Assembly (NCBI GenBank): GCA_009778325.1
Contig: WRJZ01000041.1
Span: 1-59,736 of the forward strand
Direction: 5' to 3'
Origin: Candidatus Endomicrobium neocapritermitis
GTDB lineage: Bacteria > Elusimicrobiota > Endomicrobiia > Endomicrobiales > Endomicrobiaceae
DNA: 59,736 nt
Shown: piece after piece, positions 1 to 59,736 of the stretch
How the letters are laid out: every line of letters starts with the position of its first letter
Numbering within the stretch: the stretch's first letter is position 1
Made by a program: the position numbers and the translations under genes
The notes under the pieces: generated by a model
Told to the model about the DNA's origin: nothing
Database searches by the model: none
Seen by the model: the letters and a program-made list of their open reading frames with translations, nothing else

Positions 1-10
1 TCCTGCGGAA

Positions 11-122
11 ATGATGTATATCCTTCGGATACATTAACGACAAGGACACATTACATCATGTTGCCGCAAAGCGGCAATACATCATTAGCGAAGCGACATC
101 ATTCGCCAAAGGCGTACATCAT
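11..122. repeat. Intergenic hairpin repeat, word TACATCAT
   Basis: The word TACATCAT or ACATCAT recurs four times between about 52 and 122, and once inverted as ATGATGTA at 11-18. Between the copies lie small palindromes: TATCCTTCGGATA, TTGCCGCAAAGCGGCAA and CGCCAAAGGCG. The last copy contains the accA stop codon (119-121). A solo copy with the same CGCC/GGCG hairpin is found at 40537-40559. Its role is unknown; it may act as a 3'-end structure for accA. Confidence 0.7.
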
Positions 123-1189
123 GCCTTTTTTATCATTTTTTCTTTAACTTTTTTTGCCTTAGATTTTATTTTATTTTTTGTTTCGGAATTCTTAGCTTTG
201 GCTTTTGACTCTTTTGCGGATTTTTTTCCAGATTCCGGTTCCGAAAAAACTCCCAAATTTCTAAATTTATCATATCTGTCATCGGCAATTTCCTGAGGAG
301 ACATATCTTCATACTGCTTTAAGCATTTATTAATCGCGCTTTTAATATTCGCGGCTGTCTTTGCCGAGTCAACATGAGCTCCGCCAAGAGGCTCTTTTAT
401 GATTTCATCGACAACTTTAAGATTTAACAAATCGGCAGCCGTTATTTTCATCGCTTCCGCGGCTTCCTTTGCTTTTGAACCGTCCCTGAATAGAATAGCC
501 GCACAGCCTTCAGGCGAAATAACAGAATAATATGAATTTTCAAGCATAAGGACTTTATTGGCAACGCCGATACCCAAAGCTCCGCCAGAACCGCCTTCTC
601 CTATAACAATACTAAAAACCGGAACTTTTAAATCCGACATATCTCTCAAATTTCTTGCAATAGCCTCAGCCTGGCCTCTTTCTTCGGCCGCGATTCCGGG
701 ATATGCTCCGGACGTGTCTATAAATGTTATTATGGGTCTGTTAAATTTTTGGGCAAGATTCATAACTCTGAGGGCTTTGCGGTAACCTTCGGGATGCGCC
801 ATTCCGAAATTTCTGTCCATATTTTCCTGAAGAGTCCTTCCCTTTTGATGTCCGATGACCATTACGGGTTTGCCGTCAATTGAAGCCATTCCGCACAGCA
901 AAGCGCTGTCATCGCCGAAAACTCTGTCTCCGTGAAGTTCGACAAAATCTTCAAATATCATTTTTATGTAATCCGTGGAATAAGGTCTTTGCGGATGTCT
1001 TGCGATTTGTATTCTCTGCCACGGCGCGAGAGCGCCGTAAATTTTCTGCATGAGCTCATGTCTTTTCTTTTGCAAATCCTCAATTTGTTCGGAAAAATCC
1101 ACATTTTCCTGACCCGGAGAAGATTTAAGACTTTCTATCTTTTTATCAATTTCAACTATAGGCTGTTCAAAATCAAAAGAATTATTCAT
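119..1189 (-). CDS. accA: Acetyl-CoA carboxylase carboxyltransferase subunit alpha
   Basis: This cytoplasmic subunit works with AccD to transfer carboxyl from carboxybiotin to acetyl-CoA, giving malonyl-CoA for fatty acid synthesis. The 356-aa product shows the family's N-terminal E-x-P-I-x-E-L-like helix region, the substrate-loop stretch [16 protein letters not shown] and the following [15 protein letters not shown] block. The last 40 or so residues are a lysine/alanine-rich tail, making it longer than the usual 320 aa. The ATG is preceded by GAGGAG. The stop codon falls inside a TACATCAT repeat, so the 3' end abuts a mobile-looking hairpin. An outer membrane protein gene lies 9 bp upstream and is probably co-transcribed. 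Identification is firm. Confidence 0.97.
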
Positions 1190-1198
1190 GAATCTCCT

Positions 1199-1912
1199 CT
1201 AAAACTTTCCTGTATATCCAATCCTAAATACTCTTTCATTAGGAAATCTGTCCGCCTCGTCTCTTCCCCAGCAGTCTCTCATCATAAAGTCTATATCAAT
1301 ATAATCGGTAAGATTAAGCTTCAAACCAAAATTCAATCTCGCGTCCGGAAAATATCCGATATTATCATACTCCGCCATAAAAGACAAAGAATCTTTAGCA
1401 AAAGGCATGGGCATTATAGTGCTGACAAAACCGTGCAATCCCGGGTCTTTAAAGTCGTTCATATTCATGCCAAGGTAAAAATTCCAGCCTTCAAAGAAAA
1501 CTTCTCTCCCGGCAACAACATAGAGACCTCTTTCTTTCTGTACATAATTGCCGTCATAGTCCTGATTAAAGAAATATCCCTGGCCGTCATAACCGAGCGC
1601 CACGCTGGGCCAGGTCATATTGCCTTCATAGGCTTTTACTTTTACCGATAATGCCGGAATCGCTACTTTTGCCTGTTCGTTTCCGATAAAATTAACAAGC
1701 TCCAAGGCAACGCCGACATACATAAACTTAAAAACTCCGAAATCAAGCCTTGTCTGAACACTTCCGCCGCTAAAGAATCTGAAGTTCACATCATAACTGC
1801 CGTAATTTAAAATACCCGTAGTAGGGGTATCCATAATATAAAGACCGCTTGCAAAAGTTACGGAAACAAAGCCCAAAAGCCCCATACAGGAACATATTAT
1901 TTTTTTATACAT
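1199..1912 (-). CDS. Predicted outer membrane beta-barrel protein, unknown function
   Basis: The 237-aa product starts with a clear Sec signal peptide (MYKKIICSC then a hydrophobic core to about residue 21, SVTFASG). The mature part is rich in alternating aromatic and polar residues (GSYDVNFRFFSGG, YVGVALELVNFIG, LNFGLKLNLTDYIDIDFMMRD) and ends in GKF, so it has the final Phe typical of barrel strands. It resembles the short YjbH-like or transporter-like barrel proteins, but I cannot name a family. A strong ribosome site (GGAGGGG) lies just upstream of the ATG. It is 9 bp from accA on the same strand, so co-transcription is likely; the functional link is not obvious. Confidence 0.75.
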   Translation of the reverse strand: MYKKIICSCMGLLGFVSVTFASGLYIMDTPTTGILNYGSYDVNFRFFSGGSVQTRLDFGVFKFMYVGVALELVNFIGNEQAKVAIPALSVKVKAYEGNMTWPSVALGYDGQGYFFNQDYDGNYVQKERGLYVVAGREVFFEGWNFYLGMNMNDFKDPGLHGFVSTIMPMPFAKDSLSFMAEYDNIGYFPDARLNFGLKLNLTDYIDIDFMMRDCWGRDEADRFPNERVFRIGYTGKF

Positions 1913-2003
1913 TAAAAATTCCCCTCCAAAACATACGTAACAATCTTAATAATTGTATAATTTTTGTATTTTCAAGTCAATTTTAACGGCAGACTTTATA
2001 CAG

Positions 2004-2117
2004 AAAAGGCGATGCAGAGATGCAGGGATGCGGGGAGGCAGGGTAACTGCCGTTTGTTGTTTTTATCATTTGCCGTTGCTCTGCATCTCCGCATCCCTGC
2101 ATCCCTGCATCGCCTTT
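2004..2117. repeat. Long hairpin repeat, word GATGCAGG, overlapping the aroK 3' end
   Basis: The left arm (2004-2044) is built of GATGCAGA, GATGCAGG and GATGCGGG words. The right arm (2079-2117) carries their complement (CTGCATC, CGCATCC, CTGCATCC). The two arms match over about 38 bp with a few mismatches. The loop region has GTAACTGCC and TTGTTG like other members. The aroK stop codon (2066-2068) lies in the loop, so the right arm is translated as the aroK C-terminus. The same words recur in the array at 38206-38474. Confidence 0.8.
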
Positions 2118-2620
2118 TGAAGCTCTTTGTTTTCCAAAATTTCCTGAGCGCACTGCTCTGGGCTGAGCCCTTCCGTATTAAAAGCAAAATCGCAGTTTTT
2201 GTATGCTTCTTTCCGCTGCTCAAGAAGTTTTTTTATCTCTCCGAGCGGGTTCAAAGCGCGGACAATCAAAGGCCGGTTATCATTCAGGCTTACTCTTTCA
2301 AGAAGATGTTCGGGCGAGGCAAAAAGGTTTATGATAATGCCGTTTTTTCTCAAAATATCCATGTTTTTGGAGTTTATTACCGAGCCGCCGCCGCATGAAA
2401 TTACAATATTATCCATGCCTGCGACAAGCGCTATTGTTTCGGACTCAAGTTTTCTGAAAGCCGCTTCGCCGCAATTTTGAAATATCTCGCTTATACTCTG
2501 CCCCGTACTGTCTTCAATCATCGAGTCCGTGTCAAAAAACATGCGCCCGAGCTTTTCCGCAACGATTCTGCCGACAGTAGTTTTTCCCGTGCCCATAAAA
2601 CCTGTAAAGACAATATTCAT
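2066..2620 (-). CDS. aroK: Shikimate kinase with repeat-derived C-terminus
   Basis: This enzyme phosphorylates shikimate with ATP in the chorismate pathway. Visible features are the P-loop G-F-M-G-T-G-K-T (residues 7-14), the shikimate-binding D-T-D (30-32), a CGGGS motif near residue 80 and the lid sequence N-D-N-R-P-L. At 184 aa it is about ten residues longer than typical. The last 15 or so residues (KAMQGCRDAEMQSNGK) are encoded by the right arm of the hairpin repeat at 2004-2117, so the native stop was probably replaced when the repeat arrived. It lies downstream of aroC on the same strand, with another hairpin between them, forming an aromatic amino acid unit. Function is certain; the tail is likely a neutral extension. 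Confidence 0.95.
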   Translation of the reverse strand: MNIVFTGFMGTGKTTVGRIVAEKLGRMFFDTDSMIEDSTGQSISEIFQNCGEAAFRKLESETIALVAGMDNIVISCGGGSVINSKNMDILRKNGIIINLFASPEHLLERVSLNDNRPLIVRALNPLGEIKKLLEQRKEAYKNCDFAFNTEGLSPEQCAQEILENKELQKAMQGCRDAEMQSNGK

Positions 2621-2639
2621 TGTTTATCCCAAATAGAAG

Positions 2640-2740
2640 AACGGCAGAAGGTAAGAGATAAGAAGTTATGAAGATAAGCAACTGCAAAAACAAACCTTCT
2701 TTTTCTTATCCTCTTATCATCCTGCCTTCTTATCTTCTTA
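2640..2740. repeat. Long hairpin repeat, word GATAAG, between aroC and aroK
   Basis: The element begins AACGGCAGAAGG, then has GATAAGAAG/GAAGATAAG words. After a spacer (about 2678-2698), the right arm reads CTTATCCTCTTATC and CTTCTTATCTTCTTAT. The aroC stop (2738-2740) is the last part of the right arm. It has the same layout as other members, with a different word. Confidence 0.7.
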
Positions 2741-3907
2741 TATTACTTGTATACGCGAAATGTAAGTTCTAAAGTTTTCTTTCATATCTTCTATTGAATC
2801 GCCGCCGAACTTCTCTTTTAACGCTCTTGCAAGCTCAAAAGCTACCGCGGCTTCGGCTACAACTCCGGCAGCCGGCACCGCGCAAACGTCGCTTCTGACG
2901 CTTTCCGCTTTTTCGGCTTTTTTGGTGTTAATATTAACGGAACGCAAAGGCTTTGCCAAAGACGGTATGGCTTTCATTGTGCATGTTATTTCTATCGGCT
3001 CTCCGTTACTCATGCCGCCTTCAATTCCGCCGGCTCTGTTCGTATTTCTGTAAAAACCTTTTTTATTATTATAAAAAATTTCGTCATGAGACAGCGAACC
3101 GGGCGTTGAAGCGAGTTTTGTTCCGTTTCCGAATTCTACGGCTTTTATCGCCTGAATTGACATTAAACTCTGCGAAATTCTGCCGTCAAGCTTCAAATCC
3201 CACTGCGTATGGCTGCCCAAACCTACTGGAACATTCTGCGCGACAACAACAAGTTTTCCGCCCAGCGTATCGCCTTTTGAGCCTGCGGATTTTATAGCCT
3301 GTATCATTTTTTTGCTTGCCGCGGCATCAGGACATCTCACATAAGACATTTCAGTATCATGCCATATCTTGTCGCGCGGAACAGAATTCATATTTGCCGC
3401 AACATTTCCTATCTGCAATGTGTAAGATATAATATTGATTCCAAACTCTTTTAAAAGCTCTTTACAAACCGCTCCGGCAGCGACCCTTACGGCTGTTTCT
3501 CTTGCGGAGGCTCTTTCTAAAATGTCGCGAAAATCATCCACGCCGTATTTCATAAGCCCTGCCAAATCCGCGTGGCCGGGACGTGGCTTTAAAAGTATCT
3601 TGCCGTCCAAATCGACCGAAACAGGAGACATTATGCCTTTCCAGTTATCCCAGTCTTTATTTTCAACATATAAAGCAATCGGCGATCCCAAAGATCTGGC
3701 ATGTCTTAATCCCGACAAAATTTTAACGCTGTCGGTTTCAATTTTCATTCTCAGGCCTCTGCCAAAACCTTTTTGCCTTCTGGCAAGCTCGACGTCTATG
3801 TCTTCAGAATTAATATTTAATCCCGCAGGTATTCCTTCCAAAATTACCAAAAGCCCCCTGCCGTGCGACTCGCCTGCCGTTGTAAAACGAATCATCTTAT
3901 TCTCCAA
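2738..3907 (-). CDS. aroC: Chorismate synthase
   Basis: This enzyme makes chorismate from 5-enolpyruvylshikimate-3-phosphate using reduced FMN. The 389-aa sequence opens with the typical FTTAGESHG block. It also holds the ERASARETAVRVAAGA signature near residue 135 and the RAGGIEGGMSNGEPI signature near residue 295. Length and motifs match the family. The ribosome site TTGGAGAA lies before the ATG, and a plausible TTGATT-18-TATAAT promoter sits upstream at 3926-3955. It is the first gene of an aroC, aroK, OMP, accA run on the minus strand. The stop codon lies in a GATAAG-word hairpin. Confidence 0.97.
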   Translation of the reverse strand: MENKMIRFTTAGESHGRGLLVILEGIPAGLNINSEDIDVELARRQKGFGRGLRMKIETDSVKILSGLRHARSLGSPIALYVENKDWDNWKGIMSPVSVDLDGKILLKPRPGHADLAGLMKYGVDDFRDILERASARETAVRVAAGAVCKELLKEFGINIISYTLQIGNVAANMNSVPRDKIWHDTEMSYVRCPDAAASKKMIQAIKSAGSKGDTLGGKLVVVAQNVPVGLGSHTQWDLKLDGRISQSLMSIQAIKAVEFGNGTKLASTPGSLSHDEIFYNNKKGFYRNTNRAGGIEGGMSNGEPIEITCTMKAIPSLAKPLRSVNINTKKAEKAESVRSDVCAVPAAGVVAEAAVAFELARALKEKFGGDSIEDMKENFRTYISRIQVI

Positions 3908-3925
3908 ATAATATTTTTAACATAT

Positions 3926-3955
3926 ATTATATGTAATTTTTATATCTAAAATCAA
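3926..3955 (-). promoter_or_regulatory. Candidate promoter for aroC
   Basis: On the minus strand TTGATT (3950-3955) and TATAAT (3926-3931) are separated by 18 bases, 19 bases upstream of the aroC ATG. The region is AT-rich, so the match is supportive but not decisive. Confidence 0.5.
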
Positions 3956-3988
3956 AAAAACAGCCCGCAAAAACACGAAAAAGTTTCA

Positions 3989-4432
3989 TTAAAATTCAGC
4001 ATTTTCAGGAGTTTTTTTCAATTTCCAATATGCTTTCAAATATTTATTCAAGCGTTCAAAGTCCCGTTTGGTGAGTTCTTGAAACCGAGTGATATCCATA
4101 TTATCAAGCAAGTCGTTGATTTTAACCCGTATGGCAATAGGATTTTGAGTTATTCTTCCTATAAACTTGTCATAGTCTTCGTCTTCCGATTTTTTAGTGA
4201 CACAACGCAGCGCGGAAATCACTTCAGGCGAAAATCCTTCTTTTTCAAGCGTTTCAAAAGTCCAATCGCCGTCTTCGACAACATCGTGCAACACGCCGCA
4301 AATTTTTTCTGCTTCGGTTTCACCTCGTTCCATTACGCGAAGAGGGTGTAAAATATACGCTGCGCCGGACTTGTCTTTTTGATTTTTATGAGCAAAAAAC
4401 GCTATTTCTATGGCTCGTAATAATGTTGACAT
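3989..4432 (-). CDS. Single-domain HD phosphohydrolase, MESH1/SpoT hydrolase-like
   Basis: The 147-aa protein is an isolated HD domain like the hydrolase half of RelA/SpoT. It has a His in AHKNQKDKSG (residue 15), L-H-P (H29), the metal-binding H-D in GVLHDVVED (H49, D50) and a K-I-N-D-L-L-D-N motif near residue 106 matching the family's later Asp. No synthetase or TGS domain is present. This arrangement matches small alarmone hydrolases (MESH1-like), so ppGpp hydrolysis is the best guess. Other nucleotide substrates are possible. A GGAGAA ribosome site lies 11 bases before the ATG. It is followed on the same strand by a region with no gene (3908-3988 on its downstream side). Confidence 0.75.
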   Translation of the reverse strand: MSTLLRAIEIAFFAHKNQKDKSGAAYILHPLRVMERGETEAEKICGVLHDVVEDGDWTFETLEKEGFSPEVISALRCVTKKSEDEDYDKFIGRITQNPIAIRVKINDLLDNMDITRFQELTKRDFERLNKYLKAYWKLKKTPENAEF

Positions 4433-4453
4433 TTTATGATGCGTTCTCCTTTT

Positions 4454-4756
4454 TTAAATCTGTCCGGCCGGTTTTTTCCAATTGCTTAATTGAATTGTTT
4501 TCGGCGCGTGATAAAATGTCCCGTAACCGATGTTTCCTTGTAGGAGTATTGTTCCGTTTTGAATAAGTTCTTGCGCCATTTCGGGCGTTATGCGGTCTTG
4601 GTCCATGATACTATAATCGCCATAATCCATCAGAGCATCTTCTAATGCTTTTGTCATCTGATGGTCTTCTTTCCACTCGCCGTTAACAAACCATTCGCAC
4701 TTGAAAGGGGCGGCGCGCCGTGCAAGTCTGTGTCCCATAAAAATATAATATCTCAT
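4454..4756 (-). CDS. Hypothetical protein, 100 aa
   Basis: This is a short acidic-to-neutral soluble protein without signal peptide or membrane segment. It contains a tryptophan-rich patch (C-E-W-F-V-N-G-E-W-K-E-D) and an Asp/Tyr-rich middle (LMDYGDYSIMDQDRI). I do not recognise a family. It sits between the HD hydrolase (22 bp downstream) and a YiiX-type amidase gene on the same strand, so it may be part of that operon. The start is uncertain since no good ribosome site is seen before the ATG. Codon pattern looks protein-like and no longer overlapping frame competes. Confidence 0.55.
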   Translation of the reverse strand: MRYYIFMGHRLARRAAPFKCEWFVNGEWKEDHQMTKALEDALMDYGDYSIMDQDRITPEMAQELIQNGTILLQGNIGYGTFYHAPKTIQLSNWKKPAGQI

Positions 4757-4802
4757 AATCTCATACTATGTCCCGTCGCCTGAAAAGCAATACATCATGG
4801 TC

Positions 4803-6875
4803 TTAATCTTCTCCCGTAAGATAAAATTCGGCAAGGCTGGCCACCCGGCTCATTTCAACGCCTTCTTTTCCTTTATATCTCTGTATCGCCTGTTCGAAAA
4901 CCGTGCGCGCCTGACTGTATTTTCCCAGTTGGATGAGTAATTTGCCTTTTTCTATCAGCGCATTGGCTGCCTGTTCCCGCACAACAAGCTCTTGATCATC
5001 GGCATAAAGCCTGTCTATTTCATCAAAGATAGCCAGCGCTTCGCGAGGCTGTACGTCCGCCAAAAGATTTCCTTTGCCGATTAATGCTTGTACGACTTTT
5101 GCGCGTATGGCGGGCGTTTCGCCTTCGGCGCAGAGTTGAGCTATTTTGTCATAGATGGCGGCGATTTTTTCAACGGGCGGCTCCTTCACATAGAGCAAAG
5201 CGTCCGCCTTCCCGAAATGTACATTAATGACCTGTTCCTTTACTTTCGGGGTTGCGTCATTGCCGTAACGCTCAATGATTTCATTCATAATGGAAATGGC
5301 GGGAGCGTAATCGTCTTCCATGCGGTCGGACGTATTTGCTTCCTGAGCAAATCTCCTCGCCTTATTGAAAAGCCCTTCAATTACCGCCGCGCGCACGTCC
5401 GGCGTTTCGTCCCGACCATAACGGCGGTCAAGCTCGTCGTAGGCGTCAATTTCTTCCTTTCTTCTGCCGATTTGATAAAAGGTTTCCCCTTTCGCGAGAA
5501 GCGCTCTTGCCGCAACGGCGCGAACGGAAGGTTCGCCGTCATCTCCGTAGCGTCCAATCAGTTCGTCAATCGCGGCTACCGACTCCCTGTTTCTGTACGC
5601 GGCGAAAAAGAAAGGGTCTGTCATGTCCTGCGGGCGATCTTTTCTCATGCGGTGCCCCAGCGCCACGGCCTTGTAATAAAACGCCTTTGCGCCCATTTCC
5701 CTTATTAAAGGATTTTTGTCGTTTCCGTAACGCCGCTCAAATTCGTCAAAAGCCTCCATGGCGGCGGCAAATTCAGCTTCCTGCTGCTGATAGGGACCAT
5801 TGATGCTCAGCCTTGTAAGTACATCGAGTTTATTATGCAGCAATACGGAAAGGGTGGCGCGCATAGCGGATGCGCTGTCTTTGGCATAGCGCAGGTCGGC
5901 TTCTTCCCATGTTTCTATCGCCTTGCCGCGATAACCCTTTGCATCCAGCGCTAACCCCTTAAAACCTAAAGCTGTGGCAAGGCGCTCGCGGGTTTCAGCG
6001 TCCTCAGACCCGCCAAAACGCCGGTCAATATCATCAGCAAGGGCAATCGCTTCATCATGCTTATTTTGATGAAACAGATTATTTACTTCTTCCACAAGCG
6101 ATACGATGTCCGTATCCCTATCGTCAGCCGAAACGACCGCGCGGCCGGACTGCAAACCGGCTGCTTTTTCAGCGGAGCATTCGGTTTCGGGAGCCGCATT
6201 TGATTTTACGGTCATTAACAATTCGCTGTCAAAAATTGCAGCCGGTGAAATCACCGTCTCTGACATTGGAATTTTGTCGCCGTATCGTTCTTTCATTTTT
6301 TGCCTGACAACTTCGCTCGTCAAATCAAAATCGCTCAATTTTTCAAGTTTACCGATCTCTATTCCTGCCGCTCTTTGATATATTTTCCAAATCAATTCCG
6401 AACAGTAAATTTTTTCATCGCTCCATTCAAACGTCAAATCGTAGTCTTTGCCGATAAATTTTTCGCCTTCGCGTTTCATTTTTTCAAGCGTCTCGACGGT
6501 TAAAATTTCGTCCGCATTTTTGAGGCGTTTGATTACAAAATGACCGTCTTTCCCGCGAACAATCCACTCGTCAAGCGGCGTTGGCTTTACCGGCTGGACC
6601 GCTTCGAAAACATAATACCGCCCGTTTTCTCCGTAAATAATTCCGCAATGAGAGTATCGTGATTTTGTGGCAAGCTGAATGGCTTTGCTTTGCTCTGAAA
6701 GAGAAGTTTGAAAAATAAGATCGCCGTCTCTGATTTCGTTGCCGTCGGCAAGTTTCTTAATTTCCGATTTTGCAGTTTTAAGTCGAAGTTTTGGGTTGAA
6801 AAAATATCGTTTTGCGTAACATCCGCTAAACGCAATCAATGCCAAAAGTCCGAAAAAGATGATTATTGTCCTCAT
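4803..6875 (-). CDS. YiiX-like permuted NlpC/P60 amidase fused to helical repeats
   Basis: The 690-aa protein starts with a hydrophobic stretch ending FSGC (Cys 19), so it may be a lipoprotein or an anchored periplasmic protein. Residues 48-180 match the permuted papain-like amidases of the YiiX/YebB type: D-G-D-L-I-F-Q, catalytic His in Y-S-H-C-G-I (H76) and catalytic Cys in Y-C-S-E-L (C158). Residues 255-690 hold at least seven imperfect helical repeats of 50-70 residues with the pattern RYG-D-x-x-P-x-V-R followed by AL-x-K-G, similar to TPR/Sel1 types. The repeat half is visibly GC-richer than the amidase half and the neighbours, which suggests later fusion or transfer. The likely role is cell-wall or lipid amide hydrolysis with a protein-binding scaffold; the substrate is unknown. 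Confidence 0.8.
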   Translation of the reverse strand: MRTIIIFFGLLALIAFSGCYAKRYFFNPKLRLKTAKSEIKKLADGNEIRDGDLIFQTSLSEQSKAIQLATKSRYSHCGIIYGENGRYYVFEAVQPVKPTPLDEWIVRGKDGHFVIKRLKNADEILTVETLEKMKREGEKFIGKDYDLTFEWSDEKIYCSELIWKIYQRAAGIEIGKLEKLSDFDLTSEVVRQKMKERYGDKIPMSETVISPAAIFDSELLMTVKSNAAPETECSAEKAAGLQSGRAVVSADDRDTDIVSLVEEVNNLFHQNKHDEAIALADDIDRRFGGSEDAETRERLATALGFKGLALDAKGYRGKAIETWEEADLRYAKDSASAMRATLSVLLHNKLDVLTRLSINGPYQQQEAEFAAAMEAFDEFERRYGNDKNPLIREMGAKAFYYKAVALGHRMRKDRPQDMTDPFFFAAYRNRESVAAIDELIGRYGDDGEPSVRAVAARALLAKGETFYQIGRRKEEIDAYDELDRRYGRDETPDVRAAVIEGLFNKARRFAQEANTSDRMEDDYAPAISIMNEIIERYGNDATPKVKEQVINVHFGKADALLYVKEPPVEKIAAIYDKIAQLCAEGETPAIRAKVVQALIGKGNLLADVQPREALAIFDEIDRLYADDQELVVREQAANALIEKGKLLIQLGKYSQARTVFEQAIQRYKGKEGVEMSRVASLAEFYLTGED

Positions 6876-6944
6876 TCGATTATCCGTTTATTATAGGATA
6901 TACCCCTATTTGCTCCAAAGAGCGTGTTGGCTGACGCCTCTAGA

Positions 6945-7056
6945 AACAAAGTGAAAAGTTCAAATAAAGTATTTCGGCTTCACCGAAATCTACTAATAGA
7001 TTTTCGCAAAGCGAAAATACCAAAATTATTACTTGTTATTTATTAATTATTAACTG
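6945..7056. repeat. Hairpin repeat with core A, downstream of radA
   Basis: Core A (6971-7022) has two small hairpins, ATTTCGGCTTCACCGAAAT and GATTTTCGCAAAGCGAAAAT, joined by CTACTAATA. The right flank has TTATTAATTATTAACTG words that run into the radA stop codon (7050-7052). The left flank is poorly complementary, so this copy looks decayed. The core matches the copies at 11571-11620 and 26768-26816. The rest of 6876-7049 shows no gene. Confidence 0.7.
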
Positions 7057-8423
7057 CCTCTCAAAAATTTTACGGCATTATCCAGGGTTTCCGCGCCGAA
7101 AATTTCGATTTTGCCTTTATATGATAAATTTTTCAGGTTTCCTTTCGGGATTATCGCTTTTTTAAAACCGAGTTTTTCAGCTTCCGCAAGCCTTTCCGAA
7201 GGAAGAGCGACGGAGCGTATTTCTCCGGCAAGCCCGACTTCGCCGAACACTATCATATCTTTCGGACAAACAAATCCCGAGTTTGCCGAAACTATCGCGC
7301 ATGCCGCCGCCAAATCCGCCGAGGTTTCTTTTATTTTTACCCCGCCTGCAATATTGACAAACACATCCTGCATTTCTAACGGCAAATCAAGCCTTTTTTC
7401 TAAAACGGCGATTAGAATTGTCACTCTGTTAGCGTCATATCCGGAAACCATTCTGCGGGGTATTCCGAAATTCGTTCTTGCGGCAAGCGCCTGAACTTCC
7501 AAAAGCAAAGGTCTTGTTCCTTCCATTGAAACGGTAACGATATTTCCCGGAGCATTAACCGTACGTTCGCCCAGAAAAATCAGCGAAGGATTTGAAACCT
7601 CGGTAAGCCCGGAAGCGTTCATTTCAAAAATCCCTATTTCGCTTGTAGGGCCAAAGCGGTTTTTATAAGCCCTTAAAATTCTGTAAATATGCTGTCTTTC
7701 ATTTTCAAAATATAAAACCGTATCTACAATATGTTCCAAAACGCGGGGGCCTGCCAAATCTCCTTCTTTTGTTACGTGACCCAAAAGAAAAACCGTAATA
7801 TTTTTTGATTTTGCTATTCTTAAAAGCTCAGCCGCGCACTCCCTTACCTGCCCGACAGTGCCGGGAGCTCCCGTAAGCTCCGGATGATATGTTGTTTGTA
7901 TGGAATCTATAATTAAAAATTTAGGCTCTATTTTATTGATCGCGTCAATAATATTTTGAAGATTTGTTTCCGAAGCCAGAAATATATTGTCTTTTTTTAC
8001 TTTAAGCCGCTCCGCCCTGGACTTAACCTGCGAAAGCGATTCTTCGCCCGATATATAAAGCGCTGTTCCCGTATCGCTCAAAGCGCCGGAAACGTGAAGC
8101 ATCAAAGTAGATTTTCCTATGCCAGGCGCACCGCCCAACAATATGAGCGAACCCGGCACAACGCCGCCGCCTATCATATTGTCAAACTCTTTAATGCCGG
8201 TAGCATAGCGTTTAAAATCTTTGACGGAAATATCCTGTAATTTTAAAACATCGGAAGAAAAACCGGTAAGCTGCCTTGAAGCCGCGCCGTTTTTTGAAAC
8301 AGCCGTAAATTTTTCTTCGGCAAAACTGTTCCATGCGCCGCAAGAAGGGCATTTGCCAAGCCACTGCGAAGATTCATATCCGCACTGCTGACACAAAAAT
8401 TTAGATTTGATTTTTGATTTCAT
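7050..8423 (-). CDS. radA: DNA repair protein RadA
   Basis: RadA is a RecA-like ATPase that promotes branch migration during recombinational repair. The 457-aa protein has the N-terminal four-Cys zinc finger (C11, C14, C25, C28), the Walker A GGAPGIGKST (97-106), the RadA-specific KNRFG motif near residue 253 and a C-terminal Lon-protease-like domain (about 290-455). Its length is normal. It is followed by a core-A hairpin whose right flank contains its stop codon. The MCE gene lies 51 bp upstream, the gap being filled by half a repeat element. Identification is firm. Confidence 0.97.
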   Translation of the reverse strand: MKSKIKSKFLCQQCGYESSQWLGKCPSCGAWNSFAEEKFTAVSKNGAASRQLTGFSSDVLKLQDISVKDFKRYATGIKEFDNMIGGGVVPGSLILLGGAPGIGKSTLMLHVSGALSDTGTALYISGEESLSQVKSRAERLKVKKDNIFLASETNLQNIIDAINKIEPKFLIIDSIQTTYHPELTGAPGTVGQVRECAAELLRIAKSKNITVFLLGHVTKEGDLAGPRVLEHIVDTVLYFENERQHIYRILRAYKNRFGPTSEIGIFEMNASGLTEVSNPSLIFLGERTVNAPGNIVTVSMEGTRPLLLEVQALAARTNFGIPRRMVSGYDANRVTILIAVLEKRLDLPLEMQDVFVNIAGGVKIKETSADLAAACAIVSANSGFVCPKDMIVFGEVGLAGEIRSVALPSERLAEAEKLGFKKAIIPKGNLKNLSYKGKIEIFGAETLDNAVKFLRGS

Positions 8424-8432
8424 TAAGTCTTT

Positions 8433-8474
8433 TGCCGTTGATTCGTAATTCGTAATTTGTAATTCGTAATTGCC
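8433..8474. repeat. Half hairpin repeat, word ATTCGTAATT
   Basis: The sequence runs GCCGTTGATTCGTAATTC and then three more ATTCGTAATT-like words to AATTGCC. It equals the right arm of the full element at 42535-42620, without a left arm. It fills the gap between the MCE gene stop and the radA start. Confidence 0.75.
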
Positions 8475-9830
8475 TTATTTTGTGGATACCGCGGCTATGC
8501 TTATAATTCCCAGAAGCGCCGCAAGGTCTCTGTCATTTATCTCTATCTTTATATAAGGAGTTAAAGCCGACCTGTAAAGCGTGTCTTCAACCATTACGCC
8601 GGCATACAGCCATTTTGTAAAACCGAAACGCACGCCTAAATCAACTTCCGGCTTGCTGGTAGCACCGGTTCTGCTGATATTATAAACATTTACAAACGCC
8701 TGCAATTTCCTGTAAGGCGCGTAAATAGGTTCAAAGAAAGAATATCCTATTCCGCCGCCGGCTGTACCGCGCATAATTCCGCCGTAAACTTCAAACTTAT
8801 CAAATCTGAAGCCCAGCAAAGCGTCAAGAGTATTCATTGAGTCTTTTTCGTCTTGAGTTTTCGCGTCTTTCGAGTCGGCAACATTGGAAATACCTACGTA
8901 ATAGAATTTTTCCTCGCTCGGCGCAATTTTGATTCCGAGGTCATTTCTGAATTTTTCATCTCTCATATTATATCTGCCGAGATAGTTCCAGCTGAACTGC
9001 AGCTTGTTAGCCCTGCCTATTGTATCTTTCAAACCGTCAAGCGTAACCTTAGCCGAAGCCAAAGCTTCTTTCGCGTTTGTAACGGTCTCTCTAAGCTCCT
9101 GACTCATATCTTCGTCGTTTATAAGCGCGCCCAGCGGACCGTCTCCCTGATAAATTTTTGCGACCATCTTATCCACTTTTTCCGCTATATCTCTCATGTT
9201 GGAAATCGCGTCTCTTATATCCTGCTTATTCTGCGCGGTTATCTGGGCAAGATTGTAAGAAAAGTTATTTATATTATTTATTGAAGAAGTTATTTTCTCG
9301 TTCTGGCCGGCGATATTGTGAAGTATCGATTTTAAGTCCCGCACGGCGTCGGCAAGATTGCCGAACATATTTCCGTTTTTACCGCCGTTTATGTCGTCAA
9401 GAGCCGAACTTATCTTATCCGCGATTCTTGTAAGCGTCTGCTCAAGCGATCCCTCATCGGTGGACGCTATGGTATCGCCGTCTCTGACTCTCGGCAGCGA
9501 AGGGTCTCCGGGATTGATATCTATATACCTTGTTCCTATTATTCCCATGGAAACAATAGCGGCTTTGGCATCCTGATACAAAGCGACATTTTCGTTTATC
9601 GCAAGTCTCAGACGCGCTTTTGACCCCGCGAGCTCAACGTCTTTTAAAACGCCTATGTCAACGCCCGCTATTTTAACTTTTGCTTTTTTCACAAGGCCGG
9701 AAGCATTGTCGAAATAAACATACACGGTATATGTTCTTGCAAGCGAAAAATTACCTACCGCGACTATTGAAGCTAAAACCGCGAAAAGTCCCGCTAATAC
9801 GAAAATTCCAAGTTTAACTTTATTGTTCAT
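8475..9830 (-). CDS. MCE-domain (MlaD-like) protein with C-terminal beta-rich extension
   Basis: This is the substrate-binding periplasmic component of an Mla-type lipid transporter. The 451-aa protein has one N-terminal membrane anchor (residues 5-30) and an MCE domain (about 36-115, with FDNASGLVKKAKVKIAGVDIG). A helical needle-like region follows (120-290). The last 160 residues look like amphipathic beta-strands (KFYYVGIS, LLGFRFDKFEVYGGIMRG, EVDLGVRFGFTKWLYAGVMV). Canonical MlaD is about 180 aa, so this extension could reach or insert into the outer membrane. It sits 2 bp downstream of the ATPase gene and is the last gene of an mlaE-mlaF-mlaD order. The lipid substrate and direction are not shown by sequence. 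Confidence 0.88.
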   Translation of the reverse strand: MNNKVKLGIFVLAGLFAVLASIVAVGNFSLARTYTVYVYFDNASGLVKKAKVKIAGVDIGVLKDVELAGSKARLRLAINENVALYQDAKAAIVSMGIIGTRYIDINPGDPSLPRVRDGDTIASTDEGSLEQTLTRIADKISSALDDINGGKNGNMFGNLADAVRDLKSILHNIAGQNEKITSSINNINNFSYNLAQITAQNKQDIRDAISNMRDIAEKVDKMVAKIYQGDGPLGALINDEDMSQELRETVTNAKEALASAKVTLDGLKDTIGRANKLQFSWNYLGRYNMRDEKFRNDLGIKIAPSEEKFYYVGISNVADSKDAKTQDEKDSMNTLDALLGFRFDKFEVYGGIMRGTAGGGIGYSFFEPIYAPYRKLQAFVNVYNISRTGATSKPEVDLGVRFGFTKWLYAGVMVEDTLYRSALTPYIKIEINDRDLAALLGIISIAAVSTK

Positions 9831-9832
9831 AA

Positions 9833-10597
9833 TTATTCCAGTCCGAATGTTCTGTCAATCTCTATCGGCCCGACGCCCGAACCCTCAATAAATTGTTTCA
9901 CTATCGGGTTATCCGTATTTCTTGTTTCTTTCGGCGTGCCGGTAAAAATCACTTCGCCTTTATAAAGCATTATTATTCTGTCCGCGATCTTATACGCTGA
10001 CTTCATATCATGAGTAACTACTATCGAAGTTACCTGCAAACGCTCCCTCAGGCGTATTATCAAATCGCTTATAACGTCGGACATTATAGGGTCAAGTCCG
10101 GTAGTCGGCTCATCGTAGAAAATGTATTTCGGCTGATACGCTATTGCCCTTGCGAGTCCCGCTCTTTTTTTCATGCCGCCCGAAAGCTCGGAGGGTTTGA
10201 GCAATTCGACATTTTCAAGCCCGACCATGTTAAGACACTGCGTGACCCTTTTTGCTATTTCTTCTTCATTAAGTTTTGTAAGCATTCTCAGTCCGAACGC
10301 GACATTCTCTTCTACTGTAAGAGAGTCAAAAAGAGCCGCTTCCTGAAAAACGTATCCGAGTTTTTTGCGGATTTCCTGAAGCTCGTCCGCAGAACTTGAC
10401 GTTATTTCGGCGCCGTCAATCATTATAGAACCGGAATCCGGCGTAACAAGTCCTACTATATTTTTAAGTAAAACGCTTTTTCCCGTGCCGGAAGACCCGA
10501 TAATAACAAGCGTCTCGCCGTCATTGACATCTATATTGATGCCGCGCAGCACGCGTTTTCTTCCGAAAGATTTATTAAGGTCTCTGACTTTAATCAT
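9833..10597 (-). CDS. Mla-type ABC transporter ATPase (MlaF-like)
   Basis: This cytoplasmic ATPase powers the MlaE-like permease in phospholipid transport between inner and outer membrane. In 254 aa it has Walker A GSSGTGKS (34-41), a Q-loop, the signature LSGGMKKR (about 141), Walker B IFYDEPTTGLD (about 160) and the switch His. The SGGM-K-K-R form is typical of the MlaF/Mkl subfamily. It lies between the permease (97 bp upstream) and the MCE protein (2 bp downstream) on one strand. Confidence 0.93.
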   Translation of the reverse strand: MIKVRDLNKSFGRKRVLRGINIDVNDGETLVIIGSSGTGKSVLLKNIVGLVTPDSGSIMIDGAEITSSSADELQEIRKKLGYVFQEAALFDSLTVEENVAFGLRMLTKLNEEEIAKRVTQCLNMVGLENVELLKPSELSGGMKKRAGLARAIAYQPKYIFYDEPTTGLDPIMSDVISDLIIRLRERLQVTSIVVTHDMKSAYKIADRIIMLYKGEVIFTGTPKETRNTDNPIVKQFIEGSGVGPIEIDRTFGLE

Positions 10598-10693
10598 TTA
10601 CCGCGACTTCCCGTATATTCTATATTTTTTTAATTCTTTTTGCCACGTACGCAATTAATAAACAAACCTGTTTTCCGTTTCTAAAAGCCTCTG

Positions 10694-11518
10694 CTATTTT
10701 ATTCCCAGCGAAACAAGAAGTTCAGTCAGAAAGTAATCCGAAACCAATATAAATATCATCGAAAGCATAACGCAGCTCGTTGTCGCCCTTCCTACTCCTT
10801 CGGCTCCGCCTTTGGTAGTAAAACCTTTATGGCAGGCTATAACCGCTATTATAAGAGCAAAAAAGAAAGATTTTATAAAACCGTGCAAAAATGTGCTTAT
10901 CTCCATAAAATCAAGAACGTCGCTCCAATAAGTCGTAGTAGAAACATCCCATGTGTTTACCGTTAAGACCAAACCGCCGTATATTCCTATTATGTTCGCA
11001 AGCGCAGTCAGAAGAGGCAGCATAAAAAAAAGCGCCAAAAAACGAGGCACCGCAAGATATTTTACGGGATTTGTCCCCAATGTATATAAAGCATCCAGTT
11101 GTTCCGTAACTTTCATGGTTCCAAGCTCCGCCGTAATCGCGGCGCCTACTCTTCCCGTTACGACTATCGCCGTAAGGACCGGCCCCAGTTCTATGACCAA
11201 AGAAAAACCGGTTATAGTGCCGACGTAAACAGGCTCATTGAAAAGATTGCTTGTCGAAGAACCTACCTGAAGGGCTAAAACCATGCCCGTAAAAAATGAT
11301 GTGAGCGTAATTATAGGAAAGGATCTCCAGCCGACTTCAACCATCTGAGAAACCGTATTCTTTACCGAAATGCCGCCTCTAAATATCCATTTTAGAATCT
11401 CAAAAAACATAGACGCTGCCTGCCCTATGCTTTCAAGCGTGGAATAAAGCATATCCGCAACGGCTTTTTTCGCAAATCTTCTTGCTTTTAGAATTTTTAT
11501 TGTATTTTCTTTAACCAT
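10694..11518 (-). CDS. Mla-type ABC transporter permease (MlaE-like)
   Basis: This is the inner-membrane permease of the MCE lipid transporter. The 274-aa protein has five to six hydrophobic segments and the MlaE family blocks: residues VGTITGFSLVIELGPVLTAIVVTGRVGAAI and then ELGTMKVTEQLDALYTLGTNP, which is the family signature loop. It is the first gene of the mlaE, mlaF, mlaD unit on the minus strand. A word-type hairpin repeat lies just upstream (11531-11650), which separates it from alr. Confidence 0.93.
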   Translation of the reverse strand: MVKENTIKILKARRFAKKAVADMLYSTLESIGQAASMFFEILKWIFRGGISVKNTVSQMVEVGWRSFPIITLTSFFTGMVLALQVGSSTSNLFNEPVYVGTITGFSLVIELGPVLTAIVVTGRVGAAITAELGTMKVTEQLDALYTLGTNPVKYLAVPRFLALFFMLPLLTALANIIGIYGGLVLTVNTWDVSTTTYWSDVLDFMEISTFLHGFIKSFFFALIIAVIACHKGFTTKGGAEGVGRATTSCVMLSMIFILVSDYFLTELLVSLGIK

Positions 11519-11530
11519 AGTTTTTTAAAG

Positions 11531-11650
11531 ACAGTGAGTAGTTATTAGTGAATAGTTAGTAGTAGTTGAATTTCGGCGAAGCCGAAATCTGTTAACAGGT
11601 TTTCGCTATGCGAAAACACCAAAACTACTCACTACTAACTACTCACTGTT
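11531..11650. repeat. Hairpin repeat with core A, word AGTAGTTAGTGA
   Basis: The left arm (11531-11568, ACAGTGAGTAGTTATTAGTG and on) and right arm (11621-11650, CTACTCACTACTAACTACTC ending CACTGT) are nearly perfectly complementary. Between them core A holds TTTCGGCGAAGCCGAAA and GTTTTCGCTATGCGAAAAC, each a perfect hairpin, joined by TCTGTTAACAG. The RNA would fold as a three-way junction. The right arm ends exactly at the alr stop codon. Confidence 0.85.
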
Positions 11651-12814
11651 TTATACAACAATCCTCGGCACCCGCGGCGATATCGCGCACGTAATCTCAT
11701 AATTTATAGTATCCTGTATTTTCGCAAGTTCTTCCGCTTTAATCTGCTCTTTGCCCTGCGCGCCTATCAAAACAACTTCGTCTCCCAGCGAAACGCCTTT
11801 GACTCCGGTAACGTCTATCATTGTCATATCCATTGTAACTCTTCCGGCTATGGGACAGCGTTTTCCGCGCACAAGAACATGCCCTTTATTAGATAAAAGT
11901 CTGTTGTATCCGTCGGCATAACCTACAGGCATTGTGGCTATTACAGAAGCTTTGTTTGTAACATAAGTTCTTCCGTAACTCACGCAGTACCCTGCGGGCA
12001 CTCTTTTCATAAGAATAATTTTTGTTTTCCATGAAAGAACAGGCTTAAGAGTCACAAACCGCTCCGTGTTTCTAAACGGGCTTAAACCGTAAAGACTTAT
12101 CCCCGGACGCACCATATCGAGGTGTGTTTTTTTATTCCTAAACAGCGCTGCTGAATTCGCGGCATGCGCCAAAAATTTTAAGTTATAACTTGTTCTGGCA
12201 TGTTTAACGACTTTAAGAAAAGCGTCCAGCTGCTTTTGAGTAAAAACCGGATCAGTATCCGCAACCGCAAAATGCGTATACATTCCGGTCATTGAAATTT
12301 CCGGAGACATTGCTATTTTCTGCATTAACGTAATCGCCGCTTCCTCAAGAACGCCGGTTCTGCCCATTCCCGTATCCACTTCAAGATGGAAGCTGAGCTT
12401 CTTATCCAGTTTTATCGCCAAATCTTCCAAAGCCATAACGCCGGACATAGTTGAAACCGTAGGTATCAAAGAATGCGCCACCGCAACGTCAAGATTGCTC
12501 AAAGGAAATATGCTGCCAAGCACTAAAATATCGGTTTTGATTCCCGCTTGCCTGAACTGTATCCCTTCTTCAAGCGAAGAGACGCCCACGCAATGCACTC
12601 CTGCGTTCTGCGCCTCTCTTGCAAGCGCAACGCCGCCGTGCCCGTAAGCGTTCGCTTTAATAACCGGCATAATTTTTGTGTCTTTTGCTAAATATGCTTT
12701 GATTTTTTTAAGGTTAAAGTGAAAGTCGCTTTTGTCTACTTCAACCCAGTTTTGGCGGAAAAATACCGGCTGCCTTCTTACGACGGGAATTGCTGAGGGC
12801 GGTTTTGTTTTCAT
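11651..12814 (-). CDS. alr: Alanine racemase
   Basis: This PLP enzyme interconverts L- and D-alanine for peptidoglycan synthesis. The 387-aa protein has the PLP lysine in V-I-K-A-N-A-Y-G-H-G (K53) and a second catalytic Tyr in C-V-S-Y-G-R-T-Y. It also shows the closing motif V-T-M-D-M-T-M-I-D-V-T. The ATG overlaps the dnaB stop codon by four bases (ATGA), so translation is coupled and both belong to the rpsF-to-alr cluster. Downstream it meets the arm of a core-A hairpin. Length and motifs are normal. Confidence 0.96.
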   Translation of the reverse strand: MKTKPPSAIPVVRRQPVFFRQNWVEVDKSDFHFNLKKIKAYLAKDTKIMPVIKANAYGHGGVALAREAQNAGVHCVGVSSLEEGIQFRQAGIKTDILVLGSIFPLSNLDVAVAHSLIPTVSTMSGVMALEDLAIKLDKKLSFHLEVDTGMGRTGVLEEAAITLMQKIAMSPEISMTGMYTHFAVADTDPVFTQKQLDAFLKVVKHARTSYNLKFLAHAANSAALFRNKKTHLDMVRPGISLYGLSPFRNTERFVTLKPVLSWKTKIILMKRVPAGYCVSYGRTYVTNKASVIATMPVGYADGYNRLLSNKGHVLVRGKRCPIAGRVTMDMTMIDVTGVKGVSLGDEVVLIGAQGKEQIKAEELAKIQDTINYEITCAISPRVPRIVV

Positions 12815-14184
12815 TGATAATTATCCTGTATTATCGTTTTATCTGAAAATTTTGTAAATTCGCTTTCAAACACAAGTTCAACTTCTCCGACAGGACCGTT
12901 TCTTTGCTTTCCGATTATAACGGTTGCGGAGTTTTTAACATCAGGATCGGTTTTATTGTAATACCCTTCTCTGTAAATAAACGCAACTACGTCCGCGTCC
13001 TGCTCTATCGCGCCGGATTCTCTTAAATCCGAAAGCTGAGGTTTATTGTCTTTTCTTCCGCGGTCTTCGGTTTTTCTTGAAAGCTGCGAAAGAGCAATAA
13101 CAGGCACTTTTAAATCCCTTGCCAAACCTTTGAGAGAACGGGAAATCTCGGCAATTTCCTGCTGGCGGGATTCGGCGTTTCTGCTTGCCCCGCGCATAAT
13201 TTGTATATAGTCTATCAAAATTAAAGACAGCGGCGTCTTTTTTGCTTCAAGCTCAGTGGCAAGCCTTCTTGCCCTCGCGCGCAGTTCCACAACGCTTATG
13301 TCCGAACTGTCGTCAATATAAATAGGCGATTCCGATATTTTTTGCGCCGCGGTAGTCAGCCTGCTCCAGTCTGCCGGCTGAAACCTGCCTTTTCTGAGAT
13401 TGTGCGCGTTTACGCGCGAAAGGGAAGCCAGAAATCTCATCATTAAAAGTTCTTTTGACATTTCAAGCGAAAATATCGCAACCGGCTTTTTTTCTTCCAA
13501 AGCAACATGCTCGGCGATATTTAACGCAAAAGACGTTTTTCCCATTGAAGGACGCGCTGCTAAAATGATAAGTTCCGAAGGCTGAAGCCCGGCTGTCATG
13601 CCGTCTAAATCCGTAAAACCCGTGCGAAGTCCCGGAATATCCTTTTTATCGGAATGAAGTTTTTCAAGATTTTTGAGCGTAGGCCTAACAAGTTCCGAAA
13701 CCTTTGAAAAGCCTTTATTATTATTCTGCTGCGAAATATTAAATAAAGCCGCCTGCGATTTATCTAATACTTCGTAAGGAGGATACTTTTCATTAAAAGC
13801 TTCGCTGACCATGTTCGAACCGGCATTAACAAGCTGCCTGAGAATGGATTTATCACGGATAATGGACGCGTAATGCTCCACATTAGCCGCTGTCTGCACG
13901 GAGTCTATCAGAGAAGTCAGATAAGACGCTCCGCCGGCTTCGGCAAACATTCCGTTTTTTTTGAGTCTGTCGGAAAGCGTGATTATGTCTACGGGCTGGT
14001 TTTCAAGATACAAGTCCCGCGCGGTTACAAAAATCTGTCTGTGGATTTCTTTGTAGAAATCATTTTCAGTGATTATGTCTATAGCTTTGGTTATGGCTTC
14101 TTTTTCAATAAGCATCGCGCCTATTACAGCCATTTCCGCGTCTATAGCCTGTGGTGGAACTTTTTCTATGATTGGATTTGCCAT
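12811..14184 (-). CDS. dnaB: Replicative DNA helicase DnaB
   Basis: This is the hexameric replication fork helicase. The 457-aa protein has the N-terminal DnaB domain (about 8-115), a linker, and the RecA-like C-terminal domain with Walker A ARPSMGKT (210-217), Walker B ILIDYIQIM and the QLSRKTEDR motif. It sits downstream of rplI in the widely conserved order rpsF, ssb, rpsR, rplI, dnaB. It overlaps alr by four bases. A core-B hairpin separates it from rplI. Confidence 0.97.
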   Translation of the reverse strand: MANPIIEKVPPQAIDAEMAVIGAMLIEKEAITKAIDIITENDFYKEIHRQIFVTARDLYLENQPVDIITLSDRLKKNGMFAEAGGASYLTSLIDSVQTAANVEHYASIIRDKSILRQLVNAGSNMVSEAFNEKYPPYEVLDKSQAALFNISQQNNNKGFSKVSELVRPTLKNLEKLHSDKKDIPGLRTGFTDLDGMTAGLQPSELIILAARPSMGKTSFALNIAEHVALEEKKPVAIFSLEMSKELLMMRFLASLSRVNAHNLRKGRFQPADWSRLTTAAQKISESPIYIDDSSDISVVELRARARRLATELEAKKTPLSLILIDYIQIMRGASRNAESRQQEIAEISRSLKGLARDLKVPVIALSQLSRKTEDRGRKDNKPQLSDLRESGAIEQDADVVAFIYREGYYNKTDPDVKNSATVIIGKQRNGPVGEVELVFESEFTKFSDKTIIQDNYQ

Positions 14185-14194
14185 ATTTTTACCA

Positions 14195-14300
14195 AGAGAA
14201 AATGAGAAGTTGAGAGGCTGAGAAGCTGAGAGGAGCTTTGGCCGTTAAAGTCTTTGCCTTTGCTCAACTTCTCATCTTCCCAGCTTCCCAACCTCTGCCG
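14195..14300. repeat. Hairpin repeat with core B, word GAGAAGCTGAGAGG
   Basis: The left arm (14195-14233) is AGAGAAAATGAGAAGTTGAG, GGCTGAGAAGCTGAGAGG. The right arm (14263-14300) is CTCAACTTCTCATCTTCCCA and onwards, ending CTCTGCCG. The core reads GCCGTTAAAGTCTTTGCCTT, related to the copies at 28921 and 41573. It ends two bases before the rplI stop codon. Confidence 0.8.
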
Positions 14301-14302
14301 TT

Positions 14303-14752
14303 TTATTCTTTCTCGCTTGTCACGGAAAGTTTTATTTTAGCAACGACTTCAGGATGAAGTCTTACGCTTATTTCATAATTTCCGAGTTCTTTTAAGCTGT
14401 CCGAAAGAAGAATATCGCGTTTGCTTACTTCAAAACCCTGTTCTTCGAAAAGTTTTGAAATGTTAGAGTTGGTTACCGAACCGAAAACTTTGCCGTTGTC
14501 GCCGACTTTAACTTTTATGCCGAATTCCGCGGCTTCCATTTTAGACGCGACTTCTTTCGCTTTATCGATTATTTCTTCTCTCTGCTTTTCAAGTTTCACT
14601 CTCTCCCTTTCCCAAATTTTCATATTTTGGGGAGTAGCTTCCATCGCAAGGTTCTGAGGCACAAGATAGTTTCTGGCAAAACCTGCCGAAACGTCTTTTA
14701 TCTCTCCCTGACGGCCGACATTGGTAATGTCAGACCTTAATATAACTTTCAT
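14303..14752 (-). CDS. rplI: 50S ribosomal protein L9
   Basis: L9 binds 23S rRNA. The start chosen (MKVILRSDIT) gives 149 aa, the normal family length, and is preceded by GGAGGAAACA. The reading frame remains open 60 codons further upstream, but that extension is encoded by palindromic repeats and is not part of the protein. The N-terminal GQVGEIKDV-like block appears as GRQGEIKDVSAGFARNYLVP, followed by the long charged helix and a C-terminal globular domain. It belongs to the rpsF, ssb, rpsR, rplI, dnaB, alr cluster. Confidence 0.95.
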   Translation of the reverse strand: MKVILRSDITNVGRQGEIKDVSAGFARNYLVPQNLAMEATPQNMKIWERERVKLEKQREEIIDKAKEVASKMEAAEFGIKVKVGDNGKVFGSVTNSNISKLFEEQGFEVSKRDILLSDSLKELGNYEISVRLHPEVVAKIKLSVTSEKE

Positions 14753-14778
14753 TGTTTCCTCCAAATACTGTCCTATAA

Positions 14779-14956
14779 ACGCGGATTGCCGCGTCATCCG
14801 TCTTCGCTGCGTTACGACTTTGTCATTGCGAGACACTGAAAGTGTCGTGGCGTCATTGCGAGGGACTTTAGTCCCGAAGCAACCTAGGCAATAATATGTC
14901 GTTTCCGTTAGCTTTCTGGATTGCCGCGTCAAGACTTCGTCTTTCCTCGCAATGAC
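14779..14956. repeat. Palindromic element of the GTCATTGCGAG class
   Basis: Two GTCATTGCGAG copies (14822 and 14852) face TCCTCGCAATGAC at 14944-14956. CTGGATTGCCGCGTCAAGAC lies in the right arm and a further GGATTGCCGCGTCATCC lies outside on the left, so two elements appear nested. The central ATAATATGTCGTTTCCG tract is like that of the copy at 36587-36669. Palindromes starting TCATTGCGAG are widespread in bacterial genomes. It lies inside the ribosomal operon between rpsR and rplI. Confidence 0.75.
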
Positions 14957-14983
14957 AAAAGAGAGGAGAACGGCCTGCTTTTG

Positions 14984-15277
14984 TCAATTGACCGTAAACG
15001 GTATCAGCGCAAGCATTCTTGCTCTTTTGATTGCCGTGTCGAGTTCTCTCTGGTGCTTTGCACATGTGCCTGTTACTCTTCCTGAAAGAATTTTGCCTCT
15101 TTCGGTTATAAAAGCGCGCAGCAAACTTAAATTTTTATAATCTATTTCAATTTTATCAGCGCAAAAACGGCAGACTTTCTTTCTTATCGGACCGCCTTTT
15201 TTGAACTTTCCGCCCGGACGAGGAGCGCCGTCTGCTCCCGGTTTTCCATGCCCTGCGGGTTTCTTTATAAATGCCAT
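14984..15277 (-). CDS. rpsR: 30S ribosomal protein S18
   Basis: S18 binds the 30S platform with S6. Starting at [10 protein letters not shown] it is 97 aa, with a Gly/Pro/Lys-rich N-terminal extension and then the family core: K-K-V-C-R-F-C (Cys pair), [41 protein letters not shown]. Two Cys in the CRFC motif plus a Cys-His near GTCAKH suggest a zinc-binding (C+) form. The ribosome site AAGGAT precedes the ATG; the ten codons upstream in frame are not needed. Confidence 0.95.
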
Positions 15278-15302
15278 AATTTGTATCCTTATTTTTTTTA
15301 AT

Positions 15303-15385
15303 GTCACCCTGAACAGACAAAATCCGCTGAAGGGTCTGCCGTTATAAGGCAGATGTTTCGGCTACGGTGCCTTAGGCACCTTCGC
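15303..15385. repeat. Degenerate palindromic element, GTCACCCTGAAC type
   Basis: GTCACCCTGAAC, GCTGAAGGGTCTG and the hairpin GGTGCCTTAGGCACC lie in the rpsR-ssb gap. It resembles the CCTGAAC/GTTCAGG palindromes at 17889-17998 but is decayed. No T-run follows on the minus strand, so it is unlikely to stop transcription. Confidence 0.5.
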
Positions 15386-15392
15386 TCAACAC

Positions 15393-15854
15393 TTAAAACG
15401 GTATATCTTCGTCTTCATCGCCCGAAATATTTGCCGAAGGCGCGTAGTTGGAATCGTCAAGCGGCTTAGCGCCTATTGCCGACTCCTGTTTTACGATTGA
15501 CAAAAACTGCACTCTTGAAGCTATAACTTCAAGACGGCTTCTTTTCTGTCCGTCGGTTCCTTCCCACTTATTTGTCTGAAGCCTGCCTTCCACATGCACC
15601 GGAACGCCTTTTTTCAAACGTTCTCCGCATCTTTCGGCCTGGTCTCCCCAAACAATTACGGGCACAAACGTAGGATCAGCGTCTTTCCATTCGCCTGTAG
15701 CCTGATCTTTCATCCTTCTGCTTATGGCTATGTCAAAAGAGCATACTGCCTTCCCCGTAGAAGTACGGCGGAGCTCAGGATCTCTCGTGAGCCTGCCCAC
15801 AAGCATAACATTGTTCTGCTCAGGCAAGCGAAGGCTGTTCTGTTGCTGGTTCAT
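15393..15854 (-). CDS. ssb: Single-stranded DNA-binding protein
   Basis: SSB coats single-stranded DNA and recruits repair partners through its tail. The OB fold is residues 15-115 (VMLVGRLTRDPELRRTSTGKAV and so on). A short linker leads to the acidic tail DEDEDIPF, the canonical partner-binding end. The given start overlaps rpsF by 35 bp. A second possible start at MLVGRLTRDPEL would avoid overlap but would remove the usual first strand, so the longer form is preferred. Gene order rpsF-ssb-rpsR is conserved in bacteria. Confidence 0.95.
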   Translation of the reverse strand: MNQQQNSLRLPEQNNVMLVGRLTRDPELRRTSTGKAVCSFDIAISRRMKDQATGEWKDADPTFVPVIVWGDQAERCGERLKKGVPVHVEGRLQTNKWEGTDGQKRSRLEVIASRVQFLSIVKQESAIGAKPLDDSNYAPSANISGDEDEDIPF

Positions 15855-16203
15855 CTTGTTTTACCTCCGAGGGAGCCGATGGCGCTGCGGCTTTGGGCGC
15901 CGGTTTCGCTACGACTTTTTTCTTTTCGACTTTTACCGTAAGAAATCTGATGATTCCGTCGTTAAGTTTCATAAAATTTTCTATCGCGGAAATCATGTCG
16001 CCTTCACCGCTCAACTCCATATAAACATAGCTTCCTTCACGGAACTTGTTAATGGGATAAGCAAGTCTCTTTTTGCCAAGCTGCTGTACGGTTTTAACCG
16101 TACCTTTTGAAGTTTCTACGATTTTTGATACTTTGCCGGTAAGTTCTTCTACTTTTTCTACGGGCAATTCGGGGGAACAGATAAATGTGCTTTCATAATT
16201 CAT
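15820..16203 (-). CDS. rpsF: 30S ribosomal protein S6
   Basis: S6 pairs with S18 on the 30S platform. The 127-aa protein contains the family core (NYESTFICSPELPVEKVEEL, GKKRLAYPINKFREGSYVYMEL, ENFMKLNDGIIRFLTVKV) and a long Ala/Pro/Lys tail that encodes the overlap with ssb. A strong AAAGGAGGTG ribosome site precedes the ATG. It is the first gene of the cluster behind the promoter at 16308-16335, and its leader contains hairpins that may allow autoregulation by S6-S18. Confidence 0.95.
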   Translation of the reverse strand: MNYESTFICSPELPVEKVEELTGKVSKIVETSKGTVKTVQQLGKKRLAYPINKFREGSYVYMELSGEGDMISAIENFMKLNDGIIRFLTVKVEKKKVVAKPAPKAAAPSAPSEVKQDEPATEQPSLA

Positions 16204-16300
16204 GTGGTTTACACCTCCTTTCTGGATTTCCCTAAAGCTTAGCTTTTAAAGTTTTGCTTATAGGGTTTAGCCCTGTATCTTATACAGAGCAAAGTTTCAG
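16204..16300 (-). promoter_or_regulatory. Structured rpsF leader
   Basis: The leader on the minus strand has CTGTATAAGATACAG, then GGGCTAAACCC, then AAAGCTAAGCTTT hairpins before the AAAGGAGGTG site. In many bacteria an S6-S18 complex binds the rpsF leader. I see the position and hairpins but cannot prove the known motif. Confidence 0.4.
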
Positions 16301-16307
16301 GCTTACT

Positions 16308-16335
16308 ATTATACAAAACTTTTTTTATTTTTCAA
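16308..16335 (-). promoter_or_regulatory. Promoter of the rpsF-ssb-rpsR-rplI-dnaB-alr cluster
   Basis: TTGAAA (16330-16335) and TATAAT (16308-16313) on the minus strand are 16 bases apart. A start near 16301 gives a leader of about 100 nt before rpsF. Confidence 0.75.
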
Positions 16336-16445
16336 CATCATACCAAATCATACGTATATCATACCAGGCAAAACGGCTAAGAAATTAAAGGCCAAAAGGC
16401 TGATACTTAAGTTAAATATCAGAAATAATCGGGGAAAGCGAAAGG

Positions 16446-16853
16446 TTAGTTCCGATTGCTTACAGATGGAAACAGTATCGGAATCAACGTATAGAGGCCA
16501 AGAACGGAATCATCCGAACCGTTTTCAAGCATCTTGCCCACCTTCGCGAAAGGGAATACAGCACTCTTATCATCAAAGCGTATGCCCCACGACCCATCGA
16601 CACAGACCCATTCGCCTCCGAAGTTGCGGATGATGCATTCTCCTAAGAACGAGCCTAACATGTTTATGAGACCATTGCGAATCGCCGGGTCGGCGTCCTT
16701 ATACTGACGTTGGATGAAGCCATCAAGCCAGCGGACGGCCTGTTCGTCGAAATTCAGCTCCTGTCCAAGTTGCTCCCGAGCGATGGAAATGACTTTGTCA
16801 GCATTCGCACGAATAGCTGCAACAATTTCTGAAGAATTCTTTGAAGTGCTCAT
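16446..16853 (-). CDS. Hypothetical protein, possibly DUF3806-like
   Basis: The 135-aa soluble protein has an N-terminal helix-rich part and a conserved-looking block F-D-E-Q-A-V-R-W-L-D-G-F-I-Q-R (35-50). A small-domain core follows (LGECIIRNFGGEWV, DGSWGIRFDDKSAVFPFAKV, 70-110). That pattern recalls small proteins of the DUF3806 kind, but I am not sure. A good ribosome site (GGAGAAAG) precedes the ATG. It is separated from the rpsF promoter by about 110 bp and sits beside small lipoprotein and membrane protein genes. No function can be assigned. Confidence 0.6.
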   Translation of the reverse strand: MSTSKNSSEIVAAIRANADKVISIAREQLGQELNFDEQAVRWLDGFIQRQYKDADPAIRNGLINMLGSFLGECIIRNFGGEWVCVDGSWGIRFDDKSAVFPFAKVGKMLENGSDDSVLGLYTLIPILFPSVSNRN

Positions 16854-16952
16854 TTCTTTCTCCGTATTCTTTGCAGCACGAGCAGAGATGGGTAGTGCGA
16901 AGCGAAACCCATGCTGAAAAACTTATCATTTAACCCGTCTGCGGTACTTTTT

Positions 16953-17282
16953 TTATTTTTCAGCATCCGCGATCAACTGTGCCCACCGTCCCCTTGGCTT
17001 TGGTATCCTACATTTAAAATAATCTCTACCCCTTGTTAATATCCAATGTAGTACCGGATTTTTGACATCATCAAATTCCATCATCGACGGTTGCTGAGGA
17101 GTCTTAAGTTTGTATATAACATCAGGATTGATACGATTCTTACAACAACCTGACAATAATAAAACCGACGTAAAAACTATAACAGCAGGATTTAAACGAT
17201 TATCCGTTTCTGTTTTCTTATAACAACCTGACAAGAATAAAACTGACGTAAAAACTAAAATGAATGAAATTTTTATTTTCAT
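16953..17282 (-). CDS. Small lipoprotein with internally duplicated signal/lipobox
   Basis: Starting at MKIKISFILV the product is 109 aa. It has a lipoprotein signal ending L-S-G-C (VFTSVLFLSGCYKK). About 35 residues later a second near-identical copy (VFTSVLLLSGCCKN) is followed by the same N-P-x-V-I motif. The DNA shows this as a tandem duplication (17120-17257). The remaining 60 residues are basic with no known domain. The ribosome site GAGAGG fits this start better than the ATG nine codons upstream. Which Cys is lipidated is unclear; the first is expected. Confidence 0.65.
   Translation of the reverse strand: MKIKISFILVFTSVLFLSGCYKKTETDNRLNPAVIVFTSVLLLSGCCKNRINPDVIYKLKTPQQPSMMEFDDVKNPVLHWILTRGRDYFKCRIPKPRGRWAQLIADAEK
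17120..17257. repeat. Tandem duplication inside the lipoprotein gene
   Basis: Copy one (17120-17179) and copy two (17183-17257) share ACAACCTGACAA, AATAAAAC, GACGTAAAAACTA and AGGATT blocks in order. Copy two carries an additional 15 bases. High identity suggests a recent event. Confidence 0.7.
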
Positions 17283-17337
17283 AACCTCTCCAATGTTGCT
17301 TTTAAACATGCTCGACGATAACGATAAAAATGAAACT

Positions 17338-17400
17338 CCACGGGCTCACGCCCGTGGTACCTCGGCGGTTTAATGGATTCTGTTCTTCAACGGAATGACA
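17338..17400. repeat. Hairpin plus solo copy of the GIY-YIG-flanking palindrome
   Basis: CCACGGGCTCACGCCCGTGG (17338-17357) is a perfect 8-bp hairpin. At 17371-17400 lies a diverged copy of the 30-bp palindrome that brackets the GIY-YIG gene at 25282-25679. It retains GTCATTCCGTTGAA on the minus strand, followed by AGAATCCATTA, but has no gene beside it. Confidence 0.65.
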
Positions 17401-17431
17401 CAGCCGCAACAGGGTTTTTAGAGAGACATAT

Positions 17432-17827
17432 TTAGTAACCGAGCTGCTTAGCTCTCGTGTACACTTTAACTAATGAATATATTATCCAAAAAATCACAAA
17501 TGGTGTGAGTGTCGTTAACATCCTGGCTTCAACACTAGAACTAGCAGATGCAAAAATTCTCACTGCATAATAAAACCTAAACAAGAAGAAGGTTACTATT
17601 GACGCGCCAATACCTTTTCCGATATCTCCGATGATGATATACCCTAATCCCGGCCAAAATAATGTAAACCACAGCGCTAAAACTCTTCTTACAGATACGG
17701 ATAAGCCTTGATCAAACTTGCCTTCAGCTTCATCGCTCAGCCTCCGCACTGCCAATCTCAGAGCTTCTCTTTCTTTTTTTAACGATTCTAGATTTTCATT
17801 ATTATCTTTTATTTCTTCTGTATTCAT
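17432..17827 (-). CDS. Membrane protein with N-terminal coiled coil (paralogue 1)
   Basis: The 131-aa protein has a charged helix (residues 5-40, likely coiled coil). Hydrophobic segments follow at about 48-68 (RVLALWFTLFWPGLGYIIIG), 72-92 and 108-123. The block FWPGLGYIIIGDIGKGI resembles the P-G-L-G-x-x-Y-x-G motif of TM2-like proteins. The neighbour at 18025-18375 is a clear paralogue with identical stretches (TLFWPGLGYIIIGDI, RAKQLGY). The 3' flanks are also duplicated. Function unknown. Confidence 0.7.
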   Translation of the reverse strand: MNTEEIKDNNENLESLKKEREALRLAVRRLSDEAEGKFDQGLSVSVRRVLALWFTLFWPGLGYIIIGDIGKGIGASIVTFFLFRFYYAVRIFASASSSVEARMLTTLTPFVIFWIIYSLVKVYTRAKQLGY

Positions 17828-17888
17828 TTTTTTTCCTTTTTATATTTGGGTTTATCGAAAAACCCTAAAATACAAGCTTGATCAAAGG

Positions 17889-17998
17889 GTGCTGAACTTG
17901 TTTCAGCATCTCGGAAGTTTACTTCCGTAACTTGTTTCAGCATCTCGTCGTTAAAGACAAAAGACTAGACCCTGAAACGAGTTCAGGGTTGATGACAC
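17889..17998. repeat. Palindromic elements of the CCTGAAC/GTTCAGG type
   Basis: GCTGAACTTGTTTCAGC (17891-17907), CGGAAGTTTACTTCCG and ACCCTGAAACGAGTTCAGGGT (minus or plus, 17969-17989) are three hairpins in a row followed by GATGACAC. This is the same class as 15303-15385. They lie between the two paralogous membrane protein genes. Confidence 0.65.
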
Positions 17999-18024
17999 AT
18001 AAAGGGGTTTTTAGAGACACCCAT

Positions 18025-18375
18025 TTAGTAACCGAGTTGCTTAGCTCTTTTGTTCACTTTAACTAATAAATATATTATCCAAAAAATCAAAAATAGTTCC
18101 ATGGGCGCCCTCTCGGGACCAAATATTCTAATAACCAAGACGGCGGTTACTATTGACGCGGCAATACCTTTTGCGATATCTCCGATGATGATATACCCTA
18201 ATCCCGGCCAAAATAATGTCAGCGCCAGCGCTAAAACTCTTCTTATGGATAAGCCTTGATCAATCGGCTTGCCTTCAATTTCATGACTCAACCGCTGCAC
18301 TTTTAATCTCAGAACTTCTATTTCTTTTTTTAACGATTCTGCATTTTCATTATCTTTTGTTTCTTCTACGCTCAC
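18025..18375 (-). CDS. Membrane protein with N-terminal coiled coil (paralogue 2)
   Basis: The 116-aa protein parallels the gene at 17432-17827: acidic N-terminus, a coiled-coil helix (12-40), then membrane segments with TLFWPGLGYIIIGDIAKGI and a final RAKQLGY. The start is GTG with an AAGGAG ribosome site. Upstream lies a structured RNA with an intrinsic terminator (18454-18702) that ends 78 bases before this start, so the RNA may be its leader. Function unknown. Confidence 0.7.
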   Translation of the reverse strand: MSVEETKDNENAESLKKEIEVLRLKVQRLSHEIEGKPIDQGLSIRRVLALALTLFWPGLGYIIIGDIAKGIAASIVTAVLVIRIFGPERAPMELFLIFWIIYLLVKVNKRAKQLGY

Positions 18376-18453
18376 TTTTCTTCTCCTTTTATGAAATATG
18401 TGCCGCCGTATTACTTTTAATTTCCTCCTCTACATACGCCGGATTCTTATAAT

Positions 18454-18508
18454 AAAAAAAGCGGCGCATTATCATGAGTCCTACTAGAGCCTCACAATAA
18501 CCGCCGCC
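18454..18508 (-). terminator. Intrinsic terminator of the structured RNA
   Basis: On the minus strand GCGGCG...TATTGTGAG pairs with CTCATGATAATGCGCCGC around a 12-nt loop, then TTTTTTTATT follows. The loop contains TCTAGTAGGA, complementary to an upstream segment (18549-18559). Confidence 0.8.
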
Positions 18509-18702
18509 TTGTGCCACTAAGGGCACAAAGAAGAAATTATTTGTTTGGTCTAGTAGGACCTCTAAAAGGAAAACCCTTTTAGAACGCTTCGCGCTTTCGC
18601 GCGACCCGATTTATTGAGTTTTTGATAAGCTGTTTAGCTTACATATACTACAAATGTTCCTCGTTATCTTTTATCTAGGATAAATTTTATGCTGCTTATC
18701 AT
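18454..18702 (-). ncRNA. Candidate structured noncoding RNA or leader, about 249 nt
   Basis: A promoter (18708-18735) and terminator (18454-18508) bound an RNA with no coding capacity. On the minus strand it has, in order: AAGCTAAACAGCTT; a perfect TCGCGC-GAAA-GCGCGA hairpin with a GNRA loop; TCTAAAAGG-gtttt-CCTTTTAGA; and an 11-nt segment complementary to the terminator loop. Then come TTTGTGCC-CTTAGT-GGCACAA and the terminator. The GAAA loop reads as GNRA only on this strand, supporting the direction. It does not match tmRNA, RNase P, SRP or 6S as I know them. It could be a free sRNA or an attenuator for the GTG-start gene at 18375. Confidence 0.6.
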
Positions 18703-18707
18703 ATATA

Positions 18708-18735
18708 ATTATATTAAAAATAGCATTTTCATCAA
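18708..18735 (-). promoter_or_regulatory. Promoter of the structured RNA
   Basis: TTGATG (18730-18735) and TATAAT (18708-18713) on the minus strand with a 16-base spacer, just downstream of the nfnB stop. Predicted start near 18701. Confidence 0.6.
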
Positions 18736-18761
18736 AGTAATTATTCTCTATTATCTCTTCT

Positions 18762-20168
18762 CTATTCTCTGCCTTTAAGATATTCATTCATTCTTTTTGC
18801 GGCCTGCTTACCCATGCCCATAGCCTGGATTACCGTATCTCCGCCTACTATATCGCCGCCGGCAAAGATGCCGGGGATTGAGGTCATATAATTGTCATCT
18901 ATTATAAGGTATCCGTGGTCATCGGTTTTAAGTCCTTCAGTAAGAGAAGGAAGAACGGGATTGGGGTTTAATCCTAAAGCCAAAACCACCATATCGGTTT
19001 CTATTGTAAAATTTGAACCTTCAACTTTTTTTGGACGCCTTCTGCCTGATTCGTCCGGCTCGCCGAGCTCCATCCTTATGCACTCGACAGCCTTAACAAA
19101 CCCTTTTTCATCTCCGATAAATTTAACCGGATTTACAAGGGTTACAAACTCAATGCCTTCTTCTTTGGCGTGAAGCCGTTCTTCTTTTCTGGCAGGCATT
19201 TCATTTTCCGTTCTTCTGTAAACAAGCTTAACGCTTGCGGCTCCAAGCCTTAACGCGGTTCTTGCAGAATCCATTGCCGTGTTTCCACCGCCTACAACGA
19301 CAATATTTTTGCCTTTATAAACAGGCGTATCATAGTTTGGAAAATCAAAAGCGCGCATAAGATTTACGCGCACAAGAAACTCATTAGCCGAATATATATG
19401 ATTTAAATTTTCGCCTTCTATTCCTAAAAATACGGGAAGTCCTGCGCCCGTGCCTACAAAAATCGCTTTAAAGCCTTCTTCAAACAATTCTTTTATTGTT
19501 TTTGTTCTGCCGACAAGCGTATTTAAAACAAACTTTATCCCCAAATCTTTCAAATTATTTATTTCTATATCCAAAACATCTATAGGAAGTCTGAATTCAG
19601 GGATACCGTAACGCAAAACACCGCCGATATCATGCAGCGACTCAAAAACCGTCACATCATACCCCATGTGCGCCAAATCTCCGGCCGCCGTAAGCCCTGC
19701 AGGTCCGGACCCTATAACAGCAACTTTTATATTATTTGTTTTTGTCTTTGTAGTTGATTCGTAATTCGTCATTCGTAATTCGTAATTATCGTTTTTAGCC
19801 GCCCAATCAGCCGAATATCTTTCAAGATTTCCGATTGCGACGCTTTCGCCTTTTTTACCTAAAATGCAGTATTTTTCACACTGGTTTTCCTGAGGGCATA
19901 CGCGGCCGCATACCGCAGGAAGACTATTTTTATGTTTTAAAACTTTTATGGCAGCCGACGGATTATCCGCGGCAAGTTCTTTAATAAATCCCGGAATATC
20001 AATTTCAACGGGACATCCTTCTACGCAAAACGGTTTTTTGCACTGAATGCATCTTTTGGATTCCTCAAGCATTTGTTCGCGGGTGTATCCCGAGTTTACC
20101 TCTTTAAAATCTTTATTTCTTTCGTTGGCGCGCCTTTCCGGCATTTTCACTCTTTGCGGCATTTGCAC
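18762..20168 (-). CDS. nfnB: NfnB/GltD-type NADPH oxidoreductase large subunit with repeat insertion
   Basis: The 468-aa protein has an N-terminal double [4Fe-4S] domain (Cys motifs CIQCKKPFCVEGCP near 40 and CGRVCPQENQCEKYC near 88-101). An FAD-binding GSGPAGL (about 153) and an NAD(P) site GGGNTAMDSARTALRLGA follow. It pairs with the ferredoxin reductase-like subunit, overlapping its stop by 22 bases, as in NfnAB (ferredoxin-dependent NADH:NADP+ bifurcation) or SudAB. Residues about 126-138 (NYELRMTNYEST) are the in-frame translation of an intergenic hairpin word (19741-19791), sitting in the linker between the Fe-S and flavin domains. A shorter start at MPERRANERN would remove the overlap. 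Role: redox balancing; bifurcation is inference. Confidence 0.88.
   Translation of the reverse strand: MQMPQRVKMPERRANERNKDFKEVNSGYTREQMLEESKRCIQCKKPFCVEGCPVEIDIPGFIKELAADNPSAAIKVLKHKNSLPAVCGRVCPQENQCEKYCILGKKGESVAIGNLERYSADWAAKNDNYELRMTNYESTTKTKTNNIKVAVIGSGPAGLTAAGDLAHMGYDVTVFESLHDIGGVLRYGIPEFRLPIDVLDIEINNLKDLGIKFVLNTLVGRTKTIKELFEEGFKAIFVGTGAGLPVFLGIEGENLNHIYSANEFLVRVNLMRAFDFPNYDTPVYKGKNIVVVGGGNTAMDSARTALRLGAASVKLVYRRTENEMPARKEERLHAKEEGIEFVTLVNPVKFIGDEKGFVKAVECIRMELGEPDESGRRRPKKVEGSNFTIETDMVVLALGLNPNPVLPSLTEGLKTDDHGYLIIDDNYMTSIPGIFAGGDIVGGDTVIQAMGMGKQAAKRMNEYLKGRE
19741..19791. repeat. Half hairpin repeat read in frame inside nfnB
   Basis: TTTGTCTTTGTAGTTGATTC is followed by four ATTCGTAATT-like words, matching the right half of the element at 42535-42620 and that at 8433-8474. 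It is translated on the minus strand without a frameshift, in a linker of NfnB. Confidence 0.85.
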
Positions 20169-20992
20169 TCCGGACTATGTTCAAAATTATTTAATGAAAC
20201 TTTTTCCAAGTCCCTGAAAAGCGCGAGTCTTGAAATAAGCTCTTCCCAATTGACTTTATGAGCGTCAAACTCAGGCCCCTCAACGCAAGCAAATCTTGTT
20301 TTTCCGTCAACAGTCACTCTGCATGCGCCGCACATTCCCGTTCCGTCAACCATGATCGGGTTTAGAGAAACAAGCGTTTTAATATTTTTTTCTTTTGTAA
20401 GATTGGAAACCGCTCTCATCATCGGGACAGGACCTATGGCATAAACTATATTTACGTTCTCTTTGCTCATAACATTTTTTAAAACATCCGTCACAAGCCC
20501 TTTTGTTCCGTAAGAACCATCGTCGGTAGCGAAAAGAAGTTCGTCGCAAACCTCTTTCAGCTCTTTTTCAAGAATAACCAAATCTTTATTTCTAGCCCCG
20601 ACAACCGCGACAACTCTGTTCCCGGCTTTTTTCAAAGCCGCAATAACAGGCAAAACCTCTGCCGTGCCGACTCCGCCGGCAACAGCGACGACAGTTCCGT
20701 ATTTTTTTATTTCGGTAGGGTGTCCGAGCGGGCCGACAAAATCTTTTATAGAATCGCCGGCATTTAACATTCCGAGCTTAAAAGTCGTTTTTCCCGCTTC
20801 CTGAAAAATTACGCGCACCAAACCTTTTTCACAGTCCGTGCCCGCGACCGTCAAAGGAATTCTTTCTCCTTCCTCATCAATTCTGAGCATGACAAACTGT
20901 CCGGCCTTAGCGTTTTTCGCTACTTCAGGAGCTTCGAGCCAAAAACTTTTCACGTTTTGCCCAAGAATTTCTTTTAAAACTATTTTAAACAT
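20147..20992 (-). CDS. nfnA: NfnA/SudB-type ferredoxin-NADP reductase subunit
   Basis: Starting at MFKIVLKEIL the product is 281 aa. It contains the FAD-binding region of ferredoxin reductases (AGQFVMLRIDEEGERIPLTVAG), a nucleotide-binding VAVAGGVGTAEVLPV and a C-terminal [2Fe-2S] Cys cluster (GTGMCGACRVTV ... C). This is the PyrK/NfnA layout. It precedes and overlaps nfnB, so the two subunits are co-translated. Together they likely couple NADH and ferredoxin oxidation to NADP+ reduction in a fermentative cell. The longer upstream frame has no ribosome site of its own. Confidence 0.88.
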   Translation of the reverse strand: MFKIVLKEILGQNVKSFWLEAPEVAKNAKAGQFVMLRIDEEGERIPLTVAGTDCEKGLVRVIFQEAGKTTFKLGMLNAGDSIKDFVGPLGHPTEIKKYGTVVAVAGGVGTAEVLPVIAALKKAGNRVVAVVGARNKDLVILEKELKEVCDELLFATDDGSYGTKGLVTDVLKNVMSKENVNIVYAIGPVPMMRAVSNLTKEKNIKTLVSLNPIMVDGTGMCGACRVTVDGKTRFACVEGPEFDAHKVNWEELISRLALFRDLEKVSLNNFEHSPECKCRKE

Positions 20993-21054
20993 TTTACGGT
21001 CATCTTCCTTTTGATTTAAATAAATTGGATAATTATAACATTTTAATATGGCAA

Positions 21055-21103
21055 GTGACAATTAAAAAATTAACAGTTAATAATTTTAGTTGTTAATTGA
21101 CAT
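21055..21103. repeat. Hairpin repeat, word AATTAAC, at the LPP20-like gene 3' end
   Basis: GGCAAGTGACAATTAAAAAA, TTAACAGTTAATAATT and GTTGTTAATTGACAT form an imperfect hairpin. The LPP20-like stop codon (21086-21088) is inside, so the last residues (I-N-N) come from the word. Similar words lie at 7026-7056 and 39293-39340. Confidence 0.6.
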
Positions 21104-22045
21104 AAAAAAATCTTTTGCCATATTATTCATTTCGGCTTCTGCGGACGCCGCAGCTTTGGAGGCGGCTTCATTGTCGTCTTTGCCGCTTTCATCTCCGGCT
21201 GAAGTTTTTGAATACAAAACGGTCTTTTCATTAAACGCGTCATTCAAAACAAGATCGGCTATCCAGTCATAAGAAATTTTACTTTCATCCGGAATTTTAT
21301 TTATCTGTATTCTGCAATTTACTACAACTACTCCTTTATCGCTGCCCGCCGGTTTTGAAAGAAGTTCCGGAAGAACGCTGTGCCCGTTTGCATCAAGAAA
21401 TTTTTTGAGTTTGCCGGCATCAAAATTTTCAGCATTGATGTAATATACTATATTTTCAAAAAGTTTTTTTCGTTCTATTGCGAGTTTTTCTCTTTCAAAC
21501 TCTCCGACTTCAACATTTGTTACGTCGCCTGTCAAAGCTTTTTTCAGCGCGACAACCGAATCCCTTCTGTCATAAAGTTCCAAAAGTTCGTTAATTGCTT
21601 TTATTTTAGGTACAATCGAAAAATTTGTAGTTTCAAAAATAGCGGATCTGTATCGCAGAGCCTGCTCGGCGGCAAAAAGGTCATCTTCTATATTTATACG
21701 CGCCATGTTTCTGTCAACAACGCCAAAAACATAAAAAACGTTATTTCCTTTATCGTTATAAGAATGGCCTACCTCAAACGCCCTAAGCAGCGTTGCCGGC
21801 GATATGTTTATTTTGGCTTTTTCTATGCCGTAGGAGGCAAGCATATCGGTAACATTTTGTACTATATTCCTGCTCGCGTCGGCAGCCGCTTCCTGTTCGG
21901 TTGAGCCTTGTCCTACCGCGGTTAAGTATTCATCCTGCGGAAATTTTGCGCTTTTTCCGCTTTTTATCCATGAAGGAGCGTCAGCCGCAAAAACAAAAGC
22001 GGGGATGCAGACAAATATAAAAGCCGTAAAAATTTTCTTAATCAC
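21086..22045 (-). CDS. LPP20-family secreted protein
   Basis: The 319-aa protein has a Sec signal (MIKKIFTAFIFVCIPAFVFA). The mature region begins PSWIKSGKSAKFPQDEYLTAVGQGSTEQEAAADASRNI, the typical LPP20/FlgP-like opening. The rest is helical with a C-terminal Ala-rich segment. It starts with GTG overlapping the stop of the COG3014-like gene by four bases (GTGA), so translation is coupled. Together with the next two genes it forms the LpoB-COG3014-LPP20 trio seen in several diderm bacteria. A role in the cell envelope is likely; the biochemical function is unknown. Confidence 0.8.
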   Translation of the reverse strand: MIKKIFTAFIFVCIPAFVFAADAPSWIKSGKSAKFPQDEYLTAVGQGSTEQEAAADASRNIVQNVTDMLASYGIEKAKINISPATLLRAFEVGHSYNDKGNNVFYVFGVVDRNMARINIEDDLFAAEQALRYRSAIFETTNFSIVPKIKAINELLELYDRRDSVVALKKALTGDVTNVEVGEFEREKLAIERKKLFENIVYYINAENFDAGKLKKFLDANGHSVLPELLSKPAGSDKGVVVVNCRIQINKIPDESKISYDWIADLVLNDAFNEKTVLYSKTSAGDESGKDDNEAASKAAASAEAEMNNMAKDFFMSINN

Positions 22046-23460
22046 ATCGCGCTCCTTAAAACTTTAAAAGTCTTTCTGCCGTTCTCTATATTTACGGTAA
22101 AAGTTTCGGATTTGAGCCTTTGACCGTTAGAATCCGAATATTCAACCGTCACAACATTTTCTCCGGCAGGAAGGTATATCCTTGCCATCAGAATATTTTC
22201 CGGAAGAGTGCGCCAGCTGCGCGTATCTGCAACGGATGTCCAAGAATTAAAAATATTAAAAAATATTTGCGTTAAAACTCCCCAGGTTTCGTTTGTTTGT
22301 TTTCCGACGGCTTTTGAAACATTTCTTCCGAGAACATGTTTTACCGCGGCTCTCGCAAGCGTTTTAGCGTATATCTGCACAATATTGTCCTTTAAAATTT
22401 TTTCGGCAATTTCAGCAAGATCCTGCGCCTCATAAGAATGTACTCTTAAAGATTGCCCTCCGGTTACGGAAAATGATTTTACTCTGTTTGGAATTCTTTC
22501 GAGCCTCGGAAAAGAAACTCTTATATAAGTGTCGGCAAAAGCTGAAATCGCTACGCTCCTTGCCCTTTCAAAATCTCTCTGCTCATCGGTGCTGACTTGA
22601 ACCTGATTTACATAAGGCCATATGTCAAACAGCGCGAACTCCAGAACATTTTCTACTTTTCTCGGTATCATACCGTTATAATTTATGATTATAAGTTCTC
22701 CATGGCCGCTCGGAATAACCGCTCTTCTGGCGGACGGGAAATCTCTTTTTATCTCTTCGGCGCGATCGCGCATACCAAGCATTAATGCCGTTGTATAAGC
22801 GTCGTTTATCAAATCTTGCGGCGGACTTAGCGAGACAATTCCGTTTCTATAAGCCCTTAGCGCGAGCATATAAGAGATATGTGCGTCATTAATCTCGCCG
22901 CCGTTTTCATAAACCAATCCCATCAAATATCTTATGAATCCGTCGTCATTGTATAAATTTCTGAATCTGCCTTCCGCGGCAAACATCCTGAACAGCGCAT
23001 TTATCTGCCGAGCCTCGATAAGGGCTCCTTGAGGGTCAAGTCTCCCGATAAAATTTAACGCCCCGAAAACGTTCACATGCGCTCTTTCAAAATCCTCTCC
23101 TTGGTAAGGGATTGTCGAATCGTTAAAAAACATCGACGCGACTCCGGCAGTTATGCTCCTTTGATTAAGCTCATCGAACCTGACTTTAGCGCTCTCAAAA
23201 CTTCTTGTGCTTCTTTCGTAGTTTTCGGCAAGATGGTTTACAAATCCCGAATCATAATAAAACAGCAGAACGTTTTTTCTGCCGTACTTTCTTCTTGAGC
23301 CGTCAACAAATTTTGCCGCAGCCTCAAACTCTCCGGCGTCCAATTTCTCCTGTAGCTTGGCATAATAACCGTTCATGCCGGAAGCGCACCCGCCCAGCAA
23401 TGCCGATAAAAGCAATATCGGCAAAACTCTAAACGAATGCGCTTTCGGTATTCTTAACAT
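22042..23460 (-). CDS. COG3014-like TPR lipoprotein
   Basis: The 472-aa protein has a lipoprotein signal (ILLLSALLGGC, Cys about 25) and helical repeats in residues 30-230 (KLQEKLDAGEFEAAAKFVDGS and following). A beta-rich C-terminal domain comes next. The family is known for standing between LpoB-like and LPP20-like lipoproteins. Its exact role is not established; an envelope function is inferred from the neighbours. The ribosome site is weak. Confidence 0.75.
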   Translation of the reverse strand: MLRIPKAHSFRVLPILLLSALLGGCASGMNGYYAKLQEKLDAGEFEAAAKFVDGSRRKYGRKNVLLFYYDSGFVNHLAENYERSTRSFESAKVRFDELNQRSITAGVASMFFNDSTIPYQGEDFERAHVNVFGALNFIGRLDPQGALIEARQINALFRMFAAEGRFRNLYNDDGFIRYLMGLVYENGGEINDAHISYMLALRAYRNGIVSLSPPQDLINDAYTTALMLGMRDRAEEIKRDFPSARRAVIPSGHGELIIINYNGMIPRKVENVLEFALFDIWPYVNQVQVSTDEQRDFERARSVAISAFADTYIRVSFPRLERIPNRVKSFSVTGGQSLRVHSYEAQDLAEIAEKILKDNIVQIYAKTLARAAVKHVLGRNVSKAVGKQTNETWGVLTQIFFNIFNSWTSVADTRSWRTLPENILMARIYLPAGENVVTVEYSDSNGQRLKSETFTVNIENGRKTFKVLRSAM

Positions 23461-23484
23461 TTTTTATTTATACTCTGATTTTAT

Positions 23485-24087
23485 TTATGTTCTGAATCTT
23501 CTGTTGGCAATAACTTTTCTTATCTGTTTCTGGCCTATCCAGACCCTTTGATTATTTGCAATGCTTATCAGCTCCAATTCTACCTGGTAAAATATCACCT
23601 GAGTTCCTCTGGCTTGATCGCGTATGCTGTTTATCTGTCCCTGAATCATAAAATCAGCGCCGCTTTCCCGCCCCTGCCGATTCACGGTTTCAGCGGCAGC
23701 GTTTCTTGCCTGATCATCTCTTTCCGCTCTTATCGCCTCTCTTTGAGCGCTTGAGGCAACCATGGTTACCCTTCCGGAATTTGTAAAGGCCACTTCCACA
23801 TCTCTTACAAAAGTCTGGGTATTTATATGCTCGTCAGTTCTGTTCAAAACGTCTCCTGCTATAATTACCGGCCTTCTGCCGTGTTTTTGCACAAAATCGT
23901 CAATCCAGGGTCTGCTTAAAGAGTCCTGTATCATTTCCGCAGACACCATACGCGAATCAGTATCGTTCCACTGTCCGCTCAAATCGATTTCCGGCTCCAT
24001 GCCGACTCTTGTAACCTTCTTACCAGAACACGCAAAAAGTCCAAATACAAAAACTCCGGCAATAAAATAAACAGCAAATTTCTTCAT
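23485..24087 (-). CDS. lpoB: Penicillin-binding protein activator, LpoB-like
   Basis: The 200-aa lipoprotein has signal MKKFAVYFIAGVFVFGLFAC (Cys 20). It is followed by the LpoB domain with SAEMIQDSLSRPWIDDFVQKHGRRPVIIAGDV and later AAAETVNRQGRESGADFMIQGQINSI. In Enterobacteria LpoB activates PBP1B from the outer membrane. Here the LpoB-type gene leads the LPP20/COG3014 trio, so the name reflects domain homology, not proven activity. A strong AGGGGGAA ribosome site precedes the ATG. Confidence 0.82.
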   Translation of the reverse strand: MKKFAVYFIAGVFVFGLFACSGKKVTRVGMEPEIDLSGQWNDTDSRMVSAEMIQDSLSRPWIDDFVQKHGRRPVIIAGDVLNRTDEHINTQTFVRDVEVAFTNSGRVTMVASSAQREAIRAERDDQARNAAAETVNRQGRESGADFMIQGQINSIRDQARGTQVIFYQVELELISIANNQRVWIGQKQIRKVIANRRFRT

Positions 24088-24099
24088 TTTCTTTTCCCC

Positions 24100-25266
24100 C
24101 TATTTTTTAGCGCCAACTATTCTTTTAAATTTTCTCTTTCCCGCCTGAAGAACAAAAGACGCTTCCGGCTTCAGCTCAGTGTCCGCGTCTGCTTTGACGG
24201 AATCTATTTTTACCCCGCCCTGTTCAATAAGCCTTCTTGCTTCATTTTTGCTTTCAACCATTCCGCTTTCAAATAATAAATCTGAAAGTTTTACGGAAGA
24301 AGCCTTTAGGACATATTCTTCAATATCATCCGGAATATCTTTTTTAGCGAAAACTTTATCAAAACCTTCTTTAGCCGCTACAGCAGCTTCTCTTCCGTGA
24401 TATCTTTCGGTAATTTCCTGAGCAAGAGATATTTTTGCTTCTTTAGGGTGCATCGCTTTAACTTCTTTTAAATCTCTCTGCGTCAGAAGCTCAAAATATT
24501 TAAACATAAGCTCATCTGATATTGACATTATCTTTCCGAACATATCCGCAGGCGCGTCATTTAAAGCTATATAATTGTTATACGATTTAGACATTTTTTT
24601 AACGCCGTCAGTGCCTTCAAGCAAAGGCATTGTTATGACAATCTGCGCTTCCTGTCCGTAATCGCGCTGCATGTCTCTTCCGAGAAGAAGATTAAATTTC
24701 TGGTCATTTCCGCCAAGCTCTATATCGGCTTTTAAAGCTACGGAATCATAAGCCTGAAGCAGCGGATACATAAATTCAACTATGCTGATGGGCTTATCTT
24801 CTTTATATCTTTTTTCAAAATCGTCCCTTACAAGCATCTGCGCAACGGTATTTTTTGCGGCAAGACCGAGCAGCCCTGCTATGCCGAGCTCATTGAGCCA
24901 TTTGCTGTTATATACGATTTCGGTTTTGCTTTCGTCTAAAATTCTAAATACCTGCTCGGTATATGTTTTAATATTTGCGGCTATCTGCTCGTCGCTCATC
25001 ATCGGGCGTGTTTCCGAACGTCCCGAAGGATCTCCGATTTTCGCCGTAAAATCGCCTATTAAAAAAACTACCTGATGTCCCAAATCCTGAAAAGTTTTCA
25101 ATTTGTTAATGACGACAGTATGTCCCAAATGCAAATCCGGAGCCGTAGGGTCAACTCCGAGTTTAACCCTGAGTTTTTTTCCGGAAGCCAGCCTTTTTTC
25201 AAGCTCTTCCAAAGCTATAATTTCATTAGTGCCGCGTTTAATTTTATCAATCGCTTCTTTCATCAT
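24100..25266 (-). CDS. tyrS: Tyrosyl-tRNA synthetase
   Basis: This class I synthetase charges tRNA-Tyr. The 388-aa form starting at [10 protein letters not shown] has the HIGH-like H-L-G-H-T (in [14 protein letters not shown]) and the KMSKS motif ([15 protein letters not shown]). A C-terminal S4 RNA-binding domain (about 320-388) follows. It belongs to the TyrZ-like group with a [11 protein letters not shown] signature. The eight extra codons upstream are encoded by the flanking palindrome and are not expected in the protein. Confidence 0.95.
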
Positions 25267-25281
25267 TTTTCCAAACCGCCA

Positions 25282-25679
25282 TTTTGTCATCCCGTTGAAA
25301 AACGGGATCCATTTTAAATTATAAAAACGTCTTTCTCCGTAAAATCATCCCAATTCGGATTACTTCGTTCTATTAACTCTATTTTCCAAATACGCTTCCA
25401 TTCCTTAAGCATTTTTTCTCTATGGATAGCCTCATTTACTTCACTATAACTTTCATAATACACAAGTTTATCTAACGAATATTTTTTTGAGAAACCGTCT
25501 ATCATCTTATTTTTATGTTCTTGCATCCGTCTTACAATATCGTCTGTAACGCCTATATATAATGTCCCTCTGGGTTTATTCGTAATAATATACACATAGT
25601 ATTGTTTGCTCATTTTATAACTTGGATATCGACTTTAACAACAAAAACGTGGATCCCGTTTTTCAACGGGATGACAAAA
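25282..25679. mobile_element. GIY-YIG gene bracketed by perfect 30-bp inverted repeats
   Basis: Positions 25282-25311 and 25650-25679 are exact reverse complements over 30 bases. Each copy is itself a palindrome (ATCCCGTT-gaa-AAACGGGAT) next to GTC. The single gene inside fills almost the whole unit of 398 bp. A diverged solo copy exists at 17371-17400. This is consistent with a small mobile or RAYT-like domesticated unit. No target duplication is visible. Confidence 0.65.
25314..25613 (-). CDS. Standalone GIY-YIG nuclease domain protein
   Basis: The 99-aa protein matches the single-domain GIY-YIG family (YhbQ/COG2827-like). It has Y-Y-V-Y-I-I-T-N near the start, [10 protein letters not shown]-x-R-R (residues 17-29, the GIY-YIG catalytic loop, here Y-V-Y and Y-I-G), and later E-A-I-x-R-E-K-x-L-K-E-W-K. 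The catalytic Arg and Glu are present. Such proteins often occur in several copies per genome. The stop is three bases from the left inverted repeat, and the start is 36 bases from the right one. The role may be DNA processing of its own flanks. Confidence 0.85.
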
Positions 25680-25693
25680 TAAATTGCCCTTAA

Positions 25694-26656
25694 CTATATA
25701 GATAACTTTCTCAACAATCTTAACTCAACGTCATTAATTTTCTTATTTTTACCTATTATTTTGCTAATCGGCATCGCAGATATCTTGCCGGCGGTAATTC
25801 CTACAAAATGATTGTATTTTTTATTGTGGAAAAGATGCATCGCCGCGTATCCGAACTTTGATCCGAGTATTCTCGTTCTTGCGGTGGGCCTACCTCCGCG
25901 CTGTATGTATCCGAGATTGCTCACCCTTACTTCAAGGCCTGTAAGTTTTTCTATTTTCCTGGCAAAATCGGCCGAAGAGCCGCTTCCTTCGGCAAAAGCT
26001 ATTATTTCGGAAGTCTTGCCTCTTTCTTTTCCTTTTTTCAGCTCGCCGGTAATTTTATTTATATCGTACTTTACTTCAGGAATGATAACAAATTCGCAGC
26101 CCGCGGCAACGCCTACGTCAAGAGTTAAAAAACCGTGTTCTCTTCCCATAATCTCGACTACAAAAATTCTGTCGTGGCTGGTAGCGGTATCTCTTATTTT
26201 GTCTATCGCTTCAACCGCGGTATTCATGGCGGTGTCGTATCCTATAGTTTCATCCGTGCCGAAGACGTCGTTGTCTATTGAGGCCGGAATGGCCATAACT
26301 TTTATTCCGTGCTTGGAAATAGCGTTCGCGGCCGCAAGCGAACCGTCCCCGCCGATAACAACAACGCCTTCCAAACCTAACTGTTTTATGGTATTTACAG
26401 CCCTGTTCATTCCAGTTTTAGTTTTAGTTTCGGGACATCTGCCGGTATGAAGAATCGTCCCGCCGTCATTTATAATGCCGCTTACCGAACGAAGGGAAAG
26501 AGTTACGAAGTCGTCGTCAAGAAGTCCGCGGAAACCTCTTCTTATGCCTATAATTTCATAGCCTAAAGAAATTCCGTATCTTGTTACCGCTCTTACCGCG
26601 GCATTCATTCCCGGAGCATCGCCGCCCGATGTTATAAGACCGACTCTTCTTGCCAT
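25694..26656 (-). CDS. pfkA: 6-phosphofructokinase
   Basis: This enzyme phosphorylates fructose 6-phosphate in glycolysis. From MARRVGLITSGGDAPGMNAA it is 320 aa with GGAGAG before the ATG. The G-G-D-G-S motif indicates the ATP-dependent type (a PPi enzyme would have G-G-D-D). The I-P-A-S-I-D-N-D block has Ala where E. coli has Gly124 and Ser for Thr125, a less common variant. The start given by the longest frame lies 11 codons upstream and lacks a ribosome site. It is next to the GIY-YIG unit and a core-A hairpin. Confidence 0.94.
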   Translation of the reverse strand: MARRVGLITSGGDAPGMNAAVRAVTRYGISLGYEIIGIRRGFRGLLDDDFVTLSLRSVSGIINDGGTILHTGRCPETKTKTGMNRAVNTIKQLGLEGVVVIGGDGSLAAANAISKHGIKVMAIPASIDNDVFGTDETIGYDTAMNTAVEAIDKIRDTATSHDRIFVVEIMGREHGFLTLDVGVAAGCEFVIIPEVKYDINKITGELKKGKERGKTSEIIAFAEGSGSSADFARKIEKLTGLEVRVSNLGYIQRGGRPTARTRILGSKFGYAAMHLFHNKKYNHFVGITAGKISAMPISKIIGKNKKINDVELRLLRKLSI

Positions 26657-26728
26657 ATAACTCTCCAATAAAAAATTATTAAATAACAAAAAGATTTTAC
26701 ACTTTTATTAACTATATATCAAGAACGA

Positions 26729-26850
26729 CAGAGTGAAGAGTGAAAAGTGAGGAGTGGAGATATTGAGTTTCGGCGAAACCGAAACCTATTACAGGTTTTC
26801 GCATAGCGAAAACACCTTATCTTCACTCTCCACTCTTAACTCTTCACTCT
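26729..26850. repeat. Hairpin repeat with core A, word GAGTGAAGAGTGA
   Basis: The left arm (26729-26760) reads AGAGTGAAGAGTGAAAAGTG, AGGAGTGGAGA. The right arm (26817-26850) is TTATCTTCACTCTCCACTCT and on, and ends at the U32 gene stop codon. Core A (26768-26816) has TTTCGGCGAAACCGAAA and GTTTTCGCATAGCGAAAAC. The layout is identical to 11531-11650 with different arm words. Confidence 0.85.
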
Positions 26851-28842
26851 TTATTTTAAGCCTCTTTCAAAATTAAACTCGTGCTCATTATGAAGCGGGC
26901 GTTTGCCGCTGTATGCGTCAAGAAGAGTAGAAAAATAACTCTTATTCGGCTTTACGAAAGAAAGGTCAATGGCGAATTTGCTTATCTTTAACTTTTTCAA
27001 CTGTTGTTTTTTATTGAAAAGCATTACAGGATACTGAGGCAAAATAAAAGATGCGCCGTTTACGTTAACCGACTGGAAACAATCTTTCGCGGAAGAGATG
27101 ACTTCACCGCGTAATAAATCTTTATGCGCTGTCATTTTAGAAACCGCAAGAACCGGAAATCCGCAAAGGTAAAAAATGCCGTATCCGCCAAGCCCTTCTT
27201 TTGAAAGTTCGGCGATATTTTTAAAATCGTCTTCCCATGAAAACGCAAAGCCCAAACATCCTTTTTTAAATAAAAATTCCGCGGAAAAAGAATTCATGCA
27301 GTAAAGAAACTGTCCGGCTAAAAGCTTTGTTTTCCCGCTAAAAAAACGGAAGTGGGAAATATTATTTACGATAAAAGTTATGTTTCCTTTTTCGGAAAGC
27401 TTATTTACGGCCTTTTGAAATAAAGGCAAATCCTCTTCTTCTATATACGGCGGCAGTTCAAAAAAATTTATATTTTTTAAAGTTTCAATAGCGTTTAAAT
27501 TATTTTTATCCAAAGAAAAAATAATATTGAGATTTTTCGGGATTTCTCTCAGCCATCCGGCATTGTTAATTCTTACAAACAATTCTTCGCTGCCGGAGGC
27601 AGCCTGCTTAAAAACCGGATTTTTTATTTCTTTGCGGTTTACGGTAAAATTTAATTTTTCTATTTTTACTTTATCCGTCATGCCGTTTAAAAAAACGGCG
27701 AAGCTGCCGTCGGACGTTTTAAATATTTCCATTCCTGATTTAAGAAAGCCGCAGTCCGTTTCAATTTCATAAACTCCGTCTGTTTTTTTCACGTTCAGGA
27801 TATTAAATTTAAAATACGCGTCCTTTGAAGCGTCAGCGGCTTTTAAAGTATCTTTGTCATTTATTTTTAAACCGGTTTTTAGCGTTATCTTTCCGTTTTG
27901 AGCAGACAATATTTTTCCAAGGCTTACTCCGAGATGTTTCAGCATATCAGGCTCAAAAATATCTTCCGACTTTTTACTAAAGTTAAAAGTCGTTTTTCTG
28001 CGGGCAAAGTCCTGCGACAGCATCTCCGACGCTTCTTCTAAAACTTTGCTGAAATTATTATCATCGGCGCAAGCGAGCATTTTATATGCTTTAACGGTTT
28101 TATAAACATACTGCGGATTTTTCATTCTGCCTTCTATTTTCAAAGAAGTTACGCCTGATTTGCGCAGCTGCGGCATAAATGAAGCAAGTTCAAAATCTTT
28201 CGGAGACAGATAAAATCCGTCTTTATCTTTAAATTTCCATTTGCGCCTGCACGGCTGAGCGCACATTCCGCGGTTTCCGCTGTAACCGCCTATAAAACTT
28301 GACATCAGACATATTCCGGAAACGCAGAAACACAAAGCGCCGTGAACAAAAACCTCAATTTCAATATTTGATTTTGCCGCTATTGTTTCTATTTCGCGCA
28401 GCGACAGCTCCCTTGCAAGAACTGCTCTTTTAAATCCTGCTTTGTCGGCTTCCAAAGCTCCGAAGCTGTTATGAATTGCCATTTGAGTGCTTGCGTACAG
28501 TTTCAGCTGGGGAAAGTGCTTTTTTATAATATCCGCAATTGCGAAATCCTGAACAATAACAGCATCCGCTTTAGCGGCATAAATAACGCCAAGATATTTT
28601 ATTGCTTCTTTCAGCTCCGTTTGTTTAATAAGAGTATTGAAAGCCGCGTAAACTTTAACGTTTTTCGAATGCGCGTAACCGGTATAATTATTAAACTCTG
28701 CAGGCGTAAAATTTTCGGCTTTTGCGCGCGCGCTGAAACTTCCAAGACCGCAATATACTGCGTCCGCGCCCGCTTCAACTGCGGCAATAAAAGATTCTTT
28801 TGAACCTGCGGGAGCAAGAATTTCTATTTTTTTCATAGACAT
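26851..28842 (-). CDS. U32 peptidase family protein (RlhA/TrhP-like)
   Basis: The 663-aa protein starts with I-L-A-P-A-G-S-K-E-S, as in U32 enzymes. It has the signature E-V-F-V-H-G-A-L-C-F-C-V-S-G-I-C-L-M-S-S-F (near 170-190) and the Cys-rich G-M-C-A-Q-P-C-R-R-K-W (near 205). Members of this family (RlhA, TrhP) hydroxylate rRNA or tRNA bases with Fe-S-dependent chemistry rather than cut proteins. The full-length size matches RlhA. Which RNA is modified cannot be told. Its stop codon abuts a core-A hairpin. Confidence 0.88.
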   Translation of the reverse strand: MSMKKIEILAPAGSKESFIAAVEAGADAVYCGLGSFSARAKAENFTPAEFNNYTGYAHSKNVKVYAAFNTLIKQTELKEAIKYLGVIYAAKADAVIVQDFAIADIIKKHFPQLKLYASTQMAIHNSFGALEADKAGFKRAVLARELSLREIETIAAKSNIEIEVFVHGALCFCVSGICLMSSFIGGYSGNRGMCAQPCRRKWKFKDKDGFYLSPKDFELASFMPQLRKSGVTSLKIEGRMKNPQYVYKTVKAYKMLACADDNNFSKVLEEASEMLSQDFARRKTTFNFSKKSEDIFEPDMLKHLGVSLGKILSAQNGKITLKTGLKINDKDTLKAADASKDAYFKFNILNVKKTDGVYEIETDCGFLKSGMEIFKTSDGSFAVFLNGMTDKVKIEKLNFTVNRKEIKNPVFKQAASGSEELFVRINNAGWLREIPKNLNIIFSLDKNNLNAIETLKNINFFELPPYIEEEDLPLFQKAVNKLSEKGNITFIVNNISHFRFFSGKTKLLAGQFLYCMNSFSAEFLFKKGCLGFAFSWEDDFKNIAELSKEGLGGYGIFYLCGFPVLAVSKMTAHKDLLRGEVISSAKDCFQSVNVNGASFILPQYPVMLFNKKQQLKKLKISKFAIDLSFVKPNKSYFSTLLDAYSGKRPLHNEHEFNFERGLK

Positions 28843-28879
28843 TTATATTAGCTTTTTTGGGAAAATAAAAAAAGATGTA

Positions 28880-28989
28880 AACGGCAGAAGCTCAGCAGCT
28901 CGGAAGTTCGGAAGCTCGGTAACGGCAACGACAAAGTCTTTGTCTTTGCTGAGCAGCTGCCGAGCTGCTGAACTTCTGTAGTTACAGCC
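28880..28989. repeat. Hairpin repeat with core B, word CTCAGCAGCTCGG
   Basis: From AACGGCAGAAGCTCAGCAGC the left arm runs through CGGAAGTTCGGAAGCTCGG. Core B reads TAACGGCAACGACAAAGTCT, TTGTCTTTGCTGAGC with the inner palindrome GACAAAGTCTTTGTC. The right arm is CAGCTGCCGAGCTGCTGAAC, ending CTTCTGTAG. It lies between the U32 gene start and the AbiE promoter. Confidence 0.85.
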
Positions 28990-28998
28990 GGCGCTAAA

Positions 28999-29027
28999 TT
29001 GACTTGCTATTTTAAAAATGTTAGTAT
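28999..29027 (+). promoter_or_regulatory. Promoter of AbiE locus 1
   Basis: TTGACT (28999-29004), 17 bases, TAGTAT (29022-29027). The expected start is near 29034, only two or three bases before the GTG at 29037, so the transcript may be leaderless. Confidence 0.65.
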
Positions 29028-29036
29028 TTGTCTATC

Positions 29037-29807
29037 GTGAATAAACAATCAAGAACATTATTAAAGAAACTTGACCTCATACCGCCGAATACGGTTGTTG
29101 TTTCCTCTTGGCTGCAAAAGCTTGGAATATCGCGAAATTTACAATATGTATATAGGCAAAATGGATGGTTGACGGCCATAGGCAAAGGAGCGTTTCTTAA
29201 ATTCAGCTCTAAACAAGCAACTTTTCCCGGCGCAGTATACGCTTTACAAAAGCAAGCAGAATTAAATGTTCATGTAGGCGGCATGGCGGCATTGGTATTG
29301 CACGGTAATACGCATTACGGCAGATTTAAAAACAATTGGCAGTTATTTGCAAACAGAGGCGTAGTATTGCCAAAGTGGTTTAAGGAATATAATTTTGGCA
29401 GTAATGACCGCTGGAAATTGTTTAATACTGATTTTTTGCCTGGCAATTTGGCATTACAAGAATACGATACCGGAAATTTTACGATAACAATCTCACGAGT
29501 AGAACGCGCAGTTTTTGAAGCTTTATATTTAGCGCCCAAAGAAGTAGGCTTGCAGGAAATGTCTGAGATTTTCGGACAGTTGAGAACTTTAAGGCCAAAC
29601 ATATTGCAAAATCTTTTAGAACAGTGTAAATCCATAAGAGTTAAAAGATTATTTTTATTTTTCGCGGATAAGAAGCAGCTTGCTTGGTTCAAGCGGTTGG
29701 ATTTATCAAAGATAGACTTAGGCAGCGGAGCGCGGAAAATCACGAAAAACGGAAAATTTGACGGTAAATATAATATTGTTATTGAGGATTTAGGTACTAA
29801 TGAGTAA
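29037..29807 (+). CDS. AbiEi-like antitoxin (locus 1)
   Basis: AbiE type IV systems pair a transcriptional regulator with a nucleotidyltransferase toxin. This 256-aa protein has an N-terminal winged-helix-like part (SSWLQKLGISRNLQYVYRQNGWLTAIGKGAF) and a C-terminal domain as in AbiEi_3-type antitoxins. The start GTG (29037) is preferred over TTG 29028 because the promoter places transcription start at about 29034. It overlaps abiEii by eight bases, so the pair is coupled. Position in an accessory region beside repeats suggests acquisition. Confidence 0.85.
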   Translation: MNKQSRTLLKKLDLIPPNTVVVSSWLQKLGISRNLQYVYRQNGWLTAIGKGAFLKFSSKQATFPGAVYALQKQAELNVHVGGMAALVLHGNTHYGRFKNNWQLFANRGVVLPKWFKEYNFGSNDRWKLFNTDFLPGNLALQEYDTGNFTITISRVERAVFEALYLAPKEVGLQEMSEIFGQLRTLRPNILQNLLEQCKSIRVKRLFLFFADKKQLAWFKRLDLSKIDLGSGARKITKNGKFDGKYNIVIEDLGTNE

Positions 29808-30699
29808 AGAAAACTATCGGCGCCAAGCACAATTATTGATTTCAGTTCTGCCTTATATTGCCGAAGAGAAAATTTTTGCGTTAAAGGGCGGAACCGCCAT
29901 AAACTTCTTTGTCAGAGATTTTCCAAGAGTGTCTGTTGACATAGACTTAACTTATACCGGCTTGGAAGGCAGAGAAAAAGCTTTTGTAAACATAAATAAT
30001 GCGTTGAGCAGAATAGTAAAGAAGTTAAAATCAGACAAATTCGGAGTTAATATCGATAAGGGCAAGTCTGATATGTGGAAAATCCAATGCTTTAAACAAA
30101 ATGCCGAAATTGTTATAGAAGTAAATTACATAGCCAGAGGTTTTGTTTATCCGATACGGGAATTACAGATATGCCAAAAAGCCGGCGATCTTTATGGTTT
30201 TGCCGAAATGCAAGTCATATCTGCCGCTGAACTTTACGGCGGTAAAATCTGCGCGGCTCTTGACAGGCAGCACCCGAGGGATTTATTTGATATTAAGACA
30301 TTGTTTGAAAACGAAGGGATTACGGACGAGATAAAAAACGGGTTTATTGTTTTTATGTTATCCGATAACGGCGCTCCATACGAGCTGTTAAATCCTAATA
30401 TTCACGATAGGAAAGAATTATTATATTCGGAATTCAGCGGAATGACAGATATGGAGTTTACATACCAAGACCACGAGAAAGCTTTACGGAAGCTTATAAA
30501 AACGCTGCATAAATCTTTTACCAAAGCCGACAAAGAGTTCATAATAAGCTTTTTCTCTCTAAAGCCAAAATGGGATTTGATTGATATTCCAAATCTTCAG
30601 AAATTACCTGCGGTTCAATGGAAAATCAAGAATTTAGAGAAAATTAGCAGCGAGAAATTTGAAGAAAACCTGAAAAAAATTAAAAAAGCTCTTAGCTAG
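29800..30699 (+). CDS. AbiEii nucleotidyltransferase toxin (locus 1)
   Basis: The 299-aa protein is a DUF1814-type nucleotidyltransferase: K-G-G-T-A-I-N (K29-G31), D-I-D (47-49) for metal and nucleotide, and later blocks with E-Y-x-A-E-K-like LYGGKICAALDRQHPRDLFDI. In AbiE systems this enzyme stops growth or tRNA use during phage infection. It is followed by a strong terminator (30735-30772). Its sequence is unlike the second toxin at 31476, so the two loci are not recent copies. Confidence 0.9.
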   Translation: MSKENYRRQAQLLISVLPYIAEEKIFALKGGTAINFFVRDFPRVSVDIDLTYTGLEGREKAFVNINNALSRIVKKLKSDKFGVNIDKGKSDMWKIQCFKQNAEIVIEVNYIARGFVYPIRELQICQKAGDLYGFAEMQVISAAELYGGKICAALDRQHPRDLFDIKTLFENEGITDEIKNGFIVFMLSDNGAPYELLNPNIHDRKELLYSEFSGMTDMEFTYQDHEKALRKLIKTLHKSFTKADKEFIISFFSLKPKWDLIDIPNLQKLPAVQWKIKNLEKISSEKFEENLKKIKKALS

Positions 30700-30734
30700 C
30701 TATTCTTGAATTTTTTGAAGCATAAAAAACGGTA

Positions 30735-30772
30735 AATACCCAGACTGATTAGCCAAACTCAGTTTGGGTATT
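30735..30772 (+). terminator. Terminator after AbiE locus 1
   Basis: AATACCCA-G-ACTGA pairs with TCAGT-T-TGGGTATT around a 10-base loop, followed by CTTTGGTTT. The T-run is interrupted but the stem is strong. Confidence 0.7.
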
Positions 30773-30790
30773 CTTTGGTTTGAAAGCGTA

Positions 30791-30814
30791 AACGACAGAA
30801 GCTCAGCAGCTCGG
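30791..30814. repeat. Left half of a core-B hairpin repeat
   Basis: AACGACAGAAGCTCAGCAGC plus TCGG matches the left arm start of the element at 28880 but has no right arm. It lies just upstream of the second AbiE promoter. Confidence 0.6.
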
Positions 30815-30839
30815 TTAAGTTAAACTGAACGCATATGAC

Positions 30840-30868
30840 TTGATTTTCATACTACTTTAAGTTACAAT
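30840..30868 (+). promoter_or_regulatory. Promoter of AbiE locus 2
   Basis: TTGATT (30840-30845), 17 bases, TACAAT (30863-30868). The ATG of the downstream gene is 26 bases later, with a short AAGGG ribosome site. Confidence 0.75.
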
Positions 30869-30894
30869 AGTCGTATCAAAATCAAGGGTTGCTT

Positions 30895-31479
30895 ATGGAC
30901 AAACTTAAATCTTTACTTAAAAAAAATGACGGCATTCTAACCGCATCAGAGGCAAATGCCGTCGGTATATCCAACGAACGTTTGCGACTGCTTGTTAAGG
31001 ACGGCTCGCTTGAACGCGTTGCTCATGGCGTTTACGCTTCGCGCGATGTTTTGCTCGACAAGATGTACATTTTTCAAAAACGAAGACCTAAGTTAATCTA
31101 CTCCCACGAAACAGCATTATTCCTTCATAACCTTACCGACAGAGATCCAATAAATTACAGCGTTACGGTTCCAAGAGGCTATAACAATAAAAGCCTTATA
31201 AAAGACGGGTTAACTGTTTTTTCCTTGAAATCGGATTTGTATAAAAAGAATATCGTAACAATGGAAACAGTCTTCGGGCATAAGGTGTACGTCTATGGGC
31301 TTGAAAGGACGATTTGCGACTGTATAAGAAGCCGCAATCAAATGGACATAGCCGTTGTTACACAGGCGCTTAAACAGTATTCAAAACGCAAGGATAAGAA
31401 TATTAGCCTGCTTATGAGGATAGCCGGAGAGTTTGAGATAACGAAGATTTTGCGAGGGTACATGGAGGTCTTGTTGTGA
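30895..31479 (+). CDS. AbiEi-like antitoxin (locus 2)
   Basis: Starting at MDKLKSLLKK the protein is 194 aa. Its N-terminal winged helix (LKKNDGILTASEANAVGISNERLRLLVKDGSLERVAHGVYASRD) is the AbiEi_4-type domain, followed by the C-terminal block TVPRGYNNKSL ... LERTICDCIRSRNQMD. It overlaps the toxin by four bases. It belongs to a different subfamily from locus 1, so two separate AbiE systems lie side by side. Confidence 0.9.
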   Translation: MDKLKSLLKKNDGILTASEANAVGISNERLRLLVKDGSLERVAHGVYASRDVLLDKMYIFQKRRPKLIYSHETALFLHNLTDRDPINYSVTVPRGYNNKSLIKDGLTVFSLKSDLYKKNIVTMETVFGHKVYVYGLERTICDCIRSRNQMDIAVVTQALKQYSKRKDKNISLLMRIAGEFEITKILRGYMEVLL

Positions 31480-32303
31480 AAACATCTACTCAGTTAAAAG
31501 CTCTGATAAGAAACTTGGCCGAGAAGAAAAACACCAGCCATGAAATCATTTTGCGCAACTTCATGTTAGAACGCTTGCTTGAACGTATTTCGCTTTCAAA
31601 GTATAAAAACAATTTAATACTCAAAGGCGGTATGCTGATATCGGCAATGGTCGGTATAAATACGCGCGCCACTATGGATATAGACACTGTTCTCAAGAAA
31701 AGAAATTTTTCGGAAGCAGACATTGAGGCGATGATTAAAGAAATCTTATCCATTCCTGTTGATGACAATGTTAAGCTGGCCTTTAAAAAGATAGAAGAGA
31801 TACACGAAGAAGCGGATTACCCCGGCTACCGCGTTTCTATTGAGGCGGTTTTGGATAAGACGAAGCAAACGATAAAAATAGACATCAGTACCGGAGATTT
31901 TGTAACGCCTAAAGAAATCAAGTATGACTTTCAGTTAATGTTTGAAAACAGAAGCATACCCATTATGGCGTATAACGCGGAGACGGTTCTTGCAGAAAAA
32001 CTTGAGACCATTCTCTCACGAGACATCACTAATACCAGAATGAGAGACTTCTACGACATCTATGTCTTAACTAAAACCCACAGCTTTGATAAAAAGATTT
32101 TTAAGAGCGCATTAGAAAAGACTTCCCAAAACCGCAACACAACGCCGCAGGTATCAGAAGCAGGCAGAATAATAGAAATCATTGAAACGAATCTTCTCAT
32201 GGCTGATTTATGGAAAAGATATCAGAAAAAATACGCTTATGCGGCAGACATCACTTGGGCAATGGCGATGGACTCTGTAAAGCGGTTAAGTTTACTGTCT
32301 TAG
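31476..32303 (+). CDS. AbiEii nucleotidyltransferase toxin (locus 2)
   Basis: The 275-aa protein starts at GTG with GGAGGT ahead. It has N-L-I-L-K-G-G-M (50-53) and M-D-I-D-T (67-71), the catalytic motif of DUF1814 nucleotidyltransferases, plus A-E-T-V-L-A-E-K-L-E and R-M-R-D-F-Y-D-I-Y. It is coupled to the antitoxin upstream by a GTGA overlap. The 448 bp after it hold a terminator and repeat arms but no gene. Confidence 0.92.
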   Translation: MKTSTQLKALIRNLAEKKNTSHEIILRNFMLERLLERISLSKYKNNLILKGGMLISAMVGINTRATMDIDTVLKKRNFSEADIEAMIKEILSIPVDDNVKLAFKKIEEIHEEADYPGYRVSIEAVLDKTKQTIKIDISTGDFVTPKEIKYDFQLMFENRSIPIMAYNAETVLAEKLETILSRDITNTRMRDFYDIYVLTKTHSFDKKIFKSALEKTSQNRNTTPQVSEAGRIIEIIETNLLMADLWKRYQKKYAYAADITWAMAMDSVKRLSLLS

Positions 32304-32513
32304 TACCATTAAAAGCCCATTTAAAGCCTATTTCCATGCCATTTAGCACTTCTTTGACCCAGTTCAAACGCCGCCTGAAAAGCCACAGAATTTATGAGCA
32401 AAAGATGGTTAAAATATCCATATAATTTGGGCATACTTTGGGCATTGTACAATTGTTAAAACCCTTTCAAATCGCTGTTTTAGGCAATACTTTTTGACGT
32501 AGGTAAAAACGAA

Positions 32514-32539
32514 AAACTCACGGTTTTAGCCGGGAGTTT
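32514..32539 (+). terminator. Possible terminator downstream of AbiE locus 2
   Basis: AAACTC-a-CGG and CCG-g-GAGTTT pair around TTTTAG, followed by GATTT. No long T-run follows, so efficiency is uncertain. The stretch 32304-32513 has no gene or RNA I recognise. Confidence 0.5.
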
Positions 32540-32556
32540 GATTTATGAAAGAATGC

Positions 32557-32673
32557 CCGGCAACAACAAAGCCTTTGTCTTTGCTCAGCTTCTCAGTTGC
32601 CCAACTTCCCAGCTTCCGCCGTTCTTGTCTTTGCTAAGCTTCTAAGCTGCCAAACTTCTAAACTTCTGCCGTA
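32557..32673. repeat. Two tandem right arms of the core-B hairpin repeat
   Basis: CCGGCAACAACAAAGCCTTT, then TTGTCTTTGCTCAGCTTC and TTCCGCCGTT, then a second TTGTCTTTGCTAAGCTTCTA and CTTCTGCCGT. The left arm is missing; two right arms follow one another. Confidence 0.65.
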
Positions 32674-32680
32674 CAGCTGT

Positions 32681-32708
32681 TGAAATAAAACAATAAACAA
32701 GTTAAAAT
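32681..32708 (+). promoter_or_regulatory. Promoter of the autotransporter gene
   Basis: TTGAAA (32681-32686), 16 bases, TAAAAT (32703-32708), 43 bases before the ATG at 32752. Weak GGGG ribosome site. Confidence 0.6.
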
Positions 32709-32751
32709 ATGCAAATATAAAAATACAAAATAATTAGCATGGGGTAAAACA

Positions 32752-35700
32752 ATGAAATATAAGTTTTTTGTTTTGGCATTTGTACTATCTATAGCAGCCG
32801 CTTCGGCATACGGAGCAAATACGCTCTATGAAAACGGAAGTGATACTTTTACTACAGTTATAATGTCAAGCATTACAACTATCGGCGGCTCAGCAACAAT
32901 GGCTTCAAATGGTAGCAATGGTAGAGATGGCGGCGGGCCTGGCAGTCTCAACGACGGGTCAGGTGGTAGTGGGGCAAATGGCGGAACAAATCCTGCTGGT
33001 TTCGGGAGTGGCGGCAATGGTGGGAATGGCGGTAATGGCGGTTCTGGAGGAGCTGGAGCAGCAACTCTTAGAGGTGGCGGTGGCGGAGGACAAGGCGGCG
33101 GCGGTGGGGCGGGCGGGCTTGGCGGTGTGTATATGTTTTCAAACTCTACGGCAAATTTTATGAGAGATGCAATATTTACCGGAAATACAGTATTAGGCGC
33201 AGATGGCAGCTATGGCGGCAGCGGTGGCAGCGGTGGCGGCGGCAGCGGCGTCCCAGTTAGTCAATATGGCTCACCTGGTTTGCCTGGAACTTCAGGTACA
33301 AAAGGCGGCAGCACAGGAGGAGCTATTTCGTCATATAATTCAGATTTAAATTTTTACGGAAACAGAACAGAGTTTTTAAGCAATACGGCAGGTTATGGCG
33401 GAGCTATTTCTGTAAGCGGCGGCAAAATAGAGTTTGCGTCAAACGATACATCATTTAAAGATAATCTGGGAACGGCTTCCGGCGGAGCTATTGCCGCTGT
33501 AAATACTGATTTTTATTTTTCGGGAAACAGTGTTTTTGAAGGTAATTTAACGGTCGGTACTTCAGATGGGGCAAATAGCTGGGGTGGCGGCGGTAACGGC
33601 GGTAATGGCGGTTCCGGAGGAAGAGGCGGCGCTAACGGCCAAAACGGCAGCAGCGGTTTGACAGGTGCTCAAGGACAAGAAGGGCTTCCCGGAACATCAG
33701 GCTTAACAGCATTGGGTTTAGGCGGCGCAATACTTGCGTACAATTCTGCAATGAATTTTAGTAGCGGAACAGTAATTTTTAAAGGAAACGAAGCCTTCCT
33801 ACAAGGCGGAGCACTGTATATGCAAAATAGCACAGTAACATTTAATACGGACGGCGGAACTGTGCTATTTACTGAAAATAAAGCAAACAATAATCCTAAC
33901 GACGTTTATATGAGCACGGGCGCAATATTAAATATAAGCGGAAGCAATTCCATAAGATTTGAAGGCGGAATATTAAGCCATGCAAACGGAACGGGAATAG
34001 CGATAAACAAAAGCGGAAGCGGAGCAATGTATTTGGGCGGCGTTAATGAGATATACGGAGCATTTAACATAACAGGCGGCGGCGACATAATATTGCTGGC
34101 AGACGCCACGTATAAAGGAATAGATTTGAAGCTTGGAAATACGCCCGGAAATATGAGCGTATTAGATATGCATAACGGAACAATAAACAAAGTGGAGCTG
34201 AGCGGAAATTTTGAAAGCAATAACAATTTGAGAATGGATATATTTGCAAGCGGTAATGATGAGATAAAAGCCGGGATCGCAAATATAGACGGAAACATAG
34301 ACATATTTGTAGGAGTAGGAACATACAATAATAAAGAGTTTGAATTAATAATAACAAGCGGGCCGGGAAATTTAACCGGCGAGTTTTCAACCAGTTGGAT
34401 AAGCGACAACGGTTTAAGTTATCAACTTAAATATGACGGCGAAATAGTAAAGCTTATAGTGAACGGAATAGGCGGAGTGAATTTCCAAACATTAAGCTCG
34501 TTAACATATAACCAGAAAGAAACGGAAAAAACATTCGTCAAAATAAGCGCCAAGAATTTTTTGGCATGGGAAATATTATTGTCTTCGATGAGAGACAAGC
34601 AAAACGCCGGAGAAACAGAGGAAGTGAAAAATTTTCTGTCGCAGACATCCGGATATTTTTTAGCGAATGTGATAAGGAATATGGCAGCAGACAGCCCGAA
34701 CAATGAGCTGTACGATAAAATAAGAAATTATAATGAAGAGTATGGAATTAATTCCGGATTATGGGTACAGATAAAAGGCGGAATAGAAAGTTTTAAAAGC
34801 GACGAAAATTCGCCTGAAGATTACAGGGATACATCGATAGGAGTGATGTTCGGGCTTGACTGGTTTGCAGAAGAAAGTTTAGCTTTGGGCGATGTAATGT
34901 GGGGCGTATACGGAAGAATAAATAAGAATACTATCGAACAGGGAAGCCATAAAGCCTACGGAAATAAAAACGGTTTGGGAGTATACGGCGGATATATAAA
35001 AGAAGAATGGGAATTGAAAGGTATGCTGCTTGGAAGTTTTGACAGATTCAGCACGGAAAGAGCGGTAATGGGAGAAACAGCGGAAGCTGATATAAATGCA
35101 GTTACCATTAGCGCGGATGCAGAAGCTGCATTGAAAATAGAGTTAAACGAAGTCATAAAGTTTAAGCCGTACTTTGGGATAGAGTTAGCAAATACGATGT
35201 ACGGCGGATTTAAGGAAAAAGGAGCAGGCATATACAATTTGGATGTAAACGGAGGGAGTTATTTAAGAAGCGCCGCAAGAGTCGGAGCAGGGTTGAATTA
35301 TGAAAAAGAAATATGGATATGGTATGCGAATGTTGAGGGCAAATATAAGATAGAAGGAACAAAGCCGGAGATAGAGAGCGCGTTTGAAAATACGGGAGTA
35401 AGTTTTAACAGCAGAGGAAGCGAGGAAGGAAGAGTAGAAGCAGGAATAGGAATCGGAGCAGAAGTTAGGGTGGCTTCCGATTGGAAAATATTTGCGAACG
35501 GTAAATATTATACCGGCGAAAGATACGAAAACTTGTACGGCAATATAGGCATGCGATATATGTTTGGAAAAACTTTAGAAAGTCCGAAAGAAACGTTAAG
35601 TAAAGAGAAACCGGCAAATAAAGAAAAATTGACAAAAGAGTCTGTTGAAAAAAATCGCTTAGTAAAAAATGACTCTGTATTACCGCAACAAAATTTTGTT

Positions 35701-36546
35701 TCGTCCGATAATGAAAAAGAAAGTTTTTCAAAAAAAACAAATAATAAAGACAAATCTGCAAGAAAAGAATTTAATAAAGCCAAAAGGCTTTACAACAAAG
35801 GCGAATACTTGCGCGCTACGGATATGCTTTCTGAAATAATTGCTTCTTATCCGGATTTTAAACTGCCCGTACAGCTTTATGCAAAAATACAAGATGATAT
35901 GAACAATACGGCTGACTCAAGAGAAGAACCGGACTTTTCTAAAATTACTTATGCCAAAGGGTATTGCTCTTACTATAAAGAGGAATATAATAATGCTTTG
36001 ACGGAATGGGATAAATATATTCTTTTTGCCGGCAAAAACAAAGAATTGCTTGAATATATTGATAAGGTGAAAAACCTGCTGAACTTTAAAGATTTTGTAA
36101 ACCGCGAAGCAGAACTTGACGCAAAAGCAAATGAAATGCTTAATGAAGGAATTAAAAAATATAAAGCTGCAAGATGGATGCTTTGCATTAGAGATATGGA
36201 AACATTGCAGAAATTCGTAACTGAAAACAAATTTTCCGGAACGGACGAATACTATATCAGAGCAAAAGAGTATATAGATTTGTCGGTAAACGAACTGGCT
36301 AAGACAATAAAGAAAGCGGAAAAGAAAGAAGATAAAAAACCGGACCCCCAGGATGTTGAAAAGAAACCGGAAATCGATGAAGCTGCATCAGACCAAAAAT
36401 ATAATGAAGGGTTAACCCAATACGCGCAGGGAAAATATCTTGAAGCTGAACGCACATGGGAACTTACATTGAGGTTAAACCCGAATCATCAAAAAGCAAA
36501 AATAGCGCTTTCAAGATTACGCAGCAGCGGCCATTTGGCGGAATAA
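32752..36546 (+). CDS. Autotransporter with Gly-rich/Pmp-like passenger and C-terminal TPR tail
   Basis: The 1264-aa protein has a signal peptide (1-20). A Gly-rich block (about 48-130) follows, with GGxGGNGG runs. Next come Pmp-like repeats with G-G-A-I and F-x-x-N (about 180-360). A barrel domain of the autotransporter type spans about 665-940 (from NSGLWVQIKGG to GMRYMFGK). Classical autotransporters end at the barrel. Here 320 more residues follow: a Lys-rich linker, then TPR-like helices (about 1005-1260, KAKRLYNKGEYLRATDMLSEI and LTQYAQGKYLEAERTWELTLRLNP). The tail should sit in the periplasm. Its job may be to hold the barrel or bind an envelope partner. The passenger should be surface-exposed. 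Confidence 0.85.
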   Translation: MKYKFFVLAFVLSIAAASAYGANTLYENGSDTFTTVIMSSITTIGGSATMASNGSNGRDGGGPGSLNDGSGGSGANGGTNPAGFGSGGNGGNGGNGGSGGAGAATLRGGGGGGQGGGGGAGGLGGVYMFSNSTANFMRDAIFTGNTVLGADGSYGGSGGSGGGGSGVPVSQYGSPGLPGTSGTKGGSTGGAISSYNSDLNFYGNRTEFLSNTAGYGGAISVSGGKIEFASNDTSFKDNLGTASGGAIAAVNTDFYFSGNSVFEGNLTVGTSDGANSWGGGGNGGNGGSGGRGGANGQNGSSGLTGAQGQEGLPGTSGLTALGLGGAILAYNSAMNFSSGTVIFKGNEAFLQGGALYMQNSTVTFNTDGGTVLFTENKANNNPNDVYMSTGAILNISGSNSIRFEGGILSHANGTGIAINKSGSGAMYLGGVNEIYGAFNITGGGDIILLADATYKGIDLKLGNTPGNMSVLDMHNGTINKVELSGNFESNNNLRMDIFASGNDEIKAGIANIDGNIDIFVGVGTYNNKEFELIITSGPGNLTGEFSTSWISDNGLSYQLKYDGEIVKLIVNGIGGVNFQTLSSLTYNQKETEKTFVKISAKNFLAWEILLSSMRDKQNAGETEEVKNFLSQTSGYFLANVIRNMAADSPNNELYDKIRNYNEEYGINSGLWVQIKGGIESFKSDENSPEDYRDTSIGVMFGLDWFAEESLALGDVMWGVYGRINKNTIEQGSHKAYGNKNGLGVYGGYIKEEWELKGMLLGSFDRFSTERAVMGETAEADINAVTISADAEAALKIELNEVIKFKPYFGIELANTMYGGFKEKGAGIYNLDVNGGSYLRSAARVGAGLNYEKEIWIWYANVEGKYKIEGTKPEIESAFENTGVSFNSRGSEEGRVEAGIGIGAEVRVASDWKIFANGKYYTGERYENLYGNIGMRYMFGKTLESPKETLSKEKPANKEKLTKESVEKNRLVKNDSVLPQQNFVSSDNEKESFSKKTNNKDKSARKEFNKAKRLYNKGEYLRATDMLSEIIASYPDFKLPVQLYAKIQDDMNNTADSREEPDFSKITYAKGYCSYYKEEYNNALTEWDKYILFAGKNKELLEYIDKVKNLLNFKDFVNREAELDAKANEMLNEGIKKYKAARWMLCIRDMETLQKFVTENKFSGTDEYYIRAKEYIDLSVNELAKTIKKAEKKEDKKPDPQDVEKKPEIDEAASDQKYNEGLTQYAQGKYLEAERTWELTLRLNPNHQKAKIALSRLRSSGHLAE

Positions 36547-36586
36547 AGCAGTAACAACTATTTCTGACTTTCAGAATATCTTTGCC

Positions 36587-36669
36587 GTCATTGCGAGGCA
36601 CGAAGCAATCTAGATAATAAAATTGCCGTTTCCTTTAACCTTTTGGATTGCTTCGTGCCTCGCAATGAC
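36587..36669. repeat. GTCATTGCGAG palindrome
   Basis: Left arm 36587-36611 and right arm 36645-36669 match over 24 of 25 bases (GTCATTGCGAGGCACGAAGC outermost). The centre holds ATAATAAAATTGCCGTTTCC, like the element at 14779-14956. Confidence 0.85.
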
Positions 36670-36772
36670 ACCAAAAACAGCTCTCATCGCTTCACTTGGA
36701 TTAACGGCACCCTCACAGCTAAAGTTTTTTGGTACCACAGCGCCACTAGTACTACCAGTGGTTTTATATATA

Positions 36773-36810
36773 ATAAAAAAGCGGGCAAGGTTTTAACCCC
36801 CACCCGCTTC
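36773..36810 (-). terminator. Terminator of the porin gene
   Basis: On the minus strand AAGCGGG and CCCGCTT pair around an interior loop, followed by TTTTTATT. It lies 20 bases downstream of the porin stop. On the plus strand it may also stop the autotransporter transcript. The remaining 36547-36830 stretch holds the palindrome at 36587. Confidence 0.8.
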
Positions 36811-36830
36811 TTATTTAAATTCCGTTAAAT

Positions 36831-38027
36831 TTAGAATTTATAGTCTACGCCGAGCACCCACATAGATGAATCATAATCTTTAATAAATTTGTCATCGGCT
36901 ATGAAATATCCGTATCCGGCATTAATGCCGACATTCTCGGTATACTGATATCTTGCTTTTAAATTAAGTTCGTTTCCAAACTTACCGTCGCCGTCTCTCT
37001 GGGCAAAATTAAAAAAGTCAAAGAAAAGGGTGAGTTTATCATTGTGTTTATAGTCGACTCCAGCATTAATAATTTGCTCGTCACTATTGAGGATTGTATT
37101 GGAATAAATTAATCCTGGAGCAAAAGTGCCGAAATCCCTGAAAGTTTTACCTTCGCCGCCGCCGACAAAGAACATTGCTCTCGGTGTGAATTTTTCTATT
37201 TCAAATGAAGCGTCAACTTTTATGAAGTTTGTATTATACGCTGTCTCATCATCGCTGAAAACCTGCTCGCCGGCAAACTGTTTCGCCAATTCTACGGAAG
37301 CTTTAAATCCGTCTATTTTAACAGCAGGCTTAATACCGACTAAAGTATTATGTCTGGTGGTAGAATAATAATTTTCGGTATCATACAAATATGCCTGAAC
37401 ATCAAACATCTCATGCGCCGCGTATTTAATATCAAAACCCATTATCGTTTCATTTCCTGAAGAATAAGAGTTGCCTGATTGATCGTAAATATTTGCATAA
37501 ACAGCATTTGCTTTAATATTTTCATTATCATAGTAAAGCGTTAATGCGTCTAATGAATACACATCGGCGCCAAAAGCAAATCTGTTTGTCGCAGGACCGA
37601 AGTACATTACCATACTGTCGCCATCTCCGTAAAACTGACGGCCGACTTTTGCCGACAGCTTATTGCAGTCAAACAAATCTTTAAAAAGTAAGTTTGCTTC
37701 AACAATTCTTATCTCATACCAATAATCCTGGACAGTTTTTCCGTAAGTCGGCACGCCGTAAAACATGGAGTAATCCCCCCAATTTGCCACATATCCTGCT
37801 GCAATATTCGCATAAATATTATCGGAAACGTCAAATTTTACTCCGAGAATATTCATTGTGTTTACAAAACCCATATTAGTGGGAGGAGTTGTGTCATAGC
37901 TGTTAGATACAGAAAAACCGGTTACTAAACCTTCTCCGTAAAATTCAAAGTTTTTCAATCCGAACTCTGCTGCCAATGCTGAAGTTGAAAATAATGCGGC
38001 AAAAGCCAATGCTAAAAATTTTTTCAT
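36831..38027 (-). CDS. Outer membrane porin-like beta-barrel
   Basis: The 398-aa protein has a signal peptide (1-19, ALA cut). It shows many alternating amphipathic strands ending in Phe (WVLGVDYKF). Its repeated motifs (KVGRQFYGDGDSMVMYFGPA, LYYDNENIKANAVYANIYDQ) resemble alginate-export-type barrels. The gene has its own promoter (38147-38177) and terminator (36773-36810), so it is a stand-alone, probably abundant porin. Substrate is unknown. Confidence 0.8.
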   Translation of the reverse strand: MKKFLALAFAALFSTSALAAEFGLKNFEFYGEGLVTGFSVSNSYDTTPPTNMGFVNTMNILGVKFDVSDNIYANIAAGYVANWGDYSMFYGVPTYGKTVQDYWYEIRIVEANLLFKDLFDCNKLSAKVGRQFYGDGDSMVMYFGPATNRFAFGADVYSLDALTLYYDNENIKANAVYANIYDQSGNSYSSGNETIMGFDIKYAAHEMFDVQAYLYDTENYYSTTRHNTLVGIKPAVKIDGFKASVELAKQFAGEQVFSDDETAYNTNFIKVDASFEIEKFTPRAMFFVGGGEGKTFRDFGTFAPGLIYSNTILNSDEQIINAGVDYKHNDKLTLFFDFFNFAQRDGDGKFGNELNLKARYQYTENVGINAGYGYFIADDKFIKDYDSSMWVLGVDYKF

Positions 38028-38146
38028 TTTAATATAAACCCCTTTGTTTTATTTAACTTCGTTTGTAAAAACTAAAAAGACTTGCGCAAACTTCCTTTTA
38101 GCTCACCCCCCCTATGTTAAATTTACAAGTAAGCAACTAACCATTG

Positions 38147-38177
38147 ATAATAAACCATTTTTTTATTTTTAAGTCAA
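38147..38177 (-). promoter_or_regulatory. Candidate porin promoter
   Basis: TTGACT (38172-38177) and TATTAT (38147-38152) on the minus strand with a 19-base spacer, about 120 bases before the porin ATG. The leader also contains a GGGGGGGTGAG run near 38100-38113. Confidence 0.4.
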
Positions 38178-38205
38178 ATTTATTTCACAATTATTTCACC
38201 GCATG

Positions 38206-38474
38206 CAGATGCGGAAAGGCACGGCAACAACTTTTTACTTCAGATGCAGGGATGCGGAGATGCGGGGAGGCAGGGTAACAGCTTTTACTTCGGATGCAGG
38301 GATGCAGAGATGCGGGGAGGCAGGGTAACAGCTTTTACTTCAGATGCAGGGATGCAGAGAGGCGGAGATGTAGGGTAACAGCGAAAAAATAAATTTTCTT
38401 TGTACCTATTTGTATCTTTTTCACATTTGTCGTGGTCTTTACTCCGCATCTCTGCATCCCTGCATCTCTGCCTC
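38206..38474. repeat. Hairpin repeat, word GATGCAGG, with triplicated left arm
   Basis: Three direct units of exactly 50 bases lie at 38231-38280, 38281-38330 and 38331-38380. Each starts near GCTTTTACTTC and contains GATGCAGGGATGC, GAGATGCGGGGAGG and CAGGGTAACA. A single right arm CCGCATCTCTGCATCC, CTGCATCTCTGCCTC (about 38440-38474) faces them. Words match the element at 2004-2117. No spacer-like unique sequence lies between units, so it is not CRISPR. This fills most of the 518-bp gap before gpmA. Confidence 0.8.
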
Positions 38475-38482
38475 ATTTTTTT

Positions 38483-38511
38483 TTGCAAAATATATCAAAA
38501 TATTGTATTTT
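38483..38511 (+). promoter_or_regulatory. Candidate gpmA promoter
   Basis: TTGCAA (38483-38488), 17 bases, TATTTT (38506-38511), followed by GGAGGT and the ATG at 38546. The AT-rich context limits certainty. Confidence 0.45.
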
Positions 38512-38545
38512 AATATAAAATTTTAAAATACAACGGAGGTTTCAA

Positions 38546-39292
38546 ATGTACAAACTTGTGCTTATAAGACACGGCGAAAGCGTGTGGAACAAAGAAAACA
38601 GATTTACGGGATGGGCGGACGTTGATTTGTCGGAAAAAGGAAAAGAAGAAGCCGTTAAAGCGGGACAACAGCTTAAAAAAGACGGATTTACTTTTGATAT
38701 AGCTTATACTTCCGTACTTAAAAGAGCGATAAAAACTCTTTGGTCGGTAATGGATAACATGGATTTGAACTGGATACCCGTAATAAACAGTTGGAAACTT
38801 AATGAAAGACATTATGGCGCGCTTCAGGGCTTAAACAAAGCTGAAACTGCCGCTAAATACGGCGAAGACCAGGTAAAAATATGGAGAAGAAGTTATGATA
38901 TCCCGCCTATGGCGCTTGAAGAAAGCGACGAAAGATATCCGGGAAAAGATCCGAGATACGCGGGTCTTTCAAAATCGGAACTCCCTTTGACGGAATGCCT
39001 GAAAGATACGGTCGCAAGAGTTGTGCCGTACTGGGAAAAAGAAATTGCGCCGCAGATTAAAGCAGGTAAAAAGATAATAATAGCGGCGCACGGCAACAGT
39101 TTAAGGGCTTTGGTAAAATATCTTGACAAAATAAGCGACGCCGACATAGTAAATTTAAACATTCCCACGGCAATGCCTTTGGTTTATGAACTTGACGAAA
39201 ATCTTAAACCGATAAAAAACTACTATATAGGCGACCCCGAAGAAGTAAAAAAAGCCATGGAAGCCGTTGCAAACCAAGGAAAAGCGAAATAA
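38546..39292 (+). CDS. gpmA: 2,3-bisphosphoglycerate-dependent phosphoglycerate mutase
   Basis: This glycolytic enzyme interconverts 3- and 2-phosphoglycerate. The 248-aa protein has [10 protein letters not shown] (His 9), [20 protein letters not shown] and the second His in [10 protein letters not shown]. Length is typical. It has a good GGAGGT site and a strong terminator at 39341-39373. It stands alone between repeats and the convergent fic gene. Confidence 0.97.
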
Positions 39293-39340
39293 CGGCAAGT
39301 AACAATTAATAAAATTAATAAATAATAATTTAGAACAAAA

Positions 39341-39373
39341 AACGGCCGGCTTGAAAAAGTCGGTCGTTTTTTT
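39341..39373 (+). terminator. gpmA terminator
   Basis: AACGGCCGGCTT-gaaa-AAGTCGGTCGTT is followed by seven or more T. The TAACGGCAAG and AATTAATAAATAATAATT words before it (39290-39330) look like half of a word repeat. Confidence 0.85.
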
Positions 39374-39422
39374 GTTAGTTATGTTTGCAATGGCAGACTT
39401 GCTTTTAATTATAAACATATTT

Positions 39423-40442
39423 TTATAAAATCTTATAGAAAACGCCTTTTGTGTTTCCGCCTTGCTTTGCTATCCTTCCCTTTTCTATTAATCCTTTCAC
39501 TATTACATTAACCTGTTGTCTTGAAACATTTAAGAATTTAATAACATCTCCGGATGTGAATTCTCCTATATTTGAAAATTTTTCTAAAACTTGGCTCTCT
39601 CTGGGAGTTAATCTCATGGAAACCGATACTTCTGACAATGAATTTTCAGCTCTGTCTATCGCGCTTTGCAGAGAATATTTTAGTCCATCCGTAAAGTATT
39701 CAAGCCATTGGGTCAGGTCGCCTTTATCCGCCGTTGAAAGTTTATCAGAATATAGTTTTCTGTCGGTATCATAAAAATCATCAAGAACAAAATATTTATT
39801 TATTTGATATCCGTTCTTAATTAAAAATAAAGCGGTTAACAATCTGCACGTTCTGCCGTTTCCGTCAGCAAACGGATGTATATGCACATATTGATGATGA
39901 AATATTCCTGCCTTTATAATAGGTAAAGTTTGACCATAATTTTCAGACCAATCAAAGAGTTCTTTCAAATGTTTTTCTATCTGCTCTTTTTTATGATAAG
40001 GCGGATTGTGTTTCACAATAACTTCAACGCCTTTCGGCGTTTTTATGCGGTTTCCTACAACTACAACGTTGTTTCTTATTTTACCTGCTATTTTATCATT
40101 TACTCCCGTTAGAAGTTCTTTGTGAATAGAAAGCAAATTTTTTAAATTAAGCTCTTTTAATGATGAAAGCTTTTTAAGCACGGAAAAATAATTAGCAACT
40201 TCTTTTTCATCTCTGGTAGCAGGAACGCGCCCGCCAAGCAAAAGATTAGTTACTTCGGGTAAAGATAAGGAATTTCCTTCTATGCTGTTTGAGACATATG
40301 TGGATTGAACAAGATTATTCCTTTCTAAATTTAACCATAAACTTTTAGGAAGGCGAAGCTGCTCTATTTGTCCGTATAATCTTTCTACGGAAGATATATT
40401 TTCAAGCAGTTTTGGAGCCAGGCTGTATTTAGGTTTAAACAT
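39423..40442 (-). CDS. Fic-domain protein (class II, autoinhibited) with C-terminal winged helix
   Basis: The 339-aa protein has the Fic catalytic motif H-P-F-A-D-G-N-G-R (189-197). It also has an N-terminal inhibitory helix of the form S-x-x-x-E-G (S51, E55, G56), which in class II Fic proteins blocks ATP. The C-terminus (about 275-339) is a winged helix (FTSGDVIKFLNVSRQQVNVIVKGLIEKGRI). The expected reaction is AMPylation of Ser, Thr or Tyr of a target protein. The promoter lies directly at the start codon, so the mRNA may be leaderless, and a three-fold TTGACAATAAYA repeat suggests operator binding, perhaps by its own winged helix. Confidence 0.92.
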   Translation of the reverse strand: MFKPKYSLAPKLLENISSVERLYGQIEQLRLPKSLWLNLERNNLVQSTYVSNSIEGNSLSLPEVTNLLLGGRVPATRDEKEVANYFSVLKKLSSLKELNLKNLLSIHKELLTGVNDKIAGKIRNNVVVVGNRIKTPKGVEVIVKHNPPYHKKEQIEKHLKELFDWSENYGQTLPIIKAGIFHHQYVHIHPFADGNGRTCRLLTALFLIKNGYQINKYFVLDDFYDTDRKLYSDKLSTADKGDLTQWLEYFTDGLKYSLQSAIDRAENSLSEVSVSMRLTPRESQVLEKFSNIGEFTSGDVIKFLNVSRQQVNVIVKGLIEKGRIAKQGGNTKGVFYKIL

Positions 40443-40450
40443 GAAGTTAT

Positions 40451-40490
40451 TTTATATTATTGTCAATGTTATTGTCAATATTATTGTCAA
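40451..40490 (-). promoter_or_regulatory. fic promoter with three 12-bp direct repeats
   Basis: On the minus strand TTGACA occurs three times at 12-base spacing (40485-40490, 40473-40478, 40461-40466), each in TTGACAATAAYA. The middle one is 16 bases from TATAAA (40451-40456), which ends 8 bases before the ATG. The array may be an operator. Confidence 0.65.
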
Positions 40491-40536
40491 GTATTTATGA
40501 TGTAAATTAGGCAGTACTGAGAAACAAAAAATTAAA

Positions 40537-40559
40537 GGCATGATGTACGCCTTTAGGCG
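40537..40559. repeat. Solo copy of the TACATCAT element
   Basis: GGCATGATGTACGCCTTTAG followed by GCG is the inverse of the last unit of the element at 11-122. It lies between the antitoxin and fic promoter regions. Confidence 0.65.
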
Positions 40560-40613
40560 TCTGATAGCAGTAAAATAAAATTAGACTTAAACTTACTTGA
40601 ATTAATTAGTATA

Positions 40614-40949
40614 TCAAGCAGCAAATCTTAAATGAATGCCTAAATCAGAAACAAAAGAAAGAATTGCCTTGAACGATGGATTTGCTCCGTCGGATAACAT
40701 CTTGTAAACGGTTGTCCTGCTTATTTTTGCATGTTTAGCAAGTTTTGCGGCTTTACCTTCTGCCATTACAAGCGTTTTTAAATTACGTAAAAGAATTGCG
40801 GTATCTTTTGTTTTGTTAAATTCTTTTGCGATATGTTTTTTAAACAATTTAAGTTTTTTTGGGTTTTCACTTAACATTTTAGCAAAAGATTCACTAAATG
40901 TTTCTTTCTCGATTAAATAATCTTCATTGATATTTTTTTTGTTTTTCAT
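40614..40949 (-). CDS. HTH antitoxin, HigA-like
   Basis: The 111-aa protein has a helix-turn-helix (AAKLAKHAKISRTTVYKMLSDGANPSFKAILSFVSDLG, about residues 72-105) typical of the addiction module antidote family. The helical N-terminus likely contacts the toxin. It overlaps the toxin gene by four bases and follows it, the HigB-HigA order. Confidence 0.87.
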   Translation of the reverse strand: MKNKKNINEDYLIEKETFSESFAKMLSENPKKLKLFKKHIAKEFNKTKDTAILLRNLKTLVMAEGKAAKLAKHAKISRTTVYKMLSDGANPSFKAILSFVSDLGIHLRFAA

Positions 40950-41263
40950 ATTACGCCTCCTGATTTTAAAGTATCTCTAATTTCTATTGCCTTTGCAATA
41001 TCTTGTTGTTGCTGTTTTTGATTTCCGCCTTTTGTTCCGCCGACAAGCAAAAGTAAAATCTCGTTATTCCTCAAAACAGTATAATATACTCTATAGCCCT
41101 TTTGATAATCAATTCTTAATTCGCTTATGCCTTGTCTTAGATTCCTGCAATTTGAAGTATTTCCCTCTAAAACCCTGTTGATATAATCATTTACGATTAA
41201 CTGCACATTAAAAGGCAACCTCTCAAACCACTTCATGAAAGTTTTAGTTTTCTTATCTATCAT
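40946..41263 (-). CDS. HigB/RelE-like toxin
   Basis: Starting at MIDKKTKTFMKWFERL, with GGAGAT ahead, it is 105 aa. It belongs to the phage-derived Gp49/HigB-like (PF05973) family with GISELRIDYQKGYRVYYTVLRNNEILLLLVGGTKGGNQKQQQQDIAKAIE. Such toxins cut mRNA on the ribosome. The antitoxin gene follows with overlap. The upstream 14 codons of the longest frame are not needed. Confidence 0.87.
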   Translation of the reverse strand: MIDKKTKTFMKWFERLPFNVQLIVNDYINRVLEGNTSNCRNLRQGISELRIDYQKGYRVYYTVLRNNEILLLLVGGTKGGNQKQQQQDIAKAIEIRDTLKSGGVI

Positions 41264-41321
41264 TAACTTATCTCCAATTATATTGTCGCATATAGGGAAC
41301 AACATGTCAAGCCTTTTATAA

Positions 41322-41366
41322 TAAAAACAACGCCGGAAAGATAGCTTTTATACACTTTTCCGACGT
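41322..41366 (-). terminator. Terminator of tRNA-Leu
   Basis: On the minus strand ACGTCGGAAAAG pairs with CTTTCCGGCGT, followed by TTGTTTTTATT, 16 bases after the tRNA CCA. Confidence 0.8.
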
Positions 41367-41382
41367 CAATTAAAATTATACT

Positions 41383-41471
41383 TGGTGCCGAGGGCGGGAC
41401 TTGAACCCGCACGCCGCCTGAGCAACTTGAGATTTTGAGTCTCACGTGTCTGCCAATTCCACCACCTCGGC
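41383..41471 (-). tRNA. tRNA-Leu (anticodon CAA)
   Basis: The minus strand reads GCCGAGG ... CCTCGGC with an encoded CCA. The D arm is GTGGTGGAATTGGCAGACAC, the anticodon stem TGAGA/TCTCA holds CTCAAAA (anticodon CAA), and a long variable arm (AGTTGCTCAGGCGGC) is typical of class II tRNA. The T arm has GGTTCAAGTCC. Confidence 0.96.
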
Positions 41472-41498
41472 TTTAAAGAGCTTTAAAAACGGAATTGT

Positions 41499-41527
41499 AT
41501 TCTATAATAAATGCGGTTTTTAGTCAA
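41499..41527 (-). promoter_or_regulatory. Promoter of tRNA-Leu
   Basis: TTGACT (41522-41527), 17 bases, TAGAAT (41499-41504) on the minus strand, about 27 bases before the tRNA 5' end. Confidence 0.75.
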
Positions 41528-41534
41528 ATTTTGT

Positions 41535-41645
41535 AACTGCAGAAGTTCAGAAGCTCGGAAGTTCGGCAGCTCGGTAACGGCAACAACAAATCTTTTGTCT
41601 TTGCTGAGCTGCTGAGCTTCCGAACTTCCGAGCTTCTGCCGTTCT
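41535..41645. repeat. Hairpin repeat with core B, word GAAGCTCGGAAGTTCGG
   Basis: The left arm starts GCAGAAGTTCAGAAGCTCGG and the right arm ends TTCCGAGCTTCTGCCGTT. Core B is TAACGGCAACAACAAATCTT, TTGTCTTTGCTGAGC. It lies between the tRNA promoter and the nfo promoter. Confidence 0.85.
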
Positions 41646-41651
41646 CGGCGT

Positions 41652-41680
41652 TTGACACGTACAATTGCAGTTGATACAAT
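41652..41680 (+). promoter_or_regulatory. Promoter of nfo, directly at the start codon
   Basis: TTGACA (41652-41657), 17 bases, TACAAT (41675-41680), near-consensus. The ATG at 41688 is seven bases after the -10, so the transcript is probably leaderless. Confidence 0.85.
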
Positions 41681-41687
41681 AACTGCC

Positions 41688-42533
41688 ATGATAAGATTCG
41701 GAATTCATGCGTCTTTAAGAAACGGATTTAACAGCGCCATAGAGCAGGCTTTGGATGCCGGCTGCGAGGCTATGCAGATTTTTACAAAAAGCCCGAGAAT
41801 ATGGAACAGCGCAGTATATTCGCAAAAAGATATTTTGTCTTTTCATTATGCGCTCAAAGCGTCAAAACTCTCGCCGCTGATAGTTCACACTTTTTATTTG
41901 CAGAATTTGGCGACGTCCAATGAAGAACTTTATAAAAAATCTTTCGACGCTTTTGAAAAAGACCTGCTTCTTGCAGATAAAATAGGCGCGAAATACTATG
42001 TAATACATCCCGGATCATATTCCGAATCATCAAACATTGATGAAGGAATCAAAAGAATCACGGATTCAATAAATAAAATTTATTCAAAAAATAATATAAA
42101 AACCGTTTTGCTGCTGGAAAATCTTGCGGGAGAAGGCAGAAAAATCGGTTCGACTTTTGAAGAACTCTCGAAAATAATATCACAAGCCAAAAGTAAATCA
42201 AAAATAGCCGTATGTTTTGACACCGCTCACGCTTTTGGAGCAGGATATGATTTATCCAACCCTAAAAAAACAGATTTAATGCTTAAAGATTTTGACAAAA
42301 TAATAGGGCTTAATAAGATGAAAGTTATACATTTCAACGATTCAAAGATGGCTTTGGCGTCAAAAAGGGACAGGCATGAACACCTCGGGAAAGGCATGAT
42401 AGGAGAGAAAGGGCTCAGACATTTTGTTCAATCCGTAAAAGAAATAGCCGACGCCGGCATAATAGAAACGCCTAAAGATCCGGAAAATTCGGATAAAATA
42501 AATCTTAAAAAACTTTTCAGATGGAGAAGTTAA
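41688..42533 (+). CDS. nfo: Deoxyribonuclease IV (endonuclease IV)
   Basis: Endonuclease IV cuts DNA at abasic sites in base excision repair. From MIRFGIHASLRNGFNSAI it is 281 aa, the normal length. Zinc-binding blocks are visible: V-H-T-F-Y-L-Q, Y-V-I-H-P-G-S, L-L-L-E-N-L-A-G-E-G, C-F-D-T-A-H-A-F-G-A-G, H-F-N-D-S-K and D-R-H-E-H-L-G-K-G. No ribosome site precedes the ATG, which fits the leaderless promoter. The longer frame upstream would run through the promoter. Confidence 0.95.
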   Translation: MIRFGIHASLRNGFNSAIEQALDAGCEAMQIFTKSPRIWNSAVYSQKDILSFHYALKASKLSPLIVHTFYLQNLATSNEELYKKSFDAFEKDLLLADKIGAKYYVIHPGSYSESSNIDEGIKRITDSINKIYSKNNIKTVLLLENLAGEGRKIGSTFEELSKIISQAKSKSKIAVCFDTAHAFGAGYDLSNPKKTDLMLKDFDKIIGLNKMKVIHFNDSKMALASKRDRHEHLGKGMIGEKGLRHFVQSVKEIADAGIIETPKDPENSDKINLKKLFRWRS

Positions 42534-42534
42534 A

Positions 42535-42620
42535 AAGGCAATTACGAATTACGAATCAACAACGAAAGGCTTTTTGGTCTTTTTATTCGTAATTCGTCAT
42601 TCGTAATTCGTAATTGCCGT
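42535..42620. repeat. Full hairpin repeat, word ATTCGTAATT
   Basis: Left arm GGCAATTACGAATTACGAAT, core CAACAACGAAAGGCTTTTTG and GTCTTTTT, right arm ATTCGTAATTCGTCATTCGT, ending AATTGCCGTT. It separates convergent nfo and the giant gene. The half copies at 8433 and 19741 match its right arm. Confidence 0.85.
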
Positions 42621-42624
42621 TCTA

Positions 42625-45600
42625 TTATTCCACAAATATTTCTACTCTTCTGTTGTTTGCTCTTCCTGCCGGCGTTTTGTTTGTGTCTATCGGCATTGTG
42701 TGCCCAAATCCTACGTATTGCATCTTCTCCGGATTTATTCCGTGTTTTGCAAGCTCGTCAAACACCACCCTGGCTCTTTCTTTTGACAGCCTTTTATTCA
42801 ACTGCGCGCTGCCGGTTGAATCCGTATGGCCCTCTATCGTTATTTTTGTGAACGTATATCCGCTTATCTTTTCCGCAAGCTGTCTTATATTCGCTTTTGA
42901 CTCGTCGGTCAGTTCGGACGAACCAAGTTTAAAAGTCGCCGCGTTTAAGCTGAACGACTGAACCGCAGGCTGTTTTCTTCTTGCTTCGGCTTCCTCAAGC
43001 TCTTTTTGAAGTTCCTCTTTTTCCCGCTCAAGCCTTGCTATCTCGGCTTTTTCTTTTTCCAGCTTATGTTTCATCTCTAAACTTCTTTTCTCCGCTTCAA
43101 GCCTTTCTTTTTCCTCTTGTTCGGCAGCTCTCTTTTTTTCCATCTCAATCATTTCGGCTTGAAGTTTTCTTTCCATTTCCATTTTCTCTTGCAATGCTTG
43201 AGCGTTTCTTTCTTTTTCAAGTCTTTCGCTGTCTTCCACCTTTATCTCGGCTATCGGGGATTTCGTCGGCACGGCTACAAAGCTTTCTTTTTGCGCCGCT
43301 TTACCGGATTTACCGAAACTGTAATTTAACCCTAAACCGACAAAGTATCCGGTGTTATTAAAATTCGTATTAAGCGAAGTTGAGAATTGTTCGGTTATAG
43401 CGTACTCGGCACCCGCGCTTATTCCCGCTATGAACGCAGGCATTTCAGCGCTCCAGATCTCCATTGTTACTTCATCCAATGAATTTACGAACGAGGCTTC
43501 AAGCGTGTTTTTATTGCCTATAATATTGTATCCGAAATTCGCTTTGGCATACCAGTTTAGTCTGCTTACTTCATCCGCTACGCCTGCTCCGAACAGCCAT
43601 GCAGCCTTCATATAAGAAGCGGCTTTTATTTTAAGATCTGCCGCTCCTCCGCCGGTTTCTTCAATCTCGCCGCTGTTTACCATGCCCATCTGCAAGCCCG
43701 TAAAAGGTTTCAAATTAATTTTATCGGTCAGCGTAATCGCGTATTCGCCCTGAACGTCCGCTTTAAAGCTCATTGAATTAAAATTCGACTGCGTTTTCGT
43801 TCCGTAAAATTTAATGTCCCTTTCAGCGTCGTAACTCTGTATGCCGCCGCTTAAATCCGCCTGAACGCTTATATTGTTATCAAACCACTTTCCGCCGTAA
43901 ACGCCGAAGCTTATGTCGGACATGCTTCCCGAATCATAACGCTGTTCAAGAGAGTTTGAAGCGTATCCGAAATACGCGCCGGCAACAAGATTTTCTTTCG
44001 TATACAAGTCCGCGCCTAACTGCATTCCGAAACCGCTCGAAATAAATTCCCCGACTGAATTTTCGTCACCTGGAAAACTATAATTATTCACATACACCTG
44101 GGTCCAGATAGATTTGCCTATTTTGCCGTCGTCGTCAAAACCGCGTTTTTTAATTCTGGCGAAAAGTTTGTCGGCCGCATTATACGACAAAGGCACGGTA
44201 ACGGCATTGGCGTAGAAAGAACCGTGAAGCTGGTTAAACGCTTCTCTGACTTGCGGCGGAGTTGAAATATCGAGCATATCTATCATATCCCACATATCGT
44301 TTATAAAAATCGCTTCGTACGCTATGGCGTCCAAAGCTTTTGCGACTTCGCTCTGATTATGCGATAATCCGCTTATACGGCTAAAATGAGTGTCTCTGGT
44401 AACCATCAAATACAAATCTTTCCAGAAACCGCTTTCATAGCCCGTATAATTTAATCCCCACTGATAACCTACCGGCAAATATTCCGAAGGAGGCTCTATA
44501 GGCTGATTGGCAAATATACCCGTGCTTCCGCCGTCACTTTCTATAAGAAGTATGCTTGTCTCGGTGCTTGCTACTATTCTGCTGTAAATATTTAAAATAA
44601 GTTCGCTTGTATCGTTTATTACGACTTTTCCGTTAAAACCGGTTGCCGAGCTTACGCGAATAAGGTCTGCTATTCCTATAAGCCGATTATCCGGATCGCT
44701 CAGATCCCTGTATTCCAAATTCACGTCGAGCGCGAGTTTTCCGTCTATGGTTAAGCTTCCGAAATTGCTTACCTGCGCCGCGGTTCCGCTTTGAACGGAG
44801 TAAATTCCGTTTGCGCCTATATGCATATTGCCTATGGTAACGTTGACATTGTCTATAACATTGACTGCTCCGTTGAGAATATTAAGCGTCCCGGCATAAT
44901 TATATACCCCGCTGCTTTCAAAATTCAAAGCGCCGGTTCCGGTTTTATCTATAACGCTGCGATAGTCATCGCCGGATATTCCGCCGTTAAGCGTTATATT
45001 TGATGCCGCGTTCAATTCAAGCCTGCTGTTATAGCCGGTCAAATAAACGTCGTTGTTGCCGGAAGAATCCGTATTGCCGGCAAAAACCATATCGTTATAT
45101 AATGCGTTAATTCCTACATAAGCGTTTGCGCCTACAGCTATAGCTCCGCCGTTTGATGCCGTATTGCTTGTGAAAATAACATCTGTAAATGTCACTGAAC
45201 TTCTTCCGGAAACGTACGCCGCTCCTCCCAGACCTGTCGCCGAGTTATTTGCGAAAGTTGAGTTTGAAACAGCGCCGACAGCAGGGCTGCCGAAATTACC
45301 CGATACCGACAATGCGCCGCCGTTGGCTGTATTATTAAATAAGAACTCGGCATTGCTGATTGTCAGCAATGAACTGTTGGCGTAAATCGCGCCGCCGTTC
45401 ATGCTTGCGGTATTAGATGAAAATACGGCATTGGTTATGTTTATGGTTGAATCGCTTGCAGCATATATCGCGCCGCCCGACGTTGAACTGTTGCCGGAGA
45501 TACTTGCGCCGTCTATTAACAGCTGCGAACCGGACATATACACAAATCCGCCTGAACTTGCAGCAATATTATTGTCTGCGACTAAATAAGTTCCGCTGAA

Positions 45601-48600
45601 ATCCGCAGCCGAATTATTTGTCAAATATATTGCCCCACCCGCTACAGTTGCGCTGCTGTTTGTTATCGTTGTGGTTGACGCGGTAAATACGAAATCGGTT
45701 TTATTGCCGTAAAGTATCCCGCCGTAATTTGCCGTGTTGCTTGTGAAAACCACATTGTTAAACGTTATAATGCCCGCGTTATCCGCGTACATAAATCCGC
45801 CCGCATTTGCCGTATTTCCTACAGCTTCTATATACGTATTGCTGAAATCCGCTTTTTGAACATTGGCAATGTAAATCGCTCCGCCGGAACTTACTGCAGT
45901 ATTTCCGTCAAACGTCAGCGTGCTGCCGGCAACATTTAACAATGAATTGTCAATATAAAGAGCGCCGCCGTAATCCGCGGTATTAGTTGAAAATACAACA
46001 TTTCCGCTGATTGTCAGCGTTGAACCGCTTACCGCGTATATTGCTCCGCCTGCCGTCGGGTCATTATTGCTTATAAAAGCATCGCCTATTATTATTTCCG
46101 AATTTGACGAATATATTACTCCGCCGTATTGCGAATCATTGCCTGTGGCAGTCAAATATGTCTGGCTGAAATCCGCTACCGAGTTATTTGTTAAATATAT
46201 CGCTCCGCCAGCTACAGCCGCGCTGCTGTTTGTTATTGTTGTGGTTGCCGCGGTAAATACGAAATCGGTTTTATTGCCGTAAAGTATCCCGCCGTAATTT
46301 GCCGTATTGCTTGTGAAAACCACATTATTAAACGTTACAATGCCCGCGTTATCTGCATACATAAATCCGCCCGCATTCGCTTTATTTACGACAGCTTCTA
46401 TATACGTATTTCTGAAATCCGCTTTTTGAACATTGGCAATGTAAACCGCTCCGCCCGAACTTGTTGCCGTATTTCCGTTAAACGTCAGTGTGCTGCCGGC
46501 AACATTTAACAATGAACCGTCAACATAAAGCGCTCCGCCGGAAGCTAAACTTCCTGTCGCAGTATTAGTTGAAAATACCGCGTTTCCGCTGATTGTCAGC
46601 GTTGAACCGCTTACCGCGTATATTGCTCCGCCTTTTGCAGACCTTCCATTGCTTATGCTTGCGTTATCAATTAACAGCTGCGAACCGGACATATATACAA
46701 ATCCTCCGGAACTTGCCGCTATATTATTGTTTGCAGCTAAATAAGTTCCGCTAAAATCCGCTGCCGAGTTATTTGTCAAATATATTGCTCCGCCGGCTAC
46801 AGCCGCGCTGCTGTTTGTTATCGTTGTGGTTGCCGCAGTAAATACGAAATCGGTTTTATTGCCGTAAAGTATCGCGCCGTAATTTGCCGTGTTGCTTGTG
46901 AAAACTGCATTGTTAAACGTTACAATGCCCGCGTTATCCGCGTACATAAATCCGCCCGCATTCGCTTTATTTCCTACAGCTTCTATATACGTATTTCTGA
47001 AATCCGCGTTTTGAACATTTGCAATGTAAATCGCTCCGCCGGAACTTGTTGCAGTATTCCCGTTAAATGTCAGCGTGCTGCCGGCAACATTTAACAATGA
47101 ACCGTCAATATAAAGCGCGCCGCCGGAAGCTAAGCTTCCAGCCGCAGTATTAGTTGAAAATACCGCTTTTCCGCTGATTGTCAGCGTTGAACCGCTTACC
47201 GCGTATATTGCTCCGCCGGACGTCGGGTCATTATTGCTTATAAAAGCGTTGCCTATTATTATTTCCGAATTTGACGAATAGATTACTCCGCCGTATTGCG
47301 CATTATTGCCTGTGGCAGTCAAGTATGTCCGGCTGAAATCCGCCTTTGCTCCGTTTGTCAACGCTATGGCTCCGCCATTTGAAGCCGCGCTGTTGGAATT
47401 GAACGATGTTGTTGCCGCAGTAAACTCAAACGCTGTTCCAGCGCCGTATAATACGCCTCCGTTACCCGCAGCGTTATTCGTAAAATTCACTTCGCCGAAT
47501 ATCACTTTGGACGTATCCGTATATAAGAAACCGCCTGCCCCGCCCGCGTTATTTCCTACCGCGCTTATAAAAGCGTTGCTGAAATCTACTTCTCCGCTGT
47601 TCGTTATATACATCGCTCCGCCGGAACTTCTCGCGATGTTAGCGTTAAACGTCAACGTGCTGCCGTTTACAAAATTCATATACGAATTGTTCAAATATAT
47701 TGCGCCGCCGGAAGCTAAGCTTCCTGTTGCCGTATTTAATGAAAATACCGCATTATCAGTGAATGTCAAAGTCGAATTGTTGCCGGCATATATTGCTCCG
47801 CCATACGTGGAACTGCCGGCGGATATTGTCGCGCTGCCTAATATAATTTCCGAATTATTTAAATAAGCAAAACCTCCGCTTGTTCCTGCAGTATTTCCGG
47901 TTGCCGTAACATTCGCGGTTGTAAAATCTGCTATGGAGCCGCTTGTCAATGCTATTGCTCCGCCGGAAACCGACGCGCTGCTGCGGACAAAATTCGTATT
48001 GTCGGTAAACACATATTCCACAGACTGTCCGTACAATGTTCCGCCGGACTGCGCCGTATTGCTTGTAAAATTCACGCTGCCGAACGTCACTATTCCGCTG
48101 TCGGCAAACATAAATCCGCCGGCATAAGCAGAATTGTTATAAGCGTTAATATACGCGCCTGACAAATCTACGCCTGCATTGTTGTTTGTTATATACATAG
48201 CTCCGCCGGAGCTTCTCGCTACGTTAGCATTAAAAGTCAAAGCGCTGCCGGTTGCAAAATTCAGATACGAATTGTCAGAATATATTGCTCCGCCGGAAGC
48301 ATTTGCAGTATTTAATGAGAACGCCGTATCATTTACAGTGAACGTCACTGTTGAATTGTTGCCCGCATATATTGCTCCGCCATATGCGGAACTGCTCCCG
48401 GATATTGTCGCGCTGCCTAGTATAATTTCCGAATTATCCAAATAAACAAATCCTCCGCTTGTTCCAGCCGTATTTCCGGCGGCGTCAAGAATTGTATTTG
48501 TAAAGTCGATAACTGCATTGTTTGTCAATGCTATGGCTCCGCCGGAGGTGTCGGCTTTGTTTGAAATAAATGTCGCGCTGCCGAAACTTATTGACGAGGC

Positions 48601-51600
48601 CGCGCCGCTGCTAAATATTGCGCCGCCGTAAGAATTCCCGGTTCCAGATGCTTTGTTGCCGCTGAAAATTGCCGTTGATATTTGTATTTGTCCCAAATTA
48701 AATATCGCTCCGCCGGAAGCATTGCTTCCTTCAGCCGTATTAGAAATAAACGACAGCAAATCTCCGTTTGCGATTATCGAAGAGTTTGCCGCGTTAAATA
48801 TTGCGGCTCCGCTTGATGATGCTTTATTATATTCGAATACCGCGGAACTGCCGTTAAAATTTATTTCCGCATTTTGGTTAAATACCGCTCCGCCGGAAAC
48901 TGCAGAGTTGCTTGTGAAATTAATAGGTCTGGTTCCATTATTAAAACCGGCAAACGCAGAATTTTCATTATACAAAGCGCCGCCGAACATAACTGCGCTG
49001 TTGCTTGTGAAATTTACGCCGCTGCCGTTAGTAAAGTTAACGCTCGAACCGGATGTATTATACATAGCTCCGCCGTTATAAGATTCGTTCAGCGTAAACG
49101 AAACGCTGTTGAAATTCACGGATGCAAGCGTTCCCGAACTGAACACCGCGCCGCCGTTTCCTGCCGCGTTATTTTGTATAAACGAGCCTGAATCAATTGA
49201 AATTTGACTCAAATTATACACTGCTCCGCCGGAACCTTCCGATATATTGTTATTAAACGACGCGAAGCCTGTTAACGTTACGCTTGAAGCCGAATTGACA
49301 AACATCGCGCCGCCGTCGGACAAAGCCTCATTTCCCGTAAACAATATTGAACTTCCGAAAAGCGAACTAAACGCTGCGCCGTCAATATACAAAGCTCCGC
49401 CCGAGCTTACGGCATTGTTATATTCAAACGAATTTAAGCCGGCAAGGAATGACACGGTCGAACCTGCGCCTGCATAAAAAGCGCCGCCAACCGACATAGT
49501 AGAACTGTTATTATTAAATACCGCGTTGTCAAAAATCGCAACTCCTCCGCTTATATTTACCGCGCCGCCGGAACTTCCCGCAACGTTATTTAAAAACATC
49601 GCGCTGCTTACGGAAAGCTCTCCCGCGCCCTGATATATAGCACCGCCGGAACCGAATGCTTCGTTATCGTTGAATATAACGTTTTGAATTTGCACGGTCG
49701 CGCTGCCGCTTACCATCCTTAACACCGAACCGTCCGTGTCGGTTCTTGTGAAATTCGGCGGCAGAAACGGCGCGGGCGTATAATTCCCGTGAGCCTGCGC
49801 GCTTGACACCGTTAAATCCTTGAGTGTAAACGCAACTGCCGTTCCCTCTTCTATATTGAAAAACGTTCCTCTCTCCGTAGGAATAAAAGTATTCGTATCG
49901 GCTAAAACTCCAAGCAGCACGCTTTCGCTTGCGTCAGAGCTGTAACCTTCGACCAGAAAAGTGCCGCTGCTCATATTATGCAGGCTGTCGCCTATGGCGT
50001 AAACGACGGTATCGGATGATAATTTAGAGAATAAAAATGCCCTTGAGTCCGTTTTCATATTCATTCTGTCAAGCGAATACATATCCGACGCTGCCGAAGC
50101 GACTAAAACTATCCACTGCCATTTATCTCCGGTTGACGTATCGGTGGCAACCCAAATAACATACTCGTAAGCGGTAGTGGCTATAGATTGTTCCTGATCC
50201 GGGTTAAACTCTATTCCGTATAACACCTGGGTTTTTCTTTCCTGATTAAGCCCTACGTCAAAGTCGTCTCTTATTCTTACCCATCCCAAATCAAAAACTC
50301 CGGATGACGATGTGTTGACTACCAGCGAATCGCTTATCATGTCCGCGGTATCCGTAAAAGTTACGCCAAACCCGAGAGAAGTGCCGGACACATGCAAATT
50401 GCTGAATTCCACGGTTCTTGTAGACATTAACGCTTCCGTAGCCGGAGTTACCAAATCTATTGACGAATTATTAAAACCGTAAATCGTATTTCCGATATAA
50501 TCCGTTGACATAAGCACAACGTAAGAATCGTTAAACGTTACGGCATTGTTTTTGCCGTTTTCTAATTTATTGTTCAGATAATAGTTTGCAAGACTGCCGC
50601 CCAGCGCGCTATCTGCGCCGAACACCGCTTTGGCATTTTCGCCTGTAAAACGGATATCCGCGCTGTCAACATCAGCCCAGGCAGTATCCATAGCGTAATG
50701 GTTTAGAATGCCGCCGGTGCTTAAATTTACAGTATAATACACTCCCAAATCGCTGTAGATTTCAAGCAGACTGTTAATTACGGTATTGGTCCCGCCGAAC
50801 ATTATCCCTGAAGACAGCACGGTGGTAGTTCCCGCGTACTGCGTAAACCGCCCCGTAAAGCCGCCGTTATCTCCCGACAAAACCAAAGAACCCGTACTTG
50901 AAAGATTTTTATTTATCGCGCCGTTTCCGGTAAAGATGCCTGAATAATAAAGATCTCCACCGGTATTAATATCCGCGATGCCGCCTGTATACACGCCTAT
51001 TTCCGCGGTAGCTGTCGTTGAACTCAACCGCGCGCCGGAATTAAATTCCAGCCTGCTTGCGCTTATGCTGCTTATTCCCGTAAAATAGTCGCTTGTAACT
51101 ATAGTCGTGCCGCTGCTTTGCTCAAATACTCCGGCAAATTCCGAACTGTCGCCGTTAATGTAAAGTTTTCCGTTGGTTTTCAATATTGTTCCGTCGCCGC
51201 CGATGCCGCCGTTAAATACAATGTCGCCTGCGCCGTTTATGTTTATGAGCGCTCCTGCTTCATTATATATGTCGTTTCCGAAACTTGAAGCCGTATTGCT
51301 CGTAAATGTTATGCTGCTGCCAAGAGCGGCGGTAAGGTTTAAAACTCCGGCATTATAAATCGCGCCGCCGGCGCCGGCTGTGTTTCCTGAAAACTCGGTG
51401 TTGCCTGCTATATTTATAACGCTTGCGTCATTGTATATGGCGCCGCCGTTTAACGCATTGTTGAACGCAAACGTTGTTTGACTTGCGTTTATGGTTATTG
51501 TAGAACCGTCAGCCGCGTATATCGCGCCGCCGGCGGCATTGCCTCCCGCCGCAGTATTGCTGCTTATGGACGCGCTTGATATTATTACCTGAGAATTATA

Positions 51601-54600
51601 CGCGTATATAAATCCGCCGTCCTGCGATTCGTTTCCGGCCGCGGTTAAATATGTCGCGCTGAAATCAGCGGTTGATTTATTTAAATATATTGCCCCGCCG
51701 GCTATGTTTGCAGCGCTGTTATTAAACGCCGTGGTTGCGGAGGCAAACTCAAACTTGCTTGACTGTCCGTATAGTACGCCGCCGTAATCCGCCGTATTGC
51801 TTGAGAAATTTACTTTGCCGAATTTAATTGTTCCGTTCTGCGCGAACATAAATCCGCCCGCATAAGCGTCATTTCCGTAAGCGTTAATTGTCGCGCTTGA
51901 AAAATCCGCGCTGTTTGTTATATATACAGCTCCGCCGGAACTTACCGCCGTATTTTCATTAAACGTCAGCGTGCTTCCGGCGACAAAACTTAACGTGGAG
52001 TTATTAACGTAAAGAGCTCCGCCCGAACCGCTGCTTCCTACGGCGCTGTTGGAAGTAAAATTGACGCCGCTTACAAATTGTATATTGCCGCTGTTCGAAT
52101 ATATCGCGCCGCCCGCAGAATTTGCCGTGTTAAGATTTATGGTCGCGCTGTCTATTATCAGCAAACTGCCGGACTCCACGCTTGCGAAACCGCCGTTTGC
52201 CGCCTCATTTTCCGTTGCCGTAAGCGCGCTGCCTCTGAAATCCGCCGTAGAATTATTTACAAGCGCGATTCCTCCGCCGGAGGCATTCGCCTCATTGTTA
52301 ATAAATGACGCGCTGCTGATATTTCTGAAATTATTATAAGACGCGCTTGAGAAAACAGCGCCGCCCGAACCGTTTTGCGAAACGTTATTTGCAAAAACAG
52401 CGCTGCGGCTAAACGATATTGTCGAGTTGGAAATATACGCTGCGCCGCCGTTATAAGACGCCGAATTATCGCTAAATGTTGCGCTGCCTATATTTATAAC
52501 GCTGTTGTTTGCCGCGTATATCGCTCCGCCCGAGCTTGTCGCTATATTGTTGTTTATATACGCGGTGGATATTATTACCTGCGAGTTATCCGCGTATAGA
52601 AATCCGCCGGATTGCGATTCGTTTCCGCCGGCAGTTAAATTTGTCGCGCTAAAATCAGCGGTCGATCTGTTTAAATATATAGCTCCGCCCGCTATGCTTG
52701 AAGTACTGTTATTAAATGCCGTGGCCGCCGCTGCAAAATCAAACCTGCTTGCCTGTCCGTATAATATGCCGCCGTAGTGCGCCGTATTGCTTGCGAAATT
52801 TACCGCGCCGAATCTAATAGTTCCGTTTTGCGCGAACATAAATCCACCGGCAAACGCCGAATTGTCGGCAGCGTTAATTGCCGCGCTTGAAAAATCCGCG
52901 CTGTTTGTTATGTATATTGCTCCGCCCGAGCTTATTGCCGTGTTTGCGTTAAATGTCAGCGCGCTTGCGGGAGCAAAACTTAATTGCGAATTATTAATAT
53001 AAAGAGCTCCGCCCGCATTCGCTTTGTTAGCCGCGAATTTCGTATTTACGCCGGCAAATGTTAAAGTCGAACCATTGCCAACGTATATCGCTCCGCCGGA
53101 ACTTACCGCAGTATTTGCGTTAAATGTCACGGAGCTTGCGGCAGTAAAAGTTATTGAAGATCTGTCGGTATAAATTGCTCCGCCGGCATTCGCATTATTG
53201 TTTGCAAGTTCCGCGGTTCCGGTAAACGTCAGAGTCGACCTGCCGGTCAAATATATCGCGCCGCCTTCATCCGGATCATTATTGCTTATAAACGCGTCTC
53301 CTATTATTGTCTGCGAATTCGAAGAATATATTACTCCGCCGTATTGCGCGGTATTGTTTTGCGCACTCAGATAAGCGCCGCTAAAATCAGCTTTCGCTCC
53401 GTTTACCAAGGCTATGGCTCCGCCGTTTATTGTAGCGCTGCTGTAATTAAATGTCGCCGTGCCAGAGGCAAATGTAAATTCCGTTCCGCTGCCGTACAAT
53501 ACGCCGCCGTTTCTTGCGGTATTGCTTATAAAATTCACTCCGCCGAATATAACCTGCCTTGAGTCGGTATATAAGAAACCGCCTGACTGTCCGGAGATAT
53601 TTTTAGATCCGTTTACAAACGAGCCGCTGAAATTCGTGATTTGGCTGTTTGTTATGTACACTGCTCCGCCCGAACTTGTCGCGGTATTACCCGTAAATGT
53701 CAGCGTGCCGCCGGAAATATTAAACTGCGCGCCGGTCGCATAAATCGCACCGCCGACAGTTGCTGAACTTGACGTAAACCATGCAGCGCTGTTATTAAAC
53801 GTCAAAGTTGAACCTGTTCCGGAATATATCGCGCCGCCCTGAGAAGCTGTATTAGAAGTAAACGTAACCGAAGAATTCGCAAAATTTATTCCCGCGTTTT
53901 GGTTAAATATCGCGCCGCCCGAAGCCAAGTTCCCGGTTCCGTTTGCTCCGTTATTATTAAATGTCACGGTTGAATTTACAAAACTTAACGCAGCGCTTCC
54001 CGCGTTGACATTATACACCGCTCCGCCGGACGTATTATTCGCGGCTTTATTGTTTCCAAAATATACATAACTGTTGGCAAATGCCGCGGTTGAAGCGGAA
54101 TTTACAAATGCTCCGCCGGAACTTGTCGCTATATTTCCCGTAAATGTCATTGTTCCGCCGCTAACGCTAAATAAAGAACTGCCGGCATTATATACCGCTC
54201 CCGCGATTGTGCCTTCATTATTTAAAAACAGAGTTTGGGCATTAACAAACATTGCAGTAGAAGCTGAGTTTACAAACGCTCCGCCCGAACTTGAGGCTAT
54301 GTTGCCGGTAAACGTCATGCTTCCGCCGTTAACGCTAAACATCGAACCGGAATTATATACCGCGGCGCCGGTGACGCCTCTGTTATTTGTAAAAAGAGTT
54401 TGGGCATTAACAAAACTTGCAGTGGAAGCGGAATTTACAAACGCTCCGCCCGAACTTGTCGCTATATTTCCGTTAAACGTCATGCTGCCGCCGTTAACGC
54501 TAAACATTGAACTGCCGGCATTATATACCGCCGCTCCGTTTACGCCTCTGTTATTTGCAAACAGTATATTACTGTTTGCAAAACCGACAACAGAATCTGC

Positions 54601-57600
54601 CGCATATATCGCGCCGCCGTTTGATGTTGCTTGGTTACTTGAAAAATTTACCGTTGAACCGTTGTTAAACTGTGCATGAGAATTATTGCCGGCATATATC
54701 GCTCCGCCGGATACCGCTGAGTTTGTCGTAAAATTTACCGCAGCGCCGTCAAATGTTACATCGGAAGAATCGGCATAAACCGCTCCGCCGAAACTTGACG
54801 CCGTATTGCTTGTAAATTTTATTGAACCGCCGGTAAAATTAAAGTTTGAATTGCCGGAGGCATATATCGCGCCGCCGAGTATTGCGGAATTTGTCGTAAA
54901 ATTTACAACAGCGCCGTCAAATGTTATATCGGAAGAATCGGCATAAACCGCTCCGCCGGAATTTGCCGCGGTATTGCTTGCAAAACTTACGGAACCGCCG
55001 GTAAACTCTGCGCTTGAACTATTTGCATATATCGCGCCTCCGCTGCCTGATGCTGCGGTTGACGCGTTGTTTGTAAATTTTGTAACGCTGTCAATAAAAC
55101 TCAAAACCGCAGAGCTGTCTAAATATACGGCCCCGCCGTTTTGGGCTCTGTTTCCGGTAAATGACGAACTGCTTGAATTAAAGCTTGTCATTGCGCAGGA
55201 ATTATAAATTGAGCCGCCCGACGCAGCCGTATTGCTTGTAAAGTTCACTATGGAATTTGTAAAAGCAGCCGCAGCCGAACCGTCAACATATATCGCCCCG
55301 CCATGATTTGCGGCATTGTTGTTGATAAAGTTTATAACGGAATTTCCGGAATTTACCAAAGCAAAACTGCCGGCATATACTGCCGCGCCGGATGCTGCTG
55401 TATTTCCGTTAAAGGTTACGGTAGAAGCCGCGAATTCCGCGGTTGAAGAATTTACGGCGTAAATTGATCCGCCTAAAGACGCGCTGTTGCCCGTAAAGTT
55501 AACCGAGCTGGACGCAAAATCAAATTCCGACGAATCGCTATATATCGCGCCGCCGTTATTGTTGAGGGCGCTGTTGTTTGTAAAGATTGCCGATGAATTT
55601 AAGAAATTTATCAAGGCGCTGTTCCCGCCGTAAATCGCTCCGCCGCCGGAAGCCAAGCTTCCCGTAGATTTGTTATTGTCAAACAAAATATTATCCGTAA
55701 ACGACGCGCCGCTTGCCGTCACATATACGGCTCCGCCGAAACCGCCGGCGGTATTATTTCTGAATACCGCATTGTCTATGTTAAGTATTCCGGCTTCTTT
55801 ATATATTACTCCGCCGTTTCCGAACGATTCGTTATCGTTAAATATTACGTTGGTAACCGTCGTTGTTGACAGTGAGCTCAGCATTCTTAATACCGAGCCG
55901 TTGGTATCAACTCTGCCGCTCTGTCCGTTGCCGTTAGCCTGCGCGCTTGAAACTGTTAAGTTCGACAGAGTAAAATCTACCGCAGCCGTAGTAATATTAA
56001 AGAACGTTCCTCTGTCTGTGCTGTTGTACAAAACGCCCGACAAAATGCTGCTGCTGGCGATTGTATTATAACCGTCTACGGTAAAAGTTCCGTGCGCCAT
56101 TTCGTGAAGATTGTTGCCTTCGGCGTAACGCGAAATTCCGTCGGCGTCAAGCGATGAAAAATAGAAAGCTCTGTCGCCTGTAAGCATATTCATTCTGTCA
56201 AGAGAATATTCGTCCGCCGCGCCGGTAGCCGTTAAAACCACATAATAATAGCTGCCTGTGGTCCACGAAGAAACGGCTGCCGTATATTCGTAAGCGTTAG
56301 TAGCTATATTTTTGGCTGTACCGCCCGGTACAAATTCTATTCCGTCAAGAACAGTCAGCACATACTCTCTGTTAAGCCCCGCATCTTGGTCGTCCCTTAT
56401 TTTTACAAGGCCCAAAGACAGATCGCCGGAAGAATATTGCGTTGTGAGCATATCGTTATACACATTGCCGCCGTCAAACACGACTCCGAAATTTAAGGAT
56501 GTATTGGAAGACGAAAGGTTTGAAAACGCCACAGTTCTCACGCTTGTCGGAACAAGCGTTGAAACGCCTACCGCCAAATCAATAATGGAATCATTGAACT
56601 TATAAAGCGTTGCGCCCGTAAAATTGTCGGCGGCAATGTCCACATAAGAATTATTAAACGTCACGGTATTGCTTTGCCCGTTATCTATGGCGTTTGCCAA
56701 AACGTAATTTGCGTAAGTTGACGTTGACGTAAATGCCGGGTCTTTGCCGAACACCGCTTGCGCTCCGTATGCGGTAAACGTTATATTGGCGCTGCTGACT
56801 GTCAGCCAGGTTGTTGAAGACGTTGCAAAATGATTAAGCACTCCGTTTGTGCTTAAATTCACCGTATAATAAATGCTGTCATCGTAAACTTCAAGCAGAG
56901 AGTTTGAAACGGTGTTTGTCCCGTTAAACATTTTTCCGCCGGCTCTGCCGTCCACTATAACGGTTCCGTCGTATTGGTTATATTCTCCGGTGAAACCCAT
57001 ATTATTGCCCGTCAATGTCAATGTTCCCGTGCTGCCGATATTTTTATTGATTTCGCCGTTGCCCGTAAAAATACCCGCATAAGAAAGCGTTCCGTTGCTG
57101 TTAATATCTGCAATAGCGCTGCCGTACACTCCTATTGTTCCCGTGCTTAACTGCGCTCCGTTATTAAATTCAAGCACGCCGGCGCTTATGCTGCTTATTC
57201 CCGTAAAATAATTGCTTGTAACTATAGTCGTGCCACCGCTTTGTTCAAACAGGCCTGTAAAGCCCGAACTGTTTCCGGCAATTACCAATGTGCCGTCATT
57301 CGATTTTGTAATTAAACTGCTTGACGTTCCTGCGATTCCGCCGTTTAAAATCACGCTGTTTGCGTTTCCGTCTATGTTTACCGTCGCCGTATTATAAATA
57401 TCGTTTCCGAGATTTCCCGCGGTATTTGACGCAAACAAAATATCGCCCGCGTCGGAGGTCAAATTCAAAATGCCCGCGTTGTATATCGCGCCGCCGTTAT
57501 TGCCGGATTTATTTCCTGTAAATTTGGTATTGCCGGCTACATTTATAATACTTGAATTATTGTATATTGCTCCGCCGTTTAAAGCGGTGTTGGAAGTAAA

Positions 57601-59736
57601 CGCGGTTTCAAATTCGGTTATTGTTACCGTGGAACCGCCGGTCGCATATATCGCTCCGCCGGATGCTGTCGCGCTGCTGTTGCTGACGCTCGCGCTGCTT
57701 ATTAATAACCATGAATTGTCAAGATAGGCAAACCCGCCTGAGCCTGTAGTGATATTACTGTCGGCGCTCAAATAAGTTTGTCTGAAATCCGCGGTAGAGC
57801 TATCCGTTAAATATAACGCGCCGCCGGCTGCCGTCGCGCTGCTGTTTTTAAATTCGGCTGTTGAGGCAATGAAATCGAAAACGGCAGACTGCCCGTACAA
57901 TACTCCGCCGAATTGCGCTTTGTTATTGTCAAAGCTCGCTTCTTTAAATGTCACATTAGCGCCATTGGCGCCGCCGGCTGCAAACATAAATCCGCCGGAA
58001 CCCGCCGTATTATTTACTCCGTTTACGGACGCGCTGCTGAAATCCAGCGTTTCAATGCCCGTTATATATATGGCTCCGCCGGAACTTTCCGCTATATTTC
58101 CTGTAAATGTCAATGCGCTTGCAGGCGCAAAATTAAGATATGAACTGTCCAAATACAAAGCTCCGCCTACATTCGCGCTGTTTGTTGAAAATTGAATGTT
58201 ATTCGAAGTAAATGTCAGCGTTGAACCTGCGCCTGCGTATATTGCTCCACCCGCAGCAGACGCGCTGCTGCGTACAAAATTTGTATTTTCAGTGAACACG
58301 TATTCCATGGTCTGTCCGTACAGTGTTCCGCCGTACTGTGCCGTATTGCTCGTAAAATTCACGCTCCCGAATGTCACTGTTCCGCTGTCGGCATACATAA
58401 ATCCGCCCGAACTTGACGCTATGTTTCCTGTACCTATTATATACATATTGCTGAAATCAGCTGTCCCGTTATTTGTCAGATATATTGCTCCGCCGGATCC
58501 CGACGCGTCGTTTGTCGCTTTGTTTGCCGTAAACGTCAATGTGCTGTATGCCGTCGCGTACATCGTTGAACTATCTATATATATTGCTCCGCCGTATGTC
58601 GCCGTGTTTGTCGTAAATGTTACCGCTCCTCCGTTAAATATCAACTGCGAATCGTATCCCGCGTATATTGCTCCTCCGTCCTGCGGGTCATTATTGCTTA
58701 TTAACGCGTCCTTTATTGTTACCATTGAATTTGACGAATATATAAATCCGCCGGATTCTCCGGCTTTATTTCCTATTGCTTTCAAATAATTTCCGCTGAA
58801 ATCCACGCTTGAACCGTCTGTCAAATACATTGCTCCGCCGGATTTTGTCGCGCTGCTGTAATAGAATGACGCTGTCGCGGCATTAAACTCAAATTCCGTT
58901 CCGTCACCGTATAATACTCCTCCGTATTTTGCCGTGTTGCTTTCAAAATTTACTTCCCCGAACACTACTTTCTTCGCGTCCGTAAATAAAAATCCGCCCG
59001 CTTCTCCCGCTTTGTTGCCTGTTGCGTTTACTATCACGCTGCTGAAATCCGCTGCGTCATTTGCTCCCGTTATATACACCGCTCCGCCCGAACTTATCGC
59101 CGTGTTCGAACTAAATGCCAGCGTTTTGCCTGCCGTAAAATAATATTCGCTATTGCTTATGTATAAGCCTCCGCCTGTATTCGCCGTATTGCTCGTAAAC
59201 GTTACATCCGCGAATGTTATGCTGCTGTTTTCTACATACAGCCCGCCTCCGCTTATGCTTGATATGTTATTCTCAAACAGCGCGTTCGCTATTGTCACGC
59301 TGCTGTTTGTTATGTACCCCGCTCCGCCCGAATTTGCCGCCGTATTCGAACTAAACGTCATGCTTCCCATTAGATTAGCCGTGCTGTACTCTATATATAA
59401 TGCTCCGCCGTTTATATTGTAATTTTCCGCAAACTCTCCGCTTACTCCCGTATTTACAGTTAGATTCGAACTGCTCACGCTCACTCCGCTGCTTGTATAC
59501 ACCTGCCATGTTCCTTGTCCATATGTAAAATCGCTTGCCCGCTCTATTCTCGTTGTTCCTGAACTCTGGCTGAATAATCCCTGTACATAATTCTCACCGC
59601 TTATGTAGAGCGTTCCCGTTCCCGTTTTATACATCTCATTGCTCATACTTCCTATATACATTCCGTCTTCTATTCTTATCTGATTATTTACCGCATTAAA
59701 GTTTATTATTGAACTGCTTGCATATATGTCGTTTCC
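42625..59736 (-). CDS. Giant Pmp-like autotransporter with C-terminal coiled coil and OmpA domain (5' end outside window)
   Basis: The frame is open to the right edge (the first in-window residues are GNDIYASSSIIN), so more than 5700 residues are present and the signal peptide lies outside. From N to C: Pmp-like repeat arrays with G-G-A-[IVL]-Y and F-x-x-N motifs, interrupted by two similar spacer modules (57430-55800 and 51290-49690); a linker; an autotransporter barrel (about 44110-43318); a long Glu/Lys coiled coil (43240-42975); and an OmpA-like domain (42960-42628) with EGHTDSTG and N-x-x-L-S-x-x-R-A, the diaminopimelate-binding residues. The passenger should be a beta-helix outside the cell, while the OmpA part anchors the barrel to peptidoglycan. 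Function is probably adhesion or surface shield; that is inference. Confidence 0.9.
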   Translation of the reverse strand, partial: GNDIYASSSIINFNAVNNQIRIEDGMYIGSMSNEMYKTGTGTLYISGENYVQGLFSQSSGTTRIERASDFTYGQGTWQVYTSSGVSVSSSNLTVNTGVSGEFAENYNINGGALYIEYSTANLMGSMTFSSNTAANSGGAGYITNSSVTIANALFENNISSISGGGLYVENSSITFADVTFTSNTANTGGGLYISNSEYYFTAGKTLAFSSNTAISSGGAVYITGANDAADFSSVIVNATGNKAGEAGGFLFTDAKKVVFGEVNFESNTAKYGGVLYGDGTEFEFNAATASFYYSSATKSGGAMYLTDGSSVDFSGNYLKAIGNKAGESGGFIYSSNSMVTIKDALISNNDPQDGGAIYAGYDSQLIFNGGAVTFTTNTATYGGAIYIDSSTMYATAYSTLTFTANKATNDASGSGGAIYLTNNGTADFSNMYIIGTGNIASSSGGFMYADSGTVTFGSVNFTSNTAQYGGTLYGQTMEYVFTENTNFVRSSASAAGGAIYAGAGSTLTFTSNNIQFSTNSANVGGALYLDSSYLNFAPASALTFTGNIAESSGGAIYITGIETLDFSSASVNGVNNTAGSGGFMFAAGGANGANVTFKEASFDNNKAQFGGVLYGQSAVFDFIASTAEFKNSSATAAGGALYLTDSSTADFRQTYLSADSNITTGSGGFAYLDNSWLLISSASVSNSSATASGGAIYATGGSTVTITEFETAFTSNTALNGGAIYNNSSIINVAGNTKFTGNKSGNNGGAIYNAGILNLTSDAGDILFASNTAGNLGNDIYNTATVNIDGNANSVILNGGIAGTSSSLITKSNDGTLVIAGNSSGFTGLFEQSGGTTIVTSNYFTGISSISAGVLEFNNGAQLSTGTIGVYGSAIADINSNGTLSYAGIFTGNGEINKNIGSTGTLTLTGNNMGFTGEYNQYDGTVIVDGRAGGKMFNGTNTVSNSLLEVYDDSIYYTVNLSTNGVLNHFATSSTTWLTVSSANITFTAYGAQAVFGKDPAFTSTSTYANYVLANAIDNGQSNTVTFNNSYVDIAADNFTGATLYKFNDSIIDLAVGVSTLVPTSVRTVAFSNLSSSNTSLNFGVVFDGGNVYNDMLTTQYSSGDLSLGLVKIRDDQDAGLNREYVLTVLDGIEFVPGGTAKNIATNAYEYTAAVSSWTTGSYYYVVLTATGAADEYSLDRMNMLTGDRAFYFSSLDADGISRYAEGNNLHEMAHGTFTVDGYNTIASSSILSGVLYNSTDRGTFFNITTAAVDFTLSNLTVSSAQANGNGQSGRVDTNGSVLRMLSSLSTTTVTNVIFNDNESFGNGGVIYKEAGILNIDNAVFRNNTAGGFGGAVYVTASGASFTDNILFDNNKSTGSLASGGGAIYGGNSALINFLNSSAIFTNNSALNNNGGAIYSDSSEFDFASSSVNFTGNSASLGGSIYAVNSSTAEFAASTVTFNGNTAASGAAVYAGSFALVNSGNSVINFINNNAANHGGAIYVDGSAAAAFTNSIVNFTSNTAASGGSIYNSCAMTSFNSSSSSFTGNRAQNGGAVYLDSSAVLSFIDSVTKFTNNASTAASGSGGAIYANSSSAEFTGGSVSFASNTAANSGGAVYADSSDITFDGAVVNFTTNSAILGGAIYASGNSNFNFTGGSIKFTSNTASSFGGAVYADSSDVTFDGAAVNFTTNSAVSGGAIYAGNNSHAQFNNGSTVNFSSNQATSNGGAIYAADSVVGFANSNILFANNRGVNGAAVYNAGSSMFSVNGGSMTFNGNIATSSGGAFVNSASTASFVNAQTLFTNNRGVTGAAVYNSGSMFSVNGGSMTFTGNIASSSGGAFVNSASTAMFVNAQTLFLNNEGTIAGAVYNAGSSLFSVSGGTMTFTGNIATSSGGAFVNSASTAAFANSYVYFGNNKAANNTSGGAVYNVNAGSAALSFVNSTVTFNNNGANGTGNLASGGAIFNQNAGINFANSSVTFTSNTASQGGAIYSGTGSTLTFNNSAAWFTSSSATVGGAIYATGAQFNISGGTLTFTGNTATSSGGAVYITNSQITNFSGSFVNGSKNISGQSGGFLYTDSRQVIFGGVNFISNTARNGGVLYGSGTEFTFASGTATFNYSSATINGGAIALVNGAKADFSGAYLSAQNNTAQYGGVIYSSNSQTIIGDAFISNNDPDEGGAIYLTGRSTLTFTGTAELANNNANAGGAIYTDRSSITFTAASSVTFNANTAVSSGGAIYVGNGSTLTFAGVNTKFAANKANAGGALYINNSQLSFAPASALTFNANTAISSGGAIYITNSADFSSAAINAADNSAFAGGFMFAQNGTIRFGAVNFASNTAHYGGILYGQASRFDFAAAATAFNNSTSSIAGGAIYLNRSTADFSATNLTAGGNESQSGGFLYADNSQVIISTAYINNNIATSSGGAIYAANNSVINIGSATFSDNSASYNGGAAYISNSTISFSRSAVFANNVSQNGSGGAVFSSASYNNFRNISSASFINNEANASGGGIALVNNSTADFRGSALTATENEAANGGFASVESGSLLIIDSATINLNTANSAGGAIYSNSGNIQFVSGVNFTSNSAVGSSGSGGALYVNNSTLSFVAGSTLTFNENTAVSSGGAVYITNSADFSSATINAYGNDAYAGGFMFAQNGTIKFGKVNFSSNTADYGGVLYGQSSKFEFASATTAFNNSAANIAGGAIYLNKSTADFSATYLTAAGNESQDGGFIYAYNSQVIISSASISSNTAAGGNAAGGAIYAADGSTITINASQTTFAFNNALNGGAIYNDASVINIAGNTEFSGNTAGAGGAIYNAGVLNLTAALGSSITFTSNTASSFGNDIYNEAGALININGAGDIVFNGGIGGDGTILKTNGKLYINGDSSEFAGVFEQSSGTTIVTSDYFTGISSISASRLEFNSGARLSSTTATAEIGVYTGGIADINTGGDLYYSGIFTGNGAINKNLSSTGSLVLSGDNGGFTGRFTQYAGTTTVLSSGIMFGGTNTVINSLLEIYSDLGVYYTVNLSTGGILNHYAMDTAWADVDSADIRFTGENAKAVFGADSALGGSLANYYLNNKLENGKNNAVTFNDSYVVLMSTDYIGNTIYGFNNSSIDLVTPATEALMSTRTVEFSNLHVSGTSLGFGVTFTDTADMISDSLVVNTSSSGVFDLGWVRIRDDFDVGLNQERKTQVLYGIEFNPDQEQSIATTAYEYVIWVATDTSTGDKWQWIVLVASAASDMYSLDRMNMKTDSRAFLFSKLSSDTVVYAIGDSLHNMSSGTFLVEGYSSDASESVLLGVLADTNTFIPTERGTFFNIEEGTAVAFTLKDLTVSSAQAHGNYTPAPFLPPNFTRTDTDGSVLRMVSGSATVQIQNVIFNDNEAFGSGGAIYQGAGELSVSSAMFLNNVAGSSGGAVNISGGVAIFDNAVFNNNSSTMSVGGAFYAGAGSTVSFLAGLNSFEYNNAVSSGGALYIDGAAFSSLFGSSILFTGNEALSDGGAMFVNSASSVTLTGFASFNNNISEGSGGAVYNLSQISIDSGSFIQNNAAGNGGAVFSSGTLASVNFNSVSFTLNESYNGGAMYNTSGSSVNFTNGSGVNFTSNSAVMFGGALYNENSAFAGFNNGTRPINFTSNSAVSGGAVFNQNAEINFNGSSAVFEYNKASSSGAAIFNAANSSIIANGDLLSFISNTAEGSNASGGAIFNLGQIQISTAIFSGNKASGTGNSYGGAIFSSGAASSISFGSATFISNKADTSGGAIALTNNAVIDFTNTILDAAGNTAGTSGGFVYLDNSEIILGSATISGSSSAYGGAIYAGNNSTVTFTVNDTAFSLNTANASGGAIYSDNSYLNFATGSALTFNANVARSSGGAMYITNNNAGVDLSGAYINAYNNSAYAGGFMFADSGIVTFGSVNFTSNTAQSGGTLYGQSVEYVFTDNTNFVRSSASVSGGAIALTSGSIADFTTANVTATGNTAGTSGGFAYLNNSEIILGSATISAGSSTYGGAIYAGNNSTLTFTDNAVFSLNTATGSLASGGAIYLNNSYMNFVNGSTLTFNANIARSSGGAMYITNSGEVDFSNAFISAVGNNAGGAGGFLYTDTSKVIFGEVNFTNNAAGNGGVLYGAGTAFEFTAATTSFNSNSAASNGGAIALTNGAKADFSRTYLTATGNNAQYGGVIYSSNSEIIIGNAFISNNDPTSGGAIYAVSGSTLTISGKAVFSTNTAAGSLASGGALYIDGSLLNVAGSTLTFNGNTATSSGGAIYIANVQNADFRNTYIEAVGNKANAGGFMYADNAGIVTFNNAVFTSNTANYGAILYGNKTDFVFTAATTTITNSSAAVAGGAIYLTNNSAADFSGTYLAANNNIAASSGGFVYMSGSQLLIDNASISNGRSAKGGAIYAVSGSTLTISGNAVFSTNTATGSLASGGALYVDGSLLNVAGSTLTFNGNTATSSGGAVYIANVQKADFRNTYIEAVVNKANAGGFMYADNAGIVTFNNVVFTSNTANYGGILYGNKTDFVFTAATTTITNSSAAVAGGAIYLTNNSVADFSQTYLTATGNDSQYGGVIYSSNSEIIIGDAFISNNDPTAGGAIYAVSGSTLTISGNVVFSTNTADYGGALYIDNSLLNVAGSTLTFDGNTAVSSGGAIYIANVQKADFSNTYIEAVGNTANAGGFMYADNAGIITFNNVVFTSNTANYGGILYGNKTDFVFTASTTTITNSSATVAGGAIYLTNNSAADFSGTYLVADNNIAASSGGFVYMSGSQLLIDGASISGNSSTSGGAIYAASDSTINITNAVFSSNTASMNGGAIYANSSLLTISNAEFLFNNTANGGALSVSGNFGSPAVGAVSNSTFANNSATGLGGAAYVSGRSSVTFTDVIFTSNTASNGGAIAVGANAYVGINALYNDMVFAGNTDSSGNNDVYLTGYNSRLELNAASNITLNGGISGDDYRSVIDKTGTGALNFESSGVYNYAGTLNILNGAVNVIDNVNVTIGNMHIGANGIYSVQSGTAAQVSNFGSLTIDGKLALDVNLEYRDLSDPDNRLIGIADLIRVSSATGFNGKVVINDTSELILNIYSRIVASTETSILLIESDGGSTGIFANQPIEPPSEYLPVGYQWGLNYTGYESGFWKDLYLMVTRDTHFSRISGLSHNQSEVAKALDAIAYEAIFINDMWDMIDMLDISTPPQVREAFNQLHGSFYANAVTVPLSYNAADKLFARIKKRGFDDDGKIGKSIWTQVYVNNYSFPGDENSVGEFISSGFGMQLGADLYTKENLVAGAYFGYASNSLEQRYDSGSMSDISFGVYGGKWFDNNISVQADLSGGIQSYDAERDIKFYGTKTQSNFNSMSFKADVQGEYAITLTDKINLKPFTGLQMGMVNSGEIEETGGGAADLKIKAASYMKAAWLFGAGVADEVSRLNWYAKANFGYNIIGNKNTLEASFVNSLDEVTMEIWSAEMPAFIAGISAGAEYAITEQFSTSLNTNFNNTGYFVGLGLNYSFGKSGKAAQKESFVAVPTKSPIAEIKVEDSERLEKERNAQALQEKMEMERKLQAEMIEMEKKRAAEQEEKERLEAEKRSLEMKHKLEKEKAEIARLEREKEELQKELEEAEARRKQPAVQSFSLNAATFKLGSSELTDESKANIRQLAEKISGYTFTKITIEGHTDSTGSAQLNKRLSKERARVVFDELAKHGINPEKMQYVGFGHTMPIDTNKTPAGRANNRRVEIFVE
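45616..47180 (-). repeat. Three near-identical segments of about 570-585 bp in the giant gene
   Basis: Blocks beginning near 45616, 46183 and 46768 share long nearly identical stretches (for example GTTATCGTTGTGGTTG, TACGAAATCGGTTTTATTGC and ACGTATT-TGAAATCCG). They encode the same repeated residues (ADNAGIVTFNN, NYGGILYGNKTDFVFTA). They are recent in-frame duplications. Confidence 0.8.
49690..51290 (-). repeat. Spacer module, copy 2, of the giant autotransporter
   Basis: About 530 residues from GNDIYNEAGALININGAG to VLRMVSGSATVQIQNVIFNDNE. It parallels copy 1 at 55800-57430: NSLLE[VI]Y, YYTVNLSTGG, AVFG, MYSLDRMNM, RGTFFNI, NLTVSSAQA. Between the two copies lies a Pmp-repeat array. Confidence 0.75.
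55800..57430 (-). repeat. Spacer module, copy 1, of the giant autotransporter
   Basis: About 540 residues from GNDIYNTATVNIDGNANS to VLRMLSSLSTTTVTNVIFNDNE. It matches copy 2 at 49690-51290 in order, with divergence in most positions but the same landmarks. The window's right edge again starts with GNDIY, so a further copy may begin there. Confidence 0.75.

What the first reader, a model, noticed from the sequence alone, without database searches (positions are those of the whole stretch)
18454..18702. Candidate undescribed structured RNA with pseudoknotted terminator
A 249-nt noncoding unit has a promoter, five or more hairpins (one with a GNRA loop on the transcribed strand) and an intrinsic terminator. 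The terminator loop is complementary to 11 bases at 18549-18559 (GTCCTACTAGA with TCTAGTAGGAC). The pairing could be a pseudoknot or a switch between terminator and anti-terminator, as in attenuators. It does not look like tmRNA, RNase P, 6S, SRP or a riboswitch I know.
Basis: partly seen in the sequence, partly recalled or inferred. Interest (0 to 1): 0.72.

Follow-up and report, generated by a model that had tools for sequence, protein, structure and literature searches.

The report
RNA on/off switch before surface genes
A folded RNA ahead of a bacterial gene can refold between a 'stop copying' and a 'keep copying' shape, and dozens of relatives of it sit in front of pilus, surface and DNA-methylation genes in gut bacteria of one phylum, pointing to an undescribed way of switching such genes.

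Summary
On the minus strand, 18701-18454 is a promoter-led structured leader ending in an intrinsic terminator, 79 nt before a small membrane-protein gene. Its terminator loop pairs with an 11-base upstream strand. No Rfam family matches. It belongs to a large undescribed RNA class of Elusimicrobiota: 111 of 340 genomes held for the phylum have a match, some with dozens of copies. In 119 aligned copies (two sequence subtypes) the helices covary strongly. The loop complementarity holds in 52/52 and 65/67 copies, with 42 and 56 different sequences, and in 8 of 8 further copies tested, although the search models cannot see it. The loop pairing continues, without crossing, into a second helix (P2 3' strand with terminator 5' strand). 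Together they form one antiterminator hairpin that excludes the terminator. The best reading is a four-segment terminator/antiterminator attenuator. Most copies lie 20-100 nt before type IV pilin-like, outer-membrane, lipoprotein, glycosyltransferase or DNA-methyltransferase genes. What throws the switch is unknown; leader peptides are not enriched. Function is inferred; nothing was measured.

The parts
18708..18735 (-). promoter-like site TTGATG-16-TATAAT of the leader
   Evidence: related copies in the same genome have TTGYAA-17-TATAAT
18454..18701 (-). whole leader RNA, inferred start to end of T run
   Evidence: covariance-model match 18455-18613
18625..18642 (-). P1 hairpin GTAAGCTAAACAGCTTAT, shared by copies of the genus, not by the whole class
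18650..18662 (-). segment 1 in this copy: 5' strand of P2 (GAGGAA/ATTTGT), displaced upstream of P1 relative to other copies
   Evidence: pairs with 18530-18544 in the terminator state; searches show that the usual 5' strand GATTATTTG is missing here
18590..18603 (-). P2a hairpin with GAAA (GNRA) loop
18561..18583 (-). P2b hairpin
   Evidence: helix covaries
18549..18559 (-). 5' strand of the loop pairing ('pseudoknot' strand; outer helix of the antiterminator), part of segment 2
18530..18544 (-). 3' strand of P2, rest of segment 2; pairs with segment 1 or with the terminator 5' strand
18509..18528 (-). P3 hairpin
   Evidence: helix covaries
18478..18508 (-). segment 3: terminator 5' strand plus the 3' strand of the loop pairing (18488-18478)
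18454..18478 (-). segment 4: terminator 3' strand and T run (18460-18454)
18383..18389 (-). ribosome-binding-site-like AAAGGAG of the downstream gene
   Evidence: sequence
18025..18375 (-). downstream gene, 116-aa small membrane protein with no Pfam match above cutoff; paralogue of the gene after the L002 copy

Best explanation
It is a cis-acting, bistable transcription attenuator. Four segments pair in turn: 1:2 (P2, closing a junction with hairpins P2a and P2b), 2:3 (antiterminator) and 3:4 (terminator). Segment 2 is the 3' strand of P2 plus the strand just before it; segment 3 is the terminator's 5' strand plus its loop. When the nascent loop strand meets the complementary single strand inside the P2 junction, it can act as a toehold, peel segment 2 off segment 1 and hold segment 3, so RNA polymerase reads on into the gene. 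If P2 is held shut, or segment 4 is made first, the terminator forms and transcription stops. Shown here: the RNA class, its helices, both alternative pairings, their near-equal predicted stability, and the position before genes. Inferred: the toehold step, that the P2/P2a/P2b junction is the sensor, and which signal or factor decides.
For: Covariation: subtype I, 46 pairs, 93.6% of cells paired, 32 pairs with double changes, score 0.492 against 0.224 shuffled and at most 0.135 slid; subtype II, 61 pairs, 96.8% paired, 46 with double changes, 0.511 against 0.209 and at most 0.115. Loop pairing: 52/52 and 65/67 copies with at least 8 contiguous Watson-Crick pairs, 0 of 10000 permutations reach the own-partner mean; 8 of 8 in further copies, found with models that hold no loop pairing. 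The pairing of the P2 3' strand with the terminator 5' strand persists between subtypes (AATAATCG with CGATTATT; AACAGTCG with CGGCTGTT): mean run 8.63 and 8.76 within a copy, 5.69 and 5.52 across subtypes. Before segment 4 exists, 2:3 is favoured by 11.2 and 9.9 kcal/mol on average, in 52/52 and 66/67; at full length, terminator minus antiterminator state averages -3.2 (sd 4.0) and -6.2 (sd 4.2) kcal/mol; window copy -79.2 and -82.8. G-U cells far exceed A-C cells (227:25 and 385:32), so the selected molecule is RNA of this strand. A same-strand ORF of at least 60 aa starts within 300 nt in 92 of 96 copies with enough sequence, against 63 of 102 for opposite-facing ORFs upstream. In 66 of 119 copies at most 45 nt separate T run and start codon, leaving little room for another promoter.
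Against: No transcript, termination or read-through data exist here. Predicted energies ignore pseudoknots and co-transcriptional kinetics. The window copy lacks the usual 5' strand of P2 and uses an upstream strand instead. The P2-3'/terminator-5' complementarity varies little inside each subtype, so its support rests on the change between subtypes, and with the P2 3' strand shuffled the minimum-energy fold still gives at least 5 such pairs in 120 of 260 and 123 of 335 trials. Several genus-g9 copies carry a second terminator hairpin or lie far from a gene, which fits a stable sRNA better. Two copies (L253, L262) have mispaired loops.
Confidence: 0.78

Rival explanations
1. A stable trans-acting small RNA with its own promoter and terminator; the loop pairing is a true pseudoknot of the finished molecule, and the downstream gene is transcribed separately.
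For: Discrete promoter-to-terminator unit; tandem second terminators in some genus-g9 copies and genes more than 200 nt away in a few; the full-length minimum-energy fold contains terminator P4 in 42/52 and 63/67 copies.
Against: Start codon within 45 nt of the T run in 66 of 119 copies; same-strand gene in 92 of 96; most copies have their own loop sequence, so no shared trans target in that part.
Confidence: 0.12
2. A mobile or recombination cassette: the structured element is a DNA-level mark that moves with accessory genes, and the RNA fold is secondary.
For: Copies sit before unrelated accessory genes in different neighbourhoods; EcoRI-type methylase genes follow copies in two genera with different upstream genes (L058, L064); two mosaic-looking mispaired copies, one before a broken pilin gene.
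Against: G-U pairs outnumber A-C cells about ten to one, so RNA structure is selected; promoter boxes upstream are enriched (26/52 and 54/67 against shuffled means of 10.3 and 14.2); no transposase or integrase is regularly adjacent among the contexts read by eye.
Confidence: 0.06
3. An antitoxin-like or protein-binding RNA of a selfish module, as in type III toxin-antitoxin loci (RNA, terminator, then toxin).
For: Same order of parts: promoter, structured RNA, terminator, gene; toxin-antitoxin-like genes upstream of some copies (by eye).
Against: No tandem repeats seen; downstream genes are unrelated families such as pilins, methylases, glycosyltransferases and outer-membrane barrels.
Confidence: 0.03

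Closest known systems
Riboswitch-type attenuators (closing stem P1, antiterminator, terminator; e.g. SAM-I; recalled)
   Same: Four-segment logic; a junction domain closed by the stem whose 3' strand is shared with the antiterminator; intrinsic terminator before the gene.
   Different: No known aptamer sequence, no Rfam match. The antiterminator has a long, copy-specific outer helix formed by the terminator loop. Gene set is surface and DNA-modification genes, dozens of copies in some genomes.
trp/his-type ribosome-mediated attenuators (recalled)
   Same: 1:2, 2:3, 3:4 pairing scheme.
   Different: No enrichment of a leader peptide: 4 of 52 and 4 of 67 copies have a short ORF led by a ribosome-binding site, about 9-10% in shuffled controls.
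GEMM (c-di-GMP / cGAMP) riboswitches, many copies per genome before pilin and surface genes in Geobacter (recalled)
   Same: Many copies per genome; pilin and envelope genes.
   Different: No GEMM match in Rfam; different architecture.
Phase-variable contingency loci (recalled)
   Same: The controlled set - pilins, outer-membrane proteins, glycosyltransferases, DNA methyltransferases - is what phase variation controls elsewhere.
   Different: No simple repeats or invertible promoters noticed; the switch would be in the RNA.

Membership tests
Rfam 15 families (any of 4227) | score at or above the gathering threshold | tested here: not met
   Searches (window copy; 12 further loci): only tRNAs reach threshold; best sub-threshold match on a copy 22.7 bits against 75 (RAGATH-12, L004)
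Terminator/antiterminator attenuator (general kind) | intrinsic terminator between promoter and gene | tested here: met
   sequence level only
Terminator/antiterminator attenuator (general kind) | mutually exclusive antiterminator pairing, conserved by covariation | tested here: met
Terminator/antiterminator attenuator (general kind) | regulated read-through | not testable with these tools
   needs transcription assays
Riboswitch | direct binding of a small ligand | not testable with these tools
   needs in-line probing
T-box leader | T-box sequence and specifier loop (Rfam model) | tested here: not met
   no match
Ribosome-mediated attenuator | translated leader peptide overlapping segment 1 | tested here: not met
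   4 of 52 and 4 of 67, not above shuffled
Type III toxin-antitoxin RNA | tandem repeats followed by a ToxN/CptN/TenpN-like toxin | tested here: not met
   single unit, no tandem array seen by eye in the copies read; the 20 downstream proteins scanned give no such family
Processive antitermination RNA (put/EAR type) | polymerase modification that bypasses several later terminators | not tested
   tandem terminators in genus g9 would be the place to test

The most novel reading that the evidence does not exclude
A phylum-wide RNA-level contingency system: dozens of bistable attenuators per genome, each with a private loop 'key' that pairs only with itself, make surface (pilin, outer-membrane, glycan) and DNA-methylation genes flip on or off by a kinetic toehold race, giving cell-to-cell diversity without DNA inversion or slippage. 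Recombination between copies would break the key and lock a gene in one state.
Probability: 0.2. Interest if true: 0.92.

Novelty: new variant of a known kind. Interest (0 to 1): 0.78.

Why it matters
It would add a large, undescribed class of regulatory RNA, confined as far as searched to Elusimicrobiota, where five Elusimicrobiaceae genomes hold 52-109 pilin-like genes each. It makes a concrete question testable: does one RNA design control the outer surface and DNA modification of these gut bacteria, and through what signal? The copy-specific, self-complementary loops also offer a natural set of many RNA switches that hardly cross-pair.

Tried and rejected
Exact DNA similarity inside the genus found only the short P1 stretch and nothing outside the own genome; the class was reached only through a pattern and covariance models. 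The pilin genes of one complete-looking genome (G154; 1,643,562 bp, probably Elusimicrobium minutum by recalled size) were suspected to carry the RNA throughout: the 20 upstream stretches read from 19 of 20 fetched regions show none by eye, and the models find 1 (R2) or 0 (R3) copies there, so pilin expansion does not require it. Complementarity of the stretch after the T run with the start of the RNA is clear in some copies (for example L058, L059, L213) but reaches 8 Watson-Crick pairs in only 6 of 51 and 17 of 67 copies; left as partial. The loop key was compared with other variable helices in one genome: 44% identity, against 58-70% for P2b, P3 and the outer extra hairpin, but also 44% for the inner extra hairpin, so it is not uniquely variable. 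Pattern hits outside Elusimicrobiota (Planococcus, Ruminococcus, Polynucleobacter and others) and two viral contigs were not confirmed: the model confirms 24 of 48 loci, all from Elusimicrobiota. A viral scan for subtype II found nothing. One search is invalid: the base-pair constraints were misused; one search replaces it. Searches failed on a bookkeeping error, mended.

A regex kept 21 subtype II copies and missed L204 and L214. L284 was left out because the same copy is in A5 as L140.

Full report
Observation. The finding lies on the minus strand between a glutamate-synthase-like gene (18762-20168, named from its sequence by eye) and a small membrane-protein gene (18025-18375), both minus. 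The fold is more stable than all 200 shuffles, and 2 of 5000 shuffled loops find so long a partner upstream. Rfam has no match for it near any threshold.

Relatives. A search of the own genome showed a second copy (C38) sharing only about 40 bases at the 5' end, yet with the same plan: hairpin, enclosed domain, a short strand complementary to the loop of a terminator, and a gene after it. A pattern built on the shared 5' hairpin gave further copies in the genus. From six copies a covariance model was built (R1) that contains none of the loop pairing. It matches 19 of 76 genomes of the family (E up to 0.1) and 78 of 340 of the phylum (E up to 0.001). Searches give names: all 24 confirmed loci of 48 come from Elusimicrobiota, among them records titled Endomicrobium and uncultured Elusimicrobium. 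A second sequence subtype, found upstream of pilin-like genes, gave model R3, which matches 95 of 340 phylum genomes. By my count of the two listings 111 of 340 genomes have at least one match; one of them, G253, is weak and was not checked. Two genomes (G110, G172) have 57 and 54 rows with R3 at E up to 1e-4, including some weak reverse-strand or partial rows.

Structure. On 52 distinct subtype I and 66 distinct subtype II rows the model helices covary far above shuffled and slid controls. G-U cells outnumber A-C cells 227 to 25 and 385 to 32, so the structure is selected in the RNA of this strand. The loop pairing was tested apart from the models: each copy's strand was compared with its own loop and with the loops of all other copies. 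Subtype I: 52 of 52 own pairs have at least 8 contiguous Watson-Crick pairs (mean 9.02); cross pairs average 3.81. Subtype II: 65 of 67 (mean 9.96), cross 3.67. No permutation of 10000 reaches the own mean in either. There are 42 and 56 different key sequences. Among 19 copies of one genome all 19 keys differ, and in the first 21 subtype II copies, 18 of them from that genome, none of 420 cross pairs reaches 7. Eight further copies - six from other genera or families of the phylum, one divergent copy in the own genome, and one subtype II copy of G059 that was already in A7 as L223 - have 8-11 pairs in 8 of 8. The two exceptions, L253 and L262:1501-1712, look like mosaics; the L262 copy precedes a pilin gene that breaks off early, and its MAG contig may be at fault.

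From pseudoknot to switch. The strand before the P2 3' strand pairs with the strand after the terminator 5' strand. P2 3' and terminator 5' are themselves complementary, in subtype I as AATAATCG with CGATTATT and in subtype II as AACAGTCG with CGGCTGTT. The two pairings are nested, so together they make one long hairpin, segment 2 with segment 3, which excludes both P2 (1:2) and the terminator (3:4). In RNAs cut before the terminator 3' strand, the minimum-energy fold forms the P2-3'/terminator-5' helix in 51 of 52 and 66 of 67 copies, and forbidding 2:3 costs 11.2 and 9.9 kcal/mol on average. At full length the two states lie within a few kcal/mol: terminator minus antiterminator averages -3.2 and -6.2, and it is +3.6 in the window copy (-79.2 against -82.8). 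Such near balance is what a switch needs. The single-stranded key inside the P2 junction would be the natural toehold for the nascent loop strand; that step is my inference.

Position and genes. Of 119 copies, 46 of 52 and 67 of 67 have a same-strand ORF start within 300 nt, and 26 and 40 of them within 45 nt. Where at least 700 nt follow, 92 of 96 copies have a same-strand ORF of at least 60 aa, against 63 of 102 for the opposite-facing control upstream. A -10-like box precedes 26 of 52 and 54 of 67 copies, against shuffled means of 10.3 and 14.2. Downstream genes: strict pilin N-terminus in 18 of 52 and 38 of 67, with four of four scanned confirmed as N_methyl (Pfam); EcoRI-type and N6/N4 DNA methyltransferases in five Endomicrobia copies (L058-L061, L064); glycosyltransferase families 8 and 61, DUF4422, sulfatase-fold and outer-membrane-barrel proteins; and putative lipoproteins by sequence. 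Four of the 20 proteins scanned have no Pfam match. The window copy precedes a small membrane protein without a Pfam match above cutoff, and its paralogue follows the C38 copy. A leader peptide is not enriched (4 of 52, 4 of 67).

What it works like, and what it is. It works like a four-segment attenuator with the layout of a riboswitch expression platform. Membership in described families was tested and not met for Rfam as a whole, T-box, leader-peptide attenuators and type III antitoxin RNAs. Whether it is a riboswitch cannot be said without ligand binding. The controlled genes resemble the contingency genes of other bacteria (recalled), which suggests the bolder reading that the switch creates surface diversity; nothing here tests that.

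Print. Searches of the paper library gave no listing of a paper on this RNA. Of the papers opened I saw only passages returned by a term search: two structured-RNA surveys do not mention Elusimicrob- (PMC8040213, PMC2864571); a type IV filament study mentions Tad systems in Elusimicrobia (PMC6668835); an Endomicrobia genome study describes free-living and endosymbiotic lineages (PMC11257099). Most subscription journals are not in the library, and the original Elusimicrobium genome paper (recalled) was not listed, so absence from print is not established.

Noticed in passing
G110, G172, G154, G091, G095 (whole genomes): These five Elusimicrobiaceae genomes carry 52-109 genes each with a type IV pilin-like N-terminus, against 3-4 in the three Endomicrobiaceae searched.
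   Followed up: partly
window 18738-18762: A stretch of about 25 bases just upstream of the leader (GAGAAGAGATAATAGAGAATAATTA) recurs some 30 times in the own genome, often as nearby inverted pairs.
   Followed up: no
window 17880-17985: Repeated GAGATGCTGAAACAAGTTCAGCA-like units lie between the two small membrane-protein genes; similar text occurs near L262.
   Followed up: no
window 17432-17827 and 18025-18375: Two tandem paralogous small membrane proteins with similar starts (MNTEEIKDN, MSVEETKDN); a third follows the L002 copy and a shorter relative of the start follows L004.
   Followed up: partly
L066, L071, L075, L077, L079, L080 (genus g9): A second hairpin of terminator type (AGCGGCAATAC...GTATTGCCG-TTTTTT) directly follows the leader terminator.
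   Followed up: no
L253:260-469 and L262:1501-1712: The only two of 119 copies with a mispaired loop key; L253 has the loop of the L250 copy with a different partner strand, L262 precedes a truncated pilin gene.
   Followed up: partly
L058, L059, L060, L064: After the T run, GCGCTTCCAA is the reverse complement of TTGGAAGCGC at the start of the RNA, near the ribosome-binding site; present only in part of the class.
   Followed up: partly
L081-L083, L087, L088, L021: Truncated or internally deleted copies exist, such as ones with the 3' half replaced by another terminator.
   Followed up: no

Follow-up and report, generated by a model that had tools for sequence, protein, structure and literature searches.

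An in-frame heptamer-word repeat in the NfnB linker of an Endomicrobium genome, a probable tolerated copy of a dispersed family

The only NfnB gene in the genome of Candidatus Endomicrobium neocapritermitis (G000) carries, in frame and between its two domains, one unit of a short word repeat that is dispersed over the genome. We have analysed a window of 59,736 nt (contig WRJZ01000041.1), together with the rest of the genome and the relatives of the host, which belong to Endomicrobia/Elusimicrobiota. The repeat is likely to be non-autonomous, with whole units having been copied to new places, and the NfnB copy is likely tolerated as a disordered protein segment.

The NfnB gene and its linker

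The following features of the locus are referred to below.

18762–20168, minus strand: NfnB/GltA-like flavoprotein gene, 468 aa, GTG start (profile search and Foldseek)
20147–21061, minus strand: NfnA-like partner gene, adjoining NfnB (NF004862 family, 410 bits)
19741–19791, minus strand: whole insert region as delimited by the initial annotation, with degraded unit ends (compared with consensus ends)
19757–19787, minus strand: 31-nt word unit AATTACGAATTACGAATGACGAATTACGAAT (gene sense), read as NYELRMTNYES (sequence reading)
19749–19784, minus strand: NfnB residues 129–140, repeat peptide, the sole segment with pLDDT below 50 (AlphaFold2)

The gene product scored 569 bits with the TIGR01316 profile (cut-off 472), and its closest PDB relatives are NfnB/NfnI large subunits, with a Foldseek TM-score of 0.89 between the AlphaFold2 model and NfnI (5jca_L). 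The initial annotation had placed the word in frame in the linker that joins the Fe-S domain to the flavin domain, and the peptide NDNYELRMTNYESTTK is indeed found there within the 468-aa reading frame. Both domains are intact around it, as had also been proposed: Fer4_20 covers residues 17–126 and Pyr_redox_2 residues 148–453. The unit itself, AATTACGAATTACGAATGACGAATTACGAAT, is an exact match to the commonest genomic 31-mer, and the degraded ends consist of AACGAT before the unit (consensus AACGGC) and CAACTACAAAGAC after it (consensus CAACGGCAAAGAC). The hairpin label that this copy had been given does not apply, as it is a single arm and positions 19741–19791 fold no better than shuffles (z −0.8), in contrast to the full element at 42531–42624 (z −6.4).

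The AlphaFold2 model (38 sequences) has a mean pLDDT of 86, and a longer disordered hinge is the predicted outcome of the insert. Omega is 0.054 against the orthologue of G001 (contig WRNH01000059.1, Endomicrobia bacterium Th196P4bin33), which also has an insert, indicating purifying selection; the protein is presumably made and active.

Among 60 relatives, G002 and G004 from the same genus, as well as G018, have ordinary NfnB linkers with no word, and the word is also missing from the aligned distant homologues. The linker of G002 and G004 is unrelated and 6 residues shorter, and both genomes lack the repeat family, so that within the genus the NfnB insert and the family go together. In G001 an altered form of the word (NYKLQITNYKS) occupies the same place and is followed by more repeat-derived sequence; despite this insert the frame is open over 508 codons, and none of the four words is the same in G000 (TACGA) as in G001 (TACAA/TATAA). 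Composite in-frame inserts, in which a single loop holds two or three different repeat families in series, were noted both in this G001 gene (L061) and in PyrK of the same genome (L240). The residues of the G000 insert, whose presence at this place in distant NfnB homologues had been named as evidence against insertion, were not found in these; three Omnitrophota and one Clostridiales have other words instead.

The earlier view of an insertion is supported, with one correction. There was no clean addition: no exact empty site for NfnB was found among the relatives, the linker being also changed around the unit. As it is only 6 residues longer than in G002 and G004, the word, about 31 nt long, took the place of a stretch of the previous linker.

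An artefact of repeat misassembly, or a gene on its way to becoming a pseudogene, is hardly credible as the source of this arrangement. The assembly is a draft of 54 contigs with 4.4% contamination, but the two halves of NfnB match a single orthologue and share an open frame, the gene is syntenic with G001, G002 and G004, and similar inserts exist in G001. Decay is opposed by the single-copy state of the genes and by omega values of about 0.05–0.13.

Word units in other conserved genes

In-gene copies were collected by peptide search and reading of ORFs, and were then aligned with orthologues. We have identified the unit in frame in five more conserved genes (four in G000 and one in G001), and every one of the five aligned genes has orthologous sites without the word. 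The radical SAM protein (TIGR03960) reads KKEA[KKGNYELRITNYESTAKG]KGLDFN, compared with KKEA-RGLDFN (or KGLDFN) in empty homologues; the insert adds exactly 54 nt and is absent from six homologues (G001, G002, G004, G009, G010 and G018). The insert of valyl-tRNA synthetase (ValS) is common to G000 and G001, and G002, G004, G010 and G018 are without it. For the ketosynthase and PyrK the unit is confined to G000, and for IspE to G001; other repeat-like inserts lie in the same loops of G001 PyrK and G018 IspE. The PyrK copy comprises three words and is devoid of AACGGC ends. Altogether, the in-gene copies use all three open frames of the open strand.

The genes for NfnB, ValS and the radical SAM protein are each single-copy, and omega values (0.089 for ValS against G001, with the insert in both; 0.11–0.13 for radical SAM) lie at 0.04–0.13 overall. 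From these two facts, it is very probable that the proteins in use are those with the insert.

The insert shared by the two ValS genes differs at 1 of 45 nt, whereas other 45-nt windows of the pair average 8.9 differences. Simple descent after one insertion explains neither this near-identity nor the divergence of all words in NfnB. Another process has to be invoked, and either conversion from dispersed copies or repeated insertion at one site could give both patterns. Visual inspection showed direct repeats at two sites, those of radical SAM (AAAGGGC) and ValS (AACGGC, which is also present in the empty ValS of G018), and none at the NfnB, PyrK and ketosynthase sites. Together, the direct repeats and the motif in the empty G018 gene are a hint of a target motif.

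Two kinds of word-bearing gene ends were also observed. Two similar genes (L160:9425-11020 and 16628-18265) have ORF N-termini apparently built from the word (MRKLQITNYELRING), and a TrpB-like ORF (TIGR00263; L162:5566-6819) has its C-terminus extended by the word peptide.

The repeat family and its spread

Three further elements of the window are considered here.

8441–8471, minus strand: intergenic single-arm copy between a radA-like gene (7050–8423, minus) and an mlaD-like gene (8475–9830, minus), both by inspection
42531–42624, no strand assigned: full inverted-arm element (hairpin), from folding compared with shuffles (z −6.4)
26730–26850, no strand assigned: hairpin of a different word (GAGTGAA), absent from this site in G001 (sequence and folding)

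In the window, ATTCGTAATTCGTAATT gave 11 matches at no more than three mismatches, with 0.6 expected (sites 8441, 19757 and 42540/42585, plus one weak). The copies at 8441 and 42531–42624 bear out the claim that the same word element lies between genes near 8433 and 42535. The spacer at 8441 has no ATTCGTA word in G001, G002, G004 and G018, and its DNA is different in each relative, hence none of them offers a clean empty site. The full element occupies precisely the gap where the stops of two genes converge, one nfo-like for endonuclease IV (by inspection) and the other for a giant OmpA-domain protein; no relative was found with both flanks. That protein is encoded by a single ORF of 5678 aa (42625–59661, minus strand) with GGA-I/L-Y type repeats in the style of polymorphic outer membrane proteins and an OmpA-like C-terminus.

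A pattern search of the whole genome retrieved 290 + 290 matches (580) at no more than two mismatches, against 2–3 each (5) for the reversed control, and the total is about 240 arrays; the genome-wide counts are based on pattern searches and on a biased sample of 332 kb, chosen at word sites, in which 63 arrays were read for anatomy. The unit consists of four heptamers plus AAT, and its commonest length, exactly 31 nt, was found in 39 of the 63 sampled arrays. On the left it is mostly bounded by AACGGC, and on the right by CAACGGC or CAAAGAC. Of the 44 elements sampled, 19 are inverted pairs, in which two arrays no more than 250 nt apart point towards each other with a relative orientation that never varies; the outer ends of these pairs are mostly AACGGC/GCCGTT. 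The other 25 elements are single arms. The variants are tied to position: G at base 4 occurs in word 3 of 26 of 41 units, as compared with 2 of 123 other words (p = 1.6e-17), and changes at base 7 cluster in words 1 and 2. Since such variants are common to unlinked copies, whole units were copied rather than grown by local slippage.

Replication slippage, by which a heptamer would have arisen and expanded within the flexible linker with no movement between loci, is an unlikely source of the copy in the window, and we give it a small share of the probability overall. A period of 7 is typical of bacterial slippage repeats (Mrazek, as cited in PMC4679880), the words in the NfnB linkers of Omnitrophota and Clostridiales are lineage-specific and occur once each in the 6–13 kb fetched, and the cyanobacterial, Bernardetia and viral copies are plain tandems. 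However, the G000 unit has a fixed length, conserved ends and position-specific variants in dozens of unlinked copies, and NfnB carries the commonest 31-mer unchanged. Copying of whole units accordingly remains the reading we prefer for this genome, whereas slippage in place may account for the linker words outside Elusimicrobiota.

Stops occur in every frame of the ATTCGTA strand, while all three frames of the ATTACGA strand are free of them. About 85% of the window is coding, yet the sampled arrays lie almost exclusively between genes or at gene ends, which fits the expectation if survivors within genes are filtered. A scan of the phylum (295 genomes) detected the word family in G000, G001 and G003 and in another genus of the family (G023, G028 and G031), with single sites in two more genomes and 0 matches for the reversed control; none was found in G002 or G004.

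On the favoured reading, the unit exists as single arms or as facing, hairpin-forming pairs, with about 240 copies spread as whole units, possibly by transposition or templated repair, and AACGGC-like motifs may be the preferred target. A unit landing in a gene would close all frames if read from the ATTCGTA strand and leave them open on the ATTACGA strand; where the net change in length is a multiple of three, the gene would be read through, and selection would retain the few copies that lie in flexible loops. In NfnB the unit would have taken the place of part of the Fe-S/flavin linker and be translated, with both domains undisturbed. As for the initial statement that the repeats are mobile, presence and absence at orthologous sites and whole-unit copying make mobility probable. 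Y1_Tnp (RAYT) genes number three in G000, two in G001 and one in G018. The presence of such a candidate mobiliser does not track the words: it is found in G018, which lacks them, and none was found in the word-bearing G003 (70% complete). Just one of the Y1 loci read has an adjacent word hairpin; this RAYT-like gene (L264, G000:C47:75497) has a full one directly upstream, and another (L261) is without it.

Other word families with 7- and 8-nt periods (GATGCAGG, AGTGAGTAGTT, GAGAAGCTG, GAGTGAA and AGAAGCTCGG) are present in the window at 2004–2118, 11528–11652, 14198, 26730–26850, 28880, 38243–38481 and 41541–41645; many form inverted-arm hairpins, several with AACGGC-like ends. A perfect 31-nt inverted repeat (GTCATCCCGTTGAAAAACGGGATCCA; 25281–25680) encloses about 340 nt that resemble, on inspection, a small GIY-YIG-type ORF, and the counterpart in G001 has word repeats instead. 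The palindrome GTCATTGCGAGGCACGAAGCAATC at 36581–36675 is of a type found in many bacterial genomes.

Period-7 arrays in NfnB linkers also exist beyond the genus. At a threshold of at least 17 of 21 matches, 7 of 100 distinct linkers from fetched loci contain such arrays, with different words: G000, G001 and G014 (the last with CTCAATT, read as NSQFSTLNSKL) in Elusimicrobiota, L095 (ACTACGA), L116 (CAGTTGT) and L123 (AACCGAC) in Omnitrophota and L127 (GGACTCA) in Clostridiales. In all seven, the periodicity is above that of 2000 codon shuffles and of 2000 base shuffles, and at the same threshold other lags gave 0 arrays (lags 4–6, 8 and 10–12) or one (lag 9). Words are present in 6 of 7 linkers of at least 46 residues (span IG..GPAG) and in 1 of 93 shorter ones (Fisher 4e-8, indicative only, since this is a convenience sample of best matches with related species counted separately, and the choice of lag and threshold was made with the data in view).

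Selection of linker words for a role in the protein, e.g., tuning of Fe-S/flavin hinge motion, is very improbable. It could draw on the recurrence of words in NfnB linkers of several phyla and on the nearly unchanged ValS insert of G000 and G001, but words and peptides are wholly different between lineages, 93 of 100 linkers have none, and inserts are also found in unrelated proteins; moreover, the ValS near-identity is at the DNA level with genomic copies, which conversion fits better. A broader form of the copying view is a tentative idea, to which we give less than even weight: heptamer words might be a general class of copied DNA that enters the same permissive protein sites repeatedly, the NfnB linker being a natural trap that has taken up different words independently in each of Elusimicrobiota, Omnitrophota and Clostridiales, with in-gene words kept uniform by conversion from dispersed copies.

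Comparison with known repeat systems

We would class the element as a heptamer repeat with a fixed unit, tolerated within conserved enzymes; it acts like a Rickettsia palindromic element (RPE) and is not one. RPEs lie in frame in conserved genes, and the RPE of gmk was shown to be translated with the enzyme active (PMC2229807; PMC10969869). Like RPEs, the present units are small and dispersed, occur in frame in conserved genes whose orthologues are empty, and should be tolerated according to prediction. RPEs, however, are stem-loops of 105–146 bp from Rickettsia, whereas here a 31-nt heptamer arm (about 45 nt with ends) is found in genes of Elusimicrobiota; size, fold (z −0.8) and host set it apart, and membership was rejected. 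The parallel drawn by the initial annotation therefore holds for the mode of action, with five more genes carrying an in-frame unit, but the word 'palindromic' is unfit for the in-gene copies.

TAACTGA heptamer repeats of Beggiatoaceae, Cyanobacteria and Bacteroidetes are likewise dispersed and mostly intergenic, with some in ORFs, and mobility is suspected (MacGregor 2015, PMC4679880). They share the property that one orientation has stops in all frames and the other is open. Their word is another one, and where they lie in ORFs they mostly affect the ends of proteins or hypothetical ones, whereas the units described here, with fixed 31-nt length and ends, lie inside single-copy conserved enzymes with orthologous empty sites.

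Cyanobacterial STRR/long heptanucleotide repeats are also tandem 7-nt words, and the heptamer AATTACG exists in plasmids of Nostoc, Tolypothrix, Dolichospermum, Planktothrix and Bernardetia. Unlike the G000 units, the cyanobacterial copies that were read are plain tandems without AACGGC ends or register-specific variants. Assignment to the STRR/LSSR simple repeats was rejected: these vary in copy number by slippage and have no fixed unit, while 39 of 63 arrays are exactly 31 nt with position-specific variants.

MITEs and REP/BIME-type families (ERIC, YAPL, Correia) are similar as non-autonomous dispersed repeats with intergenic hairpin forms, and in-frame fusions are known for several (PMC2229807). 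Here, the arms are heptamer or octamer words, and the sites examined gave neither a consistent target-site duplication nor TA ends nor a GTAG-type REP tag. In the open-licence literature, we found no description of the element under NYELRITNYE or as an Endomicrobium repeat.

Selfish repeats in frame have mainly been discussed for Rickettsia, where they were termed a unique feature. The same outcome is now seen in an unrelated phylum with a far shorter unit, affecting a bifurcating-type enzyme as well as the sole valyl-tRNA synthetase. With clean empty sites, and with NfnB as a common host protein the linker of which can be scanned across thousands of genomes, both the spread of heptamer words and the protein sites that accept them are open to direct tests.

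Follow-up and report, generated by a model that had tools for sequence, protein, structure and literature searches.

The window analyzed here is the whole of contig C41 (59,736 bases), from a source genome of 2.38 Mb in 54 contigs. The initial annotation of this DNA had described a single frame of over 5700 codons that combined Pmp-like passenger arrays, an autotransporter barrel, a coiled coil and a peptidoglycan-binding OmpA domain. The frame was confirmed as having 5,703 codons and a single stop codon, the terminal one at position 42625. Pfam searches along it identified Chlam_PMP in three successive pieces, followed by Autotransporter and then OmpA, so the arrays, the barrel and the OmpA domain do lie in one chain in that order (Table 1). 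The ATG listed at 59661 need not be the true start, as the frame reaches the contig end. The window also contains a second autotransporter gene, two adjoining AbiEi/AbiEii (type IV toxin-antitoxin) gene pairs and, near the 3' end of the giant gene, a Fic/DOC-family gene that adjoins a Gp49-like/HI1420-like toxin-antitoxin pair.

Table 1. Coordinates of features in the window, with the evidence for their assignment.
Feature	Coordinates	Strand	Evidence or remarks
AbiEi/AbiEii gene pairs (two)	29028-32303	+	
Second autotransporter	32752-36546	+	Barrel 34759-35499; helical, weakly TPR-like tail 35548-36543 in place of OmpA
Fic/DOC-family gene and toxin-antitoxin pair	39423-41305	-	
Giant autotransporter frame	42625-59736	-	N-terminal end beyond contig end
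Pmp-type repeat array 1 (residues 1-900)	57037-59736	-	PF02415 E 1.5e-14 (piece 57001-59736); motif counts per 300 residues
Pmp-type repeat array 2 (residues 1201-3000)	50737-56136	-	PF02415 E 1.2e-54 (piece 51001-57000); motif counts
Pmp-type repeat array 3 (residues 3301-5100)	44437-49836	-	PF02415 E 1.1e-17 (piece 45001-51000); motif counts
12-strand autotransporter beta-barrel	43315-44118 (Pfam range 43366-44109)	-	PF03797; AlphaFold2 strands; EstA 3kvn Z 27.7
87-residue charged helix, predicted periplasmic strut	42973-43233	-	AlphaFold2 model and composition
OmpA domain, predicted peptidoglycan clamp	42628-42972 (Pfam range 42649-42936)	-	PF00691; 3td5 match; conserved Asp and Arg

The passenger carries Chlam_PMP repeats, with PF02415 scores of up to 176.6 bits, and the piece searched for array 3 also matched TIGR01376 (POMP_repeat, 5.8e-32). 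The arrays are separated by stretches almost devoid of Pmp motifs (residues ~901-1200 and ~3001-3300), and a pattern count over the giant frame gave 76 GGA-type and 112 FxxN motifs. In a split self-comparison, residues 1-1199 were 46% identical to residues 2052-3242, which indicates tandem super-repeats of ~2,000 residues within the passenger. A 2024 paper described the 43 coils of a Pmp-like protein as record-breaking (PMC11166332). Based on these motif counts, the giant passenger is probably longer than that 43-coil protein. As the window frame lacks its N-terminus, secretion of the giant protein was judged from its complete paralogues, which by eye start with a hydrophobic signal-like stretch.

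Both C-terminal domains are well supported members of their families. The barrel matched PF03797 with an E-value of 2.2e-31 and 110 bits (cut-off 26) and has the 12-strand fold, while the tail matched PF00691 with 2.3e-20 and 73.2 bits (cut-off 27.2) and has the expected Asp and Arg. Structure prediction of the region from the barrel to the C-terminus with AlphaFold2 (9 sequences; mean pLDDT 76.9, pTM 0.49) returned a barrel in which 12 long strands were counted from the DSSP assignment, followed by a helix (model residues 309-395) and a domain with the OmpA fold; the single domains of this model are sound but their placement relative to each other is not. The VIA-align comparison of the modelled barrel with EstA (3kvn) gave an rmsd of 2.0 over 272 aligned residues, and the barrel also matched NalP, AaaA, EspP and AIDA-I (Z 24.0-27.7 for EstA, NalP, EspP and AIDA-I). 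Both ends of such barrels face the periplasm. Since the strand number in the model is even, both barrel ends should lie on one side, and this topology fits the proposal in the initial annotation that the tail after the barrel is periplasmic.

The modelled tail aligned with 3td5, the OmpA domain of A. baumannii bound to the peptidoglycan pentapeptide L-Ala-gamma-D-Glu-m-DAP-D-Ala-D-Ala, with a Z of 18.0, an rmsd of 1.7 and 37% identity over 110 residues, a score that ties with those of other OmpA domains matched by the tail. The window domain keeps the Asp and Arg that align with those of A. baumannii OmpA (3td3), which we take to be the residues that bind peptidoglycan. Both were also kept in 32 of 34 fused OmpA domains among the loci fetched. 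We predict that the OmpA tail binds peptidoglycan, while noting that OmpA domains can serve other roles. Two fused tails of family f13 (L136 and L137, G086:C68) have Cys in place of the conserved Asp, and, judging from such substitutions, some fused tails may be unable to bind the wall.

The segment between the two domains is where the initial annotation required revision. A long helix is indeed predicted, but the label of coiled coil is doubtful, as heptads are weak, hydrophobic residues occupy at best 44% of a/d positions and the Glu/Lys/Arg-rich sequence contains 23 opposite-charge pairs at i,i+4 spacing. In the model, the 87 residues may instead represent a single-helix strut.

The order of barrel then OmpA recurs widely. 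The genome from which the window derives encodes 19 barrels, nine of which have an OmpA match downstream in the same frame (the window, C20, C51, C13 and C45, with two each on C54 and C34). In six further genomes of the family (G001, G004, G006, G009, G010 and G011, the last contributing no barrels), 40 of 82 barrels share a frame with OmpA; the OmpA match was downstream in all 40, upstream in none of the 82, and in two of the 40 pairs it was below the Pfam cut-off. The gap between the two Pfam ranges in these 40 pairs was 55-600 residues. Four more family genomes had OmpA in frame with at least 34 of 73 barrels (at least 1/8 in G032, 13/23 in G041, 16/30 in G061 and 4/12 in G073), with no upstream OmpA among the matches listed; G041, which has the same order, is a one-contig genome of 1,588,979 bases. 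Termite-gut Endomicrobia MAGs contributed 11 loci, eight with barrel then OmpA, two with a TPR-like tail and one with a tail without OmpA. These loci were found with barrel alignment A4 (six rows, two of them TPR-tailed, with the window's giant barrel left out) and are thus a biased sample of relatives of the A4 subgroup. L071 (WRNH01000013.1, ~4379) belongs to the OmpA-tailed clade and has a tail that ends before any OmpA domain, possibly through a recent loss or a frameshift.

Across the phylum, where up to 10 candidates were scored for each genome, PF03797 was identified in 137 of 247 genomes, in the window's family and f13 and, less often, in f16, f17, f21 and f22, with single weak matches in two f7 genomes of the same class as the window's. 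It was absent at E 0.001 from eight genomes of other families in the same order or class. The search for the same order in other Elusimicrobiota, suggested when the giant frame was first noted, was fruitful, with examples in f13 as well as in the window's own genome, its family and the termite MAGs.

The giant protein first noted belongs to a protein family in which several tail types occur (OmpA, TPR-like, long helix, or none). The second autotransporter in the window has a barrel that shares 69% identity with the barrel of L028, an OmpA-tailed paralogue, and its TPR-like tail also occurs in L040, L070, L077 and L110. The NCBIfam BamD model matched this tail far below its cut-off. The model of its barrel and tail was poor (mean pLDDT 38.4), and we used only the helical end of that model, beside the weak TPR matches. 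Another protein, L066 (G000:C48:60356-66559), is a 3,119-aa autotransporter with ~1,800 residues past the barrel, 73% of which are Ala, Glu, Lys, Arg or Gln and helix-like by composition; as one straight helix this tail would far exceed the width of the periplasm. By eye its end resembles a degenerate OmpA domain, with no match to the OmpA profile. Long tails were also seen in L104 and L112.

Split versions of the same arrangement were found in other families. At four f13 loci (L078, L079, L080 and L085) a small gene lies directly downstream (-11 to 19 nt) of a tail-less autotransporter gene and encodes an OmpA protein of 158-173 residues whose start appears lipobox-like by eye, and at the f16 locus L097 a similar lipoprotein-like OmpA gene follows a tail-less autotransporter at 60 nt. 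Among 28 f13 loci, 26 of them taken mostly from the stronger rows of a 54-row f13 list, four had an adjacent stand-alone OmpA gene, six a fused OmpA tail and 18 neither. L084, which has a masked run inside its tail, was left out of these counts, and no OmpA gene was seen beside L086, L093 or L094 when up to three same-strand frames were inspected by eye at each.

The two forms can be compared most closely in G055 and G041. Contig C6 of G055 carries stand-alone and fused OmpA domains within 10 kb of each other. L080 supplies the stand-alone domain; two autotransporters encoded on the opposite strand, at distances of ~4 and 8 kb, have fused OmpA tails that share 77-78% identity with it, and the likeness extends upstream to the lipoprotein Cys region. 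In G041, two near-alike barrels (tree path 0.09) differ in that L087 has a fused OmpA domain and L082 ends in a tail of 94 residues, with a separate gene for OmpA beginning 13 nt downstream. L082 and L083, also of G041, are open frames of 7,051 and 8,163 aa that have almost the same tail of 94-95 residues each and a near-identical separate 271-aa OmpA gene downstream.

Phylogenetic analyses were consistent with repeated exchange of tails. In a tree of 57 OmpA domains (105 columns; close pairs alone were used), the nearest relative of the window's domain was the stand-alone, lipoprotein-like OmpA protein L002 of its own genome (66%, support 99/85). Seven fused rows missed by the barrel profile (two own-genome, five f13) were labelled as fused by hand for this tree and for the site-residue count. 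On a tree of 58 hand-picked rather than randomly drawn barrels, the OmpA label required at least nine changes, of which supported branches force six, compared with a mean of 17.4 after shuffling, which suggests that tails follow lineages yet have been gained, lost or swapped repeatedly. One of the two partners of the window's barrel in a supported trio, L114, is tail-less. The highest barrel identity to that of the window on the tree, 41%, was to L098 (G001:C6:35433-37367), in which two tandem OmpA domains follow the barrel. Approximately half of the barrels lack an OmpA tail, from which it follows that the OmpA anchor is dispensable for autotransport.

Based on these relationships, the probable origin of the OmpA tails is a fusion of autotransporter genes with lipoprotein-like OmpA genes next to them, for which the f13 cluster in G055 provides direct sequence evidence. 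We are inclined, with modest confidence, to regard the Elusimicrobiota proteins as an undescribed type V subclass of wall-anchored autotransporters, in which a neighbouring lipoprotein-like OmpA gene would have been fused repeatedly onto the periplasmic end of the barrel. The tails in this proposed subclass would be interchangeable, comprising OmpA, tandem OmpA, TPR-like segments, and helix-rich linkers, hundreds of residues long and once ~1,700, that lead to an OmpA or OmpA-like end.

The giant protein itself, from a relative of termite-gut Endomicrobia, is in our view likely to be a type Va-like (monomeric) autotransporter that carries its wall anchor as a fused tail. By analogy with its families, Sec would carry the chain across the inner membrane, the barrel would be inserted with the help of an Omp85/BamA-type protein (an Omp85/BamA-type gene is present), and the Pmp-type passenger would exit through the barrel and fold into a long beta-helical fibre. 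The chain continues past the last strand as the charged helix, ~13 nm if straight, and then the OmpA domain. This tail would stay in the periplasm, with the helix bridging to the wall and the OmpA domain gripping the peptidoglycan peptide non-covalently. Pulling on the fibre would in that case load the wall and not the fluid membrane, with a possible further role for the tail in assembly. When two genes are neighbours in some genomes and a single fused gene in others, their products often cooperate. The split and fused pairs, the best hint of function obtained, suggest such cooperation here, which is why we favor an anchored autotransporter, and they lend indirect support to the cell wall anchoring proposed in the initial annotation.

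An alternative, which we regard as possible but rather unlikely, is that the tail serves mainly in assembly, with wall binding or periplasmic chaperoning raising the insertion or display of the giant passenger and load bearing being secondary. It would agree with reports that surface AtaA falls when TpgA is lost (PMC8151025) and that surface YeeJ falls on deletion of its LysM domain (PMC5595812); Endomicrobiaceae, moreover, are reported to lack BamBCD (PMC11257099), so that helpers could be valuable. Against this, the tail also occurs on paralogues of ~500-600 aa and is absent from one of 3,429 aa in G041, and tails thus appear to have no clear link to passenger size. Load bearing and an aid to assembly are both compatible with the present evidence.

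It is less probable still that the many autotransporter-OmpA paralogues jointly tether the outer membrane to the wall in the manner of OmpA and Pal. The number of tails (nine in the window's own genome and at least 13 in G041) and the variable spacing of the Pfam domains would suit such a function; however, nine of the 18 OmpA-family matches in the own genome lie outside autotransporter frames, so tethering need not depend on the tails. Finally, a frameshift or an assembly join of an autotransporter with a neighbouring OmpA gene, the possibility that would have undone the initial annotation, is thinkable in a draft genome because relatives do have separate neighbouring OmpA genes, but it is excluded for the family, and is negligibly probable here, because the same order repeats in dozens of frames from several genera, among them paralogues, termite Endomicrobia MAGs and the one-contig G041. 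The barrel and OmpA domain in one giant frame are thus confirmed as a real observation.

What keeps giant adhesins from being torn out of a fluid outer membrane has been described as unresolved (PMC13082670), and the question has so far been studied with AtaA-TpgA. The autotransporters described here offer fused, split and tail-less versions side by side, even on very similar barrels in one genome, which makes anchoring comparable within one family. A barrel with an OmpA tail also offers a ready-made scaffold for surface display in which the wall anchor is built in, and the finding directs attention to the little-studied surface of termite-gut Elusimicrobiota. We found no description of an autotransporter-OmpA fusion in the literature searched, which consisted mainly of titles and abstracts and had most subscription papers outside its scope, and by title and abstract the papers on autotransporters in Elusimicrobiota or Endomicrobia contained nothing on an OmpA fusion. 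The accessible main text of a fibrillar-adhesin survey (PMC8286594) does not mention OmpA, nor do the accessible parts of PMC9289746 mention Elusimicrobiota.

The window protein has features in common with several known systems. Known classical type Va autotransporters end at the last strand of the barrel. The window protein shares with EstA, NalP, AIDA-I and EspP the PF03797 12-strand barrel and a passenger before it, but adds ~230 residues of helix and OmpA past the last strand, and so departs from the rule that the barrel is the extreme C-terminus. Its OmpA domain is common, in sequence and fold, to the OmpA/OprF porins and the lipoproteins Pal, YiaD and YfiB. OmpA itself consists of a barrel in the outer membrane and, after it, a periplasmic OmpA domain. 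The proteins of this group have an 8-strand barrel or a lipid anchor and, to our knowledge, no autotransported passenger. Similarly, we know of no chlamydial Pmp protein with an OmpA tail. Both the GGA(I/L/V)-FxxN repeat passenger and the autotransporter barrel of chlamydial Pmp proteins (PMC11166332) are present in the window protein. The Pmp middle domain, ChlamPMP_M, had no match at E 0.001 in the four pieces covering the frame, whose borders could hide one, and the protein was not assigned to the chlamydial Pmp family.

Inverse autotransporters with LysM, such as intimin and YeeJ, join in one chain, as the window protein is predicted to, a wall-binding periplasmic domain, a barrel and a surface passenger, LysM being the part that binds peptidoglycan (PMC5595812). 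They differ from the window protein in the reversed order of the parts, in having LysM for OmpA and in their barrel family; the order of passenger, barrel and OmpA excludes assignment to type Ve. Another parallel is AtaA-TpgA of Acinetobacter sp. Tol 5, in which a giant autotransporter adhesin is paired with a periplasmic protein that binds peptidoglycan, as the fused tail of the window protein is predicted to do, and for which the mechanical effect of the coupling has been computed (PMC13082670). The genes of AtaA and TpgA are co-transcribed (PMC8151025). AtaA is trimeric and its anchor is a second protein, whereas the window protein has a monomeric PF03797-type barrel and a fused anchor. The TpgA model NF047726 matched the OmpA part of the window tail only (1.5e-9), and the 37.4 bits, against an equivalog cut-off of 350, amount to a domain-level match and not to TpgA membership. 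We read the fused protein, by analogy, as AtaA-TpgA condensed into one chain and as the LysM inverse autotransporters in mirror image. Its barrel is truly of the PF03797 type and its OmpA domain is equally genuine; it would work like both of these systems and is a member of neither.
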